From the NCBI GenBank assembly GCA_947501445.1, contig CANMVS010000004.1, positions 248,001 to 312,000 of the forward strand: DNA of 64,000 bases, given 5' to 3'. This DNA comes from an uncultured Rhizobiaceae group bacterium. GTDB taxonomy: Bacteria > Pseudomonadota > Alphaproteobacteria > Rhizobiales > Rhizobiaceae. Under the pieces are notes generated by a model, which was not told the DNA's origin, made no database searches, and was given only the letters and a program-made list of their open reading frames with translations. This document shows, one piece after another, positions 1 through 64,000 of this stretch (its first letter is position 1; the number at the start of each line of letters is the position of its first letter). Position numbers and translations under genes: made by a program.

Positions 1-2
1 TT

Positions 3-200
3 GTCTTTTGGGTACCTTTGGAAATCGTGCTTTTGTATCGGCATTTTACCGCTGAAATGGGTGCGACAGAGGCCTGGGTTACCTTCTGTGTTTTGATAAT
101 CAACGCCATATCGCTTGTATTTGACGTCGTTGATACGCAGCGCTGGTATGGTGGTGAAAGAGACGTGATCGGCTTCGAGGGGCAGCCGGTACGCCTGTAG
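3..200 (+). CDS. C-terminal end of a membrane protein (5' truncated by window edge)
   Basis: An open frame enters from the left edge and stops with TAG at 198-200, leaving about 65 residues. It holds one strongly hydrophobic segment (roughly residues 22-40 of the visible part) followed by a polar tail ending in PVRL. This looks like the last transmembrane helix and cytoplasmic tail of an integral membrane protein. There is no convincing start codon with a ribosome-binding site inside the window, so the start probably lies upstream. The family cannot be recognised. It could be a chance open frame, but the hydrophobic pattern favours a real gene end. Confidence 0.45.
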   Translation, partial: VFWVPLEIVLLYRHFTAEMGATEAWVTFCVLIINAISLVFDVVDTQRWYGGERDVIGFEGQPVRL

Positions 201-366
201 AAAGCACCTTTGTTGCCTGATTGTGGCAATTCTTTATTACCCCTGGATGCCATTGCGTGGGTATTTTACTCAATCCTGCTCATTTGTTGCAGCGGTGTGT
301 CTTGGTATAACCGGCCGAAGCAGATACAATAGGCGTGAAACAAATTTGTCTTTTGGGGATAATGGG

Positions 367-1194
367 ATGAGATTACGTTTTGGGAATCTGCTGCGCGGGC
401 TTGGCCTTGGTCTGGCTCTGGTGGCCTTTAGTGCTCCAGCTGCCTATGCGGCCAAATGTGGCAATACGTCGGCCGGTTTTTCACAATGGGTAAAACAGGC
501 GAAGAAAGACGCAAAGGCCAAAGGGTTCAGCCAACGGACCATAAATGCCACATTGGGTAACGTCAGCTACAGGAAAAAGACCATCCAGCTGGACCGTAAC
601 CAGCGCAGTTTCAAACTCTCCCTCAATCAGTTCATGAAGAAACGCGGCGCTGCAACAATTGTCAAAAAGGGCAAGCAGTACAAAAAAAGACATAGGGCGC
701 TGTTTAACTCTATTGAGAAGCGATATGGCGTGCCACCGGGTGTCCTGTTGGCCATCTGGGGCATGGAAACCGGGTTCGGCGGATTTCTTGGCAATGAGGA
801 TACGATTTCGGCGCTTGCCACGCTGGCCTATGATTGCCGTCGCTCGGCATTTTTTACCAGAGAACTTTATGCAGCCATGACCATCGTCCAGCAGGGGCAG
901 ATGAGCCGCAAACAAATGCGCGGCGCGGCGCATGGTGAACTCGGTCAAACCCAGTTTTTGCCGTCCAGCTATGTTAAATATGCTGTTGACGGTGATCGCA
1001 ATGGAAGTCGCAACCTGATTTCATCCAAAGCTGATGCGCTGGCTTCCACCGCCAACTACCTGCGTGGTCACGGTTGGAAGAAGGGCCGTGGGTACCAGCC
1101 CGGTCAGGCAAACTATCGCGCCATCCAGGCCTGGAATGCTGCAAGTGTCTATCAGCAGGCCATTGCAATCATTGCAGCGAAGATTGACAGTTAG
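367..1194 (+). CDS. Lytic murein transglycosylase, MltB/SLT-type, secreted
   Basis: A 275-residue protein that should cleave the MurNAc-GlcNAc bond of peptidoglycan in the periplasm, releasing 1,6-anhydro products. Residues 1-29 form a signal peptide (basic start, hydrophobic core, AYA-A cleavage region). The catalytic signature is GMETGFG, with the presumed acid Glu134. GQTQFLPSSY and the later AIQAWNAA segment are typical of the MltB-type lysozyme fold. The C-terminal peptidoglycan-binding domain found in many MltB proteins is absent. The ATG at 367 is chosen because it begins the signal peptide; the open frame upstream of it has no such feature. A dispersed hairpin repeat follows 36 bp after the stop. 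Family confidence is high; in vivo substrate specificity is not shown. Confidence 0.88.
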   Translation: MRLRFGNLLRGLGLGLALVAFSAPAAYAAKCGNTSAGFSQWVKQAKKDAKAKGFSQRTINATLGNVSYRKKTIQLDRNQRSFKLSLNQFMKKRGAATIVKKGKQYKKRHRALFNSIEKRYGVPPGVLLAIWGMETGFGGFLGNEDTISALATLAYDCRRSAFFTRELYAAMTIVQQGQMSRKQMRGAAHGELGQTQFLPSSYVKYAVDGDRNGSRNLISSKADALASTANYLRGHGWKKGRGYQPGQANYRAIQAWNAASVYQQAIAIIAAKIDS

Positions 1195-1230
1195 GATATT
1201 TAAGATCCCAATCCACTGATGTTTGCCCAA

Positions 1231-1336
1231 TCTAGAGCAATTCATGTTTTGACCGAATCGGCAAAACATGAGTGCATCAACAAAATCAAAGGCCGAAACC
1301 GGCGTCCCGTTTCTGACAAAACGCGAAACGGTCTAG
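1231..1336 (-). repeat. Dispersed two-hairpin intergenic element, copy A
   Basis: About 106 bp beginning TCTAGAGCAATTC and ending ACGGTCTAG. It carries two inverted repeats: CATGTTTTG/CAAAACATG, and CCGTTTC/GAAACGG-like arms. Related copies lie near 1960, 25950, 34981, 35143 and 39461. In this copy the first stem has a T-A pair where other copies have G-C, which is compensatory change. Orientation is given relative to copies D and E, which read plus. Confidence 0.85.
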
Positions 1337-1446
1337 CTGAATGGTCGTTCTGCCGTACGACGGTATGTTCGGGTACCTGCGAAATAAATCCGGGGTTGGG
1401 TCTGTCATAATTTGCAAAACTGCATGTCGATGACATGAACACGTTG

Positions 1447-1460
1447 TTGATCCGTGTCAA
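1447..1460 (+). promoter_or_regulatory. FNR/FixK-type box upstream of uspA
   Basis: TTGAT-CCGT-GTCAA matches the Crp/Fnr-family palindrome TTGAY-N4-RTCAA used by FnrL/FixK in alphaproteobacteria. Its centre (1453.5) lies about 41.5 bp before position 1495. A CATTAT -10-like hexamer at 1483-1488 fits a start site there, which is the class II activator geometry. A separate palindrome, CATGTC-GAT-GACATG, lies just upstream at 1423-1437. Confidence 0.65.
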
Positions 1461-1516
1461 AGCAACCCGGTTTATCCTGCTGCATTATCCAATTCAGGAA
1501 CAAGCAGGAGATGAAC

Positions 1517-1963
1517 ATGTTCAGCAAGATTGTCGTGGGACTAGATGGTTCGGAAATTTCGAAAACCGCTCTGCGGTTGGCTTGTGATCTTGCCAATAAA
1601 TACGGGTCTGAACTCTATCTCGTACATACGCCCGAACCGCAGACCGTTGCTTTCGCCTTGGGAGCTGTCTCCGGGTACCATACTGCTACGACCATGCCGG
1701 CATCGGAAAAAATTACCGAGGCCGCTGACAAGATCATCAATTCAGGAAAGGCCATAGCAAAGGAGTATGGCCTGAGCGTTACGCACGCACAGGTGAAACG
1801 TGGCAATCCGGCAAATGCAATCGTTGCGTGCGCCACCGGGTGCGGCGCTGACCTAATCGTAACCGGACGTCGGGGCCTGGGCAGCATTAGCGCACTTGTT
1901 CAGGGAAGTACCTCCCAACAGATCGGCCATCTGGCAAAATGTGCCTGCCTCTCGGTCGTCTAG
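1517..1963 (+). CDS. uspA: Universal stress protein, UspA family, single domain
   Basis: A 148-residue cytoplasmic Usp domain. The N-terminus FSKIVVGLDGS is the usual first strand with the Asp contacting ATP. GRRGLG followed by GSTS fits the G-2X-G-9X-G(S/T) ATP-binding signature, so this belongs to the nucleotide-binding class. The ATG at 1517 is preferred over 1511 because CAGGAG ends six bases before it. An upstream FNR/FixK-type box suggests induction at low oxygen. The TAG stop lies inside the left edge (CTAGA) of dispersed repeat copy B, so the repeat supplies the last codon. The stress signal is inferred from the box, not shown. Confidence 0.9.
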   Translation: MFSKIVVGLDGSEISKTALRLACDLANKYGSELYLVHTPEPQTVAFALGAVSGYHTATTMPASEKITEAADKIINSGKAIAKEYGLSVTHAQVKRGNPANAIVACATGCGADLIVTGRRGLGSISALVQGSTSQQIGHLAKCACLSVV

Positions 1964-2090
1964 ACCGTTTTACGTTTTGTCAGAAACGGGACAACGGTGA
2001 CGGCCATTGATTGTGTTGATGCATTCAGGTTTTGCCGATTCCGTCAAAATCTGACTTGCCCTAAACCGTTTTACGTTTTGTTTCAGGGTA
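1960..2090 (+). repeat. Dispersed two-hairpin element, copy B plus a partial second copy
   Basis: A full element spans about 1960-2062, with a CAGGTTTTG/CAAAATCTG stem (one G-T wobble) and a left hairpin beginning ACCGTTTTACG. It is followed at about 2062-2090 by a second left half. It sits between the convergent uspA and carbonic anhydrase genes and includes the uspA stop codon. Confidence 0.8.
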
Positions 2091-2102
2091 CCTTTACCCA
2101 AT

Positions 2103-2759
2103 TCATTTTATATCGGGGCGGATGAAATCCTTGCTCTTGTGATCCATCACCCATAGTTCACCGGTTGATATATCAAACCAGGCACCATGCAATCGCAGTT
2201 TGCCCTTGTCTTCGAGAATTTTGACACAAGGGAAGGAACGCAGGTTTTCGATCGAGTTGCGAATGGATACACGTTCAAGCGCTGTCTGACGTTCTGAGGT
2301 TGTTAAAACCGTGCTGTGCTGAATTTGTGTTTTGACCGGTGCAAGAAGGCTCATCCACTTGCCAATGAAATCACCCGGCGACAATGGTTCAGCATTTTCA
2401 TCCAAAGCAGCTGCAATACCGCCGCAACGGCCGTGGCCCATCACAATGACATCCTTGACGCGCAGTGATTGGACAGCAAATTCAAGGGCAGCCGATGTTG
2501 AGTGAAATTCTCCGTCAGGCTCATAAGGGGGCACCAGATTGGCCACATTGCGCACGACAAATAATTCACCCGGGCGAGTGTTGAAAATGGTTTCAGGCGC
2601 CGCACGCGAGTCACAGCATGCGATGATCATTGTATCAGGCTTTTGCCCGGTTTCGGCCAGCGCGCGATAGCGCTCGCTTTCGCTGACATAACTTCCTGTC
2701 ATGAAATCTCTATAGCCGGCCAATAGTTTGTCCGGGAAATTCTTCAAGCGTTCAGTCAC
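2103..2759 (-). CDS. Beta-class carbonic anhydrase
   Basis: A 218-residue zinc enzyme interconverting CO2 and bicarbonate. The zinc and active-site motifs are CCDSR (Cys48, Asp50, Arg52) and HGRC (His109, Cys112), the standard beta-CA set. The following GGI and the N-terminal helical arm also match the family. Its start overlaps the end of the pyridoxal kinase gene by 8 bp, so the two are co-transcribed and probably translationally coupled. Length is normal for bacterial beta-CAs. No targeting signal is seen, so it is cytoplasmic. The repeat element between it and uspA may act in 3'-end formation for both convergent genes, but has no clear T-tract. Confidence 0.94.
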   Translation of the reverse strand: MTERLKNFPDKLLAGYRDFMTGSYVSESERYRALAETGQKPDTMIIACCDSRAAPETIFNTRPGELFVVRNVANLVPPYEPDGEFHSTSAALEFAVQSLRVKDVIVMGHGRCGGIAAALDENAEPLSPGDFIGKWMSLLAPVKTQIQHSTVLTTSERQTALERVSIRNSIENLRSFPCVKILEDKGKLRLHGAWFDISTGELWVMDHKSKDFIRPDIK

Positions 2760-3672
2760 TTAATCCTGCCTTGTTGGGGGTGTTTAAATTGGCTGCGTTT
2801 TTTGTTGATTGAATAATCCGACGGATCTGAACCATGGCGAAAGGGCGTACAAGACTGGTCGTTTCGCTTTCAAGCACCAGTTCATCAGCACCGCGTCGCG
2901 CTGTGCGCGTCAGAATTTCAAAAACCGATGATGTTGCCTTTTGGAGCGCGCCTTCATCGGATAGTCCGTTCATGATCTGGGCCAGAAATACTGCAGCAAG
3001 AAGATCGCCAAGTCCGTTTGGCGGGTTCGATATTTCCTGATGCTCTGCCATCATTGCATTGTTGCCACTGATCAACAGGTTGCCCGTTGCATTTGCCATC
3101 ATGGCAATGGCCGAGGTCACAAGAACGCGCTTGGGACCCAGAGCTGTGGCTGCACGCATCATGTCATTATTATCTGCCAATGCGGATCCGTACATCCATT
3201 CCAGTTCAAACCGATTGGGTGTCGCAATGGAGGCGAGCGGAATCAGTAAGTCCCGTATGGCACGGGCGGTTGCTTCAGGGACATAAAGCCCCCCCTTGTC
3301 CCCCATAACGGGGTCACAGACATAAAGTGCGTCGGGGTTTTTTTGACGAACTGCCCCAATCAGCCTTGCAATGTCGCCCGCCTGTTCGGCGTTACCAAGA
3401 TAGCCGGTCAATATGGCGCCTATTTCACCCAGCCAGGGTGCACGACACAGATCATCAATGATCAAAGTGAAATCGTCTGGCGGTAATACCGACCGGGTCG
3501 CCGGGCCATGGCCGGGGTGCCAGGGCAAAATAATTGTCGGTACAGCCCAGACGGGATGCCCCAGTGTTTCAAGTGCAAAGACAGCAGCGCGATTGCCAAC
3601 CGAACCGCGGATGACGTGGCTGGAAATGACCAGAACCGCTTTTGGTGCTGAATGCGCGTCGCTTGGCGGCAT
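2752..3672 (-). CDS. pdxY: Pyridoxal kinase PdxY-like
   Basis: A 306-residue ribokinase-fold enzyme expected to phosphorylate pyridoxal to pyridoxal 5'-phosphate with ATP. VISSHVIRGSVGN at residues 16-28 is the PdxY/PdxK substrate loop, CDPVMGDKGG is the conserved central motif, and PPNGLGDLLAA carries the anion hole and catalytic Asp of the ribokinase GxGD signature. It is the first gene of a two-gene unit with carbonic anhydrase (8-bp overlap), an unusual functional pairing. The start at 3672 sits just after the small membrane protein gene ends at 3701, so all three could share one transcript. Length is slightly above the usual 285-290 residues because of N- and C-terminal extensions. Confidence 0.9.
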   Translation of the reverse strand: MPPSDAHSAPKAVLVISSHVIRGSVGNRAAVFALETLGHPVWAVPTIILPWHPGHGPATRSVLPPDDFTLIIDDLCRAPWLGEIGAILTGYLGNAEQAGDIARLIGAVRQKNPDALYVCDPVMGDKGGLYVPEATARAIRDLLIPLASIATPNRFELEWMYGSALADNNDMMRAATALGPKRVLVTSAIAMMANATGNLLISGNNAMMAEHQEISNPPNGLGDLLAAVFLAQIMNGLSDEGALQKATSSVFEILTRTARRGADELVLESETTSLVRPFAMVQIRRIIQSTKNAANLNTPNKAGLSD

Positions 3673-3700
3673 CGGGGTTCCTCAATCAGGTCAATGAGAA

Positions 3701-3949
3701 TTAGGTGGTCTTGATGAAGTCGACGAGCCACAGGAGAAGCACACCAACGGCAATCAGCGAAAGGATCCGCCCGATACGGCTTCCCCAAACTTCAATCCTG
3801 TCCGATGCATCCACATCATCTGCCATGAAATGACCCTTGACGGACTTGGACTTGGCATTCAGCTTGGGTGCGCTCAGCAGACCGCCTTCTTCGTTCACCC
3901 GTTTGAGATCCCGTTGCGCCTGGCGAGCCTGATCGTCTTTTTTTGCCAC
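3701..3949 (-). CDS. Small protein with one C-terminal transmembrane helix, unknown function
   Basis: An 82-residue protein with a charged N-terminal half (KKDDQARQAQRDLKRV), a conserved-looking DRIEVWGSRIGRI stretch and a C-terminal helix of about 18 hydrophobic residues (LSLIAVGVLLLWLVDF). This suggests a tail-anchored inner-membrane protein. Small hypothetical proteins with a similar EIWGTRIGRIL-plus-helix pattern are, from memory, common in Hyphomicrobiales; no function is known to me. I chose the GTG at 3949, preceded by an AGGGTG-like site, because the upstream part of the open frame is Cys/His-rich and looks non-coding. An ATG further upstream at 4063 is possible but less likely. Confidence 0.6.
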   Translation of the reverse strand: MAKKDDQARQAQRDLKRVNEEGGLLSAPKLNAKSKSVKGHFMADDVDASDRIEVWGSRIGRILSLIAVGVLLLWLVDFIKTT

Positions 3950-4042
3950 TTGTCTGCACCCTGTTTTTTTAAGACCGTAGCGCAGTTCCGCATAAGTGTG
4001 AAATTGTTTCGGCTGCCCACATACCCAACAACGATGATATAA

Positions 4043-4080
4043 ATATCCTTTCTGCCTGTTCAAGCGGCAGAAAGGGATAT
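4043..4080 (-). terminator. Long hairpin downstream of the CMD-like gene
   Basis: Arms ATATCCTTTCTGCC and GGCAGAAAGGGATAT (one bulged base) enclose a 9-nt loop. On the minus strand it comes 40 bp after the carboxymuconolactone-decarboxylase stop and is followed by a weak T-rich stretch (TTTATAT). It is likely a transcription terminator or RNA-stabilising hairpin for the tetR-yciI-CMD operon. Confidence 0.5.
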
Positions 4081-4120
4081 CGGGTGGATTGAAGGCGCAA
4101 TGACCGTAAAATCGACTGAT

Positions 4121-4501
4121 TTACAGGCCGCCGTCTTCTTCCAGAACCTTCCGGGCTACGCGAAAACATTCCAGAGCTTGCGGAACGCCGCAGTAAATGC
4201 CTACCACGTGGATGATCGCGCGGATCTCTTCCATGGTAACACCATTATTGCGTGCCCCGCGGCAATGTATTTCCCACTCATGCATTTTACCCAGGGCACC
4301 AATCATGGCGAGGTTCATCATTGAGCGGGTTTTGGGTTCAATGACCTCATCACCCCAGCCAAAACCCCAGCACCACTCTGTCATTGCCTCCTGAAAGGGC
4401 CGGGTAAACTCATCTGCGGCACTGAGGTTTTTTTCAACATAGGCATCGCCCAGTGTGGATTTGCGTTTCGACAATCCTTTTTCAAATCGTTCCTGATCCA
4501 T
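4121..4501 (-). CDS. Carboxymuconolactone decarboxylase (CMD) family protein, PcaC-like
   Basis: A 126-residue CMD/AhpD-fold protein. Visible family features are the EPKTRSMMNLAMIGALG helix, the HEWEIHCRGARNNGVT segment with His, and a terminal EVARK-like helix. It lacks the CxxC redox pair of AhpD peroxidases, so it is closer to the PcaC (4-carboxymuconolactone decarboxylase) side than to alkylhydroperoxidases. No other protocatechuate pathway gene is nearby, so the true substrate is open. It follows a YciI-like gene by 82 bp and a tetR gene in the same direction, which suggests a small operon under that repressor. Confidence 0.82.
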   Translation of the reverse strand: MDQERFEKGLSKRKSTLGDAYVEKNLSAADEFTRPFQEAMTEWCWGFGWGDEVIEPKTRSMMNLAMIGALGKMHEWEIHCRGARNNGVTMEEIRAIIHVVGIYCGVPQALECFRVARKVLEEDGGL

Positions 4502-4583
4502 AATTCCCGTCCTGTGCTGGCATGATTGCCTGTCTTGTTGTTAAAAATAATCTGATTTGATAACCGTGGTTTTTGTGAAAGTT

Positions 4584-4871
4584 TCAATCAACCAGGAACT
4601 GCAATCGCGCGTCGGCCATCGAAGGTGTCATTTCGTGGACTTCTGCACTTACAACGTTTTCAGCCACAAATGGATCGTCCTTTAGCCGGCTTTCAAGGTC
4701 TGCTTTGGATGTATTATGTGCCAGGATCCCGCCACCGGCATCCGGTTGAAGTCTGCCAGCCAAAAGGAATACACCATCGTCAAAGCCGCGTTTGAGCCAG
4801 GCCATATGACCATCGACGAACTGGCTGACCTGACCTTTGTTTGCAGCAAATTTGAGTAGTACAATATACAA
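4584..4871 (-). CDS. YciI-like (YCII-related) protein, TTG start
   Basis: A 95-residue YCII-domain protein with a ferredoxin-like fold. The visible core has GHMAWLKRGFDDGVFLLAG, where the conserved His of the family sits near the start, then GGGILAH and a DPFV...ENVV segment. YciI-type proteins are small dimers, sometimes catalytic (dehalogenase, isomerase) and often of unknown role. I set the start at the TTG at 4871-4869 because GGAG stands seven bases upstream. Longer starts would run deep into the tetR coding region and give low-complexity Arg/Gln sequence. It lies between tetR and a CMD-family gene on the same strand. Confidence 0.8.
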   Translation of the reverse strand: MYIVLLKFAANKGQVSQFVDGHMAWLKRGFDDGVFLLAGRLQPDAGGGILAHNTSKADLESRLKDDPFVAENVVSAEVHEMTPSMADARLQFLVD

Positions 4872-4942
4872 TTTATTTCTCCGGGAATTGATGGTTGTTG
4901 GATCCGGTTCATTACGTTGCTGGCGTTGCCTGTTCCGCCTGT

Positions 4943-5542
4943 TTAATTGCCAGACTTGCTCTGGTGCACCATTGTGTTCGCGCTGATCGTGTCCAGCCAT
5001 TCGTACATCTGCCTGACTTCCTGCTGGACGAATGCATCGTCCTGAAATGCATTTGCCATGGTTGCAACGCCCTGACTGCGTGCGAGAAGGTGCAGTGCCA
5101 GCGCGTCAGCATCAGTTTCTCGGCCCAATGCCACAAATTGTCTGCGCAGCCATGTCCTGAACAGAGTGAACAGCCTGTTCGCCTGCCTCTGGGCCGAATG
5201 ATTGAGTTTAGCCAGCTCACTTGAAAGGGTACCAATGGGGCAGCCATACCTTTTGATTTTCTCACCATTGACAGTGAGAATGTCGATAAAGTTGCGAATT
5301 CGCGCCAAAGGGCTGGTTCCTTCGGCCTCCCAACGCGCCAACATTGTCTGCCTGTCAGCCAAACGTGCATTGATGACAGCATCAAGAATGTCGTCCTTGG
5401 ATTTGAAGTGGTAGTAGAAGTTACCGCGCGAGATTCCGACGGCATTGGCGATATGTGCAAAGGACGTATGTTCAAAACCCTGGCGATAGATCAGCTGATC
5501 GGCTGCATCGACGATCTGCTCCCGGGTTGTTTTGTTGCGCAT
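4943..5542 (-). CDS. TetR/AcrR-family transcriptional repressor
   Basis: A 199-residue regulator. Residues 1-60 form the TetR helix-turn-helix (EQIVDAADQLIYRQGF, then HIANAVGISRGNFYYHFKSKDDIL). The remaining helical domain is the variable ligand/dimer part and contains the C-terminal TetR_C-like LARWEAEGTSPLARI region seen in the AcrR/NemR-like subgroup. Two perfect palindromic operators (TAGGAC...GTCCTA) lie 16 and 43 bp upstream of its start, so it almost certainly represses its own promoter and the downstream yciI and CMD genes. The divergent PMH-like hydrolase gene starts 314 bp away and could also be affected. The inducer is unknown. Confidence 0.92.
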   Translation of the reverse strand: MRNKTTREQIVDAADQLIYRQGFEHTSFAHIANAVGISRGNFYYHFKSKDDILDAVINARLADRQTMLARWEAEGTSPLARIRNFIDILTVNGEKIKRYGCPIGTLSSELAKLNHSAQRQANRLFTLFRTWLRRQFVALGRETDADALALHLLARSQGVATMANAFQDDAFVQQEVRQMYEWLDTISANTMVHQSKSGN

Positions 5543-5557
5543 GCGTTAAATCCTTTC

Positions 5558-5602
5558 TAGGACAGTCGTCCTATTCAAGTCACCTTAGGACGGTTGTCCT
5601 AA
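5558..5602. promoter_or_regulatory. Pair of TetR operators (AGGAC palindromes)
   Basis: Two inverted repeats: TAGGAC-AGTC-GTCCTA at 5558-5573 and TTAGGAC-GGTT-GTCCTAA at 5585-5602. Their centres are 28 bp apart, about 2.7 helical turns. They sit directly upstream of the tetR start and are the expected operator type for a TetR dimer. Confidence 0.85.
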
Positions 5603-5855
5603 GTTGTCAATCGACCGTCGATTATTGAATAGCGGGCCATCACATTGCCAAAGAAATATTCTTGAAAGGGAAGGATTATGGCGTGAGGAACTGTTGCGAT
5701 AACACAGTGCAACATTGATGCTGGACAATTGCAGGCCAGGACCAATAACCTGATGATATCGCAGGGGTAACACCCGCCCGTTATTTTGAACCAGATTTCC
5801 ACATAGGGAAACTGCCGTTGTATCTTCTGTCCGATATACCGGGTTGGAGCCGATC

Positions 5856-7385
5856 ATGCCTGAAAAGCCGAACGTCATGTTCATTGTCATCGACCAGTTG
5901 CGCGCCGACGTTGTGTTCAGCGGGTTGGGCGACAGCGTTGATCTGCCCAATTTGCGGGCTTTGGCGCAGGAGTCCGTTGCGTTTCATCAGCATTATTCCG
6001 TTGCCAATCCCTGTGGCCCTTCAAGGGCGTCCCTGCTGACCGGCCAATATGCGATGAACCATCGCAGTACCCGTAACCGCGCCCCATTGAAAAATGATAT
6101 CACAAACCTGGCTTCCGAGGTGCGCAAGGCCGGACATCTGCCAATGCTTTTTGGCTATACCGATATGTCGCCGGACCCGCGTGCTTTCCACAGGAATGAT
6201 CCGGCACTTAAAAGCTATGAACAGCCGATGTACGGATTTGAGCAGATGTTGGAAATGCGGCAGGGTGAATCCTATCCATGGAGAGCTAACCTGATATCAA
6301 AAGGCTATCAGCTGCCCGATTATCGCGATTTTTATGTTCCCGTGGCAAAACCCGGCAAGACACGCCGCTTGGATGATCCGGCATTTTACGCGGCGCAGGA
6401 CAGCGACACCGCATTTCTCACCGATTCCTGCCTGAGCACCCTGAAAGCACGCGCAGGCGAAAGCTGGTTCACACATCTGACCTACATTCGCCCGCATCCA
6501 CCACTGGTCGCACCTGAACCCTACAACAGGATGTATGATCCCGCAGCCATTCCACCACCACACGGATATCGAAACGAGGAGGAGCAATGGGCAGTGCATC
6601 CGTTTTTTCGTGCGATCGCCGGAACCCAGACTGCTGCATCCTGTGTCGATGGTTTTACCGATTTCCAGGCCACCGAGGAAAACATACAGTTACTTCGGGC
6701 AATCTATCTGGGTCTGGCGAGCGAGGTGGACCACCATATCGGTCGTGTTATCTCGTATCTCAAGGAAAGCGGGCAATTTGACGATACTTTGCTGATCGTT
6801 ACGGCGGATCATGGCGAAATGCTTGGCGACCACCATAGTTGGGGCAAAGCGAATGTCTATGATGCAGCCTATCATGTGCCGCTGATCATCCGTGACCCAC
6901 GCAATTCATCGTCCCACGGCAGGGTGGTAACAAAACCGACCGAGACCGTGGACATCATGCCGACCATCATGGAATGGATGGGGCTGCCGGTACCCGCCTC
7001 CGTCAATGGCCACTCCCTGATGCCATTTCTCAATGGGACTGACACCACGCACTGGCGCAGTGACAGTTTTTCCGAGCTGGAATTTGGCAACCCGCTCAAG
7101 GATACAATTGCGCAGGGCAGGCTTGGTCTGCACTATCGCGATACAAGTCTTGGTATTTTACGCACGCAGGAATTTACGCTGGTCCATTTTGGCGGCGGTC
7201 TGCCTCCTCTGCTGTTCGACCATGCTCATCATGGGGAAATGCGCAACGTTGCCGGTGAGCCGGATTACACCGATGCGCTTTTGATGATGACGCGGCGACT
7301 TCTTGACCGGCGCATGGCCTATCCGGACACCACACTCTCGACCAGTGAGATTACGCCGGACGGGCCAAAAATACCGATTGGTTAA
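5856..7385 (+). CDS. PMH-like hydrolase of the sulfatase / alkaline phosphatase superfamily (paralogue 1)
   Basis: A 509-residue cytoplasmic type-I sulfatase-fold enzyme. Cys53 in NPCGPSRASLLTG matches the CxPxR formylglycine signature, so it should need a formylglycine-generating enzyme, not seen here. Metal and phosphate/sulfate-site motifs are VIDQLRAD (Asp13), YIRPHPPLVAP and TADHGEMLGDHHSWGK. VIDQ rather than VDD, the RPHPP segment and the overall length resemble rhizobial phosphonate monoester hydrolase (PMH), a promiscuous phosphodiester/sulfate esterase, more than choline sulfatase. The natural substrate is unknown. The ATG at 5856 follows GGAG by seven bases. It is followed by a DeoR regulator and an FAD/GcvT demethylase. 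A paralogue lies at 23094-24659. Confidence 0.88.
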   Translation: MPEKPNVMFIVIDQLRADVVFSGLGDSVDLPNLRALAQESVAFHQHYSVANPCGPSRASLLTGQYAMNHRSTRNRAPLKNDITNLASEVRKAGHLPMLFGYTDMSPDPRAFHRNDPALKSYEQPMYGFEQMLEMRQGESYPWRANLISKGYQLPDYRDFYVPVAKPGKTRRLDDPAFYAAQDSDTAFLTDSCLSTLKARAGESWFTHLTYIRPHPPLVAPEPYNRMYDPAAIPPPHGYRNEEEQWAVHPFFRAIAGTQTAASCVDGFTDFQATEENIQLLRAIYLGLASEVDHHIGRVISYLKESGQFDDTLLIVTADHGEMLGDHHSWGKANVYDAAYHVPLIIRDPRNSSSHGRVVTKPTETVDIMPTIMEWMGLPVPASVNGHSLMPFLNGTDTTHWRSDSFSELEFGNPLKDTIAQGRLGLHYRDTSLGILRTQEFTLVHFGGGLPPLLFDHAHHGEMRNVAGEPDYTDALLMMTRRLLDRRMAYPDTTLSTSEITPDGPKIPIG

Positions 7386-7430
7386 AGCCGGAATTCAAAC
7401 TCTGTCGGAGGAAAAACATAGAAACACTTT

Positions 7431-7450
7431 GCATTTTTTGGCAAAAATGC
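7431..7450. promoter_or_regulatory. Putative DeoR-family operator upstream of its own gene
   Basis: A 20-bp palindrome: arms GCATTTTT and AAAAATGC around TGGC, 31 bp before the deoR-family start. Its centre contains TTTGCCAAA on the minus strand, the same word found in front of the downstream FAD enzyme, which suggests one regulator for both. Confidence 0.55.
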
Positions 7451-7481
7451 CCAATTTGCTCTTATGCAAAGGAAATTGCCC

Positions 7482-8240
7482 ATGTTACCGTCTGAACGCC
7501 ATGCAATCATTCTGAATGAAGTGTCACGTCAGCCTGCCGTTTCCATTCGTACTTTGACGGTTTTGATGGGCGTATCGCGCGAAACTGTGCGCAAGGACAT
7601 TGAAACGCTGGCGCATCAAAACAAGCTGCAGCAGGTGCGCGGCGGGGCAACCGGAATTCTCACCCAGGAACCGTCGATTGAAGACAGGTCGCAAACCAAT
7701 GCGGCTGGAAAGGCCCGTATCGCGGAATTTGTCGTGCGGCAGATCCCGGACGGCGCGTCTATCATGATCGATTGTGGATCGACGACTTTGGCTGTGGCAA
7801 AGCGCCTGGCTGAAACGCGCAACGGTCTGATTATCTACACAAATGACTTGAAAATTGCTGAAACCATAGCGCCTGCAACCCGTGAACTGACATTGTTTGG
7901 CGGGCGCGTCGTTGTTTCGGAAATGGCAACACACGGGATGGAGACAATCGAGAACCTGACGCGGTATCGGGCCGAATACGGCCTGATCGGGGTTGGCGGG
8001 TTGAGTGAGCGGGCTCTATTTACCGATTTCACCCGCGAAGGTGCCAATTTGCGCCATCAGATGATGCTGCACACAGAATTGCCCTTTGTTCTGGCAGATC
8101 GCAGCAAGTTCGGGGTGATCGGGCAGGTTGTCATGAAACCGTTGCCGCTGGCGGCCACCATTGTGGTGGATGAAGCACTTCCTCAGCAGATCGCCAATGC
8201 CACAGATCTGGCTCCGCACAGGGTTTGCATTGCCAATTAA
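7482..8240 (+). CDS. DeoR/GlpR-family transcriptional regulator
   Basis: A 252-residue repressor-type protein. Residues 1-57 carry the DeoR winged helix (SIRTLTVLMGVSRETVRKDIETLAHQNKLQQVRGGA). The rest is the NagB/RpiA-like sensor domain with DCGSTTLAVAKRL and the GVGG...FTDF motif; such domains usually bind sugar phosphates or related metabolites. The ATG at 7482 is preferred over 7464 because AAGGAA stands seven bases upstream. It lies between a PMH-like hydrolase (96 bp upstream) and an FAD/GcvT enzyme (82 bp downstream), all on the same strand, with matching GCCAA-type sites in both gaps. It is probably the local regulator of this catabolic group; the ligand is unknown. Confidence 0.9.
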   Translation: MLPSERHAIILNEVSRQPAVSIRTLTVLMGVSRETVRKDIETLAHQNKLQQVRGGATGILTQEPSIEDRSQTNAAGKARIAEFVVRQIPDGASIMIDCGSTTLAVAKRLAETRNGLIIYTNDLKIAETIAPATRELTLFGGRVVVSEMATHGMETIENLTRYRAEYGLIGVGGLSERALFTDFTREGANLRHQMMLHTELPFVLADRSKFGVIGQVVMKPLPLAATIVVDEALPQQIANATDLAPHRVCIAN

Positions 8241-8285
8241 GCCAAATTTAGAAATAAATTGCCAAGTTTTGCCAAATATGCCATG
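8230..8285. promoter_or_regulatory. Phased GCCAA repeats before the FAD/GcvT enzyme gene
   Basis: GCCAA occurs at 8232, 8241, 8261 and 8271, spacings of 9, 20 and 10 bp, so all lie on about one helical face. The last is within TTTTGCCAAA, matching the centre of the palindrome before the DeoR gene. DeoR-family proteins often bind such phased direct repeats. Confidence 0.5.
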
Positions 8286-8322
8286 AGCAACAGGCATTGG
8301 TATTGAAATTTGGAGAACAGCA

Positions 8323-10779
8323 ATGGTCGACGAACGTGTTCCGGAAAGTGCCCAATATGTTGTCATAGGCGGAGGCATTGTCGGATGTTCCGTTGCCTAT
8401 CACCTGACCAAACTGGGCCATCGCGATGTTGTGCTGGTTGAACAGGGACAGTTGAGCTGTGGCACGACGTGGCACGCAGCCGGACTTGTGGGACAATTGC
8501 GAAGCCAGCCGGCGATGACAAATCTTATTCGCTATTCGACCCAGCTTTATAGCGAACTGGAACACGAAACCGGCCTGGCCACAGGCTGGCAACAATGCGG
8601 TTCGGTGACCGTGGCGCGCACACACGACCGGATGACCATGCTGTTACGCACTGCCGCGGCGGCCAGGGCGCAAGGGGTTGACGTCGAGGTGATCGACCCT
8701 TCACAGGCGCATGAAAAATGGCCTGCCATGCAAGCGGATGATTTGAAGGGTGGTCTGTGGATGCCGGGTGATGGCAAGGCCAATCCGACCGACCTTACCC
8801 AGTCATTGGCCAAGGGTGCACGGATGGGTGGCGCCCGTATCATCGAGGGGGTAACAGTCACAAATGTGCTGAGCAGTGATGGCCGGGTCACCGGCGTTGA
8901 AACCGATCAGGGGACAATCAAAGCGGAAATTGTGGTGAACTGCGCCGGTCAGTGGGCGCGTTCCATCGGTTTAATGTGCGGTGTGACGGTACCTCTTCAC
9001 TCCGCTGAGCACATGTATATTGTCACAGAGAAAATTGCAGGCGTAAAACCCGATCTGCCTGTCCTTCGGGATCCCGATGGGTATATTTATTTCAAGGAGG
9101 AGACCGGCGGCCTGGTCATGGGTGGTTTTGAACCGGAAGCCAAACCCTGGGGCATGGATGGCATCCCGGAAAAATTTGAATTCTCATTATTGCCGGATGA
9201 TTGGGATCAGTTTGAAATACTGATGGAAAATGCGCTGGTTCGGGTGCCCCAGTTGGCGCAGGCTGGTGTTCGCAAATTCTACAATGGACCGGAGAGTTTT
9301 ACCCCTGACAACAATTACCTGTTGGGCGAAGCACCGGAACTGAAGAATTTTTTCATCGGCGCCGGGTTCAATTCAATGGGCATAGCCAGTGCCGGCGGTG
9401 CAGGCCGGGCCCTGGCAGAATGGATTGTGGAGGGCGCACCCACCAGCGATCTTTTTGCCGTCGATATCCGCCGCTTTGCCGGGTTCAACAACAATCCCAG
9501 CTGGTTGCATGACCGGGTTAAGGAAACACTGGGTCTGCACTACGCCATGCCATGGCCCAACCGCGAACTTGAATCGGCGCGTCCATTTCGTCGATCCGCC
9601 CTATACGACCGGCTTACGGCAAGGAACGCCGTCTTCGGGTCCAAAATGGGGTGGGAACGGGCCAACTGGTTTGCTGTGGACGGTCAGGCGCGCAAAACCG
9701 AATATAGTTTTGACCGGCAGAACTGGCATGATGCGGTGGCCCTGGAGCACAAGGCGGTGCGGGAAAATGTTGCCCTGTTCGATCAGAGCTCATTTGCAAA
9801 ATTGCTGGTCCAGGGACGCGATGCCTGTCGGGAACTGAACCGCATATGCGCTGCCAATGTCGATGTTCCCGTTGGCACCACGGTTTACACCGGCCTTTTG
9901 AACAAACGTGGCGGCTATGAAAGTGACCTGACGGCGCTGCGGCTGAAGGAACAGGAATATCTGTTGATCACCGGTTCGGCGCAGGCGGTGCATGATGCCG
10001 ATTGGATACGGAAAATCGTCAGCGAAGACAGCCACGTTTTTTTGACGGACGTGACGTCATCATGGTCGGTTCTTGCGCTTATGGGGCCGCGTTCGCGGCA
10101 GGTACTGCAAAAGCTGACCAAAGCTGACCTTTCGAATGCCGCATTCCCATTTGCCCACGTGCAGGAGATCGATTTGGGCTATGCGACTGTCTATGCAAAC
10201 CGCATGACCTATGTGGGCGAATTGGGTTGGGAATTGCTGGTACCGGTTGAGTTTACGGTGGGTGTCTATGAGGATTTGATGCATGCCGGTGCCGCCTTTG
10301 CAATCCGCGATGCCGGGTATTACGCGCTGGAAGGGTTGCGGGTCGAAAAAGGTTTCCGTGCCTGGGGCCGGGAGCTGACGCCTGATATAACGCCAATGCA
10401 GGCCGGGCTGAGCTTTGCCGTCGATTGGGAAAAGGCGTGCGGCTTCATTGGCAAGGAGGCTCTGCTGGCAGCCAGAAGCAACCCTGACCACATGAATACG
10501 CGTATTATCCAGCTTGTTCTGGACAGCAGCGCACCACAGCTTTGGGGCGGTGAGGCGGTGCTGCGTGATGGGATTGAAGTGGGTGAAGTGCGCTCTGCCG
10601 CCTATGGCCACACACTCGGTGCTGCGGTTGCACTCTGTCGGATCGATGCAAAAGAAAATATTGTGGCCAACGGGCTGAAAACAGCCGTGTTCGAAATTGA
10701 TCTTGCTGGTAAGCGCTATCGCGCAGATGCCTATTTACGCTCTCCCTATGATCCCCGGGCAGAGCGTCCAAAGGCATAG
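8323..10779 (+). CDS. Sarcosine/dimethylglycine dehydrogenase-like FAD enzyme with GcvT domain
   Basis: An 818-residue two-part enzyme. Residues 12-380 are a D-amino-acid-oxidase-type FAD domain (GGGIVG at 16-21, Glu40 for ribose). CGTTWHAAG carries His51, at the position that binds FAD covalently in sarcosine and dimethylglycine dehydrogenases. A short FAO-middle region follows, then an aminomethyltransferase (GcvT) domain from about 430 to the C-terminus that should pass the oxidised methyl group to tetrahydrofolate. The likely reaction is oxidative N-demethylation of a methylated glycine. A TGGAGA site precedes the ATG. It lies in a group with a DeoR regulator, a PMH-like hydrolase and, further on, a BCCT transporter. 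The exact substrate cannot be read from sequence. Confidence 0.88.
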   Translation: MVDERVPESAQYVVIGGGIVGCSVAYHLTKLGHRDVVLVEQGQLSCGTTWHAAGLVGQLRSQPAMTNLIRYSTQLYSELEHETGLATGWQQCGSVTVARTHDRMTMLLRTAAAARAQGVDVEVIDPSQAHEKWPAMQADDLKGGLWMPGDGKANPTDLTQSLAKGARMGGARIIEGVTVTNVLSSDGRVTGVETDQGTIKAEIVVNCAGQWARSIGLMCGVTVPLHSAEHMYIVTEKIAGVKPDLPVLRDPDGYIYFKEETGGLVMGGFEPEAKPWGMDGIPEKFEFSLLPDDWDQFEILMENALVRVPQLAQAGVRKFYNGPESFTPDNNYLLGEAPELKNFFIGAGFNSMGIASAGGAGRALAEWIVEGAPTSDLFAVDIRRFAGFNNNPSWLHDRVKETLGLHYAMPWPNRELESARPFRRSALYDRLTARNAVFGSKMGWERANWFAVDGQARKTEYSFDRQNWHDAVALEHKAVRENVALFDQSSFAKLLVQGRDACRELNRICAANVDVPVGTTVYTGLLNKRGGYESDLTALRLKEQEYLLITGSAQAVHDADWIRKIVSEDSHVFLTDVTSSWSVLALMGPRSRQVLQKLTKADLSNAAFPFAHVQEIDLGYATVYANRMTYVGELGWELLVPVEFTVGVYEDLMHAGAAFAIRDAGYYALEGLRVEKGFRAWGRELTPDITPMQAGLSFAVDWEKACGFIGKEALLAARSNPDHMNTRIIQLVLDSSAPQLWGGEAVLRDGIEVGEVRSAAYGHTLGAAVALCRIDAKENIVANGLKTAVFEIDLAGKRYRADAYLRSPYDPRAERPKA

Positions 10780-10796
10780 TGCGGATCCGGGTTGTT

Positions 10797-10816
10797 CAGA
10801 GCAATTCAGGTTTTCA
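10797..10816 (-). repeat. Edge fragment of the dispersed element
   Basis: CAGAGCAATTCAGGTTTT matches one end of the ~100-bp dispersed element, but the rest is missing. A short tandem word, CTGTGACATGAAA-like, appears twice just downstream (about 10843 and 10858) before the AraC-family gene. Confidence 0.5.
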
Positions 10817-10922
10817 ATTCAGCAAGATTTGTGAAACCAGCCTGTGACATGAAATCCTGTGACATGAAAGCAGTGGTGGAAAGCCACTGTCTGGATACAC
10901 TGAGCAAAACCGGGATCATACC

Positions 10923-11762
10923 ATGCCAACCCAATATGAACGGCGCATTCTTCGCGTATTGCAATATATCGATGACAATCCGGCGGCGGATCTGTCACTC
11001 GATGCGCTTGCAGATATCGCGGCCATGTCGCGGTTTCACTGGCATCGTGTATTCCAGGCGATGACCGGTGAAACATGCGCCCAGACGGTTCGACGTATAC
11101 GCATGTTGAAAGCTGCCAGATGGCTGGCCTTTGAAAACGGCGCAATTGCGCAGGTTGCAGAACGTGTCGGATACCCCAACGTACAGAGCTTTACCCGCGT
11201 TTTTGGCGAATACTACAAGGTACCGCCGGCTGAGTTTCGACAAGGCGATTGGGAGCACCAAATCCCGACACCAGCAGCAAAAGGAAAATTCAAAATGTTT
11301 CCGGTTGAAATCAAACAGGTCCCGTCGCTTCGCCTTGCCGCCTTGCTGCATCAGGGTGCCTATACGCTGGTAGGCCCCTGTTTTCAAAAGCTTTTCCAAT
11401 CGGCAGCGACGACCAATCTGTTGCCCCATGTCCAGGGTGTGGCAAGTGTCTATTATGACGATCCGCACAGCGTGCCAGATGCTGACCTGCGCTGTCACGC
11501 CGGTCTGGTTGTTCCGCAAAATACCAAATTGCCTGGCGATTTGGAGGATGTTTTGATGGCCGGTGGCACCTATGCCATCCTGCACTACAAGGGTGCTTAC
11601 CCGGCATTGGTCGCTGCCTATGATTTCCTGTATGGAAGCTGGCTGCCCGGTTCGGGCAGAGAGCCGAGGCACGCACCCTGTTATGAACGCTATCTCAACA
11701 GTCCTGCAGATACACCAGCATCGGACCTGCTGACAGATATCTACCTGCCACTTGCGGACTGA
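10923..11762 (+). CDS. AraC-family regulator with GyrI-like effector domain
   Basis: A 279-residue protein. Residues 1-105 hold the double AraC/XylS helix-turn-helix (SLDALADIAAMSRFHWHRVF, then IAQVAERVGYPNVQSFTRVF). From about residue 118 a GyrI/SbmC-like small-molecule-binding domain follows (VPSLRLAALLHQGAY, then AGGTYAILHYKGAY). This is the architecture of Rob/SbmC-type multidrug or gyrase-inhibitor responsive regulators. It begins 143 bp after the FAD/GcvT gene and reads toward the convergent LysR gene, so it may be transcribed alone. No operator was identified. Ligand and targets are unknown. Confidence 0.9.
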   Translation: MPTQYERRILRVLQYIDDNPAADLSLDALADIAAMSRFHWHRVFQAMTGETCAQTVRRIRMLKAARWLAFENGAIAQVAERVGYPNVQSFTRVFGEYYKVPPAEFRQGDWEHQIPTPAAKGKFKMFPVEIKQVPSLRLAALLHQGAYTLVGPCFQKLFQSAATTNLLPHVQGVASVYYDDPHSVPDADLRCHAGLVVPQNTKLPGDLEDVLMAGGTYAILHYKGAYPALVAAYDFLYGSWLPGSGREPRHAPCYERYLNSPADTPASDLLTDIYLPLAD

Positions 11763-11787
11763 AATACGCAACAGCCGCCATGCGCCA

Positions 11788-12732
11788 TTACATTGACTTG
11801 CCGTACATGGACTTGCCGTGTGCGGCCTTGAGGCAATTGACAAATTCCTTGGTTTTTCGATCCGGCTCGGGTTGCCTGCTGGTGATTGCTGCAAAGGTGC
11901 TGATGTAGCGGGTCCTTTGCGGCGCGATGGCTTTAACCTTTCCCTTTGACAGAAATGTTTCGGCAACATGATCTGCAAGGAAACCCAGATAGCAGCCCGA
12001 TTGGATAAGCAGCGACAGAGCCTCTTCTTCCTGAACACGCGCCGCACGGTGGAGGCCGAGGCTCTGGCCGGCCTTCATATTGGGTGAGTTGAAGCCAAAG
12101 CCGGCGTATTTGTACTCGGACAGATCGAATTGTGGGGATTCCATGTCTGCATCCGCGTCGAACAGCACGTGACCATCACCGCAGTAGAGTGTCATATGCT
12201 CATCATACAGCACATGATAATTCAAGGATGAAGACTGCCGGTGGACCGGAACGATACCGACCTCCATGGTGCCGTCGATCACCCGCGCTTCAATCACATT
12301 TGGCGGCTCAATGGCAATTTCCAGGGAAACTTTGGGTGCTGATTTATCATAGGCGCTGATGGCACTGTGTATGTGGGCGTGGGGGTTGGTGGTTGACTGA
12401 TCAAACAGCCCGAGACGCAGGGTACCAGCGAGATTTTCCTGAATATTGTCAACTTCCGACTGAAAGCTGTCGATTGAGCTCAACAGACGGTGCGACAGTG
12501 CCAGTACCTGTTCGCCCTCCGCAGTCAATGAAAAGCCCGATGGCCCCCGGTTGCACAGTTTGAGGCCCATGCGCACTTCCAGATCAGCAATATGTTTGGA
12601 AATTGTGGATCGTCCGATGTTCAGCTCAAGCTCGGATGCGGCAAAACCACCACATTCGGTGACAGCAACAAAAATTCGAACCAGACGTATATCAACGTCG
12701 CCAAGGCTCTTGAGTAAGGCTCGCTTTACCAC
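11788..12732 (-). CDS. LysR-family transcriptional regulator, divergent from BCCT transporter
   Basis: A 314-residue LysR protein. The winged helix occupies about residues 12-72 (VRIFVAVTECGGFAASELEL, then GRSTISKHIADLEVRMG). The substrate-binding domain follows, with a DQSTTNPHAHIHSAI segment near its start. It is transcribed divergently from the BCCT transporter gene, with a GGTT-N11-AACC inverted repeat between them, the classic LysR arrangement, so control of the transporter is likely. The C-terminus ends GKSMYGKSM, encoded by an in-frame 15-bp tandem duplication whose second copy turns TAC into the TAA stop. The inducer is probably the transported compound or a product, by analogy only. 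Confidence 0.9.
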   Translation of the reverse strand: MVKRALLKSLGDVDIRLVRIFVAVTECGGFAASELELNIGRSTISKHIADLEVRMGLKLCNRGPSGFSLTAEGEQVLALSHRLLSSIDSFQSEVDNIQENLAGTLRLGLFDQSTTNPHAHIHSAISAYDKSAPKVSLEIAIEPPNVIEARVIDGTMEVGIVPVHRQSSSLNYHVLYDEHMTLYCGDGHVLFDADADMESPQFDLSEYKYAGFGFNSPNMKAGQSLGLHRAARVQEEEALSLLIQSGCYLGFLADHVAETFLSKGKVKAIAPQRTRYISTFAAITSRQPEPDRKTKEFVNCLKAAHGKSMYGKSM

Positions 12733-12767
12733 AGAAAGTTTCCTCCCAATGATACCATATGCCTAAA

Positions 12768-12786
12768 GGTTCGTAGTTATCAAACC
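12768..12786. promoter_or_regulatory. Putative LysR box (T-N11-A type)
   Basis: GGTT-N11-AACC lies 36 bp upstream of the lysR start, within the 214-bp divergent region shared with the BCCT gene. It fits the T-N11-A interrupted dyad typical of LysR regulators. It is a single short site, so a chance match remains possible. Confidence 0.4.
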
Positions 12787-12946
12787 AAATCCATTCTGCA
12801 ATGGTGCAAGTGGGGAAGAAAAACCAAGAGTTCAAGGCCTCAAAATGTTGTGGTCTGACGACAGGAGCGCCCTGGAACAATCAAACTGCCCGGGTGCGCG
12901 AAAATAACAGCGTCGCCCGTGCAGCATAAAATGAATGGAACACATA

Positions 12947-14620
12947 ATGGCGATAGAGCCTCCTCTTTCTGATCTGCCGATCAAAACCGCCGATCGTGGT
13001 TTTTATCGCGGATTTAGCGTTGATGTGACGGTTGCAAGTAAAATTATCATCGGCTCACTGGTTGTATGGGCAATTTTCTGGCCAATACAGTCAGGTCGGG
13101 TTCTCAATGGTTTGAACGGATATATCCTGCAGAATTTTGCAAGCTGGTATGTATGGGTCGTAACCATGTTCGTCCTCGTGTGCATTGGTCTCGCGATGTG
13201 GCCGGCTGCAGGGCGGCTTAATCTTGGGCAGGACGGTGAAGGGCCGGAGTTTTCCAATTTCTCCTGGTTTTCAATGATGTTTGGTGCCGGTATTGGCGTC
13301 GGCATGCTGACATGGGCCGTGGCTGAGCCAGTCACCCATTTTGGTACAAACCCCGAAGTCATCCAGGGGCTGACCACCGGTGGTGCCGCGGATAATGTCC
13401 GCATGGCCTACAAATGGTCATTTCTTCACTGGGGGCTTGGTGCCTGGGCATGTTATGCGATTGCCGGGCTGGCTCTTGCATTTTTCAGCTACCGGCGCGG
13501 ATTACCCTTGACGATCCGCTCGTCACTGACACCGCTATTTGGCAAATCCCTGTCTGGGCGCCTTGGGCATGTCATTGATATTGTTGCTGTTGTTGCAACC
13601 ATACTGGGCGTTGCGCAGACACTGGGCTTTGGCGTGGAGCAATTTGTTGCAGGTCTGACGCGTATTGGCATCGGTGGATTAACCAATGCCGAGGGGGCGA
13701 CAACCACATTTGGCATCATCGTCGCCATTGTTGTCATTATGGGTGCTTCAACACTGTCGGCGCTTTCCGGCGTCGGCAAGGGTATCAAATGGCTCTCAAA
13801 CATCAATATGGTGCTCAGTATCGTATTATTGTCCTTTTTCATTCTGTTTGGCGCGACTTTCTTCGGTGCCAAGGCAATGATCCTTGGGCTTTGGGACTAT
13901 CTGATTGCCATGCCGGATATGAGTTTCCGTATCTGGTCATCGGATGGTGACCCCGAAAGTGTGGTGTCAAAACTGGCTGCCTGGCAGGGCGGTTGGTCAG
14001 TCTTCTACTGGGCATGGTGGATTGCATTTGCACCATTCGTCGGCCTTTTCCTGGCACGTATTTCACGCGGTCGCAGCATTCGGGAATTTGTTCTGGGTGC
14101 GATGATCGTGCCAGCGCTGATGTGCTTTGTCTGGTTTACCTGGGCCGGTGGCACTGCCATTGATCTGGAATTGAACGGTGGTGCGAACGGGTTGATCTAT
14201 GATGCACCCAATGGAGACAAGATCTTCGCAATGACCACCTTCATGCTGACACCAATCAGTGAGTTGTTGAGCTGGATGATGGCATTTTTGATCGTGGTTT
14301 TGCTGATGACGTTTCTTGTGACGTCGGCGGATTCGGCCGTGTTGATTGTCAATACGATCAATGCTGCCGGTGATGAAGGACCAAAGGCACGTCCGCATAT
14401 CCTGTTTTGGGGCACAGCACTTGGTGCTGTGGTTGCCGGTTTGCTGATCAGCGGTGGCACATCCGCCATACAGACTGCGATGGTGATTGGTGCCTTGCCA
14501 TTTTCCATCGTGATGGTTTTGATGTGCGTGGCCCTCGTCAAAGCCATTTGGAATGATGGGCGGAGAGCCGCCGCCGGTGTTCCAACACTGGCACCAACCA
14601 CCATACCGGCTGCTGAATAG
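12947..14620 (+). CDS. BCCT-family transporter (betaine/choline/carnitine type)
   Basis: A 557-residue, roughly 12-helix inner-membrane carrier. Family hallmarks are GAGIGVGMLTWAVAEPVTHF near residue 120 and the signature WAWWIAFAPFVGLFLARISRGR near residue 355, which includes the aromatic box of BCCT transporters. Substrates are quaternary or methylated ammonium compounds such as glycine betaine, choline, carnitine or DMSP, moved with Na+ or H+. The short N-terminus and lack of a long C-terminal osmosensor tail argue for a catabolic rather than purely osmotic role. The ATG at 12947 (GGAA seven bases upstream) is preferred over 12935. It is divergent from a LysR gene and followed by a strong terminator. 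Confidence 0.93.
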   Translation: MAIEPPLSDLPIKTADRGFYRGFSVDVTVASKIIIGSLVVWAIFWPIQSGRVLNGLNGYILQNFASWYVWVVTMFVLVCIGLAMWPAAGRLNLGQDGEGPEFSNFSWFSMMFGAGIGVGMLTWAVAEPVTHFGTNPEVIQGLTTGGAADNVRMAYKWSFLHWGLGAWACYAIAGLALAFFSYRRGLPLTIRSSLTPLFGKSLSGRLGHVIDIVAVVATILGVAQTLGFGVEQFVAGLTRIGIGGLTNAEGATTTFGIIVAIVVIMGASTLSALSGVGKGIKWLSNINMVLSIVLLSFFILFGATFFGAKAMILGLWDYLIAMPDMSFRIWSSDGDPESVVSKLAAWQGGWSVFYWAWWIAFAPFVGLFLARISRGRSIREFVLGAMIVPALMCFVWFTWAGGTAIDLELNGGANGLIYDAPNGDKIFAMTTFMLTPISELLSWMMAFLIVVLLMTFLVTSADSAVLIVNTINAAGDEGPKARPHILFWGTALGAVVAGLLISGGTSAIQTAMVIGALPFSIVMVLMCVALVKAIWNDGRRAAAGVPTLAPTTIPAAE

Positions 14621-14636
14621 CTCCAATCATACCAAT

Positions 14637-14677
14637 GCAAAAGGCCCTGACGGATCCGTCGGGGCCTTTTGCTTTTG
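14637..14677 (+). terminator. Rho-independent terminator after the BCCT gene
   Basis: Two 18-bp arms (14637-14654 and 14655-14672), paired except for one G-T wobble, run GCAAAAGGCC...GGCCTTTTGC and are followed by TTTT. It lies 17 bp after the stop codon. Confidence 0.9.
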
Positions 14678-14741
14678 CAGGGCCTCCTCGGTCGGTCCGC
14701 TGGCCCAAAGCCTTTGCACTACGGCAAAATTTTCCCGCAAC

Positions 14742-14932
14742 GCTTGCCAAATCGAATGAAAGAGTTACATGCGTGAAAACGCTCTAACGCGCCTTGATGT
14801 AAAATTGCCAGGTGCTTGATGGCACGGCCGCCGCTATATTGATGAATTTATTGCCTTTAGCCCTTTTCCTGCCGCAGGAAGATTGAAAATACCCATAAAG
14901 GAATGGACTGTTTATGACCGATGCCACGCCCC
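14742..14932 (+). repeat. Left copy of yghU upstream region and first codons (direct repeat)
   Basis: This 191-bp stretch is about 90% identical by eye to 24902-25092, covering the yghU leader, its ATG (here 14914) and six codons (MTDATP). After CCC the homology ends and the frame stops at TGA 14954-14956. It is a fragment of a yghU-like gene, directly repeated with the intact gene 10.2 kb away, and marks the left border of the accessory segment. Confidence 0.85.
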
Positions 14933-15015
14933 TGCGGCGCTGTACCAGGAACAGTTGACGTCAGACGCCCCCATCGAAATCGAGATGACGGTTCAGGTAT
15001 CCTGACCGCCTGATC
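14933..15015 (+). other. Gap with a possible orphan gene end
   Basis: Between the yghU fragment and the ABC ATPase stop, one frame reads AALYQEQLTSDAPIEIEMTV and then ends in a stop at about 15003. Its composition is protein-like, so it may be the tail of a gene whose front was lost when the segment was assembled. The family cannot be recognised. Confidence 0.25.
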
Positions 15016-16011
15016 TTAGCTGAAAAGTTCCTTCCAGCGGTGGCAAGCCACATTATGTTCAGTTCCGGCACTCTCAAGGACCGGTTCTTCAATTCGGCAA
15101 CGCTCTATGGCAACCGGACACCGGGTTTGAAATTTGCACCCTGGCGGTGGGTTGGTGGGCGTGGGGATTTCACCTTCGAGTTTTTGCGCTTTGCCGCGAT
15201 CATCAGGATCAAGTGATGGTATCGCCGACAGCAGCGCTTTTGTGTAGGGATGGCGAGGTCCGGAAAACAAGGTACGCGTTGGCGCGGTTTCCACGAGGCG
15301 GCCCAGATACATCACGGCAACATGATCGCAAACATGGGCGACGACGCTGAGATCGTGACTGATGAACAGGAACGTCAGCCCCATGTCCTCCTGAATGGCC
15401 TTAAGAAGATTGAGCACATCCGCCTGGATTGACACATCCAGTGCAGCAACGCTTTCATCCGCAACAATGAATTTTGGCCCGGACACCAGGGCGCGCGCGA
15501 TTGAGATACGCTGGCGTTGTCCACCGGAAAACGCATGTGGGAACCGCCGCAAGTGTTCGACGTTCAACCGGCATTTCACCGCAATTTCGCGCACGCGCTC
15601 GTCAGTTTCCGCGCGCGATTTGGTCAGACCCATGACTTCCAAAGGTTCTGCAATAATGTCGCGCACCGTCATCCGTGGGCTAAGGGCTGCGTAGGGGTCC
15701 TGAAAGATCAGCTGCGCCCGTTTGCGGTAATCCTTCAACTCTTTTTTACCCAGGTTCTTCAGTGAGTATGCGACCTCCCCATCGTCAAACAACACATCGC
15801 CTTGGCTGATGGGGGCGGCGCGCAGCATGGCGCGTCCAAGGGTGGTTTTTCCAGATCCAGACTCGCCCACAAGACCAAAGAAACTGCCCGGTGCAATCTC
15901 CAGGCTGACATTTTCAACTGCGCGTACAAAGGGGATAGGGCCGATCAAGCCGCCACGCAATCGATAGTGGACAGAAAGATTCTGTGCCGCGATCAGGGGT
16001 TTCCGGCTCAT
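15016..16011 (-). CDS. ABC transporter ATP-binding protein, OppF/DppF-type
   Basis: A 331-residue ATPase of the oligopeptide/nickel/opine importer class. Motifs are Walker A GESGSGKTT, signature FSGGQRQR, and Walker B FIVADESVAALD, where Ser replaces the usual Pro after DE. The C-terminal oligo_HPY-type Cys-rich region CKFQTRCPVAIERC may hold an iron-sulfur cluster as in related systems. It is the last gene of a five-gene minus-strand operon and overlaps the OppD-like gene by 4 bp. It pairs with that ATPase as a heterodimer at the cytoplasmic face of the permeases. Whether the substrate is a peptide or a saccharide is unresolved. Confidence 0.92.
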   Translation of the reverse strand: MSRKPLIAAQNLSVHYRLRGGLIGPIPFVRAVENVSLEIAPGSFFGLVGESGSGKTTLGRAMLRAAPISQGDVLFDDGEVAYSLKNLGKKELKDYRKRAQLIFQDPYAALSPRMTVRDIIAEPLEVMGLTKSRAETDERVREIAVKCRLNVEHLRRFPHAFSGGQRQRISIARALVSGPKFIVADESVAALDVSIQADVLNLLKAIQEDMGLTFLFISHDLSVVAHVCDHVAVMYLGRLVETAPTRTLFSGPRHPYTKALLSAIPSLDPDDRGKAQKLEGEIPTPTNPPPGCKFQTRCPVAIERCRIEEPVLESAGTEHNVACHRWKELFS

Positions 16012-17009
16012 TCGGCATCCCCTGCTCGGTCATAAAGGTGGCAAGCGGCTGCATGACCAGCATCGATTTGAGAAAACACAGGTACTTTGGCCGAACAACG
16101 TGGACCGATAAATTCCTGACAGCGGGTGTTGTAGACACATCCCGATGGTCGCTCCAGCGGGGAAGGGATGTCGCCGGGTATCGGTGTCAGCGGCGCATCA
16201 ATGTCATCCAGTGTCGGCAGCGCCGCCAGCAACCCGCGCGTATAGGGATGGGCAGGGCTGCGGATCACATCGCGAACGGTTCCCTGTTCGACCAATCGGC
16301 CAAGATACATGACCGCAACATTGTCTGCGGTTTGTGCGATCACCCCAAGGTCGTGGGTGATGAAGATGATGCCCATGCCGAATTCAGTTACGAGGTCTTT
16401 CATCAGGTCGATTACCTGTGCCTGAATGGTGACATCCAACGCGGTTGTGGGCTCGTCCGCGATCAGCAGTTTAGGCTTTGTGGACAGGGCCATCGCAATC
16501 ATGGCGCGCTGGCGCATCCCGCCGGACAACTCAAACGCATATTGGCTGAAACGCATGCTGGGGTCCGATATGCCAACCCGGTCCAGCATCTCGATAGAGA
16601 CTTCCTTGGCCTGTGATTTGGAAAAGCTGGTATGGATCAATAATTGCTCGATCATCTGGTCGCCGATGGAAATTGCGGGGGCAAAACTTGCCATTGGTTC
16701 TTGAAAAATCAACGAGATCGAGCCGCCACGCACGACCTTCATTTCGTGATCATTTTGTAACGACATAACATCGACCGGGCCATCATCGAGGTGCAACGTG
16801 ATTTTGGTGTTTTCGCCATAAACGGCGTTGCGTGGGTTCAGTTTCATCAATGACTTGGCCGTCACAGACTTGCCCGACCCACTTTCGCCAACCAACCCCA
16901 TGATCTTGCCAGCATCCAGGCTGAATGACACATCATCCACCGCGGTAATGCGGCCTTCATCGGTATCAAACTGGAGGGTCAGGTTTTCAACGTCAATCAG
17001 TCGGCTCAT
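16008..17009 (-). CDS. ABC transporter ATP-binding protein, OppD/DppD-type
   Basis: A 333-residue ATPase with Walker A GESGSGKSVT, signature LSGGMRQR and Walker B LLIADEPTTALD, ending in the oligo_HPY-type CVYNTRC region. It overlaps the permease gene upstream and the OppF-like gene downstream by 4 bp each (ATGA-type junctions), so translation is coupled across the ATPase pair and the second permease. Length and motif spacing are standard for the family. It energises the importer encoded by the same operon. Confidence 0.92.
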   Translation of the reverse strand: MSRLIDVENLTLQFDTDEGRITAVDDVSFSLDAGKIMGLVGESGSGKSVTAKSLMKLNPRNAVYGENTKITLHLDDGPVDVMSLQNDHEMKVVRGGSISLIFQEPMASFAPAISIGDQMIEQLLIHTSFSKSQAKEVSIEMLDRVGISDPSMRFSQYAFELSGGMRQRAMIAMALSTKPKLLIADEPTTALDVTIQAQVIDLMKDLVTEFGMGIIFITHDLGVIAQTADNVAVMYLGRLVEQGTVRDVIRSPAHPYTRGLLAALPTLDDIDAPLTPIPGDIPSPLERPSGCVYNTRCQEFIGPRCSAKVPVFSQIDAGHAAACHLYDRAGDAE

Positions 17010-18148
17010 TTTTTGGTATCTCCATAGGGATCGGCGGCATCGCGCAATCCGTCACCGACAAACACAAACGCCAAGACCAGGATGATGAAGAAAAACACCG
17101 GGATGAAATACCATTGGTAGTTAAGAAGGACATCTGCGCTGGTGACGTTCTGTAACATAACGCCGAGTGAATTGACGGGATCCTTCAGGCCAAGACCGAT
17201 AAAGCTCAGCGCGGTTTCAGACAGCACCATGTAGGGAAAAGAGATCACCAGATCGACGATGATGTAGCTGGTGAAGCTGGGCAACAGATGCTTGCGGACG
17301 ACGTGTCCAGGTGACGCACCGCAAAGCTTTGCTGCCAGAACATATTCCTGATTGCGCTCTGTTAACAAATGGGTGCGGACCCGTCGTGCCAGCGTTGGCC
17401 AGCCTATACACCCCAATATAATGGAGATGAAGAAAAACCTCTCCTCCGCGCTCCACGTGTCCGGAATGAATGCCGCTAATGCCAGGAACAGCGGAATGGC
17501 CGGGATTGTTCGAACCGCGTCGGTGATCATCTGGATGAACGAGTCTATCCAGCCTCCATAGAAACCGGATATCCCGCCTATGACCAAAGCCAGAACAAAC
17601 GCGATAAAGACGCCAATTGTACCAACGGCAAGAGAGGTGTTGATGGCGTGGAAGGTGCGTGAGAAGATATCTTTGCCCGTTGAATCGGTTCCAAAAAGAT
17701 GGATATACCCTTTATCCAAACCAAATAAATGGGCCGAAAAATTCATACCGGCTATCTTGTAGGAAGACCCTTTGACAAAGAACTGAACATAAAGACGCTT
17801 GTCGGTGTTTACTGTGGTTACCCATCTGAAATTGGTTTTGATTGAACGTTCCCGTTCTACTGCGTAGATAAACGGACGCACAGAGCAGCCATTGTCATCG
17901 CAGAAATGCACGAGCGTCGGAGCGCCGTTAAGATAGTCTTTGTCGCGCCCGGCAATGGTCGGATCATAGGGCGTCAGAAACGGCGCAAACAGACCCGACA
18001 AAATCAAAATAATCAGAACCCAGGCCCCGACCATAGCCGCTCTTTGTTTCTTAAACCGCGTCCAGATCAACTGACCTTGCGAGGCGGTAAAATACGCGTC
18101 CTTGGCACTTTGGTTGACAGAGGCGTCGTAGATATTGGTCTTGGTCAT
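17006..18148 (-). CDS. ABC transporter permease, OppC/DppC-type with long periplasmic insertion
   Basis: A 380-residue inner-membrane permease. A first helix (about residues 40-60) is followed by roughly 95 extra residues before the usual core. The EAA-like loop region with GASPGHVVRKHLLP and the ending FVGDGLRDAADPYG are typical. The insertion starts after LTPYDP and contains CDDNGC and RPFIYAVERER. Such extended permeases are found in importers with very large (about 650-700 residue) binding proteins, of which Sinorhizobium AgpABCD for alpha-galactosides is one I recall. It is separated from the OppB-like gene by 4 bp. The insertion may contact the binding protein. Confidence 0.9.
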   Translation of the reverse strand: MTKTNIYDASVNQSAKDAYFTASQGQLIWTRFKKQRAAMVGAWVLIILILSGLFAPFLTPYDPTIAGRDKDYLNGAPTLVHFCDDNGCSVRPFIYAVERERSIKTNFRWVTTVNTDKRLYVQFFVKGSSYKIAGMNFSAHLFGLDKGYIHLFGTDSTGKDIFSRTFHAINTSLAVGTIGVFIAFVLALVIGGISGFYGGWIDSFIQMITDAVRTIPAIPLFLALAAFIPDTWSAEERFFFISIILGCIGWPTLARRVRTHLLTERNQEYVLAAKLCGASPGHVVRKHLLPSFTSYIIVDLVISFPYMVLSETALSFIGLGLKDPVNSLGVMLQNVTSADVLLNYQWYFIPVFFFIILVLAFVFVGDGLRDAADPYGDTKK

Positions 18149-18152
18149 GTCA

Positions 18153-19157
18153 TTATCCCAATATGCTGCGACGAATGCGCGGATCGACCAGTGCCAGCAC
18201 GATATCCGTGATAAAGTTGATCGCGATGATACAGCCCGTCAGGAAAAAGATGATGGCCCCGGCAAGTTGCTGATCGTTGGACCGTGCCAGCGCCTCAATC
18301 AATAGTGATCCGGCTTCTGTGAGTGTCAGGATCAGCGCGACGATTGGAAGCTCATTGAAGATGCGGTTCAGGTCAAAGCCCAGTGAATTGATGATAGGGC
18401 TCAGGGCATGGCGCGCCGGATATCGCATCAGCAACCTGCGCCCGGACACGCCGCGCGCGGCGGCGGCGGTCACATAAAGTTTGCCAATCTCATCAGACAG
18501 CAGTGCACGCACCGTCTGGATTGCAAATGCAGTCGCGGACCAGCCAAGGATGAATACAGGCAACCAAACGTGGCCAAGAAAATCCAGGACCTTCGCGGTG
18601 TTCCAGGGCGCGTCTCGAAATTCGGGTGAGAACAAGCCCGTTAGACTGTTGCCGAATACGACGGTGGAAAACAGCATGACCATAAGGGCAAGCAGGAAAT
18701 TGGGCAGGGCCAAGCCCAGATAGCTCACCAGACGCAAGCCGTTGTTAAGAAAGGGGTTGCGCGATGTGGCGGCGATGATCCCAACAGGGATTGCGATAGC
18801 ATAAGCCAAAACAAGTGAGCCAAGGCAAATGCCGATGCTGAGCCATATTTTTTGACCTAACAACTGATTTATGTTGAGGCGCAGAATGCAGCTGTCACCA
18901 AATTCGCCTTGAAAGGCGTTAAAGAGCCACGTAGCCCAGCGTTGAAGGAACGGTTTGTGCAAACCAAGTCGAACACGTTCGAACTCAATATCAGCGATTG
19001 ATATCATCGCGCCTTGCGAGTTCTTGAACGCCAGATAGCGCTCGGCGCAATCGCCGGGCACCATTTCCATCAGTGAAAACACAATGAAAGAAACAAGGCA
19101 CAATGTGAAAAAGGCCAGTGCTGCGCGCAACGTTGCAAATCGAAGAAACTGGACCAT
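18153..19157 (-). CDS. ABC transporter permease, OppB/DppB-type
   Basis: A 334-residue inner-membrane permease with about six helices. The N-terminal FIVFSLMEMVPGD segment, the central GLALPNFLLALMVMLF helix and the EAA-type loop AARGVSGRRLLMRYPARHAL are characteristic of the OppB/DppB subfamily. It follows the binding-protein gene by 111 bp and precedes the second permease by 4 bp. The two permeases form the translocation pore. An unusual charged AERYLAFKNSQGA segment lies in the first periplasmic loop, where short-chain peptide permeases normally have a different sequence, so substrate specificity should not be assumed to be peptide. Confidence 0.91.
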   Translation of the reverse strand: MVQFLRFATLRAALAFFTLCLVSFIVFSLMEMVPGDCAERYLAFKNSQGAMISIADIEFERVRLGLHKPFLQRWATWLFNAFQGEFGDSCILRLNINQLLGQKIWLSIGICLGSLVLAYAIAIPVGIIAATSRNPFLNNGLRLVSYLGLALPNFLLALMVMLFSTVVFGNSLTGLFSPEFRDAPWNTAKVLDFLGHVWLPVFILGWSATAFAIQTVRALLSDEIGKLYVTAAAARGVSGRRLLMRYPARHALSPIINSLGFDLNRIFNELPIVALILTLTEAGSLLIEALARSNDQQLAGAIIFFLTGCIIAINFITDIVLALVDPRIRRSILG

Positions 19158-19268
19158 CTGTTCGTGCGCCCCACTGCATGGTGCGACCCGTTTGGGTTCG
19201 CCTTATTGATTTACGTTGCGGGCCAAACAGGCGGCCCGCAACATGTGCGCATTCAGTAGGTTGTGGCC

Positions 19269-21308
19269 CTATTCTTTAAGGAACCACTGCGCTGGACGGT
19301 AGGGATACGTCCGGTAATAAGCATATGACGCCGTTTTAAACGGTGTGACGTTCTTCAGCGCCGCCGAGCGATAAATCGGCTTTTGTTCTTTTACTGTGCC
19401 GATAAACAGCAGGTTTCCGGTCATGTTCTCAACCAGCTTCAAGCCCAGGGCATCAGACTCAGGCGTGCCGACTGGCGTCGCCTGGAATGCGTTGATGTCT
19501 CCCATCATGGTGTAGACATACTCCGGTGGTTTTACACCTGCGGCACCATCAGATTCAACGTATTCCCCCCACAACATCGCGGTACGCATGTTGAAGTAGT
19601 TGTCGAAGGGTGGGATGAAGATTTCAGGGTTGGCAAGAACCACGACCAACGGCACGCTTTTTTCATACATGGTGACGTCGAGCTGGTTTGAGGATTGGGC
19701 CGAGCGATATTCGTCGGTCGTAACCTCTTTGACCGTGTTGTCGATGCCAACATCACGCCAGTTCTGACCGACAAGTTCAACGATCTTAATCGACATGCCC
19801 TGGGTTGCGACCTGCAGGTTAAGCGTCAGCTTGTCACCATTTGGCAGTTCACGCGTGCCGTCACCGTCTTTGTCAACAACACCAATTTCATCCAACAGGG
19901 ACTTTGCCAGCTCCGGATCAAACTGCGCGAAATGCTGTTTCCATTTAGCTGGAATGAAATCAGGAGAGGGCGAGAACCCAACGTATTGTTGAGGCGTTCC
20001 AAGACCGAACATCACAACTTCGTTGATCTCATCCCGGTTTATGGCGACAGACATGGCCTGACGGAATTTCAGATCACCAAATACTTTGCGCTTTTCAAGA
20101 TCAGCAGACGTGACGTTGAATGCAAAGGTCGGCATCGTGATGTCAGGTTTCAGATCGACAACAAAGCCGCCCTTCTCCTGATTTTCCAATAGCAAAGGAA
20201 CATAATCGATCTGCAGCGCCTGGGCCTTGTAGTCGACTTCGCCGTTGACCAACTTCAGCAGGCGAACTTCGCTTTCTCCAACATAGAGTTCATCCATCTC
20301 ATTGATGTAAGGAAGCTGATTTCCTGCCGTATCGACCTTGTAGTAGTAAGGGTTGGCAACAAATTGGCGACCCTCAGTCGTGTCGGAAATGACGATATGG
20401 CTTTCCAAAGTGGGTGCGGCATCAAGGGGCAGATTTGCGACTTTGTCAGGATGGGACAACATGGGTGTCGGTGTGTCCATCCAGTCTGAACTGCCATAAT
20501 AGCCCTTAATAAGGTCATACCCATTCTCGAAACCGAGCGATTGGGCCAATTTGTCGGCATCCGGGTTGATGTCCGGATGATACTGCCCAAGAAAATGTTT
20601 TGGCTGGAAGCCCTGCCCATAGTGGTTTGCAAAGTGTGCCAGGAAACCCAGTTTTGGTGACGGCATATTGAAACGCACTGTTAACGGGTCGATAACGTCA
20701 ACTGTCATCGGCTCACCACCGGCCAGTAACCAGCCTTTCGGAACTTCCATTACATTGGAGTCCATCTGCAGGTTTTCGTACCAAAACTCGACATCTTCCG
20801 CACCAAACGGTTCGCCGTCCGACCACTTGTGGCCCTCACGCAGAACAAACGTCAGTTGCGTAAAGTCATCGTTCCAAGACCAGCTTTTTGCAACATTCGG
20901 CACGATCGTCGTCAGATCGTCTGCAAAGCGTACCAGATTCACGTGACGCAGTGACATGAAGTCAGACGTGCCGGCCTCTGTTGCATTGGACAGCGCATTG
21001 AACGTGCCGCCATAGCTGCCAATTGTATCATAGGGCGCCACAACCAGTGGCTCCGCTGGTAAACGATTGGCCAGGACGGGCATGTCGGGATTACCGCGGA
21101 TGCGACCATTCATTGCCGCGATGCCAGGGTTTTCTGACATCTCCAGTGTGCAGTTTGCAAGGTTCTGGAACTCAGCTAACTCATACTGCTGTGGGAATTC
21201 CCCGGCAGCAATACCCATTGGATCCGATACGGTAACGGCCGGGCAGGCCGCCATTGCGGCACCTGTCATAGCCGCCAGCGCCGCACTGGTTAAGAGTGTC
21301 TTCTTCAT
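19269..21308 (-). CDS. Periplasmic solute-binding protein, family 5 (large, ~680 residues)
   Basis: A 679-residue SBP_bac_5 protein with a Sec signal peptide (MKKTLLTSAALAAMTGAAMA). The family core is visible as the WSWNDDFTQLTFVLREGHKWSDGEPF segment near residue 150 and the KFRQAMSVAINRDEINEVV segment near 430. It is about 130 residues longer than typical peptide-binding proteins, as in AgpA-like binders for saccharides or other non-peptide ligands. It is the first gene of the importer operon. An RpiR regulator and a sulfatase-like hydrolase lie upstream in the same segment, so a phosphorylated or sulfated sugar-like ligand is one hypothesis. The ligand cannot be told from sequence. Confidence 0.9.
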   Translation of the reverse strand: MKKTLLTSAALAAMTGAAMAACPAVTVSDPMGIAAGEFPQQYELAEFQNLANCTLEMSENPGIAAMNGRIRGNPDMPVLANRLPAEPLVVAPYDTIGSYGGTFNALSNATEAGTSDFMSLRHVNLVRFADDLTTIVPNVAKSWSWNDDFTQLTFVLREGHKWSDGEPFGAEDVEFWYENLQMDSNVMEVPKGWLLAGGEPMTVDVIDPLTVRFNMPSPKLGFLAHFANHYGQGFQPKHFLGQYHPDINPDADKLAQSLGFENGYDLIKGYYGSSDWMDTPTPMLSHPDKVANLPLDAAPTLESHIVISDTTEGRQFVANPYYYKVDTAGNQLPYINEMDELYVGESEVRLLKLVNGEVDYKAQALQIDYVPLLLENQEKGGFVVDLKPDITMPTFAFNVTSADLEKRKVFGDLKFRQAMSVAINRDEINEVVMFGLGTPQQYVGFSPSPDFIPAKWKQHFAQFDPELAKSLLDEIGVVDKDGDGTRELPNGDKLTLNLQVATQGMSIKIVELVGQNWRDVGIDNTVKEVTTDEYRSAQSSNQLDVTMYEKSVPLVVVLANPEIFIPPFDNYFNMRTAMLWGEYVESDGAAGVKPPEYVYTMMGDINAFQATPVGTPESDALGLKLVENMTGNLLFIGTVKEQKPIYRSAALKNVTPFKTASYAYYRTYPYRPAQWFLKE

Positions 21309-21683
21309 TCGTGTCTCCTCGTTGGTTTTTCACGCCGTGTCCGTGATTGGATCGTTTGGAGGCTGCTTTTGTGCGTTATGCAAAGGCAGCTCCCAAATTC
21401 TCAGGGTTAGCAAGTTGTCGTAACAATTTTGTGACCCTTCTGAATTGGAGCGTTCTCATTTTTTAGGCGAAGGTGGCCAAAAAATGATTCTGCCGAGTGA
21501 ATTGCAATCAGAACATAGCGACCTTTGGAAAGGCGCCTTGTGACCCAGTGTGGAAATTAAGTAATATAACTTGCAAGATGTCAATTTTTTATTTTTTCTT
21601 GCAATGCTTCGTGAGCATGTGCCCAATGGATAAGTGAACTCAAATGGCATTCTTTCATGCTGCAAAAGGCAATTCCGGTGGTC
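21309..21683 (-). promoter_or_regulatory. Leader/promoter region of the ABC operon
   Basis: This 375-bp stretch contains no supported gene. A CGAGGAGACACGA-type ribosome-binding site (minus strand) lies just before the binding-protein start. The remainder is AT-richer than its surroundings, notably around 21560-21600, and should hold the operon promoter. No defined operator or terminator was recognised. Confidence 0.4.
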
Positions 21684-21840
21684 TATGGTTTTCTTGTTGT
21701 TGGCGGTGGATTGCTGGATCATCAGCAGCTTACGAATTGGCCGATCACGGCAGTGTCGTGCTGCTCGAAGGCGAAATCACCATAGGGTTCCACGCAACCT
21801 GCAGGTCTGCTGCCTTATATTGCGGCCCTGTCGTCCACAA
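21684..21840 (+). pseudogene. Remnant of an FAD-dependent oxidoreductase (DAO family), frameshifted and truncated
   Basis: One frame reads YGFLVVGGG. After a single-base deletion the next frame continues IAGSSAAYELADHGSVVLLE and then GFHATCRSAALY. Joined, this is the N-terminal Rossmann motif GxGxxG plus the E-x-x-x-G-x-H-x-T-x-R-S-A pattern of glycine/D-amino-acid oxidase-like enzymes. Only about 50-60 of some 400 codons remain; similarity fades after 21830. The gene was probably part of the accessory segment's original catabolic set, transcribed away from the ABC operon. Confidence 0.75.
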
Positions 21841-21876
21841 GGTCCATGCCGGGCGAAGAAACCTGTCTGATCGACC

Positions 21877-21943
21877 CAATATAAGTGACGCTTGGTATTA
21901 ACAGCAAATCTTTATACGGAGACATCTGGTCCGCTTGGTATAA
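21877..21943. repeat. CGCTTGGTAT repeats upstream of rpiR
   Basis: CGCTTGGTAT occurs at 21889-21898 and 21932-21941. The longer string AATATAAGTG-A-CGCTTGGTAT at 21878-21898 recurs downstream of rpiR. These could be RpiR operators or edges of an inserted unit. Confidence 0.55.
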
Positions 21944-22064
21944 CAACAACCGTTCAAATCGGTTTGCAACAGGCAAACAAGCGATGAATTTTTGATAAAT
22001 CCAAAGCGTATTGACTTTATGAACGTTTTATTTCTTATCCAAAAACAGTTAACAGGAGGCCTAT

Positions 22065-22958
22065 TTGATAACCAAATCATTGCGCGAACGACTTAGCAAT
22101 GCCGTGTCGTCCGCGTCAAAAGCGGACCGTGCGTTGGCGGCCTATATGTTGGCCGAACTTGGAAATCTTCCCTTCGAGACAGCCGCGAGTCTGGCAGCCA
22201 AAGTGGAAGTCAGCGAGCCTACTGTAGGGCGGTTTTGTCGTGCCATTGGTTATGATGGCTTCAAGGACCTCAAGAATAACCTGCGCAACGACATGGGAGA
22301 CCAGCCATGGCTGATTGGAGATCGGTTACGCGACCTTCAAGAACGAACAAAGGCAGGCGAGGATCAATTAACGCGGGGTCTGGAACTGGAGATGGCGGCA
22401 CTCGTCGCCGTCTATGAGGCGGCGCACACGGTGGAATGGGACCGGTTGGTCAAGCGTCTGGCACGGGCGAAGTCAGTCTTTGTTGTTGGCTTTCAGACCG
22501 AGCGCGGTATCGCGCAAATCTTTGCACATCAATTGCAATACCTTCGCGACAAAGTGCATCTGCTTGATCTGGCGAGCGGTAATTTTGCAGACTTTCTGGC
22601 GACTGAGGATACCCAAACAGCCTTGGTGATTTTTGAAGCGCGTCGATACTCCCGCAATGCCCAGCTGCTTGCCGTTGAGGCCAAGGCGGCGGGTGTCCCG
22701 GTGACGCTCATAACGGATCCCTACTGTGACTGGGGCCACAAAATCGCAGATGAGATTTTTGTCGTGCCCACATCGTTTAACCTTTTTAAGGAATCCACTG
22801 CACAGATGGCCAGTCTGGCCAATCTTCTGGTCAATAGCGTGTTCATGGAATTGGGGCCCCAGGTTGAGGTTCGCATGAACAAAGTTTCGCGGCTTTACGG
22901 CAAGTTCACCGGTCACGGTGATGACACACCCCAAAACAAGTCAGACCCAAAACAATAA
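22065..22958 (+). CDS. RpiR-family regulator with SIS domain, TTG start
   Basis: A 297-residue regulator. Residues 1-77 form the RpiR helix-turn-helix (ETAASLAAKVEVSEPTVGRF, then CRAIGYDGFKDLKNNL). From about 125 a SIS sugar-isomerase domain follows (AKSVFVVGFQTERGIAQ, LVIFEARRYSRN and VTLITDPYCDWG), which in this family senses phosphosugars or related anions. The TTG at 22065 is used as start because a perfect AGGAGG lies five bases upstream and no in-frame ATG fits. It lies between the ABC operon and the second PMH-like gene and probably controls them. The ligand may be a sugar phosphate derived from the imported compound, but that is inferred from the fold. Confidence 0.9.
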   Translation: MITKSLRERLSNAVSSASKADRALAAYMLAELGNLPFETAASLAAKVEVSEPTVGRFCRAIGYDGFKDLKNNLRNDMGDQPWLIGDRLRDLQERTKAGEDQLTRGLELEMAALVAVYEAAHTVEWDRLVKRLARAKSVFVVGFQTERGIAQIFAHQLQYLRDKVHLLDLASGNFADFLATEDTQTALVIFEARRYSRNAQLLAVEAKAAGVPVTLITDPYCDWGHKIADEIFVVPTSFNLFKESTAQMASLANLLVNSVFMELGPQVEVRMNKVSRLYGKFTGHGDDTPQNKSDPKQ

Positions 22959-23008
22959 TTCCATTGGGACGCGGCAAACATTCGGCGCGTTGAGCGCTCC
23001 CGACTTGC

Positions 23009-23044
23009 TAATACCAAGCGTCAATATAAGTGCCGCTTGGTATA
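23009..23044. repeat. Inverted CGCTTGGTAT repeat downstream of rpiR
   Basis: ATACCAAGCGTCA and TGCCGCTTGGTAT form an inverted repeat with a 7-nt loop (one mismatch). The right arm plus its leading AATATAAGTG is a direct repeat of 21878-21898. It could be a hairpin terminator between rpiR and the convergent hydrolase gene, or a mobile unit end. Confidence 0.6.
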
Positions 23045-23093
23045 ATATCCGCCACGCCTGATCCGGCCAGGAAAACCGTCGTTGCACCCAAAA

Positions 23094-24659
23094 TTATGCA
23101 ACCTTTCCGTTGGATCGAAAAGTCTTCTTGTGACGGCGTTGTTGACGCGGGCCACCTTTTGTAATTGTGTCCAGCGACAGCGTGTGATCCATATTCTTCA
23201 TGCGGTGACGCAGCATCAAACGGCTTAATCTATTCAAGTCGTTCTGATATTCAGGCCGATCGGCAACGTTTTCCTGTTCGCCGCGTTTTTCGTGGTCATA
23301 CATGATCGGTGAAAGGTCGGCGGCAAACTCCACTAAAGTAAACCGCGTCTCACGAAGTATCGCCAGCGAGGAATCGCTGGGTCCTGTCCCAAGTTCATTT
23401 TCCCACAGTGTCGGAGCTTCCGGGTCTGCAAAATCAAATTCAGAAAATGAATAGGTGCGCCAATCGTCCGGCACTTCACCACACAAGAGCGGCAGCAGGG
23501 ATCTGCCGTCCATCGAATTCGGAATTTTCTGCCCGGCCCAATCAAGAATTGTTGGCGTAATGTCGATTGTTTCTACCGGCTCCATTACCACCGCCCCGGC
23601 TCGGGCTTCATTGCCCGGTTGACGAATGACCAGCGGCGTATGGTAGGCTGCATTGTGGACCGTAAATTTACCCCAGCTATGACGATCACCCAGCATTTCA
23701 CCGTGATCGGATGTAACGATAATTAACGTATCATCGTATTGCCCCGTATCCATGAGGAACTTGATCACCCGACCAATGTGCAGGTCAACTTCGGTGACAA
23801 GTCCAAAATAGACAGAACGTAGAGCCCGAATGTTTTCATCCGTAGGCTCTAAATCCGGGAAGCCAACAACATGCTGTGCAACTGTATTGTTTGCAAGCGT
23901 TGGCCCAAAGAAGGGGTGATTGGCGATCTCGGCTTCCGGGTCGGGAAGTCGTGTTGGCAACGGAATTTTGTCAGGGTCGTACATCGTATTGAACGGGGCG
24001 GGGGCCACCAGCGGGGGGTGCGGGCGGATGTATGTGAGATGGGCGAACCAGTCCTGTCCTTTATGAGCGGGCATCATGGCCAGAAACCGGTCGGTCAGGA
24101 ACGCCGTGTCACTGTCCTCTGCACGATAGCGTGCAGGATCGTTGACTTTGGGCATCCCGCCTGTTGGCGAAACGGGCTGATGTATACTTGCGAAATTTGA
24201 AATTTCATAACCTTCGTTGATTAAATGCGAACGCCATGGGTAGGACATCTCAAACTGCATTTCGACGACTTCCTGAAAGCCGGTCATTGGGTATTCGTCA
24301 TTGTACAAAGCCGGGTCATCGGCGTGAAAGACACGTGGGTCCTGCGACGTATCGGTATAGCCGAACAACATCGGCACATAGCCCGACTTGCGCATTTCGA
24401 TCGCAATATTGGGCACGTCATGGCGAAGCGGCGTACCATTGCGTACAGAGCGATGGTTCATCGAATACTGACCGGTCAAAAGTGACGCCCGCGAAGGGCC
24501 GCATGGGTTCACTACAGAAAAGTGGCGTTGAAATGTCACCGCGTCAGCCATCAGGGCGCGCAGGTTGGGTAGGTGTAAATGCTCGGCCAATTCACCAACA
24601 ACACAATCAGCACGCAACTGGTCGATGACGATAAACAAGACGTTGTTGGTGTTGCCCAT
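23094..24659 (-). CDS. PMH-like hydrolase of the sulfatase / alkaline phosphatase superfamily (paralogue 2)
   Basis: A 521-residue paralogue of the protein at 5856-7385, with the formylglycine-type Cys at the same position (Cys53 in NPCGPSRASLLTG) and the same metal motifs (VIDQLRAD, YIRPHPPLVAP, TSDHGEMLGDRHSWGK). It differs by a longer basic C-terminal tail (RQQRRHKKTF) and by DRH instead of DHH after the metal-site Asp-His. No signal peptide, so cytoplasmic. Expected activity is hydrolysis of sulfate or phosphate/phosphonate mono- or diesters. It is convergent with rpiR and shares an accessory segment with a five-gene ABC importer, suggesting the imported ligand, or a product of it, is the substrate. 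Confidence 0.88.
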   Translation of the reverse strand: MGNTNNVLFIVIDQLRADCVVGELAEHLHLPNLRALMADAVTFQRHFSVVNPCGPSRASLLTGQYSMNHRSVRNGTPLRHDVPNIAIEMRKSGYVPMLFGYTDTSQDPRVFHADDPALYNDEYPMTGFQEVVEMQFEMSYPWRSHLINEGYEISNFASIHQPVSPTGGMPKVNDPARYRAEDSDTAFLTDRFLAMMPAHKGQDWFAHLTYIRPHPPLVAPAPFNTMYDPDKIPLPTRLPDPEAEIANHPFFGPTLANNTVAQHVVGFPDLEPTDENIRALRSVYFGLVTEVDLHIGRVIKFLMDTGQYDDTLIIVTSDHGEMLGDRHSWGKFTVHNAAYHTPLVIRQPGNEARAGAVVMEPVETIDITPTILDWAGQKIPNSMDGRSLLPLLCGEVPDDWRTYSFSEFDFADPEAPTLWENELGTGPSDSSLAILRETRFTLVEFAADLSPIMYDHEKRGEQENVADRPEYQNDLNRLSRLMLRHRMKNMDHTLSLDTITKGGPRQQRRHKKTFRSNGKVA

Positions 24660-24901
24660 GATGCGAAGCCTTTTTTTGATTCAGCGCGTGTGAATCATTG
24701 CTGTGATGCTGATTTGTTGCTGCGTTTCCGGGACGGGCTTTTACCGCTCAACTTTGGAAAATGTAAACTATGCCAGATTAGGGCGTTTTTCAAAGGTTCA
24801 ATTGCATTCGAATGTGCCTGAACACAATCCCTCCCATAGCGATGCTGCTCAGTCCGCAGCAATGTCTGCTTGACTGGAGCACAGCAAAAACTTGCCCCGG
24901 T
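24660..24901 (-). promoter_or_regulatory. Upstream region of paralogue 2, up to the right direct repeat
   Basis: This stretch of about 240 bp before the direct repeat contains no supported gene. It should hold the minus-strand promoter of the PMH-like gene. No operator resembling the CGCTTGGTAT motif was found here. Confidence 0.35.
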
Positions 24902-25092
24902 GCTTGCCAAATCGAATGAAAGAGTTACATGCGTGAAAACGCTCTTACGCGCTTTGCTGAATATTTGCCCGGGAGTTCAATGGCACAACCGCCGCTACAT
25001 TGATGAATTTATTGCCTTTAGCCCTTTTCCTGCCTCAGGAAGATTGAAAATACCCATAAAGGAATGGACTGTTTATGACCGATGCAACGCCC
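24902..25092 (+). repeat. Right copy of the yghU leader direct repeat
   Basis: This is the intact-gene copy of the ~190-bp repeat seen at 14742-14932, covering the yghU promoter/leader, ATG (25075) and first codons. The copies differ by about 16-18 substitutions and one single-base indel, mostly in the middle of the leader. Confidence 0.85.
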
Positions 25093-25950
25093 TATACCCC
25101 GCCTAAAGTGTGGAAGTGGAACAAGGAAAACGGAGGCCGTTTTGCGAGCATCAATCGCCCCATCGCCGGTCCCACCCATGACAAGGAATTGCCGGTAGGC
25201 AAGCACCCGCTGCAACTTTATTCGTTGGCAACGCCCAATGGGGTCAAAGTGACTGTAATGCTGGAAGAACTTTTGGCACTGGGCCATAGCGGCGCTGAAT
25301 ATGATGCCTGGCTGATCAAGATCAATGAGGGCGATCAGTTCAGCAGTGGCTATGTTGCTGCCAATCCAAATTCGAAAATTCCGGTGCTCGTGGATCATTC
25401 AACAGCCAAGCCGACACGGGTATTTGAATCCGGCGCAATTCTTGTCTATTTGGCGGAGAAATTTGGCGCCTTTTTACCAACTGAACCATCAGAACGTGCA
25501 GAATGTCTGTCATGGTTGTTCTGGCAAATGGGCAGCGCACCCTATCTTGGTGGTGGATTTGGCCATTTCTATGCCTATGCACCTGAAAAGTTCGAATACC
25601 CCATCGACCGGTTCGCCATGGAGGTAAAACGCCAGCTGGATGTTTTGGACCGCCAACTGGCCGAAAATGAATATATCGCCGGTGCCGATTATAGTGTTGC
25701 AGATATGGCCATCTGGCCCTGGTACGGTGCTCTTGTGTCAAATCTGGTCTATGAAGCCGCAGAGTTTTTGGAGACTCATACCTATACCCATATCAATCGC
25801 TGGACCAATCAGATAGCAGAACGCGAAGCTGTGCAGCGCGGCCGGATTGTCAATCGTGCATGGGGCGAACCGAAAAATCAGCTTCACGAACGTCACGATG
25901 CCTCAGATTTTCAAAACAGGACACAGGACAAGCTTGAGCCTGCCGAATAG
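25075..25950 (+). CDS. yghU: YghU-like glutathione S-transferase / disulfide reductase
   Basis: A 291-residue GST-fold protein closely resembling E. coli YghU over its whole length. NINRP-like INRPIAGPTHDKELPVGKHP, the TPNGVKVTVMLEELLALG thioredoxin-domain start, PNSKIPVL and FESGAILVYLAEKFG are all present, with C-terminal RIVNRAWG and HERHDASDF. The YghU group binds two glutathiones and has disulfide-bond reductase and peroxidase activity. An ATAAAGGAATGG leader precedes the ATG. Its leader and first codons are duplicated at 14742-14932. A dispersed two-hairpin repeat begins right at its stop codon. Confidence 0.94.
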   Translation: MTDATPYTPPKVWKWNKENGGRFASINRPIAGPTHDKELPVGKHPLQLYSLATPNGVKVTVMLEELLALGHSGAEYDAWLIKINEGDQFSSGYVAANPNSKIPVLVDHSTAKPTRVFESGAILVYLAEKFGAFLPTEPSERAECLSWLFWQMGSAPYLGGGFGHFYAYAPEKFEYPIDRFAMEVKRQLDVLDRQLAENEYIAGADYSVADMAIWPWYGALVSNLVYEAAEFLETHTYTHINRWTNQIAEREAVQRGRIVNRAWGEPKNQLHERHDASDFQNRTQDKLEPAE

Positions 25951-26051
25951 GACAATGCAGATTTTGACGGAATCGGTAAAACCTGAATGTATCAACAAAA
26001 TCAAAGGTCGACACCGTTGTACCGTTTCTGATAAAACGTCAAACGGCCTAG
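25950..26051 (-). repeat. Dispersed two-hairpin element, copy C
   Basis: About 100 bp starting at the yghU stop codon, carrying CAGATTTTG/AAAACCTG and CCGTTTCTGATAAAACGTC segments. Same orientation as copies A and F, opposite to B, D and E. It lies between convergent yghU and the AhpD-like gene. Confidence 0.8.
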
Positions 26052-26175
26052 CCGGATGAATTGGGATCAGGGTGCGTTGAAAAACCTGCCCTGATCTGCA
26101 TTGAAACCTATTGACCGTGTTTCCGGCAGGGCAATCAGTATTCCGGCGCGGCATATTTTAGGTCAGCGCACCTCT

Positions 26176-26239
26176 TCAACGTGCCCCTCCTCAACGTGCC
26201 CCCTCAACGTGCCCCCTCAACGTGCCCCCTCAACGTGCC
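26176..26239. repeat. 13-bp minisatellite at the end of the AhpD-like gene
   Basis: TCAACGTGCC occurs five times with starts at 26176, 26191, 26204, 26217 and 26230 (periods 15, 13, 13, 13). The last unit includes the final Ala-Arg codons and stop of the minus-strand AhpD-like gene, so each unit repeats the gene end including TGA. Confidence 0.9.
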
Positions 26240-26805
26240 ATGGCATGATATTCGTCATTTGGGCGCATATCGGTAGCGGCGGCCATACGGTTTGACATGT
26301 TGAAGAAAGACACGGTAGCGCCGATGTCCCATATGTCACGGTCTGTAAAACCTGCATCGCGCAATGCAGCGCGATCCTTTTCAATAATCTTGTCAGGCGT
26401 TTCTGTCAGTTTGGCAGCAAAGTCCAGCATGGCAGTTTGACGGGCATTCAGATCCGCAGCGCGGTAGTTCATGACCATTTGTTCGCCGAGCAAAGGATTG
26501 CCGGATAATTGTCTGACTGCCGCTCCATGGGCGGTCAGACAATAATAGCAGGCATTGATCGACGAGACGACGACGGCGATCATCTCGCGTTCCAGTTTTG
26601 ACAGGCCGGAGTCACCCAGCATAAGATCATTATACAATGCGCTGAAAGCTTTTAGTTTCGTTTCATCAAAAGCATAGGCCAGCAGGACATTGGGTATCAT
26701 GCCCAGTTTTTCCTGACATTTGTCAAAATAAGCTTTTGTGTCAGGTCCCAGTTGTTGTGCAGGTTCCAGATCCAGCGCGGTGACGTTTGATTTTTTCTTG
26801 CTCAT
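26230..26805 (-). CDS. AhpD/CMD-family peroxidase-related protein
   Basis: A 191-residue carboxymuconolactone-decarboxylase-fold protein of the peroxidase-related (uncharacterised AhpD-like) group. The CYYCLTAHG motif at the end of the MIAVVVSSINA helix supplies the redox Cys pair and His expected for alkylhydroperoxidase activity. GMIPNVLLAYA and DAGFTDRDIWDIGA are also typical of this subgroup. The ATG at 26805 follows CCGGAG by six bases; a longer start is not needed. It is divergent from the large NAD-glutamate dehydrogenase gene. Its 3' end lies in a 13-bp minisatellite. It is probably a cytosolic peroxide-handling enzyme; the substrate is unknown. Confidence 0.87.
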   Translation of the reverse strand: MSKKKSNVTALDLEPAQQLGPDTKAYFDKCQEKLGMIPNVLLAYAFDETKLKAFSALYNDLMLGDSGLSKLEREMIAVVVSSINACYYCLTAHGAAVRQLSGNPLLGEQMVMNYRAADLNARQTAMLDFAAKLTETPDKIIEKDRAALRDAGFTDRDIWDIGATVSFFNMSNRMAAATDMRPNDEYHAMAR

Positions 26806-26926
26806 GTCGAACTCCGGTATTTCCTGTTGTGTTTTCAATAATTTGAATCGCATCCGGCCACAGTTCTGCTACCATCAAACCGGAGGCAAGGTCGAGGGTC
26901 TTGCCATATTCGACCGGGAGAGCACT

Positions 26927-29900
26927 ATGGGAACGCGTCGCCATCCAAAGCGTGACAAACAGATCATCAGGATTGCAGATATACTCAAGCAGCAAAAGAG
27001 CAAATATCTGGACCCGGGTCAGTTGCTTGGTCATGTGAGTGCCGATGATGTTCTTGCCTATAGACCTGAAGCACTTGCTGCCGCCTGTACCCATGCACGC
27101 GAGCAATTGTCAGCCTGGAATGGTGAGGATGCTCATGTTCACGTGGGCCCCGTTGACGCGCTGGATCTGGCCGGGCGGGCGCTGACTGTCGTGACGATCG
27201 TCGACAGGAACATGCCCTTTCTCTACGATTCAGTCATGGGTGAAATATCCAATGTACACCGGGACATATGCCTTGCGGCGCACCCGATTCTCAGCGTTCA
27301 CCGGGCCGGTGATGGTGCCATCAAGGATATCTCTCTGTCGATTGGCGGGCAGGACGACGAAAAATCACAAAAAGTAAGCATCATTCAAATCCATATTCCC
27401 CGATTGGCTGCAACTGCCATTGAGGCGTTGCACGCCAGCCTTGCCGGGGTGTTGGATCATGTTCATCGTGCGGTTGCCGACTGGCGGCCGATGCTGACGA
27501 AAATGGACAGTGTTGTCACCGAATTGAAGAACGCCGGAGGCAGCCAGAACCTTGCTGAGCGCGAAGAGGCCCTGGCTTTTCTCGATTGGCTTCGGGATGA
27601 CAATTTCACTTTTTTGGGCATGCGCGAATATAATTATCGCGGCAGCGGAAAGAACGCGACGGTTGAGCGCGCTGAAAAAACCGGTCTCGGGATATTGTCG
27701 GATCCTAATGTTCGGGTTCTCAGACTTGGCAGTGACCATGTAACCACAACACCGGAGCTGCTGGCTTTCCTGCAGGGGCCTGATGCGCTCATCGTCACAA
27801 AAGCCAATGTGCGTTCACTCGTCCATCGCCGCACCTATATGGATTATATTGGTGTCAAACGATACGACGACAGTGGCCGTGTGGTTGGTGAAGTGCGTAT
27901 TGTCGGCCTGTTCACCTCAACGGCCTACACACGTTCCGTTCAGCGCATACCGCTGTTGCGCTCCAAGACCAAAGCTGTTGTAAACAGCTTTGACTTTGAT
28001 GAAGAGAGCCACTCCGGCAAAGTATTGCTCAACGCGCTGGAAAGCTATCCGCGAGATGAACTGTTCCAGATTGATGTGCCAATGCTGGCCGGATTTTGTG
28101 AACAGATTATCGAACTGAGTGATCGGCCGCGGGTTCGCGTTTTGCCGCGTATCGACCGTTTCGACCGCTTCGTTTCAGTGCTGGTCTATGTTCCGAGAGA
28201 TCAATATGATTCCGATGCGCGCGAACGAATTGGCGCCTACCTCAAAGATGCATTTGATGCACGCGTATCAGCCTATTATCCGGCTTTTCCTGAAGGGGGT
28301 GTCGCCCGCGTCCATTTCATTCTTGGACGATCTGGTGGCAAAACACCGCGCGTATCGCAGGATGTTCTGGAACAGACCGTACGTGGCATCGTCACGCGCT
28401 GGGAAGACCAGTTTGCCACATTGGCAGGTACAGACAGTCTGGCGTTGCATACATCGGATGCCTATCGGGACAATTTTTCACCGGAAGAAGCTGTTGAAGA
28501 TCTGCCCAGTTTTCTGCAGTGCAGCAGGGACAACCCCATTTGCATCGATTTTTATCAGCGCGATGGTGAAGTCAGCGAAAATCTGTCTTTGAAGATTTTT
28601 CATCTCGACGCACCTGTTGCTTTATCGCGCCGCGTACCATTGCTTGAAAATCTCGGCTTCAGTGTTATCAGCGAACAGACCTTTGAAGTTTCCGTCGGCG
28701 CTGATGTGATGCAGACCCAGAAGGTTGTGCTTCACAATATGGAGCTGGTGCACCGCGAGGGTGTTGCCGTTGACCTGGCCCGTCTGGTTCAGATGCTGGA
28801 TGAGGCATTTCTGGCCACGTGGTTCGCCCAAATTGACAATGACGGTTTCAACAGGCTGGTTATCAATGCAGGGCTTGGCGCACGCGAAGTAACCGTCATG
28901 CGCGCCTATGCCAGATATTTGCGCCAGACGGCCATTACCTATTCACAGGGCTATATTGGCGAAACGCTCAACCGCTACCCGCTCATTGCCGCTGATTTGT
29001 TTAGTCTGTTTCGCAGCCGCTTTGATCCGGATTTGAAAACCAAAGCGGCGGCACAGGAATATGAAGCCTGCAGTGCCCGGATAGAAGCAGCTCTGGCCCA
29101 TGTCCCAAGTCTCGATGATGATCGGATTTTGCGCCGTTACGTCAATGCGATTGCTTCCACATTGCGGACCAACTATTTTCAACAGGACCCGGATGGCACA
29201 CCCAGAAAGACCCTGGCGTTCAAACTGGATCCGCGTGCGCTGGATGGGCTGCCGGAACCGCGGCCCTATCGGGAAATTTTTGTTTACGGGGCAGAGGTCG
29301 AAGGTGTCCATCTCAGATTTGGACCGATCGCCCGCGGGGGGCTTCGCTGGTCGGACCGTGCACAGGATTACCGTACCGAAGTATTGGGCCTGGTCAAAGC
29401 GCAGCAGGTCAAGAACGCCGTGATTGTACCGGTCGGTTCAAAGGGCGGCTTCTATCCCAAACAATTGCCGGTTGGCGGCACGCGTGATGATATTTTCAAT
29501 GCCGGCCGCAACGCCTATAAAACATTTATATCAACCCTGCTGTCGGTGACGGATAATATTGTCGATGGTTCCGTCGTCTTTCCTGACAAGACCCTGTGTC
29601 ACGACGGTGAAGACCCCTATTTTGTGGTCGCTGCTGACAAGGGCACAGCAACATTTTCAGATACGGCGAACGCAATCAGCCAGGCGCATAATTTCTGGCT
29701 GGATGATGCCTTTGCCTCCGGCGGGTCTGATGGTTATGACCACAAGAAAATGGGCATAACGGCGCGCGGTGCATGGGAAGCGGTCGAGCGACACTTCCGT
29801 GAGATGAATATCGATATACAGAAAACCGAATTCACGGTTGCCGGTGTCGGTGACATGTCTGGCGACGTTTTTGGAAACGGCATGCTGCTGTCACCGAAAA

Positions 29901-31726
29901 TCCGGTTGATCGCCGCATTTGATCATCGCGACATTTTCATTGATCCAAATCCGGATTGCGCGCCCTCTTTTGCCGAACGCAAGCGGCTTTTCGCGCTGCC
30001 GCGATCAAGCTGGCAGGACTATGACACCTCAAAACTGTCGAAAGGCGGCATGGTGATTGCCCGTTCGGAGAAATCGGTGACTTTGACCAAGGAAGCAGCC
30101 AGCGCAATCGGGCTGACAAAATCCACAGCGTCGCCTTTTGAAATTATCACCGCCATTTTGAAATCTCAAATTGATCTCATGTGGTTTGGCGGCATTGGAA
30201 CCTATATCAAGGCGATTGGCGAGAGTGACGCCGATGTCGGGGATCGTGCCAATGACGCCATTCGCATTACCGCCGATCAGGTGGGCGCAAAGGTGATTGG
30301 AGAAGGTGCAAATCTGGGTGTTACGCAGCTTGGCCGTATTGCCTTCAACCTGCAGGGTGGTCGCTGCAACTCGGATGCAATTGATAATTCTGCCGGTGTG
30401 AATTCGTCCGACGTTGAGGTCAATATCAAGATTGCCCTTGCGTCAGCCATGCGTGACAATCGACTGACACTTGCCAATCGCAACAAATTGCTGATTTCGA
30501 TGACCAATGAGGTCGGGCACCTGGTGCTTCGCAACAACTATCTGCAGACATTGGCCATATCACTCGTGGAAAGACGAAGCGCGCGCGCGACCGGCGATCT
30601 GGTCCGGTTGATGAACCGGTTGGAATCCTTCGGCCATCTCGACAGGGTCGTTGAAATGCTGCCGGACAATCAGACGATGGCCGAACGGCTATCTGCCGGA
30701 AAACCCCTGACACGCGCAGAAATCGGCGTGTTGTTTTCCTATGCCAAGATATTCCTGTTTGATGATATCTCGAAAACCAATCTGCTCGATGATCCCTATT
30801 TCGAAACATCGCTGATCGACTACTTTCCAAAGGCCATGCATAAGACCTATGGCAAGGACATTCTCGGCCACCGCCTGCGCCGCGAGATAATCGGCACCAT
30901 TTTGGCCAATGACACGGTCAATCGCGGGGGTCCCGTGTTTATGAGCCGGTTGGGCGATGCGACCGGCATGCTGCCGTCGGATATTGTCAAAACCTATGTG
31001 ATGGTGCGTGATGGTCTTAACCTGTCCTCGATGTATGACGCGATAGATGCACTCGACAATGCGATACCGGGGGACTTTCAAAATGAACTCTATGCCGGTG
31101 TTGGGCACGTCATCCACACCGTATCGCGCTGGGCCCTGAAAACGGGTGTGAATGCATCGCAGATTGCGCCAACAGTAAAGGCACTTCAGTTGGCCGTAGA
31201 GGCGCTGGAGACAACACTGCCCTCGCTGCTGCCAAGCTTTATGCGGGAGGAATCTGCATTATGGTTTGAGCGTACGGTAAGCCACGGCGTGTCCAAGAAA
31301 CTGGCAACCAGGCTGTCGCATTTGCCAAGCCTGGCTTTGATACCTGAAATCATGCAGATAGCAGAGCAATCGGGTGCAGAATTGAAAAAGACCGCCAAAT
31401 CCTTCTCAGACGTCACCGACATGTTCCGTATTGGCCGTCTGGACTCCGCAGCCCATCAGGCGAATGCGACCGATCATTATGAGGCATTGGCAATGGCGCG
31501 CGGCCTTGATGAAATCACGGCGGCACGGCGCTCCATCACGGCAACGGCGCTGGAGCGGTTTGGATCGGAAAAAGATCCGGTTGCAGCATGGCGGGATGCG
31601 GACCGGATACGCATTGGCCGGGCCCATGACCGTATCAGTGAATTGATCGATAGCGGCGAGATAAATGTCGCGCGGCTGACCGTTGCTGCCGGCATGATGA
31701 ATGATATTGCGCGAAGTGGCACTTAG
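26927..31726 (+). CDS. NAD-specific glutamate dehydrogenase, large (~180 kDa) type
   Basis: A 1599-residue enzyme of the GDH-180/GdhB class that oxidatively deaminates L-glutamate to 2-oxoglutarate with NAD+. The N-terminal half carries ACT-like regulatory regions. The central catalytic block includes RGGLRWSDRAQDYRTEVLGL and GSKGGFYPK (substrate Lys), followed by the NAD-binding part with GGIGTYIKA and GEGANLG. Length matches the family. The ATG at 26927 is chosen because GGGAG stands six bases upstream; the longer open frame has no such site. It is divergent from an AhpD-like gene. It could take up glutamate from the D-amino-acid candidate pathway further on, though nothing shows direct coupling. 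Confidence 0.95.
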   Translation: MGTRRHPKRDKQIIRIADILKQQKSKYLDPGQLLGHVSADDVLAYRPEALAAACTHAREQLSAWNGEDAHVHVGPVDALDLAGRALTVVTIVDRNMPFLYDSVMGEISNVHRDICLAAHPILSVHRAGDGAIKDISLSIGGQDDEKSQKVSIIQIHIPRLAATAIEALHASLAGVLDHVHRAVADWRPMLTKMDSVVTELKNAGGSQNLAEREEALAFLDWLRDDNFTFLGMREYNYRGSGKNATVERAEKTGLGILSDPNVRVLRLGSDHVTTTPELLAFLQGPDALIVTKANVRSLVHRRTYMDYIGVKRYDDSGRVVGEVRIVGLFTSTAYTRSVQRIPLLRSKTKAVVNSFDFDEESHSGKVLLNALESYPRDELFQIDVPMLAGFCEQIIELSDRPRVRVLPRIDRFDRFVSVLVYVPRDQYDSDARERIGAYLKDAFDARVSAYYPAFPEGGVARVHFILGRSGGKTPRVSQDVLEQTVRGIVTRWEDQFATLAGTDSLALHTSDAYRDNFSPEEAVEDLPSFLQCSRDNPICIDFYQRDGEVSENLSLKIFHLDAPVALSRRVPLLENLGFSVISEQTFEVSVGADVMQTQKVVLHNMELVHREGVAVDLARLVQMLDEAFLATWFAQIDNDGFNRLVINAGLGAREVTVMRAYARYLRQTAITYSQGYIGETLNRYPLIAADLFSLFRSRFDPDLKTKAAAQEYEACSARIEAALAHVPSLDDDRILRRYVNAIASTLRTNYFQQDPDGTPRKTLAFKLDPRALDGLPEPRPYREIFVYGAEVEGVHLRFGPIARGGLRWSDRAQDYRTEVLGLVKAQQVKNAVIVPVGSKGGFYPKQLPVGGTRDDIFNAGRNAYKTFISTLLSVTDNIVDGSVVFPDKTLCHDGEDPYFVVAADKGTATFSDTANAISQAHNFWLDDAFASGGSDGYDHKKMGITARGAWEAVERHFREMNIDIQKTEFTVAGVGDMSGDVFGNGMLLSPKIRLIAAFDHRDIFIDPNPDCAPSFAERKRLFALPRSSWQDYDTSKLSKGGMVIARSEKSVTLTKEAASAIGLTKSTASPFEIITAILKSQIDLMWFGGIGTYIKAIGESDADVGDRANDAIRITADQVGAKVIGEGANLGVTQLGRIAFNLQGGRCNSDAIDNSAGVNSSDVEVNIKIALASAMRDNRLTLANRNKLLISMTNEVGHLVLRNNYLQTLAISLVERRSARATGDLVRLMNRLESFGHLDRVVEMLPDNQTMAERLSAGKPLTRAEIGVLFSYAKIFLFDDISKTNLLDDPYFETSLIDYFPKAMHKTYGKDILGHRLRREIIGTILANDTVNRGGPVFMSRLGDATGMLPSDIVKTYVMVRDGLNLSSMYDAIDALDNAIPGDFQNELYAGVGHVIHTVSRWALKTGVNASQIAPTVKALQLAVEALETTLPSLLPSFMREESALWFERTVSHGVSKKLATRLSHLPSLALIPEIMQIAEQSGAELKKTAKSFSDVTDMFRIGRLDSAAHQANATDHYEALAMARGLDEITAARRSITATALERFGSEKDPVAAWRDADRIRIGRAHDRISELIDSGEINVARLTVAAGMMNDIARSGT

Positions 31727-31736
31727 ATTATTGTGG

Positions 31737-31756
31737 TTCCCGGCCCTGGCCGGGAA
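31737..31756. terminator. GC-rich hairpin after the glutamate dehydrogenase gene
   Basis: A perfect stem TTCCCGGCC/GGCCGGGAA with a two-base loop lies 11 bp after the stop. No T-run follows, so it may be a processing or stabilising hairpin rather than a canonical terminator. Confidence 0.45.
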
Positions 31757-31895
31757 TTGCGAAATGATTGGTACACATAATTGCAGGACACGGATGCCGG
31801 TATATTGATAGCTGGCGCAGATTTAATGAATAGGGCATGGAGTTGCCCGCACAGCAGGGATATGTGCGGCTGAGCCGTGCGGGGATAGCGGATCT

Positions 31896-33272
31896 ATGAC
31901 AAAACATGCAGCTGCCGGCGAACCGGGCGTTGGCCGGAAGGGGATTTTTAGCTGGATGATGTTTGACTGGGCCACCCAACCCTTTCACACACTGATCATA
32001 ACCTTTGTATTCGCGCCCTATTTTGCGTCCTATGTGGCGAAAGACCCGGTTCAGGGACAGGAACTATGGGGGTTTGCCACTGGCGCAGGTGGCGTGATTA
32101 TTGCCTTCATGGCACCCGTTCTGGGCGCCATTGCCGATAGTGCCGGGCCGAGAAAACCCTGGATTTTCTGTTTTTCAATTCTTGGTTTCTTTGGATGCTG
32201 GATGCTTTGGTATGCAGAACCGGGTTCCAATAATCTTGGTCTTGTAGCGATATTCGTTGTGGTGGGACTGATCGGTATGGAATTTGCCGCGGTATTCAAC
32301 AATGCCATGATGCCGGATCTTGTGCCGCGCGAACGGCTTGGCCGCCTTTCAGGCAATGCCTGGGCGCTGGGTTATGTCGGTGGGATTCTTTCTCTCATCT
32401 TTGTGCTTGGATTCATGGTGGCGCAACCCTCTACCGGTTTGACGCTAATCGGTATCAAGCCAATTTTTGGCTTCAACAGTGCTGCTCATGAGGGCAGTCG
32501 TGCATCCGGACCTTTGACAGCTTTGTGGTATGCGGTCTTTGTTCTGCCGATGTTTTTCTACACGCCGGATGTCTCCCGCAGGGTCGCTGCAAAGGGCGCC
32601 GTTATGCGCGGGTTACGCAGTCTGCAGACAACGCTGCGGGCACTTCCGGGTCAAAGAAGTTATTTCAGTTATCTCGTTTCCAGCATGCTTTACCGTGATG
32701 GATTGAACGCGCTCTATACCTTCGGTGGCATTTATGCCGTCGGGGTGCTTGGCTGGTCGATCACCCAGGTTGGCATTTTTGGAATTCTGGCTGCAACGAC
32801 GGGTGTGGTCGGCGCGATTATCGGTGGTCAGGTCGATGATCGGCTTGGGCCGAAAACAGTTGTATCGGTTGGAATTATTCTGCTGACACTTTGCAGTATT
32901 GTCATCGTCTCAACATCGCCGACCGAAGTTCTGTTTATTAAAGTTGCTGCCAGCAGCTCATCGCTTCCGGACATCGTTTTTTATATCTGCGGATGTTTGA
33001 TTGGCGCTGCTGGCGGGGCTGTGCAGGCAGCGTCAAGAACGCTTCTGGTTGATCAGGTGCCAGCCGACAAAGTGACCGAGGCTTTTGGTCTTTACGCTCT
33101 GTCCGGCAAAGCCACAACATTTGTCGGTCCTTTGCTCATTGGGGCGGCAACCGCCTATTTCGGCAGTCAGCGCCTTGGCATTTCACCGGTAATCGGGCTA
33201 TTTCTTCTCGGGCTGGTTTTGCTGCCCATGGTCAAAAGTGCACATTCGAAAGCGGCAGCGTCGGTGGTGTAA
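31896..33272 (+). CDS. UMF1-family MFS transporter
   Basis: A 458-residue, 11-12-helix inner-membrane protein of the UMF1 / Atg22-like branch of the major facilitator superfamily. [17 protein letters not shown] at the first helix (the family's W-x-x-Y/F-D-W-A motif), [17 protein letters not shown] (motif A) and [19 protein letters not shown] are typical. Substrates of bacterial UMF1 proteins are mostly unknown. It is convergent with purH, with only 45 bp between the stops. This neighbour order recurs, as I recall, in several Hyphomicrobiales but need not imply a shared function. Confidence 0.88.
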
Positions 33273-33317
33273 CCCGCGTTACACCCGCCGTGTTGGACAA
33301 CTGGAAGTTGGAACATG

Positions 33318-34934
33318 TCAATGCCGGAAGTGTCGCATGCCCGTCAGGACCATGGCGATACCGGCCTCATTGGCTGCCTTGATCACTTCATCATCGCGCA
33401 TGGAACCACCCGGTTGGATGACGGCTGTTGCACCGGCCTCGATGGCTGACACAAGACCGTCGGCAAAGGGAAAAAAAGCATCGGAGGCCACGACAGAGCC
33501 CTGCGTCAATGGCTGTGTCAGCCCCAGTGCCTGTGCTGCATCCAGCGCCTTGCGGGCTGCTATGCGTGATGAATCAATTCGGCTCATCTGGCCAGCGCCA
33601 ATGCCGACAGTTGCACCATCACGTGCATAGACAATCGCATTTGATTTTACGTGTTTGGCAACACGAAAAGCGAATATCAGGTCGCGCAGTTCTTCCGGCG
33701 TCGCTGCGCGTTCGGTTACCGTTTTCAACTCAATATCGTCTATCATTCCATTGTCGCGGGACTGCACAAGAATGCCGCCTGACACGGTTTTGGCGGCTAT
33801 ACCACCGGCCCGTGGATCCGGCAGGCCGCCCGTGGTCAGCAGCCGCAGGTTTTTCTTGGCTGCAACAATAGCCTTTGCTTCCGCAGTGACGTCAGGCGCA
33901 ATGATTACTTCGGTGAATATCTTTACAATCTCCTGCGCGGCCTCAGCATCCAGTGTCTGATTCAGCGCCACAATACCGCCAAAAGCCGAGACTGAATCGC
34001 ACGCCAGTGCCTTGCGGTAGGCTTCACTCAGGTTTGCAGCGGTTGCCACCCCGCAGGGATTGGCATGTTTGATAATCGCACAGGCGGCGGCTTTGTTTGG
34101 GGCGAATTCTCCAACAAGTTCAAAGGCAGCATCGGTATCATTGATATTATTGTAGGACAGCGCCTTGCCCTGATGCTGCGTTGCAGACGCGACACCTGGC
34201 CTTGTGTCACCGGTGACATAAAATCCGGCTGTCTGGTGCGGGTTTTCGCCGTAGCGCATGACATCTTTAAGCGTTCCGGCAATGGCCCGGTGCGTTGGTT
34301 GTTCCAGCTTCAATGCGCCTGCAAACCAGTTTGAGATTGCCGCATCATAGGCTGCTGTTCTGGCATAGGCCTTGGCCGCCATGGATTGGCGGAAAGCATA
34401 GGGCAGTGACCCGTCATTGCTGTTCAGTTGGGCAATGACACTGTCATAGTCGGCACTGTCGGTGATGATTGTCACATAGGCGTGGTTTTTCGCCGCCGCG
34501 CGGATCATGGCTGGTCCGCCGATGTCAATATTTTCCACGGTTGTGGGATAATCGCTGTTTGCGGCGGCAACCGTTTCAAACGGATAAAGATTGATTATCG
34601 CAATATCGATTGGCCCGATTTGATGGGCTTCCATGGCCTGCATGTGATCCTTGTCATCACGAATGGCCAGCAATCCGCCGTGAACACCAGGGTGCAATGT
34701 CTTGACCCGCCCGTCCATGATTTCAGGAAAATTGGTCAAGTCGGATACATCACGAACAGCAAGGCCCGCATCGCCAAGGGTGCGGGCTGTTCCGCCGGTT
34801 GAGACCAGTTCGATACCGCGTTCAGCCAGAGACCGGGCCAGTGGTACGAGGCCGGTTTTATCCGAGACAGATAACAGGGCACGAACGGGTTTGATGAATT
34901 CCGGGGCGGGAATTTTTTTGGATGCAACGGCCAT
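33318..34934 (-). CDS. purH: Bifunctional AICAR transformylase / IMP cyclohydrolase PurH
   Basis: A 538-residue enzyme for the last two steps of purine synthesis: formylation of AICAR with 10-formyl-THF, and ring closure to IMP. The N-terminal cyclohydrolase domain (about 15-160) has [10 protein letters not shown] and the STGGTART loop. The C-terminal transformylase carries the KHANPCGVA motif with the catalytic Lys-His pair and ends [10 protein letters not shown]. Length is standard. Two dispersed hairpin repeats lie upstream between it and the heparinase-like gene, so it probably has its own promoter. Confidence 0.97.
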
Positions 34935-34980
34935 GGTCGGGTCCTGTGATCATTCTAAGCGTTGGCTGGATTTGGCCGAT

Positions 34981-35083
34981 CCAGACCGTTTCACGTCTGT
35001 CAGAAACGGGACAACGGTGTCGGCCTTTGAAATTGTTGATGCATGCAGGTTTTGCCGTTTCCGTCAAAACCTGAATTGCTCTA
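34981..35083 (+). repeat. Dispersed two-hairpin element, copy D
   Basis: A near-consensus copy: AGACCGTTTCACG at the left, CAGGTTTTG/CAAAACCTG right stem, ending AATTGCTCTA. It lies upstream of purH, 47 bp before its start. Confidence 0.88.
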
Positions 35084-35142
35084 ACATAGCGCTCAGGAAG
35101 ATTAAACCGTCGGCTTGCCAGGGAATGCAGGAATTCCACTGG

Positions 35143-35244
35143 TCTAAACCGATTCACGTTTTGTCAGAAACGGGACAACGGTGTCGGCCTTTGTTTTGTA
35201 GACGCGTTCAGTTTTTGTCGTTTCCGTCAAAACCCGCATTGCTC
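35143..35244 (+). repeat. Dispersed two-hairpin element, copy E
   Basis: A second copy in the same orientation, 60 bp from copy D, starting TCTAAACCGATTCACG and ending GCATTGCTC. Its right stem is weakened (CAGTTTTTG/CAAAACCCG). Together D and E fill most of the 325-bp purH-heparinase gap, which holds no gene. Confidence 0.85.
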
Positions 35245-35259
35245 CGGGTCGGTTGAGGA

Positions 35260-36990
35260 TCAGGCTTGTGGCTTCTTGGCCTTTGTCGCCGAGCGCACCA
35301 GCGACCAGCTGATTTCGGATTTTTGTGAAATGATGAAATCCAGTGTTATTTGCAGTGATCTGCGCGGCCCGGCCAGATCGGCAAAGAACACATCCTCTTC
35401 AACCTGCGCCATCAAGTCGGGCGAATAGAATGTCCAGCTCTGTCCGTCGGTAGCCGTCAGCACAATATCGTTATTTTTATCGTTGGAAACAGCAATTTTC
35501 GGATGGATATGAAATCGGATCGTTGCCGGTGTATTGCCATCAATGCCGAGAACATGGTTGGCGGATTTGGCAATTCGGTCGCGTCCGGTAATCACGCTGC
35601 CATTGGCGCTCAGATGTAATGTGCGTTCGTGGATGAGGCCAAACCGGCTTGCATATCCGTCATGCCGGGCGACAAACCCCTGTTTGCCAGCGTCATCATC
35701 CCGTCGCTCCAGATCCACCTTGCTTGGCCCATTGGTTAAAATGGGTCCCAAAAAGGACGATTTGAAAATTGTCGCAGAGGATGTGTCGTTGATGGTCAGC
35801 GTCGTATGGGCAGCGGTTGCCCGTGCCAATCGATTATACTCACCGTGATGGAAAGCCGGTTTACCCGAATTGACAATGAAACGGTGCTGGCCGGAAGACA
35901 TTTCGAAGGACAGACAACCGGCATGGGCTGTTGCCGAAAGCTCACCTGGCGGCATTGGTCCGGTATCGGCAATAATGATCGTATTATTGCATGATAGCCG
36001 CTGGTAGTTCATCTGCGGCGCGTTTTTCAGCGCCGGACCATTTGATTCATCATAACGCAGAACAGACAGCAGCCTGTCGGCTGGCTGTGCGGTGCAGCCA
36101 TTGAACAGCGCCAATGTGCCGTCCACATGGCGGAAAAACCGCAACGCCTGAAACATCCTGTCGATACTGGAAACAAGGCCTTTGGGTGGTGTGTAGCCAA
36201 GATTGAGATAGGTTTGGCGCAGTGGTAACAGATCCGCCAGAAGTGTCATTGCCACTTGCGGGTTGCGTGATATGTGACCGCCATCGGGCAGAATTTGTCG
36301 CTCGATTTCATTGTCAAGATTACGGGCAGCCGCTTTGATGGCAGCCGGATTTGCGGGCAGGGCCAGCGTTGCCATGGCAAGGGCGATGCGCACCTGAAAA
36401 CGTTTCTCACCATTGCGCATTGCGGGTGCAACCTTGCGCAAATAGCGTATCTGCAGGGCAAGGCTTTTGATGAAGCGGCGATAGAAACCGCGATCCTGAT
36501 TTTTCAGAATAATCGGTGAATGGGACAGCCAGGCAATCACCCGTTGCGCCGTAACACTGGGCTCCCACCCAACGCCGGAAAAACGTCTGCCCCAAAGGCT
36601 GATCCATTCTTCAGTCAGCGCCTTGGCGTCGGCATAGGCATTTGCATCATTGGCTGCACGCAAATGACGCAGCCAACGGAAACTATGCAATACCTCATCA
36701 AAACCGATTGAAGGTCCTTCATGCAGAAAGGCGGACTCGCCCTCAGTATCCAAAACCCGGCCAGCAAGGGGGAAGCGGCCGTGATGAATTTCATGGGCGA
36801 TGTAGGAATCTGCTATGCGCAAATCTGTGGGTGCAACAACCAGTCGGTCTGGAGACCGGCCGAAAAAGCGCCACGGACTGGCGCGACCGACCGCGATCTG
36901 TCGCGATACACGGCGCCAGCTTTCACGAATATACAACGGCAAAAATTGCCGAAACTGCAACAATACTGCCGCCAACGGTGGTCCTCGCAA
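35260..36990 (-). CDS. Heparinase II/III-family protein
   Basis: A 576-residue protein with an alpha/alpha-toroid N-terminal half (WSISLWGRRF-like helices at about 130-330) and a beta-sandwich C-terminal half, the Hepar_II_III layout. HHGEYNRLARATAAHTTLTIND in the middle (given here in two parts: HHGEYNRLARA and TAAHTTLTIND) contains the conserved His and Tyr/Asn typical of the lyase active site. Members adjacent to rsmB and purH are widespread in Hyphomicrobiales, to my knowledge without a proven substrate. No clear signal peptide is seen. The start is uncertain: TTG at 36990 is the longest, and other TTG codons follow within 15 bp. It probably shares a transcript with rsmB (81 bp upstream). 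Confidence 0.85.
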   Translation of the reverse strand: MRGPPLAAVLLQFRQFLPLYIRESWRRVSRQIAVGRASPWRFFGRSPDRLVVAPTDLRIADSYIAHEIHHGRFPLAGRVLDTEGESAFLHEGPSIGFDEVLHSFRWLRHLRAANDANAYADAKALTEEWISLWGRRFSGVGWEPSVTAQRVIAWLSHSPIILKNQDRGFYRRFIKSLALQIRYLRKVAPAMRNGEKRFQVRIALAMATLALPANPAAIKAAARNLDNEIERQILPDGGHISRNPQVAMTLLADLLPLRQTYLNLGYTPPKGLVSSIDRMFQALRFFRHVDGTLALFNGCTAQPADRLLSVLRYDESNGPALKNAPQMNYQRLSCNNTIIIADTGPMPPGELSATAHAGCLSFEMSSGQHRFIVNSGKPAFHHGEYNRLARATAAHTTLTINDTSSATIFKSSFLGPILTNGPSKVDLERRDDDAGKQGFVARHDGYASRFGLIHERTLHLSANGSVITGRDRIAKSANHVLGIDGNTPATIRFHIHPKIAVSNDKNNDIVLTATDGQSWTFYSPDLMAQVEEDVFFADLAGPRRSLQITLDFIISQKSEISWSLVRSATKAKKPQA

Positions 36991-37071
36991 GCCCCAGAAT
37001 GTGGAGCGTCCTTATAGCAGTAATAACACAAGACCAGTAGAACAGCATTGATTTAATTAAAGGTTTAACAA

Positions 37072-38466
37072 TCACACATTGCGCATCAATACACAGGCAA
37101 AAAACCCGTCCATACCTGACAAACGGGCATTTTTATTTGGCAGCATTGCCGGTGTGGTTCTCATCTCACCACGGGCATTTATCGCCGATTCCAAACCCGG
37201 CCAATCAACCGGGTCAATGGGTATTCGCGACACATTGTCATCTGTGGCGATGACTTTTTCGATCATGCTTTCGCCCTCAAGCGGATCAAGAGAACAATTG
37301 GAAAAAACCACTGTTCCGCCGGGTTTTACAAGTTTGAAAGCCGCACGCAGCATGCGCTCCTGGAGATCTGCCAGTTTTTCTATGTCCCTGATATTTTTGG
37401 TCCAGGGGATATCCGGATGCCGCCTGACAGTACCCGTGGATGAACAGGGCGCGTCGAGCAGCAGCGCATCAAATAGCTGCTCAGGCTGCCAAGTGAGCAT
37501 ATTTTCTTCTACGCAGATTGCATCAAGGCCCAACCTTTCAAGGTTTTGTGACAGCCGTTTCAGCCTGTTGCGTGACAGGTCAACGGCTGTTACGCGGGCA
37601 CCGGCCAGCGCCAATTGTGCTGTCTTGCCTCCTGGTGCTGCGCAAACATCTGCCACGTGCAAGCCGTCCAAATTGCCAAACAGTCTGGCCGGAATGGATG
37701 CAGCAGCATCCTGGACCCACCAGGCTCCCTCATCAAAGCCCGGCAAATCCGTGATCGGACCATCGACACCTGGCAGCCGCACCGAACCCGTCGGCAGGAC
37801 CAGTCCATTGAGCCGTTCAGCCCATATTTGCGGATCGGATTTCACGCTCAGATCAATGGAAGGCTCGTGGGCATGGGCCGCCAATATGTTTTGCGTCTGT
37901 GTGCCATAGGCAGCCTGCAGCCTTTCATGAAACCAGGCCGGTGCATTGATGGTAGAGGCCTGTATTTTTGGCAGCAGAACGTCTTTTTCCCGGATCAGTC
38001 GCCGCAGGACCGCATTGACCAGCGCAGCAAAACGCCGGTTGCGCGGGTCCAGATGGGCCTGCTCCACGGCCAAATCCACAGCCGCGTGATCGGGTATGTC
38101 GAGATAGAGAATTTGTGTTGCTGCGACCTGCAGCACATGGTTCAGCGCCCGTGCTCCCGATGGCAGGGGCTTGTCGACCAGTGAGCTGAGCGTCGCTTCA
38201 ATAACCGGCAAATGGCGCAATGTTGCCAACAATATGGCTTTCACCAGAGCCTGGTCGGCAGCATTCAATCCGCGAAATGCCTGGTTTCCATTGGTTCGAT
38301 CCAGCAGACCATCCAGTGATGTGCCACGTTCAACGATTGCCGACAGCAACTTTGCCGCCACTTTTCTGGCGTGGAGACCCGGCTTTGCCAGTTCAGAAGT
38401 CTCAAATTCAAGATCATCATTGTTGTTGGTTGGCCGCCGGCCCCGCGTGGATTGGTTCAAGACCAT
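37072..38466 (-). CDS. rsmB: 16S rRNA m5C methyltransferase RsmB-like (NOL1/NOP2/Sun family)
   Basis: A 464-residue SAM-dependent RNA methyltransferase. The N-terminal NusB-like helical domain spans about residues 30-170. The catalytic domain has VCAAPGGKT (SAM motif I), [17 protein letters not shown] (catalytic-release Cys) and [11 protein letters not shown] (nucleophile Cys region). RsmB methylates C967 of 16S rRNA in E. coli; the exact site here is inferred. Its start overlaps the htpX stop by 10 bp, so the two are coupled. A heparinase-like gene follows on the same strand. Confidence 0.9.
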
Positions 38467-39446
38467 GGTCCCTTGTTGATTTTTTTACCGGGGTTGCGTC
38501 CCCATGGCCCGCTATCGTCCATTGCCGGCTCTTCGTCAACAGCATTCGATGACGCATCGGATGGTGCCTGGTCCTCGAAATAGGCCTCTTGCGGTTCATC
38601 GCTCTGGCGAAACTCCGCTTCCAATTTGTGCAGGGCGGCGATGCGATCCTCTGTTGGAGGGTGGGTGGAAAACAGGCCATCCATTTTCAGACCCGACAGG
38701 GGGTTGATGATAAACATATGGGCAGTTGCCGGATTGCGTTCTGCATCCTCATTGACAACCTGTTTGGCACGACCGGCAATTTTTCCCAGTGCAGAAGCCA
38801 GCCAAAGCGGATGGCCGCATATCTCCGCGCCGCCGCGATCGGCTGAATACTCCCGGGTGCGGCTGATGGCCGTTTGCACGATCATTGCGGCCATGGGGGC
38901 AAGGATCATCGCCGCCAATGTGCTGATGATGCCAGCCGCTCCACCGCGACCACCGCGGAAAAAAAATGCGAAGTTTCCCAGCATGGTGATCGCACCGGCC
39001 AAAGTGGCAGTGATGGTCATGGTCAAAGTATCGCGGTGGCGCACGTGGGCCAGCTCATGAGCCATCACACCCGCCACTTCCTGATGGGACAGGCGCGAAA
39101 GCAGGCCTGTTGTTGCCGCAACGGCAGCATTTTGCGGATTTCGGCCGGTTGCGAATGCGTTGGGTTGCTCGTTCTTGATCAGATAGACCTTTGGCATGGG
39201 CAGGTTGGCGCGCTCGGCCAGCTGCTGCACGATGCCAAAATATTCAGGTGCCGATTGTGCATCCACTTCAACGGCATGATGCATCCGCAGCACCATCTTG
39301 TCGGAGCTCCAGTAGGAAAAGACATTCATGGCAATCGCAATCGCCAATGCAATCATCATGCCACCGGTTCCACCAATAGCAAAGCCGATGACCATAAACA
39401 GGGCCGTCATGACGGCCAACAGCATTGCGGTTCTCACCATATTCAT
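38457..39446 (-). CDS. htpX: Membrane zinc metalloprotease HtpX
   Basis: A 329-residue M48 protease for quality control of inner-membrane proteins. Two N-terminal helices (residues 4-46) are followed by the zinc site HELAH (His130, Glu131, His134) and the third-ligand region [12 protein letters not shown], with two further helices in between. Length is 30-40 residues above E. coli HtpX because of an acidic C-terminal tail ([17 protein letters not shown]), as often seen in rhizobia. It overlaps rsmB by 10 bp. A dispersed repeat lies directly upstream, between it and the divergent DUF1674 gene. Confidence 0.95.
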
Positions 39447-39460
39447 GGCACATACTCCAC

Positions 39461-39565
39461 CTAGAACGATTCAGGTTCTGACGGAATCGGCAAAACCTGA
39501 ATGCATCAAACAAACCAAAAGCCGACACCGTTTTCCGGTTTCTGACAAAACGAAAATACGGTCCA
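39461..39565 (-). repeat. Dispersed two-hairpin element, copy F
   Basis: CTAGAACGATTCAGG to ACGGTCCA, with CAGGTTCTG/CAAAACCTG and CCGGTTTCTGAC stems, same orientation as A and C. It sits in the divergent htpX/DUF1674 promoter region, which argues against a pure terminator role. Confidence 0.82.
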
Positions 39566-39642
39566 GGTCGAAATTTTGATCAACTCCCTTATAATGGGTA
39601 GTAAATCAGGTTTGTTCAATGTGAGCACAGGGTCGTACCATC

Positions 39643-39873
39643 ATGACGCAAGAGCATTCTTCCAACACATCAGATGACGAAACCGGTCTGCCGGGCGCTG
39701 ACAAAATCAAAAAACTGTCGCCTGCCGCACAAAGAGCGCTCAGTGAGGCTGCGCAACGGCGCAAGTCAGAAGAGACAAAAGAAGCGCCTTCAACAGAAAT
39801 TGGTGGTCGCGGGGGCGCTGATCCGGCGCGTTATGGAGACTGGGAAATCAACGGTCGGGCCGTCGATTTTTAG
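39643..39873 (+). CDS. DUF1674 / SDHAF4-like small protein
   Basis: A 76-residue protein with the family's C-terminal hallmark GGRGGADPARYGDWEINGRA ending in VDF. The eukaryotic homologue SDHAF4 (Sdh8) helps assemble succinate dehydrogenase by binding flavinylated SdhA; the bacterial role is inferred from that. The N-terminal half is charged and probably disordered. It is divergent from htpX across a dispersed repeat. The ATG at 39643 has no strong Shine-Dalgarno (ACAGGG further upstream), but the length fits the family. Confidence 0.88.
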   Translation: MTQEHSSNTSDDETGLPGADKIKKLSPAAQRALSEAAQRRKSEETKEAPSTEIGGRGGADPARYGDWEINGRAVDF

Positions 39874-40091
39874 ATTTCGATCGTTTGATATTTTTGTTTT
39901 CCAATCCGGTTGTGTTGAATAAATCAAATTTATTCAGTGGTTTATCTGTTTTGTTAAAATGCAATCAATCGGCTTAAATCCGTTTCAATTCCATTCCTTT
40001 AGAACAGATCCAAGCAAATGTGACCTTTGTGGTTCACGCAACTGCGCAGTAGGCGAAACTGCTGAAGAGACAAATTGTTGGGGAATGGAAA
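39874..40091. other. AT-rich gap before the TadG-like gene
   Basis: 218 bp without a supported gene. It contains an AT-rich stretch (39890-39965) likely to hold the promoter of the VWA/TadG-like gene. No hairpin or operator stands out. Confidence 0.3.
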
Positions 40092-41534
40092 ATGACGACG
40101 CGAAAACTGGCCACGCTTTGCCGCGAATTCAAACGTGATGAAGGCGGAAATTTTGCCATCACATTTGCCTTTGCAGCCGTGGCAATATTCCTGTCGGTCG
40201 GTCTGGCCGTTGATTTTTCCCGCTCGATCGGCACCAAGACCCGGATCAACAATGCGTTGGATTCTGCCACACTGGCAACGGCGCGCGCCCTGTCCATCGG
40301 TGAAATCACCCGTCCGCAGGCAGACGCTTATCTGTCAGCATTGTTTGCTGCCAATATTGGTGTCGATAATCTGGCCGACAGCAAATATTCAATTGACAAT
40401 ATCACCATTGACCCGGTGAACCAGACGGTGACAGCATCCGCCAGCTATGATCAGAAACTGTTGTTCATGCAGGTTGGCACCGATAAATCAACGCAGGTCG
40501 TCGGCAGTCTTTCCGCTTCCAGCTATGGTCAGTCGGATATTGAGATTTCAATGGTGCTTGATGTGACCGGTTCCATGGGCGGCTCACGCATCAGCAGTCT
40601 CAAAGCGGCAGCCAAACTGGGTGTTGAAGAGTTGCTTAAGGTCAATACCGACACCGATGAACATATCCGTATCAGCCTTGTACCCTACAGCGATTCAGTC
40701 AATGCCGGTCCGCTGGCGAAATATGTTTACCCTGATTATGACGAAAGCAAGAGCAACGCTCCCGTATTTAGCGCGCAGAAATTCAATGACACCGGAATTG
40801 GTTATGAAAAGGATTTTCTTCTGGATCAATATGGTGAATGTAACTGGTCAGGGTCATGCTGGTTTCCCAGCGACTACAAGATCAAAAATGACGGCTCAAG
40901 CCATGATAGCTGTGCAACCGATAGAAAAGCACCATCCAGCGGAAAGTCATATCAGTACTCGGATGCCAATCCCTCCAAGGGGATGATCAGCCGGGATTCA
41001 CGGCTTCCCAAATACGGCTGCACCAGCTCGGAAATCGTACTGCTGAGCAGTGATGAGACGAAGCTGAAAAATGCGATTTCAGGCCTCTCAACAGGTGGGT
41101 GTACTGCCGGACATATTGGCCTGCAATGGGCCTGGTACACGATTTCAAAAGAATGGGCGGATTATGTGCCAGCCGCCTCAAAACCCGGTGACATGAGCAC
41201 AGATGATGAACTGTCAAAATATATCATCCTGATGACGGATGGTGCATTCAACACGGCCTATGCCGGGACAAACTCAAGCAGAGTTGGATGCCGCAAATCC
41301 AGCCTTTCAAAAACCCACACCAATGCGCTGTGTAACGCGGTAAAAGGCAGCAACGTCAAGATTTTCACCATCGGATTCCAAACCAGCAATTCAGCCGAAT
41401 CCCTGCTTGCCGCCTGTGCCAGCCCTGATGAAGGTCAGATCACCTATCACTATGAGCCTGATACAGCCAGCGAACTGAAAGCGACCTATGAGGCGATCGC
41501 CAATACGATCCAGTCTTTGCGTCTGATCCAGTAA
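40092..41534 (+). CDS. TadE/TadG-like pilus protein with von Willebrand A domain
   Basis: A 480-residue protein. The N-terminal TadE-like segment has EGGNFAITFAFAAVAIFLSV (residues 17-36) as the single membrane helix, with the small/Glu pattern of pseudopilin-like Flp pilus proteins. A VWA domain follows from about 150, with the metal site DVTGSMGGS (Asp157) and MTDGAFNTAY later. Several Cys residues between 260 and 320 could form extracytoplasmic disulfides. TadG-like VWA proteins belong to Flp/Tad pilus systems, but no other tad genes are here, so it is an orphan copy and may act as a surface adhesin. A terminator follows. Confidence 0.87.
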   Translation: MTTRKLATLCREFKRDEGGNFAITFAFAAVAIFLSVGLAVDFSRSIGTKTRINNALDSATLATARALSIGEITRPQADAYLSALFAANIGVDNLADSKYSIDNITIDPVNQTVTASASYDQKLLFMQVGTDKSTQVVGSLSASSYGQSDIEISMVLDVTGSMGGSRISSLKAAAKLGVEELLKVNTDTDEHIRISLVPYSDSVNAGPLAKYVYPDYDESKSNAPVFSAQKFNDTGIGYEKDFLLDQYGECNWSGSCWFPSDYKIKNDGSSHDSCATDRKAPSSGKSYQYSDANPSKGMISRDSRLPKYGCTSSEIVLLSSDETKLKNAISGLSTGGCTAGHIGLQWAWYTISKEWADYVPAASKPGDMSTDDELSKYIILMTDGAFNTAYAGTNSSRVGCRKSSLSKTHTNALCNAVKGSNVKIFTIGFQTSNSAESLLAACASPDEGQITYHYEPDTASELKATYEAIANTIQSLRLIQ

Positions 41535-41562
41535 GTTACCAGGACCGAACTTACAGGTATCG

Positions 41563-41594
41563 AGGCCGTTCGCAGCAAGCGAGCGGCCTTTTTG
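41563..41594 (+). terminator. Rho-independent terminator after the TadG-like gene
   Basis: Arms AGGCCGTTCGC and GCGAGCGGCCT (one wobble) around AGCAA, followed by TTTTTG. It lies 28 bp after the stop. Confidence 0.9.
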
Positions 41595-41712
41595 TCTTTG
41601 GGGAAGGTATTTTACTGCCCGGTTATAACTGCCTGCTCTGGACAGGCGGTGCGAATTGGGCCAAACGGTATCCGCCAACTGAGGCAATGGGTGTCAATTG
41701 TGGAAAACATCA

Positions 41713-42975
41713 ATGGGTTCTGAAGACAAAGCCGCCAAAATGATACGAACCATCGTTGAGGTTCTGGAGCCACAATTTGCAATTCGTCTTTGGTCCGGAG
41801 AGCGTATCGGACCTGAAGGCGGTCCGGTTCTGGCCATCAATGACCCTATGGTCATTCGCAGATTGGCCCTGAAACCGAAACTGGATTCGGTGATTGAATT
41901 ATGGGTGTCCGGTCAGGTCGACATTGAAGAAGGCACGATTTTTGATCTCGTTGAAAAGGGAACAAAAACCAAGCTGAAACACCGACTCAAGGAACTGCCA
42001 AAATGGCAGCTTTTAAAGGATGTGCCTTCAGTTCTTTTTGGCCGCCAGCAGGCCGATTCCGGGCTGGCTGGCAAGAACCCTTTTGATTTTGGGTCGAGCA
42101 AAGCTGCTATCGAACATCACTACGATGTTTCCAATGATTTTTATCGCCTCTTTCTCGATGAGAACATGGTCTATACCTGCGGCTATTTCAAAGACTGGAA
42201 CAACACGCTGGATCAGGCGCAGACCGACAAGCTTGATCACATTTGTCGAAAACTGCGTCTGAAACCAGGTGACAGGTTGCTCGATATTGGCTGTGGCTGG
42301 GGTTCAATGCTGATCCATGCTGTCAAGAATTATGGCGTGACGGGCCATGGGGTCTCCCTGTCGCAGGCTCAGACTGAACTGGCGCGCGAGCGTATTCGTG
42401 CCGAGGGTCTGGAAGACAGGATCACCATCGAGATCAAATCATATGAACATATGGAAGGTCAGTTTGAAAAGATCTCGTCAATTGGCATGTTTGAAGCCGT
42501 GGGTATTGACAATTACGGCACCTATTTTTCCACAGTAGAGCGTCTGTTGGCCCCGGGGGGCCTTTATATGCATCATGCAATCTCGCGCCGGGCCAAGCGC
42601 ACCAAAAAAGCGTTTAACCGCAAGAGTGCCGAGCACCTGGCCCTGGTCAAATATATTTTTCCAGGCGGTGAGCTGGATCATCTGGGCATGAGCGTTGAAA
42701 ATCTTGAAGGTTATGGCTTTGAAGTCCATGACTGTGAAAATCTGCGGGAGCATTATGGCCAGACCTGCCGTTTGTGGGCAGAGCGCCTGCACGCGCGCTT
42801 CGATGAGGCGATAAAGGAAGTTGGCGCACCAAGGGCGCGCCTTTGGCTGCTTTATCTGACCGGCTGCGCGCTGGCATTTGAACGTGGCACCGTGCAGATC
42901 AATCAGACGCTTGCCAGCAAACGTTCGCGCGGTCCAAGCGGCTTGCCACCAACACGTGCAGATATCTACCGATAG
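41713..42975 (+). CDS. cfa: Cyclopropane-fatty-acyl-phospholipid synthase family
   Basis: A 420-residue SAM-dependent enzyme expected to add a methylene bridge to unsaturated acyl chains of membrane phospholipids. Family motifs are EHHYDVSNDFYRLFLD, YTCGYF, the SAM site LDIGCGWGSM and the FEAVGIDNYGTYF segment, with HHAISRR in the active-site region. Length is slightly above E. coli Cfa (382). The ATG at 41713 has GGAAAA upstream; a TTG at 41698 would add five residues. Flanked by a terminator upstream and a 377-bp gap downstream, it is likely monocistronic. Confidence 0.92.
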   Translation: MGSEDKAAKMIRTIVEVLEPQFAIRLWSGERIGPEGGPVLAINDPMVIRRLALKPKLDSVIELWVSGQVDIEEGTIFDLVEKGTKTKLKHRLKELPKWQLLKDVPSVLFGRQQADSGLAGKNPFDFGSSKAAIEHHYDVSNDFYRLFLDENMVYTCGYFKDWNNTLDQAQTDKLDHICRKLRLKPGDRLLDIGCGWGSMLIHAVKNYGVTGHGVSLSQAQTELARERIRAEGLEDRITIEIKSYEHMEGQFEKISSIGMFEAVGIDNYGTYFSTVERLLAPGGLYMHHAISRRAKRTKKAFNRKSAEHLALVKYIFPGGELDHLGMSVENLEGYGFEVHDCENLREHYGQTCRLWAERLHARFDEAIKEVGAPRARLWLLYLTGCALAFERGTVQINQTLASKRSRGPSGLPPTRADIYR

Positions 42976-43352
42976 AATGGGGATTTTGTAACCTCGCAGA
43001 TCGCTGAAAAACTCCAACCAATCAGGGATTCTTTGCCGTTCCCAGGCGTCGAAGGTGGAACTCTTTGCATTTAGCGTTGTACATTTGCCCCCATAAGGTG
43101 CATGCTTGCCGCGTTGCTCACCCGTTTTCGACGCGTGGGCCAATCTTGACGTTCTCAGCGTTCAATTTGATCCGATAATAGCCCTTTGTGAACTTTGCGC
43201 GGTGCATAGACCCGACGTGACGGGTTCGCCGGGGGACGGATAGCAGATAATATTCAACAATTTATCCTTTGCGTGGTCATTTATCAGGCGCCGAGGCAGA
43301 GAGCCCTTGTGCGTCCTATTGGCGTGCTGGTGCTCGCCTACAAGGAGCACTT
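42976..43352. other. 377-bp gap, no gene recognised
   Basis: Open frames here are short and show no family. The stretch near 43060-43140 has coding-like composition on the minus strand but is interrupted by stops. It may be decayed sequence. The last ~100 bp should contain the promoter of the DUF1611 operon; AAGGAG lies five bases before its ATG. Confidence 0.3.
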
Positions 43353-44552
43353 ATGACCGTTATTCCATTCAGCGGCCGGTCTAAAACCGGAGACGTCGTG
43401 CGTGCGTCGTTCGGAGCAGATACAATTCAGTCCTGCGATCGACCACATTCATTCCCATCCCAGGCAAAAATAGCGACCGCGCTTGTCTATTGTGAGGGCA
43501 ACTTTGGATTGATCGATGGCAAGACGGCAAATGGATTGGTCCGTCATTCGGAAAAATATCAAATTCTCTCAGTCATCGACAGTACCCAGGCGGGCAATGA
43601 TTGTGGTGACGTGCTTGATGGCAAGCCAAATGGAATACCCATTTTTGGCGATCTTGTTGCGGCATTTGAGAATGCGCCAACCAGGCCGAACACATTTGTT
43701 TACGGTATGGCACCTGCAACCGGCAAGCTGTCACTGCCGGAGCGAAAAATCGTTCTTGATGCCCTCGGGCTTGGCATGAATATCGTCAACGGGCTACACG
43801 AGTTTTTGAACGACGATCCGGAATTTGCAGCCGCCTCAAAAGCCAACAATGTGGTGATATTCGACATCCGAAAACCGCGTCCCAAGAATGATTTGCGTTT
43901 GTTTAGCGGCAACATCCACAAGGTAACCTGTCCGAGGATTGCTGTTCTGGGTACCGACTGCGCAATTGGCAAAAGAACAACCGCCAGCATATTGACCAGA
44001 GCTCTTGTCGAACGGGGTATTCGGGCGACCATGGTGACCACAGGACAGACAGGAATGATCCAGGGCTCACGGCATGGCCTTGCCCTTGATGCGGTTCCAT
44101 CACAATTTTGCAGTGGTGAACTGGAGGCGACAATTGTTGAGGCATTTGAAACGGATGATGCAGAAATAATTATCGTTGAAGGGCAGGGAGCGCTCAGTCA
44201 TCCGGCCTTCTGCACCTCGGCATTTATCCTGCGGGGAAGCGCGCCTGATGGCGTTATTCTGCAACACGCGCCCAAACGTCAACATCGCTGCGATTTTGAG
44301 CAAATGAAAATGCCGACACCTGAATCAGAAATCAATCTCATCGAGACCTTTGCTGATACGCGTGTTATCGGGCTGACCATCAACCATGAGCACATGAGCG
44401 ACTCTGAGGTCAACGCCAGCATTGCAGAATATCAGGACAAGCTTGGTATTCCTGTAACCGATGCTTTGGCGCATCCTTCAGAATTGCTTGTTGAAATGGT
44501 ACTGGCATCATTTCCCAAGCTTAAGGAGAAGCTGTCCAGCAGCGCTCAATGA
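43353..44552 (+). CDS. DUF1611 protein, DgcN-like N-acyltransferase candidate
   Basis: A 399-residue DUF1611 protein. An N-terminal Rossmann-like domain (about 40-190) precedes a P-loop domain with GTDCAIGKRTTA (200-211) and TGQTGMIQGSRHG, plus EGQGALSHPAF. In marine bacteria DgcN of this family acetylates D-glutamate before racemisation by DgcA, an enolase-superfamily enzyme. Here the partner gene, overlapping by 4 bp (ATGA), encodes a PLP-type ornithine/alanine racemase-family protein instead. It is about 50 residues longer than typical members at the N-terminus. AAGGAG five bases before the ATG at 43353 decides the start. The acyl acceptor here is unknown, though a D-amino acid is likely. 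Confidence 0.85.
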   Translation: MTVIPFSGRSKTGDVVRASFGADTIQSCDRPHSFPSQAKIATALVYCEGNFGLIDGKTANGLVRHSEKYQILSVIDSTQAGNDCGDVLDGKPNGIPIFGDLVAAFENAPTRPNTFVYGMAPATGKLSLPERKIVLDALGLGMNIVNGLHEFLNDDPEFAAASKANNVVIFDIRKPRPKNDLRLFSGNIHKVTCPRIAVLGTDCAIGKRTTASILTRALVERGIRATMVTTGQTGMIQGSRHGLALDAVPSQFCSGELEATIVEAFETDDAEIIIVEGQGALSHPAFCTSAFILRGSAPDGVILQHAPKRQHRCDFEQMKMPTPESEINLIETFADTRVIGLTINHEHMSDSEVNASIAEYQDKLGIPVTDALAHPSELLVEMVLASFPKLKEKLSSSAQ

Positions 44553-45664
44553 GTGCTCCGCGGCTGCATATCAATCTCGACAAAATCTATCACAATGCGT
44601 CGACATTGGTCGCGCGGTTGCTAACCAAAGGTGTCTCCGTTACCGGGGTCACCAAGGCATTTCTTGGTACTCCACAAATCGCCCGCGCGATGCTGCGTGC
44701 CGGAATTACTTGTCTTGGTGACTCGCGAATTGAGAATATCGAGCGCATGCGGCAGTCAGGGATTGAGGCACAGATGATACTCATCAGGTCGCCAATGCTC
44801 AGCCAGACAGAACGGGTGGTGGCTTCGGCAGATGTAAGTTTCAACACAGAGCTCGAGGTCATGGCTGCCCTTTCGATGGCAGCTGTGAAAGCACGCAAAA
44901 ACCATGGCGTGCTGCTGATGATCGAACTGGGTGACCTGCGTGAAGGTGTCATGCCGCATGATGTCGAAAGAACGGTGAAAAAAATTTGCGAATTGCCCAA
45001 TATTACGTTCATGGGCGTGGGGGCGAATCTGGCCTGTCGCAATGGTGTTTCACCGGACAATCGCAATATGGCGCAGCTATCTGCTTTGGCAGACAGCACG
45101 GCGCGTATCTGCGGCTTTTGTCCGCCCATCGTATCTGGTGGAAACTCCAGTAACCTGGATTGGGTTTTCGCCGGCGATGATATTGGCCTGGTCAACAATT
45201 TACGCCTTGGTGAGGCGATTTTATTGGGCAGGGAAGCGCTTAACCGCCAACGGGTTCCAGGCCTCTTCATTGATGCCATCAGCCTTGTTGCAGAGGTAAT
45301 CGAGCGTAAGACAAAACCGTCGAAACCCTGGGGCACAGTGGCACAATCTGCATTTGACGGTGCTTCTGCTTCAGGCAGTCAGGGCAATATCAATCAGGCG
45401 ATCCTGGCGATTGGAAGACAGGACATTGATCCGGATGGACTGGACCCACCTGTTGGCGTTCAGGTGCTTGATGCAAGTAGTGATCATCTGGTGCTGAATG
45501 CCGGTGACAGGAAACTGGTTGTTGGTTCCGAGGTGTCTTTCCAGCTCAATTACAGTGCCCTTCTGCGCGCCATGACATCTCCGCATATTATCAAGACCTT
45601 CGTTAAGAACGGCGCTGTCGCAGGACCGTGTCCGGCGGCTCAGATTTTACCCGATGCGGCTTGA
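44549..45664 (+). CDS. Alanine/ornithine racemase-family PLP enzyme (fold type III)
   Basis: A 371-residue protein of the Orr/YhfX-like branch of alanine-racemase-fold enzymes. The N-terminal TIM-barrel carries VTKAFLG with the PLP lysine (Lys36), GDSRIENIE, and the phosphate-binding SGGNSSNLDW. The C-terminal part has the LRLGEAILLG segment typical of ornithine racemases. Its start codon overlaps the stop of the DUF1611 gene by 4 bp, so the two proteins should be made in step. Likely role: racemisation of an amino acid, or of the acylated product of the first enzyme. Which of the two comes first cannot be decided from sequence. Confidence 0.87.
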   Translation: MSAPRLHINLDKIYHNASTLVARLLTKGVSVTGVTKAFLGTPQIARAMLRAGITCLGDSRIENIERMRQSGIEAQMILIRSPMLSQTERVVASADVSFNTELEVMAALSMAAVKARKNHGVLLMIELGDLREGVMPHDVERTVKKICELPNITFMGVGANLACRNGVSPDNRNMAQLSALADSTARICGFCPPIVSGGNSSNLDWVFAGDDIGLVNNLRLGEAILLGREALNRQRVPGLFIDAISLVAEVIERKTKPSKPWGTVAQSAFDGASASGSQGNINQAILAIGRQDIDPDGLDPPVGVQVLDASSDHLVLNAGDRKLVVGSEVSFQLNYSALLRAMTSPHIIKTFVKNGAVAGPCPAAQILPDAA

Positions 45665-45722
45665 GCGTGACCTACAAAGTGCCCACTGAATTTTCCAAAC
45701 CCAAACCAAAGGATGTCCGCCA

Positions 45723-45884
45723 ATGATCAAATTTGAAAAAAATGTGGCAAAACCCGATCCAGCCAAACAACAGGATGAAAACCGGTTTAACCGGATCAAA
45801 GGGGCAGCCACCGAGAAAAGAAAAAAATCGGCCGTCGACCCTGCAACTGAAAGCCGTTCGATTGGCAAAAACAAAGAGGGCTGA
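45723..45884 (+). CDS. Small basic protein, 53 residues, unknown function
   Basis: ATG at 45723 with AAGGA nine bases upstream opens a 53-codon frame rich in Lys, Asp and Asn (MIKFEKNVAKP at the start, GKNKEG at the end). It has no hydrophobic segment and looks intrinsically disordered. It starts 58 bp after the racemase stop on the same strand and may be the last gene of that operon; a strong hairpin follows at 45979. No family recognised. Confidence 0.55.
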   Translation: MIKFEKNVAKPDPAKQQDENRFNRIKGAATEKRKKSAVDPATESRSIGKNKEG

Positions 45885-45978
45885 TCAGAAGGAAAAATCA
45901 CTCAACTGACACATAGACCGCTTCATGCTTTGGTCGGGCTTCATCCATGCGTTGAAATGTAAACCCCTGTCGCACGTC

Positions 45979-46000
45979 AAAGGGGCCATTAGGCCCCTTT
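45979..46000. terminator. Bidirectional hairpin between the small gene and acs
   Basis: A perfect stem AAAGGGGCC/GGCCCCTTT with a four-base loop lies between convergent genes. A/T runs on both arms let it act as terminator in either direction. Confidence 0.75.
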
Positions 46001-46022
46001 GTGCATTGCCAGTTGCATTGGA

Positions 46023-47972
<1,950 letters not shown>

Positions 47973-48242
47973 GGTTTCCTCCTTTGCCTTGTTGCGGGTA
48001 ATCTTCATTCCCGCCACCAAGCCATTCATGCGATGCGTTGATGTCTTAATAGCAGGTGTTTCGCCCTGAGCAATTAGACGATGGGCCATTATTCCGGGTT
48101 CCTCCGGTATTATCTGGCCGGATGGTTACTCTGATTGCAATTATTTTCATTTGGCGGTATAGACCCGAAGGAATTCCCGGAAAATAATGTGGCGATACCA
48201 CGGCCTGCCAGACCGGAGCAGGCGGACAGGAGAAGTATACCT

Positions 48243-48944
48243 ATGTCTCAACAATTGCTGATGCCCAAGGCAACCGCTGTCTGGCTCGTTGACAATACGG
48301 CTTTGACGTTTGATCAGATCGCCCAGTTCTGTCAACTGCACACGCTTGAAGTCAAGGCTATTGCGGATGGTGAATCTGCACAGGGTATCAAAGGGCTTGA
48401 CCCTATTCAGACCGGTCAGCTGTCACGCGACGAAATTGCGCGTGGTGAGGCCAGCAAGACCCACAAGTTGAAATTGTCGGCACCGAAGGTGCATGTGCCT
48501 GAGCTCAAACGCAAAGGACCGCGCTACACACCGGTATCCAAGCGACAGGATCGGCCCAATGCTATTTTGTGGCTTGTGCGTAATCACCCTGAATTGCGTG
48601 ATGCGCAGATTTCACGGCTGGTTGGCACAACAAAATCGACCATTGAACAAATTCGTGAGCGCACCCACTGGAATTCGGCCAATCTGACACCGCTTGATCC
48701 CGTGACTTTGGGGCTCTGCACGCAGATTCACCTCGATATTGAAGTGGAAAAAGCTGGCCGGGATCGCCCGGATCAGGTTGTTGTGCGCGAAGACACGACT
48801 TTGCGTCCGGCGCAGGAAACCGAGACCTACTCGCTGGACACTACGATGCCAACGAAAAAGGAAGAAGACATTATCGATGCCGATGCTGTTTTCGCAAAAC
48901 TGAATGCGCTGAAGAAGCAAAAATCAGAAGACAACACGGAATAG
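48243..48944 (+). CDS. trcR: TrcR/DUF1013-family transcription factor
   Basis: A 233-residue alphaproteobacterial protein of the former DUF1013 family, named TrcR after an RNA-polymerase-associated cell-cycle regulator in Caulobacter. The highly conserved start MPKATAVWLVDNTALTFDQI, a helix-turn-helix-like NAILWLVRNHPELRDAQISR and VGTTKSTIEQIRERTHWN are all present. The acidic C-terminal tail is variable. The ATG at 48243 is preferred over 48135 because it begins just before the conserved block, with AGGAGA upstream. It is divergent from acs and followed by a terminator. It is a core gene, probably essential in relatives. Confidence 0.9.
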   Translation: MSQQLLMPKATAVWLVDNTALTFDQIAQFCQLHTLEVKAIADGESAQGIKGLDPIQTGQLSRDEIARGEASKTHKLKLSAPKVHVPELKRKGPRYTPVSKRQDRPNAILWLVRNHPELRDAQISRLVGTTKSTIEQIRERTHWNSANLTPLDPVTLGLCTQIHLDIEVEKAGRDRPDQVVVREDTTLRPAQETETYSLDTTMPTKKEEDIIDADAVFAKLNALKKQKSEDNTE

Positions 48945-48972
48945 GCTGCCGCTTTGTTTTTGAGTTCTTTTC

Positions 48973-49012
48973 AGGCCGCATTGTTGAAAGACAGTGCGGC
49001 CTTTGATTTTTG
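48973..49012 (+). terminator. Rho-independent terminator after trcR
   Basis: AGGCCGCA and TGCGGCCT enclose a 14-nt loop, followed by TTGATTTTTG. The right arm lies at the edge of the imuA-like fragment. Confidence 0.75.
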
Positions 49013-49053
49013 TTTTCAAGGATGGGATTGCGGATTTTGCCCTGCATGAGATG
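49012..49053 (+). pseudogene. Fragment of imuA at the left edge of the hydantoin segment
   Basis: GTTTTCAAGGATGGG, ATTTTGCCCTGCATGAG and neighbouring bases match imuA codons (58889-58931) at about 37-39 of 42 positions. Both translate as VFKDGxAxFALHE. Weaker similarity extends left into the trcR terminator (to about 48995). It is in the same orientation as imuA, 9.9 kb away, with no start codon. Confidence 0.8.
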
Positions 49054-49093
49054 TGCGGCCTGCTCAAGCCTGGCCATTCTTGTCAGGAATCAC

Positions 49094-50362
49094 TCAATCT
49101 GCTGATGCCAGAACGGCGTGCAGCAGGACATTACATCCCGCGGCAAGGTCCTCAGACTTTGCGCTTTCCCTGACGTTGTGGCTTAGCCCGTCCTTGCAGG
49201 GAACAAAAATCATGGCAGAAGGCACCACTGTCATCATATTGCAGGCATCATGAAGTGCGCCGCTGGCCATTCGCCTATGAGGATAGCCAAGCGACAAGGT
49301 CGCGTTTTCGACATTGGCGATGCAATTTGTATCAAAATTGCCCGGCTGAACAGATATGCGCAAATTTGTGTCAGCTTCGCATCGCTGCTTTTGCGCTTCG
49401 CGTTCGCAAAGCTCTCTGCATTCTTCCAGCAGTCTGTCGAGTGTTTGGGTATCCGGGTGGCGGATATCGACGACGAAATCAGTTCTGCCACAGATCGTGC
49501 TCACACCGTCTGTGTGCGGCTTGATATATCCGACGGACACACGCGCATCAGGTGCATTTTTGCAGCCCAGATCATTTATCGAAACGAGAATTCGCGCACA
49601 GGCCTGTATCGTATCCTGCCGGAAATCCATCGGCGTCGTTCCGGCATGGGCGTCGCGACCATGAACAGATACATCCAGCCAACGCAGGCCCTGCACCGAT
49701 TCAACAACACCGATCTGCCGTTGCTCTTTTTCAAGAATTGGACCCTGCTCAATATGCAATTCATAGTAGGCGCCTATATTGAAATCGGACGGATTTTCCT
49801 GTCCCAGGTAGCCGATAGCATCAGCCTCGGTTTCAAATCCCTGACCATCCCTTGAAATCGCGCCGGACATGTCTTCGTCGGACAGGCGGCCGACAAACCA
49901 TGATGATCCCATTAAACCGGGTGAAAACCGGACGCCTTCTTCGTTCGTCCAGTTGACGATCGCTATGGGTGCCGTGGTCGATACACCGGCGTCATTGAGC
50001 GTATCCACCACTTCCAGAGCTGTCAAAACACCGGAGATGCCATCAAAACGCCCGCCATGCGGCTGTGTATCCAGATGGCTGCCAGCCACAATCATCGGGG
50101 CTGTCATGTCGGTTCCCGGACGAATTGCGAACATGTTTCCGGCCCGGTCGACCCTGACTGTGAGGCCGGCCTGTTGGCACCAGGACCGGAACAGGTCTCG
50201 TGCCATTCCGTCTTCCGCAGTCATCGAAAGACGACAATTGCCACCCCCGTCAATCGCACCGATTTGTGCGATTTCCATGTGCCGCCGCCACAACCGCTCT
50301 TCGTTAATTCTGAGCTCCGGCAATCGGTTGTGTCCAGACCTTGATGGTTGGGGAGTGTGCAT
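49094..50362 (-). CDS. M20-family N-carbamoyl-L-amino acid hydrolase / allantoate amidohydrolase type
   Basis: A 422-residue dinuclear zinc hydrolase. Metal ligands appear in GSHLDTQPHGGRFDG (His, Asp), NEEGVRF (Glu pair) and ELHIEQGP (His), with the dimer-domain RDAHAGTTPM and the substrate-site GALHDACNM. Members split N-carbamoyl amino acids or ureido compounds to amine, CO2 and ammonia. It is the last gene of a six-gene minus-strand operon that begins with HyuA and HyuB, which fits a hydantoin to N-carbamoyl amino acid to amino acid route. Its start abuts the permease stop. Substrate side chain unknown. Confidence 0.9.
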   Translation of the reverse strand: MHTPQPSRSGHNRLPELRINEERLWRRHMEIAQIGAIDGGGNCRLSMTAEDGMARDLFRSWCQQAGLTVRVDRAGNMFAIRPGTDMTAPMIVAGSHLDTQPHGGRFDGISGVLTALEVVDTLNDAGVSTTAPIAIVNWTNEEGVRFSPGLMGSSWFVGRLSDEDMSGAISRDGQGFETEADAIGYLGQENPSDFNIGAYYELHIEQGPILEKEQRQIGVVESVQGLRWLDVSVHGRDAHAGTTPMDFRQDTIQACARILVSINDLGCKNAPDARVSVGYIKPHTDGVSTICGRTDFVVDIRHPDTQTLDRLLEECRELCEREAQKQRCEADTNLRISVQPGNFDTNCIANVENATLSLGYPHRRMASGALHDACNMMTVVPSAMIFVPCKDGLSHNVRESAKSEDLAAGCNVLLHAVLASAD

Positions 50363-51325
50363 CTAAATCGACCTTTCCTTACGTCCGCTGATCAGTTGTG
50401 AGACCATGACAGCAACAACGAGAGCTCCGCCGTAGAAGAGATCCTGCACAAATGTTCTGAAACCCAGGACGGACAGTCCGTTGATGCCGGTCACAAGGAA
50501 ATAGACCGCGATGACAGAACCCCAGGGATTGAACCGACCGGGTTTGATGCATGTCGCACCGAGAAATGCGGCTGCAAAGGCCGGTAGCAAAAGAAACGTG
50601 CCGGAACTGGGATTGGCTGAACCTGTGGTTCCCGTATAGAGAATTCCAGCCACGGCGCCCATGAACCCTGATGCGATGAAGGCTCCCATCCGCACCGCGC
50701 CCACATTGACGCCCGTCAGGCGCGCAACCTCCTTGCCTCTTCCGGTAAAAAGCAGATGCTGGCCGTAGGCCGTATAGGAAAAGACATACCAGATGACTGC
50801 GCACAGGATAATTGCATAATAAAACTCAATCGGAATACCCAAAATCCTGGTCACGATGACATATTTGATCAGTGAAGACGATACACCACTAATCGTCTGG
50901 GAGTTGCTGATCCACAATGTAATACCGTGCAGAAAAGTGCCTATGCCAAGGGTCACAATCAACGAATGAACGCGAAAATACAGCGTAATGGCTCCGTTGA
51001 CGACACCGATGCCCATACCAATCAGCAATACCAGTGGGATGGTCGCGATTATCGGCACACCCAGCCGGGCATTCAGGATCGCGGTCACCATTGATGCGAG
51101 CGTAAGATTTTGGGCAATGGACAGGTCAAAGTCGCCGGCAGTCAAAGGAATTATGAGGCCGAGCGTTACGATGACGAGAACGGCTTCCGAACCAAAGATT
51201 GTCGAAAAATTGGACCAGGTCAAAAATGTCTCGGGCCTCATGACGCCGAAAAGCAGGATCAGTGCAATCCAGACGAAGACAAGACCGAACCGCTCGGCTT
51301 CGTATTTGATGTCAATTCTGTGCAT
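50363..51325 (-). CDS. ABC transporter permease, RbsC/XylH-type
   Basis: A 320-residue inner-membrane permease with 8-10 helices (BPD_transp_2 family). GDFDLSIAQNLTLASM, NGAITLYFRVHSLIVTLGIG and the GKEVARLTGVNV loop are typical of monosaccharide/nucleobase-type importers. Its start overlaps the ATPase gene by 14 bp, and its stop directly abuts the M20 hydrolase start. It forms the channel of the importer with the RbsA-like ATPase. The ligand is probably a hydantoin or ureide rather than a sugar, judging from the operon. Confidence 0.9.
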   Translation of the reverse strand: MHRIDIKYEAERFGLVFVWIALILLFGVMRPETFLTWSNFSTIFGSEAVLVIVTLGLIIPLTAGDFDLSIAQNLTLASMVTAILNARLGVPIIATIPLVLLIGMGIGVVNGAITLYFRVHSLIVTLGIGTFLHGITLWISNSQTISGVSSSLIKYVIVTRILGIPIEFYYAIILCAVIWYVFSYTAYGQHLLFTGRGKEVARLTGVNVGAVRMGAFIASGFMGAVAGILYTGTTGSANPSSGTFLLLPAFAAAFLGATCIKPGRFNPWGSVIAVYFLVTGINGLSVLGFRTFVQDLFYGGALVVAVMVSQLISGRKERSI

Positions 51326-52895
51326 TTGTGGTCGTCGCCTTCAGATAACACGCTTTTGCAATGTTCGATTTAGTAACGTCACCATCCTTGAGTTCGACAG
51401 TGACTTGTCCACGGTCGAATACAAGGACCCGGTGCGCAATGGCCTCCAATTGTTCAAATTCCGATGTGGCACATATGACGCTGGCGCCGCCTGCACATAA
51501 TGTGTTCAGGAAATCGTAAATTTCGGCCCGGGCACCGACGTCTATCCCTTGCGTCGGTTCGTCCAGCAATACCAGTACGGGATTTAACTGCAGCCATTTC
51601 GCAAGGACAATTTTCTGCTGATTTCCTCCGGAAAGGTCGCCTGCCTGCTGGTCCGGCCCTTCCGCCTTGACCTTGAAATGTTTTAACAGACGGTCTGCAT
51701 TGTCACGCAGTTTTTTATGGTTGATGTATCCCGGTCGTTCATGGTTCCCGAGCACCGGCAGGCTCACATTTTCCAAAAGCGTCAGTTCCGGCACGATACC
51801 GGTAATCTGGCGGTCTGCCGGAATGAGCACAACTCCTGCTTTCATCGACCGGGCGGGTGTCACTGTGCCCAAATCAAATGTATTGCCGCGTACCACGAGC
51901 GACCCCGTCCGTGCAGTTGTCGAGCCATTCAGCAAGTAGGGAACTTCGTCATAGCCGGAGCCGATAAGTCCCGTCAGTCCAAGGATCTCACCGGGTTTCA
52001 CTTCGAAGGACAGATTTTGGATCAAACGACCACAAACGCTGGAGGTAACCACATTTGCGTTGACATCTGTCTTGACTGTGTCGCCTGCCGTCCGATCGGT
52101 TTTGAGCGCGTGTCCGACAATCATTTCGACAATTTGTGGTCGCGACATGGAGGCTGTATCGAAACTTCCGATCGTTTTGCCATCGCGTAACACTGTTGCC
52201 CGATCGGTGACATCAATGATTTCATCGATATCATGGGAAACGAATATGATGCTGACGCCTGTCGCCGCCAGTTGCCGCATCATCGAAAACAGTGCCTGAA
52301 CATCATCCATGGGAAGGAATGGTGTCGGCTCGTCCAGGACTAGGATCGCTGAGCCTGTATCATTGCCATGCTGAATTCTGTCAGCAGCTCTGACAATAGC
52401 AAGCTGTGCACGCAAAACAGGCGAGAGCGTTTCGACCAGATCGTTCGGTTTCAGATCCAGTTTGAATGTGGCGAAAAGTGCACGGGCGCGTGCAGCTTCC
52501 TGACGCCAGTCAATGCGCCATGAATTGAGCCGGCCATGGTCACCCGCAATCAGGTTCTCCAGAACTGTGCCATCAGGATACAGCCCCAGATTCTGGTGAA
52601 CGAACGCAAGACCCATTGCCTCGTGTCTGCCCATCGGCATGGGAAGTGGTATTGGATGACCGTCTATCGAAATAGACCCGGCGTCGGGCGCGTAAAAACC
52701 CGACAGGATTTTGATCAATGTCGATTTTCCGGACCCGTTCTGACCGAGCAGTCCGTGAATTTCGCCTGATGCGACTTCAAAGTCGACAGCGTCCAGTGCA
52801 CGGTTGCCGCCAAATACTTTGGTGAGACCACAAATGGAAAGGCGTTCAACGGGCGAGGGCTTCCTTTCGGCTGCCCCCGCTTGCGTCGCTATCAC
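51312..52895 (-). CDS. ABC transporter ATP-binding protein, RbsA/MglA-type double ATPase
   Basis: A 527-residue protein with two ATPase domains. The first has Walker A GQNGSGKSTL, Walker B ILVLDEPTPFLP and the H-loop SHD, but its signature region reads LSPVLRAQ instead of LSxGQ. The second has a degenerate Walker A (GLIGSGYDEV) as usual in this family, an intact LSGGNQQK signature and Walker B VLLDEPTQGID. So signature 2 with Walker A 1 makes the one competent site. It overlaps the binding-protein gene by 4 bp and the permease gene by 14 bp. Confidence 0.91.
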   Translation of the reverse strand: MIATQAGAAERKPSPVERLSICGLTKVFGGNRALDAVDFEVASGEIHGLLGQNGSGKSTLIKILSGFYAPDAGSISIDGHPIPLPMPMGRHEAMGLAFVHQNLGLYPDGTVLENLIAGDHGRLNSWRIDWRQEAARARALFATFKLDLKPNDLVETLSPVLRAQLAIVRAADRIQHGNDTGSAILVLDEPTPFLPMDDVQALFSMMRQLAATGVSIIFVSHDIDEIIDVTDRATVLRDGKTIGSFDTASMSRPQIVEMIVGHALKTDRTAGDTVKTDVNANVVTSSVCGRLIQNLSFEVKPGEILGLTGLIGSGYDEVPYLLNGSTTARTGSLVVRGNTFDLGTVTPARSMKAGVVLIPADRQITGIVPELTLLENVSLPVLGNHERPGYINHKKLRDNADRLLKHFKVKAEGPDQQAGDLSGGNQQKIVLAKWLQLNPVLVLLDEPTQGIDVGARAEIYDFLNTLCAGGASVICATSEFEQLEAIAHRVLVFDRGQVTVELKDGDVTKSNIAKACYLKATTTNAQN

Positions 52896-53998
52896 TTCTC
52901 AATCATCCATAATTTATGGTAGCCGGTGACATAATCGTCACCGTAGCCTTTTGAGGCCTCGGCTGGTGTACCGGCGGTTGCCGCATTGTTCCTGTCAAAA
53001 ATCAGCAACGGCACTTTGGAATCACGTACCGGTTCAAGACCGCAAAGTATGCGCATCTCTGCGTCAAGCATGGCATGGGCAATCCAGTCCAGGTTCTCCC
53101 CGACATCCATTTCGACCTGACCCTCGCGAACGAAATCGATCACGAAAGGTGTTCCGTTGAAGGTTGCAACTCTGACGCTGTCACCCTTGCCGGTGATGGT
53201 GATTGCCGGAACAACGAATGATGACATGCTGTCATAAATTGGAATGACGTAGTTGATGTCTGCATCCGCCTGCAGTTTGGCTCTTACCGTTGGCTGGATT
53301 TTGGTTGCCCAGTCAGAGATCGGCACATTGACGATTTCGTATTTGCAATCGGGACAATTCGTATCGAAGGCGGCCTTCAGGCCGCTGACCATGGAATCGG
53401 TCGACAGCGCTTCGTTTGACACCAGAACCAGAGCATTGACCTTGCCGTCGGTCTGGACGATCGACCAGTCTGCCAGCAAGGACCCGGCTGTTTTGTAGTC
53501 GATCGCAGTCGCCGATGTAACGCCACCAGGCACGTCCTGCTCGAGCCCGGTCAGATGGGCGGTCACGACAGCGAGCCCGGCATCACGTGCGGCTTTGACC
53601 TGTGGCTCGAAAAAGCGAGGATCGGCTCCGGCCAACAGACTGATCAGATCGAAATTATTATTGATTGAGAAATCAATACCCTGAATCCATTGCGTCGGAT
53701 TTCCCTGATTTTCCCAAATGGAATGTTCAAAACCCAATTGCTTTGCGATCTCGTTCCTGTGGTCAGCAATTGTTTTGATGAACGGAATTGAGCTGGAAGC
53801 AGGGATGGTGAAGATTGACTTTCCAGCCATACAGGCCTTGGCGTCGAATGCTTCGCCTGGTGCTTCAAACGTAGGAATTTTGGAATAACGGTCGATGTTG
53901 GCCTTGGCCGCAGCAACCCCGTCGGATTGGCCATGCGCCACGGTGCTGACCAGCAGGGTCGCCATCGACACCAGTATCGCTCCTGTTAGGTGTTTCAT
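52892..53998 (-). CDS. Periplasmic binding protein, family 1/ribose-type
   Basis: A 368-residue binding protein with a signal peptide (hydrophobic LTGAILVSMATLLVSTV, cut after AHG). KSIFTIPASSSIPFIKTIA opens the periplasmic-binding fold (Peripla_BP_4 type), and the hinge region has ALVLVSNEALSTDSMVSGLK. A free Cys pair (CPDC) lies mid-protein. The ATG at 53998 is fixed by AAGGAGG. It precedes the RbsA-like ATPase in a hydantoin-type operon. The ligand is probably a small heterocycle or ureide, but the fold alone would also fit a sugar. Confidence 0.88.
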   Translation of the reverse strand: MKHLTGAILVSMATLLVSTVAHGQSDGVAAAKANIDRYSKIPTFEAPGEAFDAKACMAGKSIFTIPASSSIPFIKTIADHRNEIAKQLGFEHSIWENQGNPTQWIQGIDFSINNNFDLISLLAGADPRFFEPQVKAARDAGLAVVTAHLTGLEQDVPGGVTSATAIDYKTAGSLLADWSIVQTDGKVNALVLVSNEALSTDSMVSGLKAAFDTNCPDCKYEIVNVPISDWATKIQPTVRAKLQADADINYVIPIYDSMSSFVVPAITITGKGDSVRVATFNGTPFVIDFVREGQVEMDVGENLDWIAHAMLDAEMRILCGLEPVRDSKVPLLIFDRNNAATAGTPAEASKGYGDDYVTGYHKLWMIEK

Positions 53999-54037
53999 CT
54001 TCACTCCTCCTTTGCAGAACAATTGGTTTATTGTTGC

Positions 54038-55798
54038 TTAGCTCGTTTGAGATCGCAGCCTCTGTGTCTGCGTTTGGTCGACTTTGCCGTCGGTAATGAC
54101 AACGCCATAGTGCGCACGCGCACCATCCTCGGTGAGCAGGCCATCGAGCACGTCATCCAGAACATCTTCAGACCGGCGCTTTTTGGGTTCCCCGTATCCG
54201 CCGCCGCAGGGGCCAAAGGCAATCAATCGGTCGCCTTTTGCCAATTGGCGATAGGGTATCTTGGAGGGTAATTCCTCGACGACATTGCCGCTGCGTACCA
54301 GTTGCACGTTTGCCGGTGAGCCGTCTTCACCACCAAGGAATCCCCAGGGTTTGAATTTTTGCCCGTCTCCCTCTATCGATACCGCGCCATCTTCAAGCAG
54401 TTCGAAACCGCGAATTGATCCAATGCCGCCCCGCCAGGTTCCGATGCCTGCCACATTTTCCCGAAGTTCGTAGTTGAGAACCCGCAGCGGGAGGTGGGCT
54501 TCAATGTCTTCGACCGGATTGTTACGGGTGTTGGCATAGAGCGTATCGACCGCATCCATGCCATCTTTGCCAAAGCGGCCTCCATAGCTGCCTTCCATAA
54601 TTTCCATATGAACCCACTGGCTACCGCCCGAGACGCCGCTGAAAGCCATGACGCGCAGGTTGCCGATGCCAGCGCTGACCTGTTCGGGAACTGCCGGTGC
54701 AATCGCCTTCATGATTGTGTCGGCCAGGGCATTGCCGGGGCAAAAGCGGGCGATGACAGGTGCCGGGAAAATCGGGTTGGCAAGGCAGCCCCTGGGCGCA
54801 TAAATGGTGATGGGTCGGGTCAATCCGCTGTTCTGCGGGATCGATCCATAGGTTTCACTGTCAAGCAGTATGGAACGCAGGGTCAGCCAGACGGCGCAAT
54901 CGACCGTACCAACCAGAGGCATGTTGATCGGCTTGTGTGTTGTTTGCGGCGCGGTGCCGGTCATATCAACATGAATTTCCGAACCTTTCACCGTCAGGGT
55001 TGCTTCGATCGGCAGGTCCTTCAGGCTGGGATCGTCGCTGTCGAGATATCCATCAATATGAGTGCGGGCATTGTAAGAGCCATCCGGTATGGACGAAATG
55101 GCATCGCGCATCAGGCGCTCTGAATAATCGAGCAGGTCCTCATAGGCATCGGTTACCGTCTGCAGGCCGTATTGATCGAGCAAGGCTGAATACCGCTCGG
55201 CACCAATGCGGGCGGCCGCGACCTGCGCTTCCATGTCACCAACCACCAGGTCTGCAATGCGGATGTTGCTGCGCAGGATCTGCCAAACAGGTTCGACCTT
55301 CTTGCCACCGTCGTAAACGCGGATAGCCTTGAACTGCAGGCCTTCGGCATAGGTGTCGACAGCGTCGACAATACCGCAGCTGCCCGGGGTCAGTGCGCCA
55401 ATGTCAAGATGGTGGGCGGTGGTGACAGAAAAGCCTGCCAGTTGACCGCCATGAAAGATTGGAACGGCGAAGCCAACATCCGGGCCGTGCGATGCACCCG
55501 CATAGGGATCATTGTGCATGAACACATCGCCGGGTCGAATTTCGTCACCGCGAAGATCGAGCTCTTTCAAAATACCTTCGATATAGCCTGGGATCGGGCC
55601 AGATTGCAGGGGTGTGCTCATGGTGCATTCGCATAGCTGCCGGCCTGTCGCATCGGTCAAGGCGGTGCCAAAATCCTCGGATTCGCGAATGATGCTGGAG
55701 TAACTCATGCGCATCAATTTGTGGCCCATCTCGATGGCTACATTCTCCAGCGCACCATGAATAACGGCAGCGAGAAACGGATCTACTCTGGTATTCAT
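54038..55798 (-). CDS. hyuB: Hydantoinase B / 5-oxoprolinase beta-type subunit
   Basis: A 586-residue HyuB-family protein. The conserved start (FLAAVIHGALENVAIEMGHK), DVFMHNDPYAGASHGPDV and the C-terminal GGGYGEPKKR are family marks. With HyuA it forms ATP-dependent enzymes opening cyclic amides: N-methylhydantoin, 5-oxoproline, or caprolactam-like rings. It overlaps hyuA by 4 bp and is followed after 39 bp by the binding-protein gene. Together with the M20 hydrolase, hydantoin or N-methylhydantoin is the more likely ring than 5-oxoproline, which would give glutamate directly without a carbamoyl hydrolase. Confidence 0.92.
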   Translation of the reverse strand: MNTRVDPFLAAVIHGALENVAIEMGHKLMRMSYSSIIRESEDFGTALTDATGRQLCECTMSTPLQSGPIPGYIEGILKELDLRGDEIRPGDVFMHNDPYAGASHGPDVGFAVPIFHGGQLAGFSVTTAHHLDIGALTPGSCGIVDAVDTYAEGLQFKAIRVYDGGKKVEPVWQILRSNIRIADLVVGDMEAQVAAARIGAERYSALLDQYGLQTVTDAYEDLLDYSERLMRDAISSIPDGSYNARTHIDGYLDSDDPSLKDLPIEATLTVKGSEIHVDMTGTAPQTTHKPINMPLVGTVDCAVWLTLRSILLDSETYGSIPQNSGLTRPITIYAPRGCLANPIFPAPVIARFCPGNALADTIMKAIAPAVPEQVSAGIGNLRVMAFSGVSGGSQWVHMEIMEGSYGGRFGKDGMDAVDTLYANTRNNPVEDIEAHLPLRVLNYELRENVAGIGTWRGGIGSIRGFELLEDGAVSIEGDGQKFKPWGFLGGEDGSPANVQLVRSGNVVEELPSKIPYRQLAKGDRLIAFGPCGGGYGEPKKRRSEDVLDDVLDGLLTEDGARAHYGVVITDGKVDQTQTQRLRSQTS

Positions 55799-57894
55799 GG
55801 CTGCTCACCTCCATTTACGCTGACATCGGACCCGACCCGCTCCAGCAATATGTTGCCGTATCCGTCCGCCGCAAAGGTCCAGTCGGGAGGTACAACAGTC
55901 GTGCTGTCTTTTTGAAGGATGATCGCCGGACCTTTGTGTCGTTGACCCGCTCCAAGATCAGTGCGTCGGTAGTAGGGGGTCTCGAATGTGTTCAAAGTGT
56001 CATTGACGCGAAAGATGCATTGGCCGGTTCCAACAGGTTCAGCATTTTTCAATGTGCCGTGTTGTGGTAATCTGGTTAGTTTTTCAACGTCCCCAAGACC
56101 ACGGATCTTGACGGTCACAATCTCAATCGGGCTTCTCTCAAATGCGTGACCATATTCCTTTCGGTGCTGGTCGTGGAATGCCTGCCATACTGTCTTAAGT
56201 GTCTCGTCGGTAACCGGTTCGTCGGGGAACTCGACCCTCAGCTCGTAGCCCTGGCCTACGTAACGAAGGTCGCCAATGCGTTGCAGACCAATCTTGTCAG
56301 AACCGATCCCGTCCTTGCTGAACAGGGTGCGAAGTTCCGTTTCCATGTCAGCAAACAGACCTTCCATGCGATTGCAATCAACGTTGCCCTTGATTTCAAA
56401 TGCGGTTCTGAGCGCGTCGTATTGAAGGTCGGTTGTCAACAAACCCATTGCAGATGTTATGCCTGGATGAGGTGGGATAAGCACCCGTTCGATGCCAAGT
56501 GCTGCTGCAACACCGGCTGCATGAAGAGGACCAGCGCCACCAAATCCGGCCAGGGTAAATGCACGCGGGTCAATGCCCTTTTGAACTGTGCGTGAACGAA
56601 TGGCATTGGCCATATTGCTGTTAAGCACCGTCAAAATACCCTCGGCGGTCTCTTCCATGTTTCGACCCAGCGTTTCAGCCAGCCCGTTGATGGCATTTTT
56701 GGCGGCCTGCAAATCGAGCTGCATATTGCCGCCAAGAAAGTCATCGACCAATAGTCTGCCAAGCACCAGATTTGCATCTGTGACGGTCGGCTTGTCGCCG
56801 CCCTTGGCATAGGCAGCGGGTCCCGGATCAGCGCCAGCGCTCTGCGGACCTACACGGAAAGCACCGCCCCGGTCCAAATGTGCGATTGATCCGCCGCCTG
56901 CACCGATGGTGTGTATGTCAATCATTGGCAGCAATACAGGAAAGCCAGCGATGCTGGCGCTGCGGGCGTCAGTTTCGGCAAATTGCCCATCTTGTACGAT
57001 CCCGATATCGGCGCTGGTACCGCCAATATCGAGCGTTATGAGTTTGGTCGCGTCAGCGTGCGCACCGACCCATGCGCCGCCCTTCACACCGGCGACCAGT
57101 CCGGACATTAGGGTCACGGCCGGCCGTTCGCGAACCAGGGCCGGTGTGGCGACGCCACCATTCGAGGCCATGATGCGTAATTCGCTGACGACACCCAAAT
57201 TGGTCAACGCGCGCTGCAGACTGTCTATGTAGTCGCGTACTTTTGGCCCGACAAACGCTGACATCGCGGCCGTTGTAAATCGCTCGTATTCACGAAATTG
57301 CGGAACAACGCCTGCTGAAGTGGTCACAAAAATATCCGGAAGTTCTTCGCGAATGATCTCTGCGGCGCGGCGTTCATGGGTCGGATTGACATAGGAAAAC
57401 AGAAAACCGACGACCACGGATTCAATCCCGTTGGCACCCAGCTCCCGTGCCGCAGTCCGCACACCGTCTTCATCAAGCGGTTGGAGTTCAATGCCGTCCG
57501 CATCCATGCGACAATCGACTGTCTTGCGGTGTCGGCGGCGTACCATCGGCCTGCTTTGCCGAGGCAGGTCTTGCATGATCGAGTAGTGCTGTTCTCTTTG
57601 ATGGCGACCAATATGCAGGATGTCGCGAAACCCGCTGTTGGTGACGAGACCCGTGCGTGCGCCTTTGTTTTCGAGCATTGCATTTGTTGCGACCGTGGTG
57701 CCGTGGAACACGCTGCCAATGTCGCCAGGCGATACATCCGACAATTCGCATATCTCGCGTATACCGGTGATGACCGCCTCTGCCGGGTTTGCGTTGGTTG
57801 AAGCAACCTTGTGTGTCGTTATCGATCCGCTGTGCAGATCAGCCAGAACCAGGTCCGTAAATGTTCCGCCGACATCAACACCGATTACAATCAT
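55795..57894 (-). CDS. hyuA: Hydantoinase A / 5-oxoprolinase alpha-type subunit
   Basis: A 699-residue HyuA-family protein with the actin-like ATPase fold. GVDVGGTFTDLVLAD at the N-terminus and LDIGGTSADIGIV near residue 295 are the phosphate loops, GAGGGSIAHLD and GGAGPLHA are conserved family motifs. It phosphorylates the ring oxygen during ATP-dependent opening of hydantoin-type rings. It is the first gene of the six-gene operon and is divergent from marR across 211 bp. Length is normal for the family. Confidence 0.92.
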   Translation of the reverse strand: MIVIGVDVGGTFTDLVLADLHSGSITTHKVASTNANPAEAVITGIREICELSDVSPGDIGSVFHGTTVATNAMLENKGARTGLVTNSGFRDILHIGRHQREQHYSIMQDLPRQSRPMVRRRHRKTVDCRMDADGIELQPLDEDGVRTAARELGANGIESVVVGFLFSYVNPTHERRAAEIIREELPDIFVTTSAGVVPQFREYERFTTAAMSAFVGPKVRDYIDSLQRALTNLGVVSELRIMASNGGVATPALVRERPAVTLMSGLVAGVKGGAWVGAHADATKLITLDIGGTSADIGIVQDGQFAETDARSASIAGFPVLLPMIDIHTIGAGGGSIAHLDRGGAFRVGPQSAGADPGPAAYAKGGDKPTVTDANLVLGRLLVDDFLGGNMQLDLQAAKNAINGLAETLGRNMEETAEGILTVLNSNMANAIRSRTVQKGIDPRAFTLAGFGGAGPLHAAGVAAALGIERVLIPPHPGITSAMGLLTTDLQYDALRTAFEIKGNVDCNRMEGLFADMETELRTLFSKDGIGSDKIGLQRIGDLRYVGQGYELRVEFPDEPVTDETLKTVWQAFHDQHRKEYGHAFERSPIEIVTVKIRGLGDVEKLTRLPQHGTLKNAEPVGTGQCIFRVNDTLNTFETPYYRRTDLGAGQRHKGPAIILQKDSTTVVPPDWTFAADGYGNILLERVGSDVSVNGGEQP

Positions 57895-58105
57895 GCAAAC
57901 TCTCCAAAAGCTCTAAAGACGCAGGCAAAAATGGCTGGATCGTCACGTTATAATAGCGATAGATTGATCCATTTGGATTTAATTTGCAATACCAGGGCGC
58001 ATTTTATATAAGTCGAGCGATAGGGTTACGGGATTGGAATATTCTCTACATGGTGTGTTAAATGAGCGAATCACACAGACTTAAATAAGAGAATCGAAGG
58101 CGCTT
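57895..58105. promoter_or_regulatory. Divergent hyuA/marR promoter region
   Basis: 211 bp, AT-rich around 57950-58090, with no gene. It should hold both promoters and the MarR operator. No convincing palindrome was found by eye. Confidence 0.4.
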
Positions 58106-58588
58106 ATGGTATTGAATTCAAAAGAAAAGCTTGACCAAATTTTCTCTCTGGAACTCAAGCATCTGATGGCGGTGAGTTATGTTGTTTTGTGTAACAACAT
58201 GGTAACGGACCGCTATATTGAAAAGAATTTTGGTATGCCGGTTCAGGCATGGTCCAGCCTTTTTGCCATCGAAACGTTCCCCGGAATAAAGGCAAAGGAA
58301 ATCAGAAAACTTTTCCCGCGTCCCCAGAACACGATTAGTCGAGCCATATCATTGTTGGAGGCGCGCGGTCTTGTGCGGCAGGAAGCTTCTCGCGAGGACG
58401 GACGTGAAAAGATGATTTTCATCACTTCAGCTGGCGAGGATGTGCTTGCAGAAATCCGGCAGGTATCATTCGACCGTCAATCAGAAATTTTTGCTCCGTT
58501 GAACAAGCAGGAACTGGAAACCTACTTCCGTCTTACGACAAAAATCGCCAAGGGACGGGCGCTTACAACTTCGGATATCATGATTTAG
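58106..58588 (+). CDS. MarR-family transcriptional regulator
   Basis: A 160-residue winged-helix protein. GIKAKEIRKLFPRPQNTISR is the recognition region, followed by the wing EASREDGREKMIFITSAGEDVL typical of MarR proteins. It is divergent from hyuA, so it likely controls the hydantoin operon, either as repressor released by the substrate or a product. It ends 147 bp before the imuA start. The ligand is unknown. Confidence 0.9.
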   Translation: MVLNSKEKLDQIFSLELKHLMAVSYVVLCNNMVTDRYIEKNFGMPVQAWSSLFAIETFPGIKAKEIRKLFPRPQNTISRAISLLEARGLVRQEASREDGREKMIFITSAGEDVLAEIRQVSFDRQSEIFAPLNKQELETYFRLTTKIAKGRALTTSDIMI

Positions 58589-58704
58589 TGGATGGTGGGC
58601 GCGACCTTTCCGGGATGAATTTCAATCAGATAGCATGATGGCACGCTATTTTGCCGGGCACTGCCTGTTAAATGTCCTTGACTCAAGCTGCTGTTTTTGG
58701 AATC

Positions 58705-58726
58705 TATAATAGAACAAAACAGGAAC
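58705..58726 (+). promoter_or_regulatory. imuA promoter -10 box with overlapping LexA (SOS) box
   Basis: TATAAT at 58705-58710 is followed at 58712-58726 by GAAC-AAAACAG-GAAC, the reverse complement form of the alphaproteobacterial LexA site GTTC-N7-GTTC. The box covers the expected start site, 10 bp before the imuA ATG, so LexA would block transcription until DNA damage. Confidence 0.82.
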
Positions 58727-58735
58727 ATATGGGCA

Positions 58736-59584
58736 ATGCAAGGCAACAATGCGCATCGGAAAATGGAAGCATTGCAGGGTGCTGTCGCGAAAATCGACAG
58801 GCGTCATGCTTCTTTCATGCGCCATGCCCAACTGCCACAACAGGGCAGCGACAGGGCCATTCGCTTTGATATTGCGGCCATTGATCATGTTTTCAAGGAT
58901 GGGTTTGCGGCTTTTGCCCTGCATGAGGTGCGCTGTTCGCTGACCCGTGACATTGGTGCGGCCAGCGGGTTTCTCATCGGGCTTCTGGCCGGATGTCTGC
59001 AGCACCGGCATGGCAGGATTGTATGGATTTGCGATCCGGCCTGCCATCTTGATGGCGGCCAGCTTTTTCCGGCTGGCCTGTCCATGTTCGGACTTGATCC
59101 GGCCCGGCTTGTCATGGTTCATCCTGCCGATTTCAAGGCAGCGCTGTGGGCCAGTGATGAAGCGGCAAACTGTAGCGATCTTGCAGGCATTGTCTTTCAG
59201 GTGAAAGGCAATCCGGCCAGCTTTGACATGACGGCGACACGCCGTCTCATGCTCAAGGCGCAACAAAACGGGCTTTTTGTTTCCATCCTGCGGCAGGGGG
59301 GCGATGAAGAAGCCAATGCGGCGGCAACACGCTGGCACGTGCGTGCACAGCCATCGGCTGCCGATCCGGAATTTGAAAGGGGTATTGGGCTTTTACGGCT
59401 GAATCTTGCCCTTGAACGCAACCGCAATGGTCAAACGGGGCATTGGATCATTGCATGGAACCAGCAAAAGAATGGTTTTGAACATGTCCCAACGGATTAT
59501 GTCGATCGCCCTGCCGTACCTTTCGACCGATCGGATGGCGCGCCGCAAATGGGGCAAGTCATGGCGTTTGAACGGGCGTCCTGA
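58736..59584 (+). CDS. imuA: ImuA, mutasome accessory protein (RecA/SulA-like)
   Basis: A 282-residue ImuA protein, a RecA-fold relative needed with ImuB and DnaE2 for damage-induced mutagenesis. FKDGFAAFALHEVRCS and SGFLIGLLAGCLQHRHGRIVWI are typical. The true Walker A lysine is lacking, as in the family. The ATG at 58736 is used; an ATG at 58729 is out of frame. It overlaps imuB by about 101 bp if imuB starts at 59484. A fragment of the same gene lies at 49012-49053. It is SOS-controlled through the LexA box just upstream. Confidence 0.9.
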   Translation: MQGNNAHRKMEALQGAVAKIDRRHASFMRHAQLPQQGSDRAIRFDIAAIDHVFKDGFAAFALHEVRCSLTRDIGAASGFLIGLLAGCLQHRHGRIVWICDPACHLDGGQLFPAGLSMFGLDPARLVMVHPADFKAALWASDEAANCSDLAGIVFQVKGNPASFDMTATRRLMLKAQQNGLFVSILRQGGDEEANAAATRWHVRAQPSAADPEFERGIGLLRLNLALERNRNGQTGHWIIAWNQQKNGFEHVPTDYVDRPAVPFDRSDGAPQMGQVMAFERAS

Positions 59585-61094
59585 AGCGCCGCCAATTGCC
59601 GCCATAGCGAAGGTTAAAAACGCCATACGCCTTGTTGCCGTGGATGGTTTCGGCCGTAAATCGGGTTTGCGTATTGACCAGACACTCAGTGATGCGCGGG
59701 CGCTGTTTCCCGATCTGGAGGTGTTTGAGCAGGATCGCGATGGCGACGGTGCGCTTCTGGCCACGATTGCAGCCTGGTGTGACCGCTACACCCCGCTTGT
59801 GGCACTGGAAACACTCAAGGGCGATATTGTTGGCGGTTGCCCGGGGCTTTTTCTCGATATATCCGGATGCGCCCATCTTTTTGGTGGTGAAGACGTGATG
59901 GCTGATGATGTGGTGTCGCGGTTGCGCGCAGGCGGCTTCATGGCAAAGGTTGCCATTGCGGATACGCCGGGTGCGGCCTGGGCCAATGCGCGCTACGGCA
60001 ACAAGCAGATCATTGCACCGCAGGCGCATAAAGCCGTTCTGCTTGATTTGCCGCTGGTCAGTCTGCGGCTTGATACGGCCACGCTTGATCTGCTGAGAAA
60101 ACTGGGGTTGCGCACGATCGGGTGTATTGCCGACCTGCCCCGCGCGCCCCTCGCCGCCCGTTTTGGCAATGGTCTTTTGCAGCGTCTTGATCAGGCGCTT
60201 GGACGGGAAGAGGAGGCAATCTCACCACGTGTCCCCGTTGCTGAACTGTCCAGTGAGCGTATTTTTGCCGACCCGATCGTATCGCAGGATGATATCGAAA
60301 GAACAATCGGACAATTGGCCGATAATCTGCGCCAGCGTTTTGATGAACGTCAGGTGGGTGCACGTCGGCTGGAGTTGAAGCTTTTTCGCGTTGATGGTCA
60401 TGTCGTATCCATTCAGGTGCGTTCGGCAAGCCCGGTCTATCATGCTGATCGCATTATCATGCTGTTTCGGGAGCGTATCGCCGGGTTTCATGATGATCTT
60501 GATGCCGGTTTCGGCTTTGACCTGTTGCGCCTGAACATTATGGAAAGTCAGGTCCGACAGAGCGAGCAGGCGGATTTTGCCGGCGGTAACGGGCCCGGCG
60601 AGGCCTTTGCCAGCCTTGTTGACAAGCTGGGTGCACGTCTTGGAACGGACAGGGTGCATCGTTTTGTTGCTGCCGATACGCATATTCCCGAACGTACATT
60701 TGGCCTTGTTGCCGAAGCATCTGCCCATGGTGCGGATACGGCGCAGGCAGCTTTGTGGCGCAGGCAGGATCCGGCTGACAGGGTGAACGGCCCGGCCGTT
60801 GTCACCCGTCCGGTTATCCTGTTTCAAAGGCCCGAGCCGGTAGAAGCCATTGCCGAGGTTCCTGATGGTCCGCCGATCCGGTTTCGCTGGCGTCGTACAC
60901 TTTACCGTATTGCGCGATCAGAAGGCCCTGAGCGTATTGCCTGTGAGTGGTGGCGCGACGGGCGCGGTGGCCATAGCCGTGACTACTTTCGTGTCGAGGA
61001 TGATCACGGCTACCGCTTCTGGATTTTTCGACAGGGGCTTTTTGAGCGCGAAACGGCCAATCCTCACTGGTTCATGCATGGGGTTTTCGCATGA
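59484..61094 (+). CDS. imuB: ImuB, inactive Y-family polymerase of the mutasome
   Basis: A 536-residue Y-family polymerase-like protein (DinB/ImpB/SamB fold). [20 protein letters not shown] is the usual start, with [18 protein letters not shown] in the palm region and an extended C-terminal domain ending [15 protein letters not shown]. ImuB lacks the catalytic carboxylates of active Y-polymerases and acts as a scaffold linking the beta clamp to DnaE2. The ATG at 59484 gives the family N-terminus; an ATG at 59499 would still include most of it. It overlaps imuA by about 101 bp and dnaE2 by 4 bp. Confidence 0.9.
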
Positions 61095-64000
61095 CAGACA
61101 GCCATTATGTCGAGCTTGGCGTTACCACAAATTTTTCGTTTCTGCGCGGTGCGTCCCACCCGGAAGAAATGGTGGTTGAGGCCGCGCGTCTGGGTTTGGG
61201 CGGTATCAGTGTTACAGATCGTAATTCACTTGCCGGCGTTGTCAGGGCGCATATGGCAGCAAAGGAGGCAAAGCTTGCCTTTGCGCCCGGGTGTCGTCTG
61301 GTCTTTGCCGACGGCACACCCGATATTCTCGTATGGCCACAGGATCGCCAGGCCTATGGTCGCCTGTGCGAACTTTTGACGGCAGGTAAGCGGCGGGCGC
61401 CCAAGGGAGAGTGTCATCTTGCGCTTGATGATCTGCTGACCCATGGTGATGGCTTGCTCATGGCGCTTGTTTTGCCACCCGGCCTGCCGGTCAGTGTACC
61501 GACATGTCTGCAAAGTCTGATGGGGCGTTTTGCCGGCCAGCTTTATATTTGCGCATCGTGGACCTATGGTGCGCTTGATCAGCGTTATCTGGCGGCGCTG
61601 GCTAAATTTGCCGGGCAAAACAGGTTGCCACTGCTTGCCATTGGCAATGTGCTTTATCATCAGCCGGAGCGCCGGTTTCTGCAGGATATATTGACCTGTA
61701 TCCGCGAGCACCTGACCCTGCGTGCCGCCGGAAAACATTTACAGCCCAATGCTGAGCGTCATTTGCGTGATACCGGGCAAATGCTGCGGCTTTTCAAGGG
61801 GTATGAATATGCCATTACTGAAACGCACAAACTGTTTCGCCGGCTGTCTTTTTCTCTTGATGAACTTAAATACCAGTATCCGAAGGAGCCAACCGGCAGC
61901 ACCCTGCCGCCACAGGAAACACTGGAAAAATTGACTGCCAGCGGTCTGAAGACGCGTTATCCTGAAGGCGCGCCGAAAAAGGTTCTGGCAGCCATAGCAC
62001 ATGAGTTGGGCCTGATCCGCAAACTCAAATATGCGCCCTATTTTTTGACGGTCTATGACATTGTGCGTTTTGCCCGCAGCCAGGAAATTCTGTGTCAGGG
62101 GCGCGGATCAGCGGCAAATTCAGCGGTCTGCTATTGTCTGGGCATAACGGAAGTTAATCCGGAAAAAATTGATCTTCTGTTTGAACGTTTCATCTCTGAA
62201 GAACGCAATGAGCCGCCGGATATTGATGTTGATTTTGAACATGAAAGACGCGAGGAGGTCATTCAATATATCTATGAAAAATACGGCCGGGAGCGGGCCG
62301 GACTTGCCGCAACCGTGATTACCTATCGCGGGCGTTCTGCCCTGCGTGAAGTGGGCAAGGTCTTTGAACTGTCCGATGATACCATAACTGCCATTTCCGG
62401 TACCCGGTGGGGTTCTTCTTCTTCGCGGCTGGATGAGGACGATGCCCGACGGGCGGGGCTCGATCCGCATGACAAACATCTGATGCAGATCCTCGACATG
62501 GCGACGCAGATTATCGGTTTCCCGCGCCATCTTTCCCAGCATGTGGGCGGTTTTGTCATTACCCGCGATCGTCTGAGCTCTGTGGTGCCCATTGAAAATG
62601 CCGCCATGGATGACCGGACAGTTGTCGAGTGGGACAAGGACGATCTGGAGTGTCTTGGTATCCTCAAGATTGATGTGCTGGCGCTCGGCATGCTCAGTTG
62701 TATTCGCAAGGCGTTTGAAATGCTTGATCAGCATTACGACAGGCGTGAGACCCTGGCTTCATTGCCGGATGACGACACCCAGGTCTATGACATGATCTGC
62801 CGCGCCGATACCATCGGTGTTTTCCAGATCGAAAGCCGGGCGCAAATGTCCATGCTGCCAAGGCTCAAGCCCAGAACCTATTATGATCTGGTCATTGAGG
62901 TGGCCATTGTCAGGCCGGGGCCCATTCAGGGAGACATGGTGCATCCCTATTTGCGCCGAAGGCAGGGAAAGGAGCCTGTGTCCTATCCAAAGGAAGAACT
63001 CAGGAATGTGCTGGCCAAAACGCTTGGTGTGCCGCTCTTTCAGGAGCAGGCCATGAATATCGCCATTGTAGCCGCCAATTTTGAACCCGGTGAAGCAGAC
63101 AAATTGCGCCGTGCCATGGCAACATTCAGGCGGGTTGGCACGATCCATTCCTTCCGCATCAAGATGGTTGAAGGGATGGTTGCCAATGGCTATGAACGCG
63201 AATTTGCCGAACATTGCTTCAGCCAGATTGAGGGCTTTGGTGATTATGGGTTTCCGGAAAGCCACGCCGCCAGTTTTGCCCTGCTTGTCTATGTATCCTG
63301 CTGGCTCAAATGCCATTATCCGGATGTGTTCTGTGCTGCCATTTTGAATGCCCAGCCGATGGGGTTTTATGCACCGGCGCAACTGGTGCGTGACGCCCGC
63401 GAACATGGTGTGGAGGTGCGCGCTGTCGACGTCAATCATTCCGGTTGGCTGTCCAGCCTGGAAAGGTGCGATAAAAGGGCTGCAAGACCTGCCATTGCTG
63501 CACGTCATGACAGTATGAAATCAGTCATGAAAAATACCCATGCGGTGCGGCTGGGCCTGCATCGGATCAAGGGCTTTGGCGAGGCTGAAGCCGAAGCGCT
63601 GCTTGAATATCGGGCTGGCGGCTATGACAGTGTGCGGGATCTGTGGATGCGTTCGGGTCTTTCACGCCGGGCCATGGAGCGATTGGCTGATGCGGATGCA
63701 TTCGCTTCCATCGGCCTTAGCCGCCGTGATGCGCTTTGGGCCGTGCGGGCCCTTGATCCTTTGAGTGCCGCTGAACGTTTGCCACTCTTTGCTCTTGCCG
63801 GTAGCAGGAACCTGCAAAAGGAGGCGGCCATCGCCCTGCCGCCGATGCCGCTGGGCGAGCAGGTGATCAACGATTATCGCAGCCTGTCCTTTTCACTCAA
63901 GGCACATCCGGTATCCTTTGTGCGTCAGGCACTGCAGCGTGCCGGTTATCGACAAAATGCCGAATTGCCAGATATCCGTGCCGGCCGTTTTATCGCGGTG
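61091..64000 (+). CDS. dnaE2: Error-prone DNA polymerase DnaE2 (ImuC), 3' truncated by window edge
   Basis: 970 codons are visible of a C-family polymerase normally about 1080-1170 residues. The PHP domain (residues 5-75: [18 protein letters not shown], then [13 protein letters not shown]) is present. The polymerase active site [10 protein letters not shown] puts the catalytic Asp at 377 and 379 (also 381). [30 protein letters not shown] and [15 protein letters not shown] follow in DnaE order. It starts at an ATGA overlap with imuB, completing the SOS-inducible imuA-imuB-dnaE2 cassette. No stop occurs before the end of the window, so the gene continues beyond it. Confidence 0.95.

Follow-up and report, generated by a model that had tools for sequence, protein, structure and literature searches.

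Gene content of the locus

The window analysed here is a stretch of 64,000 nucleotides from one contig of an uncultured Rhizobiaceae group bacterium. It contains an intact yghU gene whose leader is present a second time, in the same orientation and downstream of a BCCT transporter gene, where it breaks off soon after the startcodon (Table 1). The segment between the two copies encodes an ABC importer for which each of the five expected components is present, an RpiR-family regulator, a sulfatase-fold hydrolase and what is left of an FAD-dependent oxidoreductase. The importer and the regulator had been named in an earlier note on this DNA and were both recovered by Pfam, while the oxidoreductase named there was supported weakly, as a 77-aa piece matching the DAO family with an E-value of 6.7e-5, which is under the curated cut-off. 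For the gene which the earlier note called a PMH, Pfam confirmed the sulfatase fold, and the nearest NCBIfam model was PehA, with a score below the cut-off. Another sulfatase-fold hydrolase, 53% identical to the one between the repeats, is found at 5844-7385 in the same variable block (see below). Mobility genes (integrase, transposase) were not recognised by Pfam among the seven intact genes of the segment, and neither tRNA or tmRNA genes nor known RNA families (Rfam) were detected in the window.

Table 1. Features of the locus, with positions counted from the first letter of the window
Feature	Coordinates	Strand	Basis or remark
Variable interval between pdxY and CMD2	3673..26229	.	LemA stands there in 7/7 same-genus genomes
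BCCT transporter gene flanking the repeat on the left, inside the variable block	12935..14620	+	Pfam and comparison
Left repeat copy	14742..14932	+	yghU leader and first six codons, truncated
RidA-family gene end, last 23 codons and stop	14934..15005	+	Joined out of frame behind the left yghU start
ABC importer ATPase (oligo_HPY type)	15016..16011	-	Pfam
ABC importer ATPase (oligo_HPY type)	16008..17009	-	Pfam
ABC importer permease (OppC_N domain)	17006..18148	-	Pfam
ABC importer permease	18153..19157	-	Pfam
ABC importer binding protein (SBP_bac_5)	19269..21308	-	Pfam; 87% to other-genus protein
FAD-dependent oxidoreductase N-terminal remnant (DAO family), decayed	21653..21883	+	Pfam, below cut-off
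RpiR-family regulator	22065..22958	+	Pfam
Sulfatase-fold hydrolase 2 (PMH of the earlier note; PehA-like, below NCBIfam cut-off)	23094..24659	-	Pfam
Right repeat copy	24902..25092	+	Leader and first six codons of intact yghU
yghU, glutathione-dependent disulfide-bond oxidoreductase, intact	25075..25950	+	NCBIfam NF008731, over cut-off
Dispersed ~100-bp repeat copy	25943..26052	+	Right edge of the variable block

Direct repeats of the yghU leader

The same-orientation repeat of about 90% identity described in the earlier note was correct in both coordinates and identity: global alignment of the two copies gave 174 identical columns out of 192 (90.6%), with two of the 18 differing columns being gaps. 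A repeat scan divided the similarity into a stretch of 92% identity (14808-14931/24969-25092) and one of 84% (14721-14812/24881-24972). When the complete genome (6.8 Mb, 110 contigs) was searched with the left copy, just these two places matched, and since the right copy has an E-value of 2.2e-71 and is the sole second place genome-wide, a chance origin of the repeat can be excluded. It was also confirmed that the right copy leads into the intact yghU gene, and that the left copy breaks off behind the sixth yghU codon (ATG ACC GAT GCC ACG CCC).

The differences between the copies are bunched along the global alignment, with 44 identical columns being followed by 53 columns with 15 differences and a last 95 columns with three, which leaves uninterrupted identity over 44 and over 50 bases. 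Added together, the three longest such runs cover 130 columns, a value as high being obtained in 5e-5 of 20,000 shuffles for a measure that was picked after the pattern had been seen, and the longest run on its own gave p 0.06. Since the differences cluster, we argue against two initially identical copies of which one has been decaying freely; the pattern rather suggests that, until the left one was cut, both leaders had been under constraint.

The left junction is a fusion of two clipped genes

Immediately behind the left yghU start is the end of a RidA-family gene, which had been overlooked in the earlier note. The junction connects yghU codon 6 to RidA codon 136, and the two frames differ. 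While the 24-residue stump by itself had no RidA match in Pfam, its name is based on the match with intact genes in G014 (locus L155; 95% over 22 residues) and G006 (locus L156; 91%), of which the G014 protein passes the cut-offs for the Pfam RidA-type families. These are the intact relatives in 2 of 296 other family genomes, and in a protein search of 297 family genomes the three that matched were those with the stump itself and these two genes. Comparison of the 24 codons gave 12 identical, 10 synonymous and two non-synonymous codons with G014, and 12, eight and four, respectively, with G006. As free drift over a long time should have erased such a synonymous bias, the cut is young when set against the divergence of these genes. 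Searches at the DNA level of a plasmid collection, which cannot show absence in nature, gave no match to the left junction or to the RidA stump.

The repeats lie within a larger variable block

In all seven genomes of the same genus (G001 to G007), parts of the left flank (377-3639) and of the right flank (from 26232) are located on one contig, with the conserved pdxY (ending at 3672 in the window) and CMD2 (starting at 26230 in the window) genes on either side of LemA. The spacing between pdxY and CMD2 is 22.6 kb in our genome, against approximately 2.3-2.6 kb in G001, G002 and G004, and approximately 13-14 kb in G003, G005, G006 and G007; the larger spacing in these four relatives marks the interval as a recurrent insertion place. 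The LemA Pfam model was positive in the interval in 7/7 same-genus genomes (it also gave a hit in 6 of 14 control genomes), and the gene after LemA is in all seven genomes related by BLAST to the TPM-domain gene of G004, the one in which the domain was assigned with Pfam. In our genome, the assembly of which is rated 99% complete, LemA was found neither by protein search nor with the Pfam model, and no TPM gene was found within the window. In G005, G006 and G007 the interval contains an FAD/GcvT-type oxidoreductase which is ~35% identical to the product of window positions 8323-10779.

The earlier note took the repeats to bound the accessory segment, which is not the case: the accessory DNA reaches beyond them on both sides, as a variable block that extends from 3.67 (perhaps 4.5) to 26.23 kb and takes in the BCCT and yghU genes. 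The uncertainty on the left side concerns the part of the interval up to ~4501, which contains a CMD-family gene and may be ancestral, as G005, G006 and G007 have a close relative of this gene near pdxY. The empty site proposed in the earlier note (BCCT directly next to yghU) was found in 0/7 same-genus genomes, which is a weak test as these genomes match at just ~66-79%; at such identities the genus is too distant to test the insertion itself. In these genomes BCCT and yghU occur at other places: BCCT was detected elsewhere as a long DNA match in two of the seven genomes and as short matches in G006 (among the matches listed), and yghU is present in four of the seven, again at other places.

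Two other types of repeat were observed in the window. The dispersed repeat of ~100 bp listed in Table 1 has further copies at 1238-1337, 1960-2063, 34983-35078, 35149-35241 and 39462-39552 (six in all), with at least 40 copies in our genome and at least 40 in G002; it was not found at an E-value of 1e-10 in the other six same-genus genomes, and did not belong to an Rfam family at the gathering threshold. A short tandem repeat with a unit of ~13 bp (CCCCCTCAACGTG) is present at 26171-26237, at the stop end of CMD2.

Origin of the genes between the repeats

The importer binding protein shares 87% identity with its counterpart in G144, a genome of another genus (g11), and 85-89% with one in G213 of the same genus g11, where it is in two pieces on two contigs; for nine further genomes the identity is 60-69%. 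In contrast, its best full-length match in each of the 7/7 same-genus genomes reached just 27-32% in the protein search, with G003 having an additional match of 47% over 179 residues only, while the best plasmid-borne relative (57%) came from Ruegeria conchae. In line with this, among the matches listed for the 14.7-25.07 kb region in the seven same-genus genomes, nucleotide similarity was confined to the two ATPase genes. From these comparisons, the segment between the repeats is to be taken as horizontally acquired accessory DNA, and here we agree with the earlier note. The pairing of importer and hydrolase is recurrent, since a hydrolase relative (44-51% identity) adjoins the importer in 6 of these 11 other genomes, with some of the remaining loci ending at contig ends; both hydrolases of the window resemble the hydrolase adjoining the importer in six other genomes at 42-51%.

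Base composition and codon usage, which the earlier note proposed to compare with the flanks, do not set the segment apart. The GC content ranges from 0.49 to 0.56 over the segment and from 0.48 to 0.58 over the window, and the distance in codon usage to 14 core genes did not exceed that obtained when genes were shuffled (p 0.46); a comparison with 10 core genes, made without such a control, gave a larger distance.

Distribution of yghU and its neighbours

A second yghU gene was not found elsewhere in our genome at the DNA level, the one match apart from yghU itself and the left repeat copy being just 38 bases long. In a yghU tree of 108 rows, our copy was placed with G002, G003 and 15 other rows in a group that was supported but lacked internal resolution, with G001 and G004 being placed elsewhere, and such a tree would neither prove nor exclude import of yghU. 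We also searched 80 named yghU loci, many of which end at contig ends, for neighbours related to those in the window (E-value below 1e-15, over 38% identity). None of these loci had a relative of either hydrolase or of the RidA gene nearby, and relatives of the ATPases (38-49%) were found in five.

The leader sequence

No match was obtained with Rfam at gathering thresholds over the 64-kb window, so that a conserved RNA leader was not recognised, and the right leader did not fold better than its shuffles (z -0.07). Consensus searches of both leader regions for a σ70 promoter and for a terminator were negative. The right leader was also aligned with the sequence preceding yghU in 107 loci, each of which offers at least 100 bases there, using 30 shuffles each. 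This gave no clear relative: the top z-scores of 5.3 and 4.0 came from alignments with local scores of only 14-15, in lineages that are unrelated, and the three short leader motifs searched for were not found in the 107 regions.

A search of 394 family genomes with the leader gave matches at E-values up to 0.1 in 37, our own genome being among them, and the best match outside our genome had an E-value of 1.1e-4 over 28 bases. This stretch (25021-25048, and its counterpart in the left copy) is 89-93% identical in three genomes of one other genus (E-values 1.1e-4, 0.0028 and 0.0029), while a fourth genome of that genus matches a different stretch of the leader. In the three genomes the 28 bases form the 3' end of an open frame of ~190-200 aa (ending in ALFLPQED-stop), without yghU being present in the surrounding 3-kb locus. 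Both leaders of the window can be translated into these eight residues plus stop, in a frame that is open there for just 27-28 codons. Given that 394 genomes were searched, the match was treated as chance rather than as a real relationship; on the sequence, a small gene-end remnant inside the leader is possible.

Possible histories of the locus

As the most likely history, with chances that we consider about even, the repeat was left behind when a circle carrying a clipped yghU start was integrated one-sidedly by homology, through one crossover. Foreign DNA with the importer, RpiR and hydrolase genes would have terminated in a yghU leader cut off behind codon six, and closure of the circle would have joined this terminus to what remained of a clipped RidA gene. 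A single crossover of RecA type, in which the circle's ~190-bp leader paired with that of the resident yghU, would then have inserted the circle, leaving a left leader that runs into the RidA stump and a right leader that runs into intact yghU, all within a larger accessory block which occupies the LemA place of the genus. The circle and the single crossover are inferred, as are donor and resident leaders that were already 9% apart, a prior difference suggested by the clustering of differences as in a leader under constraint. The locus does show the feature expected of a single-crossover scar, a direct duplication in which one copy stops short at a join without homology. Against this history, crossovers are expected to be rare over just 190 bp of 91% identity, the donor circle was not found, the seven same-genus genomes yielded no empty site, and among the 80 named yghU loci there was, at the threshold given above, no genome with the hydrolase adjoining yghU.

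A closely comparable layout has been described in Escherichia coli, where, in one experiment, 56 of 60 Lac- clones gave a PCR product diagnostic for duplication of part of the target and were taken as single crossovers, and 14 sequenced clones had duplications of 109-950 bp (PMC3240628). These were explained there by a single crossing-over with a circle from which some of the target fragment was missing, the circle most likely deriving from linear DNA that had been degraded into its homologous end and then re-circularised (PMC3240628). Both cases have an insert between direct duplications of part of the target (~190 bp here) and truncation of one copy at a non-homologous join, whereas the E. 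coli experiment used a designed plasmid with the target's own sequence, and ours concerns natural DNA with copies 9% apart and a circle that is inferred. A literature search for the layout seen here found no report.

Duplication followed by deletion would yield the same end structure as a single crossover. As the nearest rival it is conceivable, though on balance we doubt it, that two working yghU genes (duplicated, or one resident and one imported) once flanked the segment, with the left one having lost everything from codon 7 onwards to a deletion that also took most of the adjoining RidA gene. Such a deletion explains why a yghU start is joined to a RidA end, and also the constraint-like distribution of the leader differences, but none of the 80 named loci had yghU and this RidA gene side by side at the threshold used, and no second yghU was found in our genome at the DNA level. 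The survey of yghU loci favours neither the single crossover nor the deletion strongly. Entry of a linear fragment by homology-facilitated illegitimate recombination, with yghU homology at one end and a blunt join of yghU codon 6 to RidA at the other, would also give this layout, and the mechanism has been proposed for displaced gene modules in the T6SS gene arrays of Vibrio (PMC5361080). There, as here, a conserved stretch anchors the foreign genes and a piece of the old gene remains, but at our locus a gene leader serves as anchor, and what was left behind is a 5' stump rather than a whole retained gene. We think this route improbable, with just four of the 60 Lac- clones in E. coli apparently arising in this way against the large majority of duplication type (PMC3240628).

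The earlier note saw the segment as a transferable catabolic island, with the flanking repeats serving excision and transfer. Integrase-borne genomic islands with att repeats likewise have accessory genes between direct repeats, and the identical runs of 44 and 50 bases around the accessory genes fit that picture, but our locus differs in having no recognised integrase, no tRNA, and a long, diverged repeat at the 5' end of a gene. With no mobility gene among the seven intact genes, repeats that sit within a larger variable block, no empty form found in the seven same-genus genomes and no match of the left junction in the plasmid collection, we consider the island reading highly improbable. The statement that excision would restore one yghU gene is correct on paper, as recombination between the repeats leaves an intact yghU after BCCT, and excision is possible in principle. 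We likewise see little chance that the segment works as a cassette without an integrase, still leaving by RecA crossover between the leaders and able to re-enter any genome having this yghU leader as a docking site.

Conclusions

The scar at this locus is real, and it is most simply read as the product of ordinary recombination, in a region where genes have been replaced repeatedly; nothing points to a dedicated mobile element. Repeat ends can be misleading in such regions, as the actual variable block is about twice as large as the repeats indicate and is located at the LemA place of seven relatives. The locus provides a natural example of a bacterial gene region that has been rebuilt without recognisable mobile-element enzymes, and its main use will be in the annotation of this lineage.
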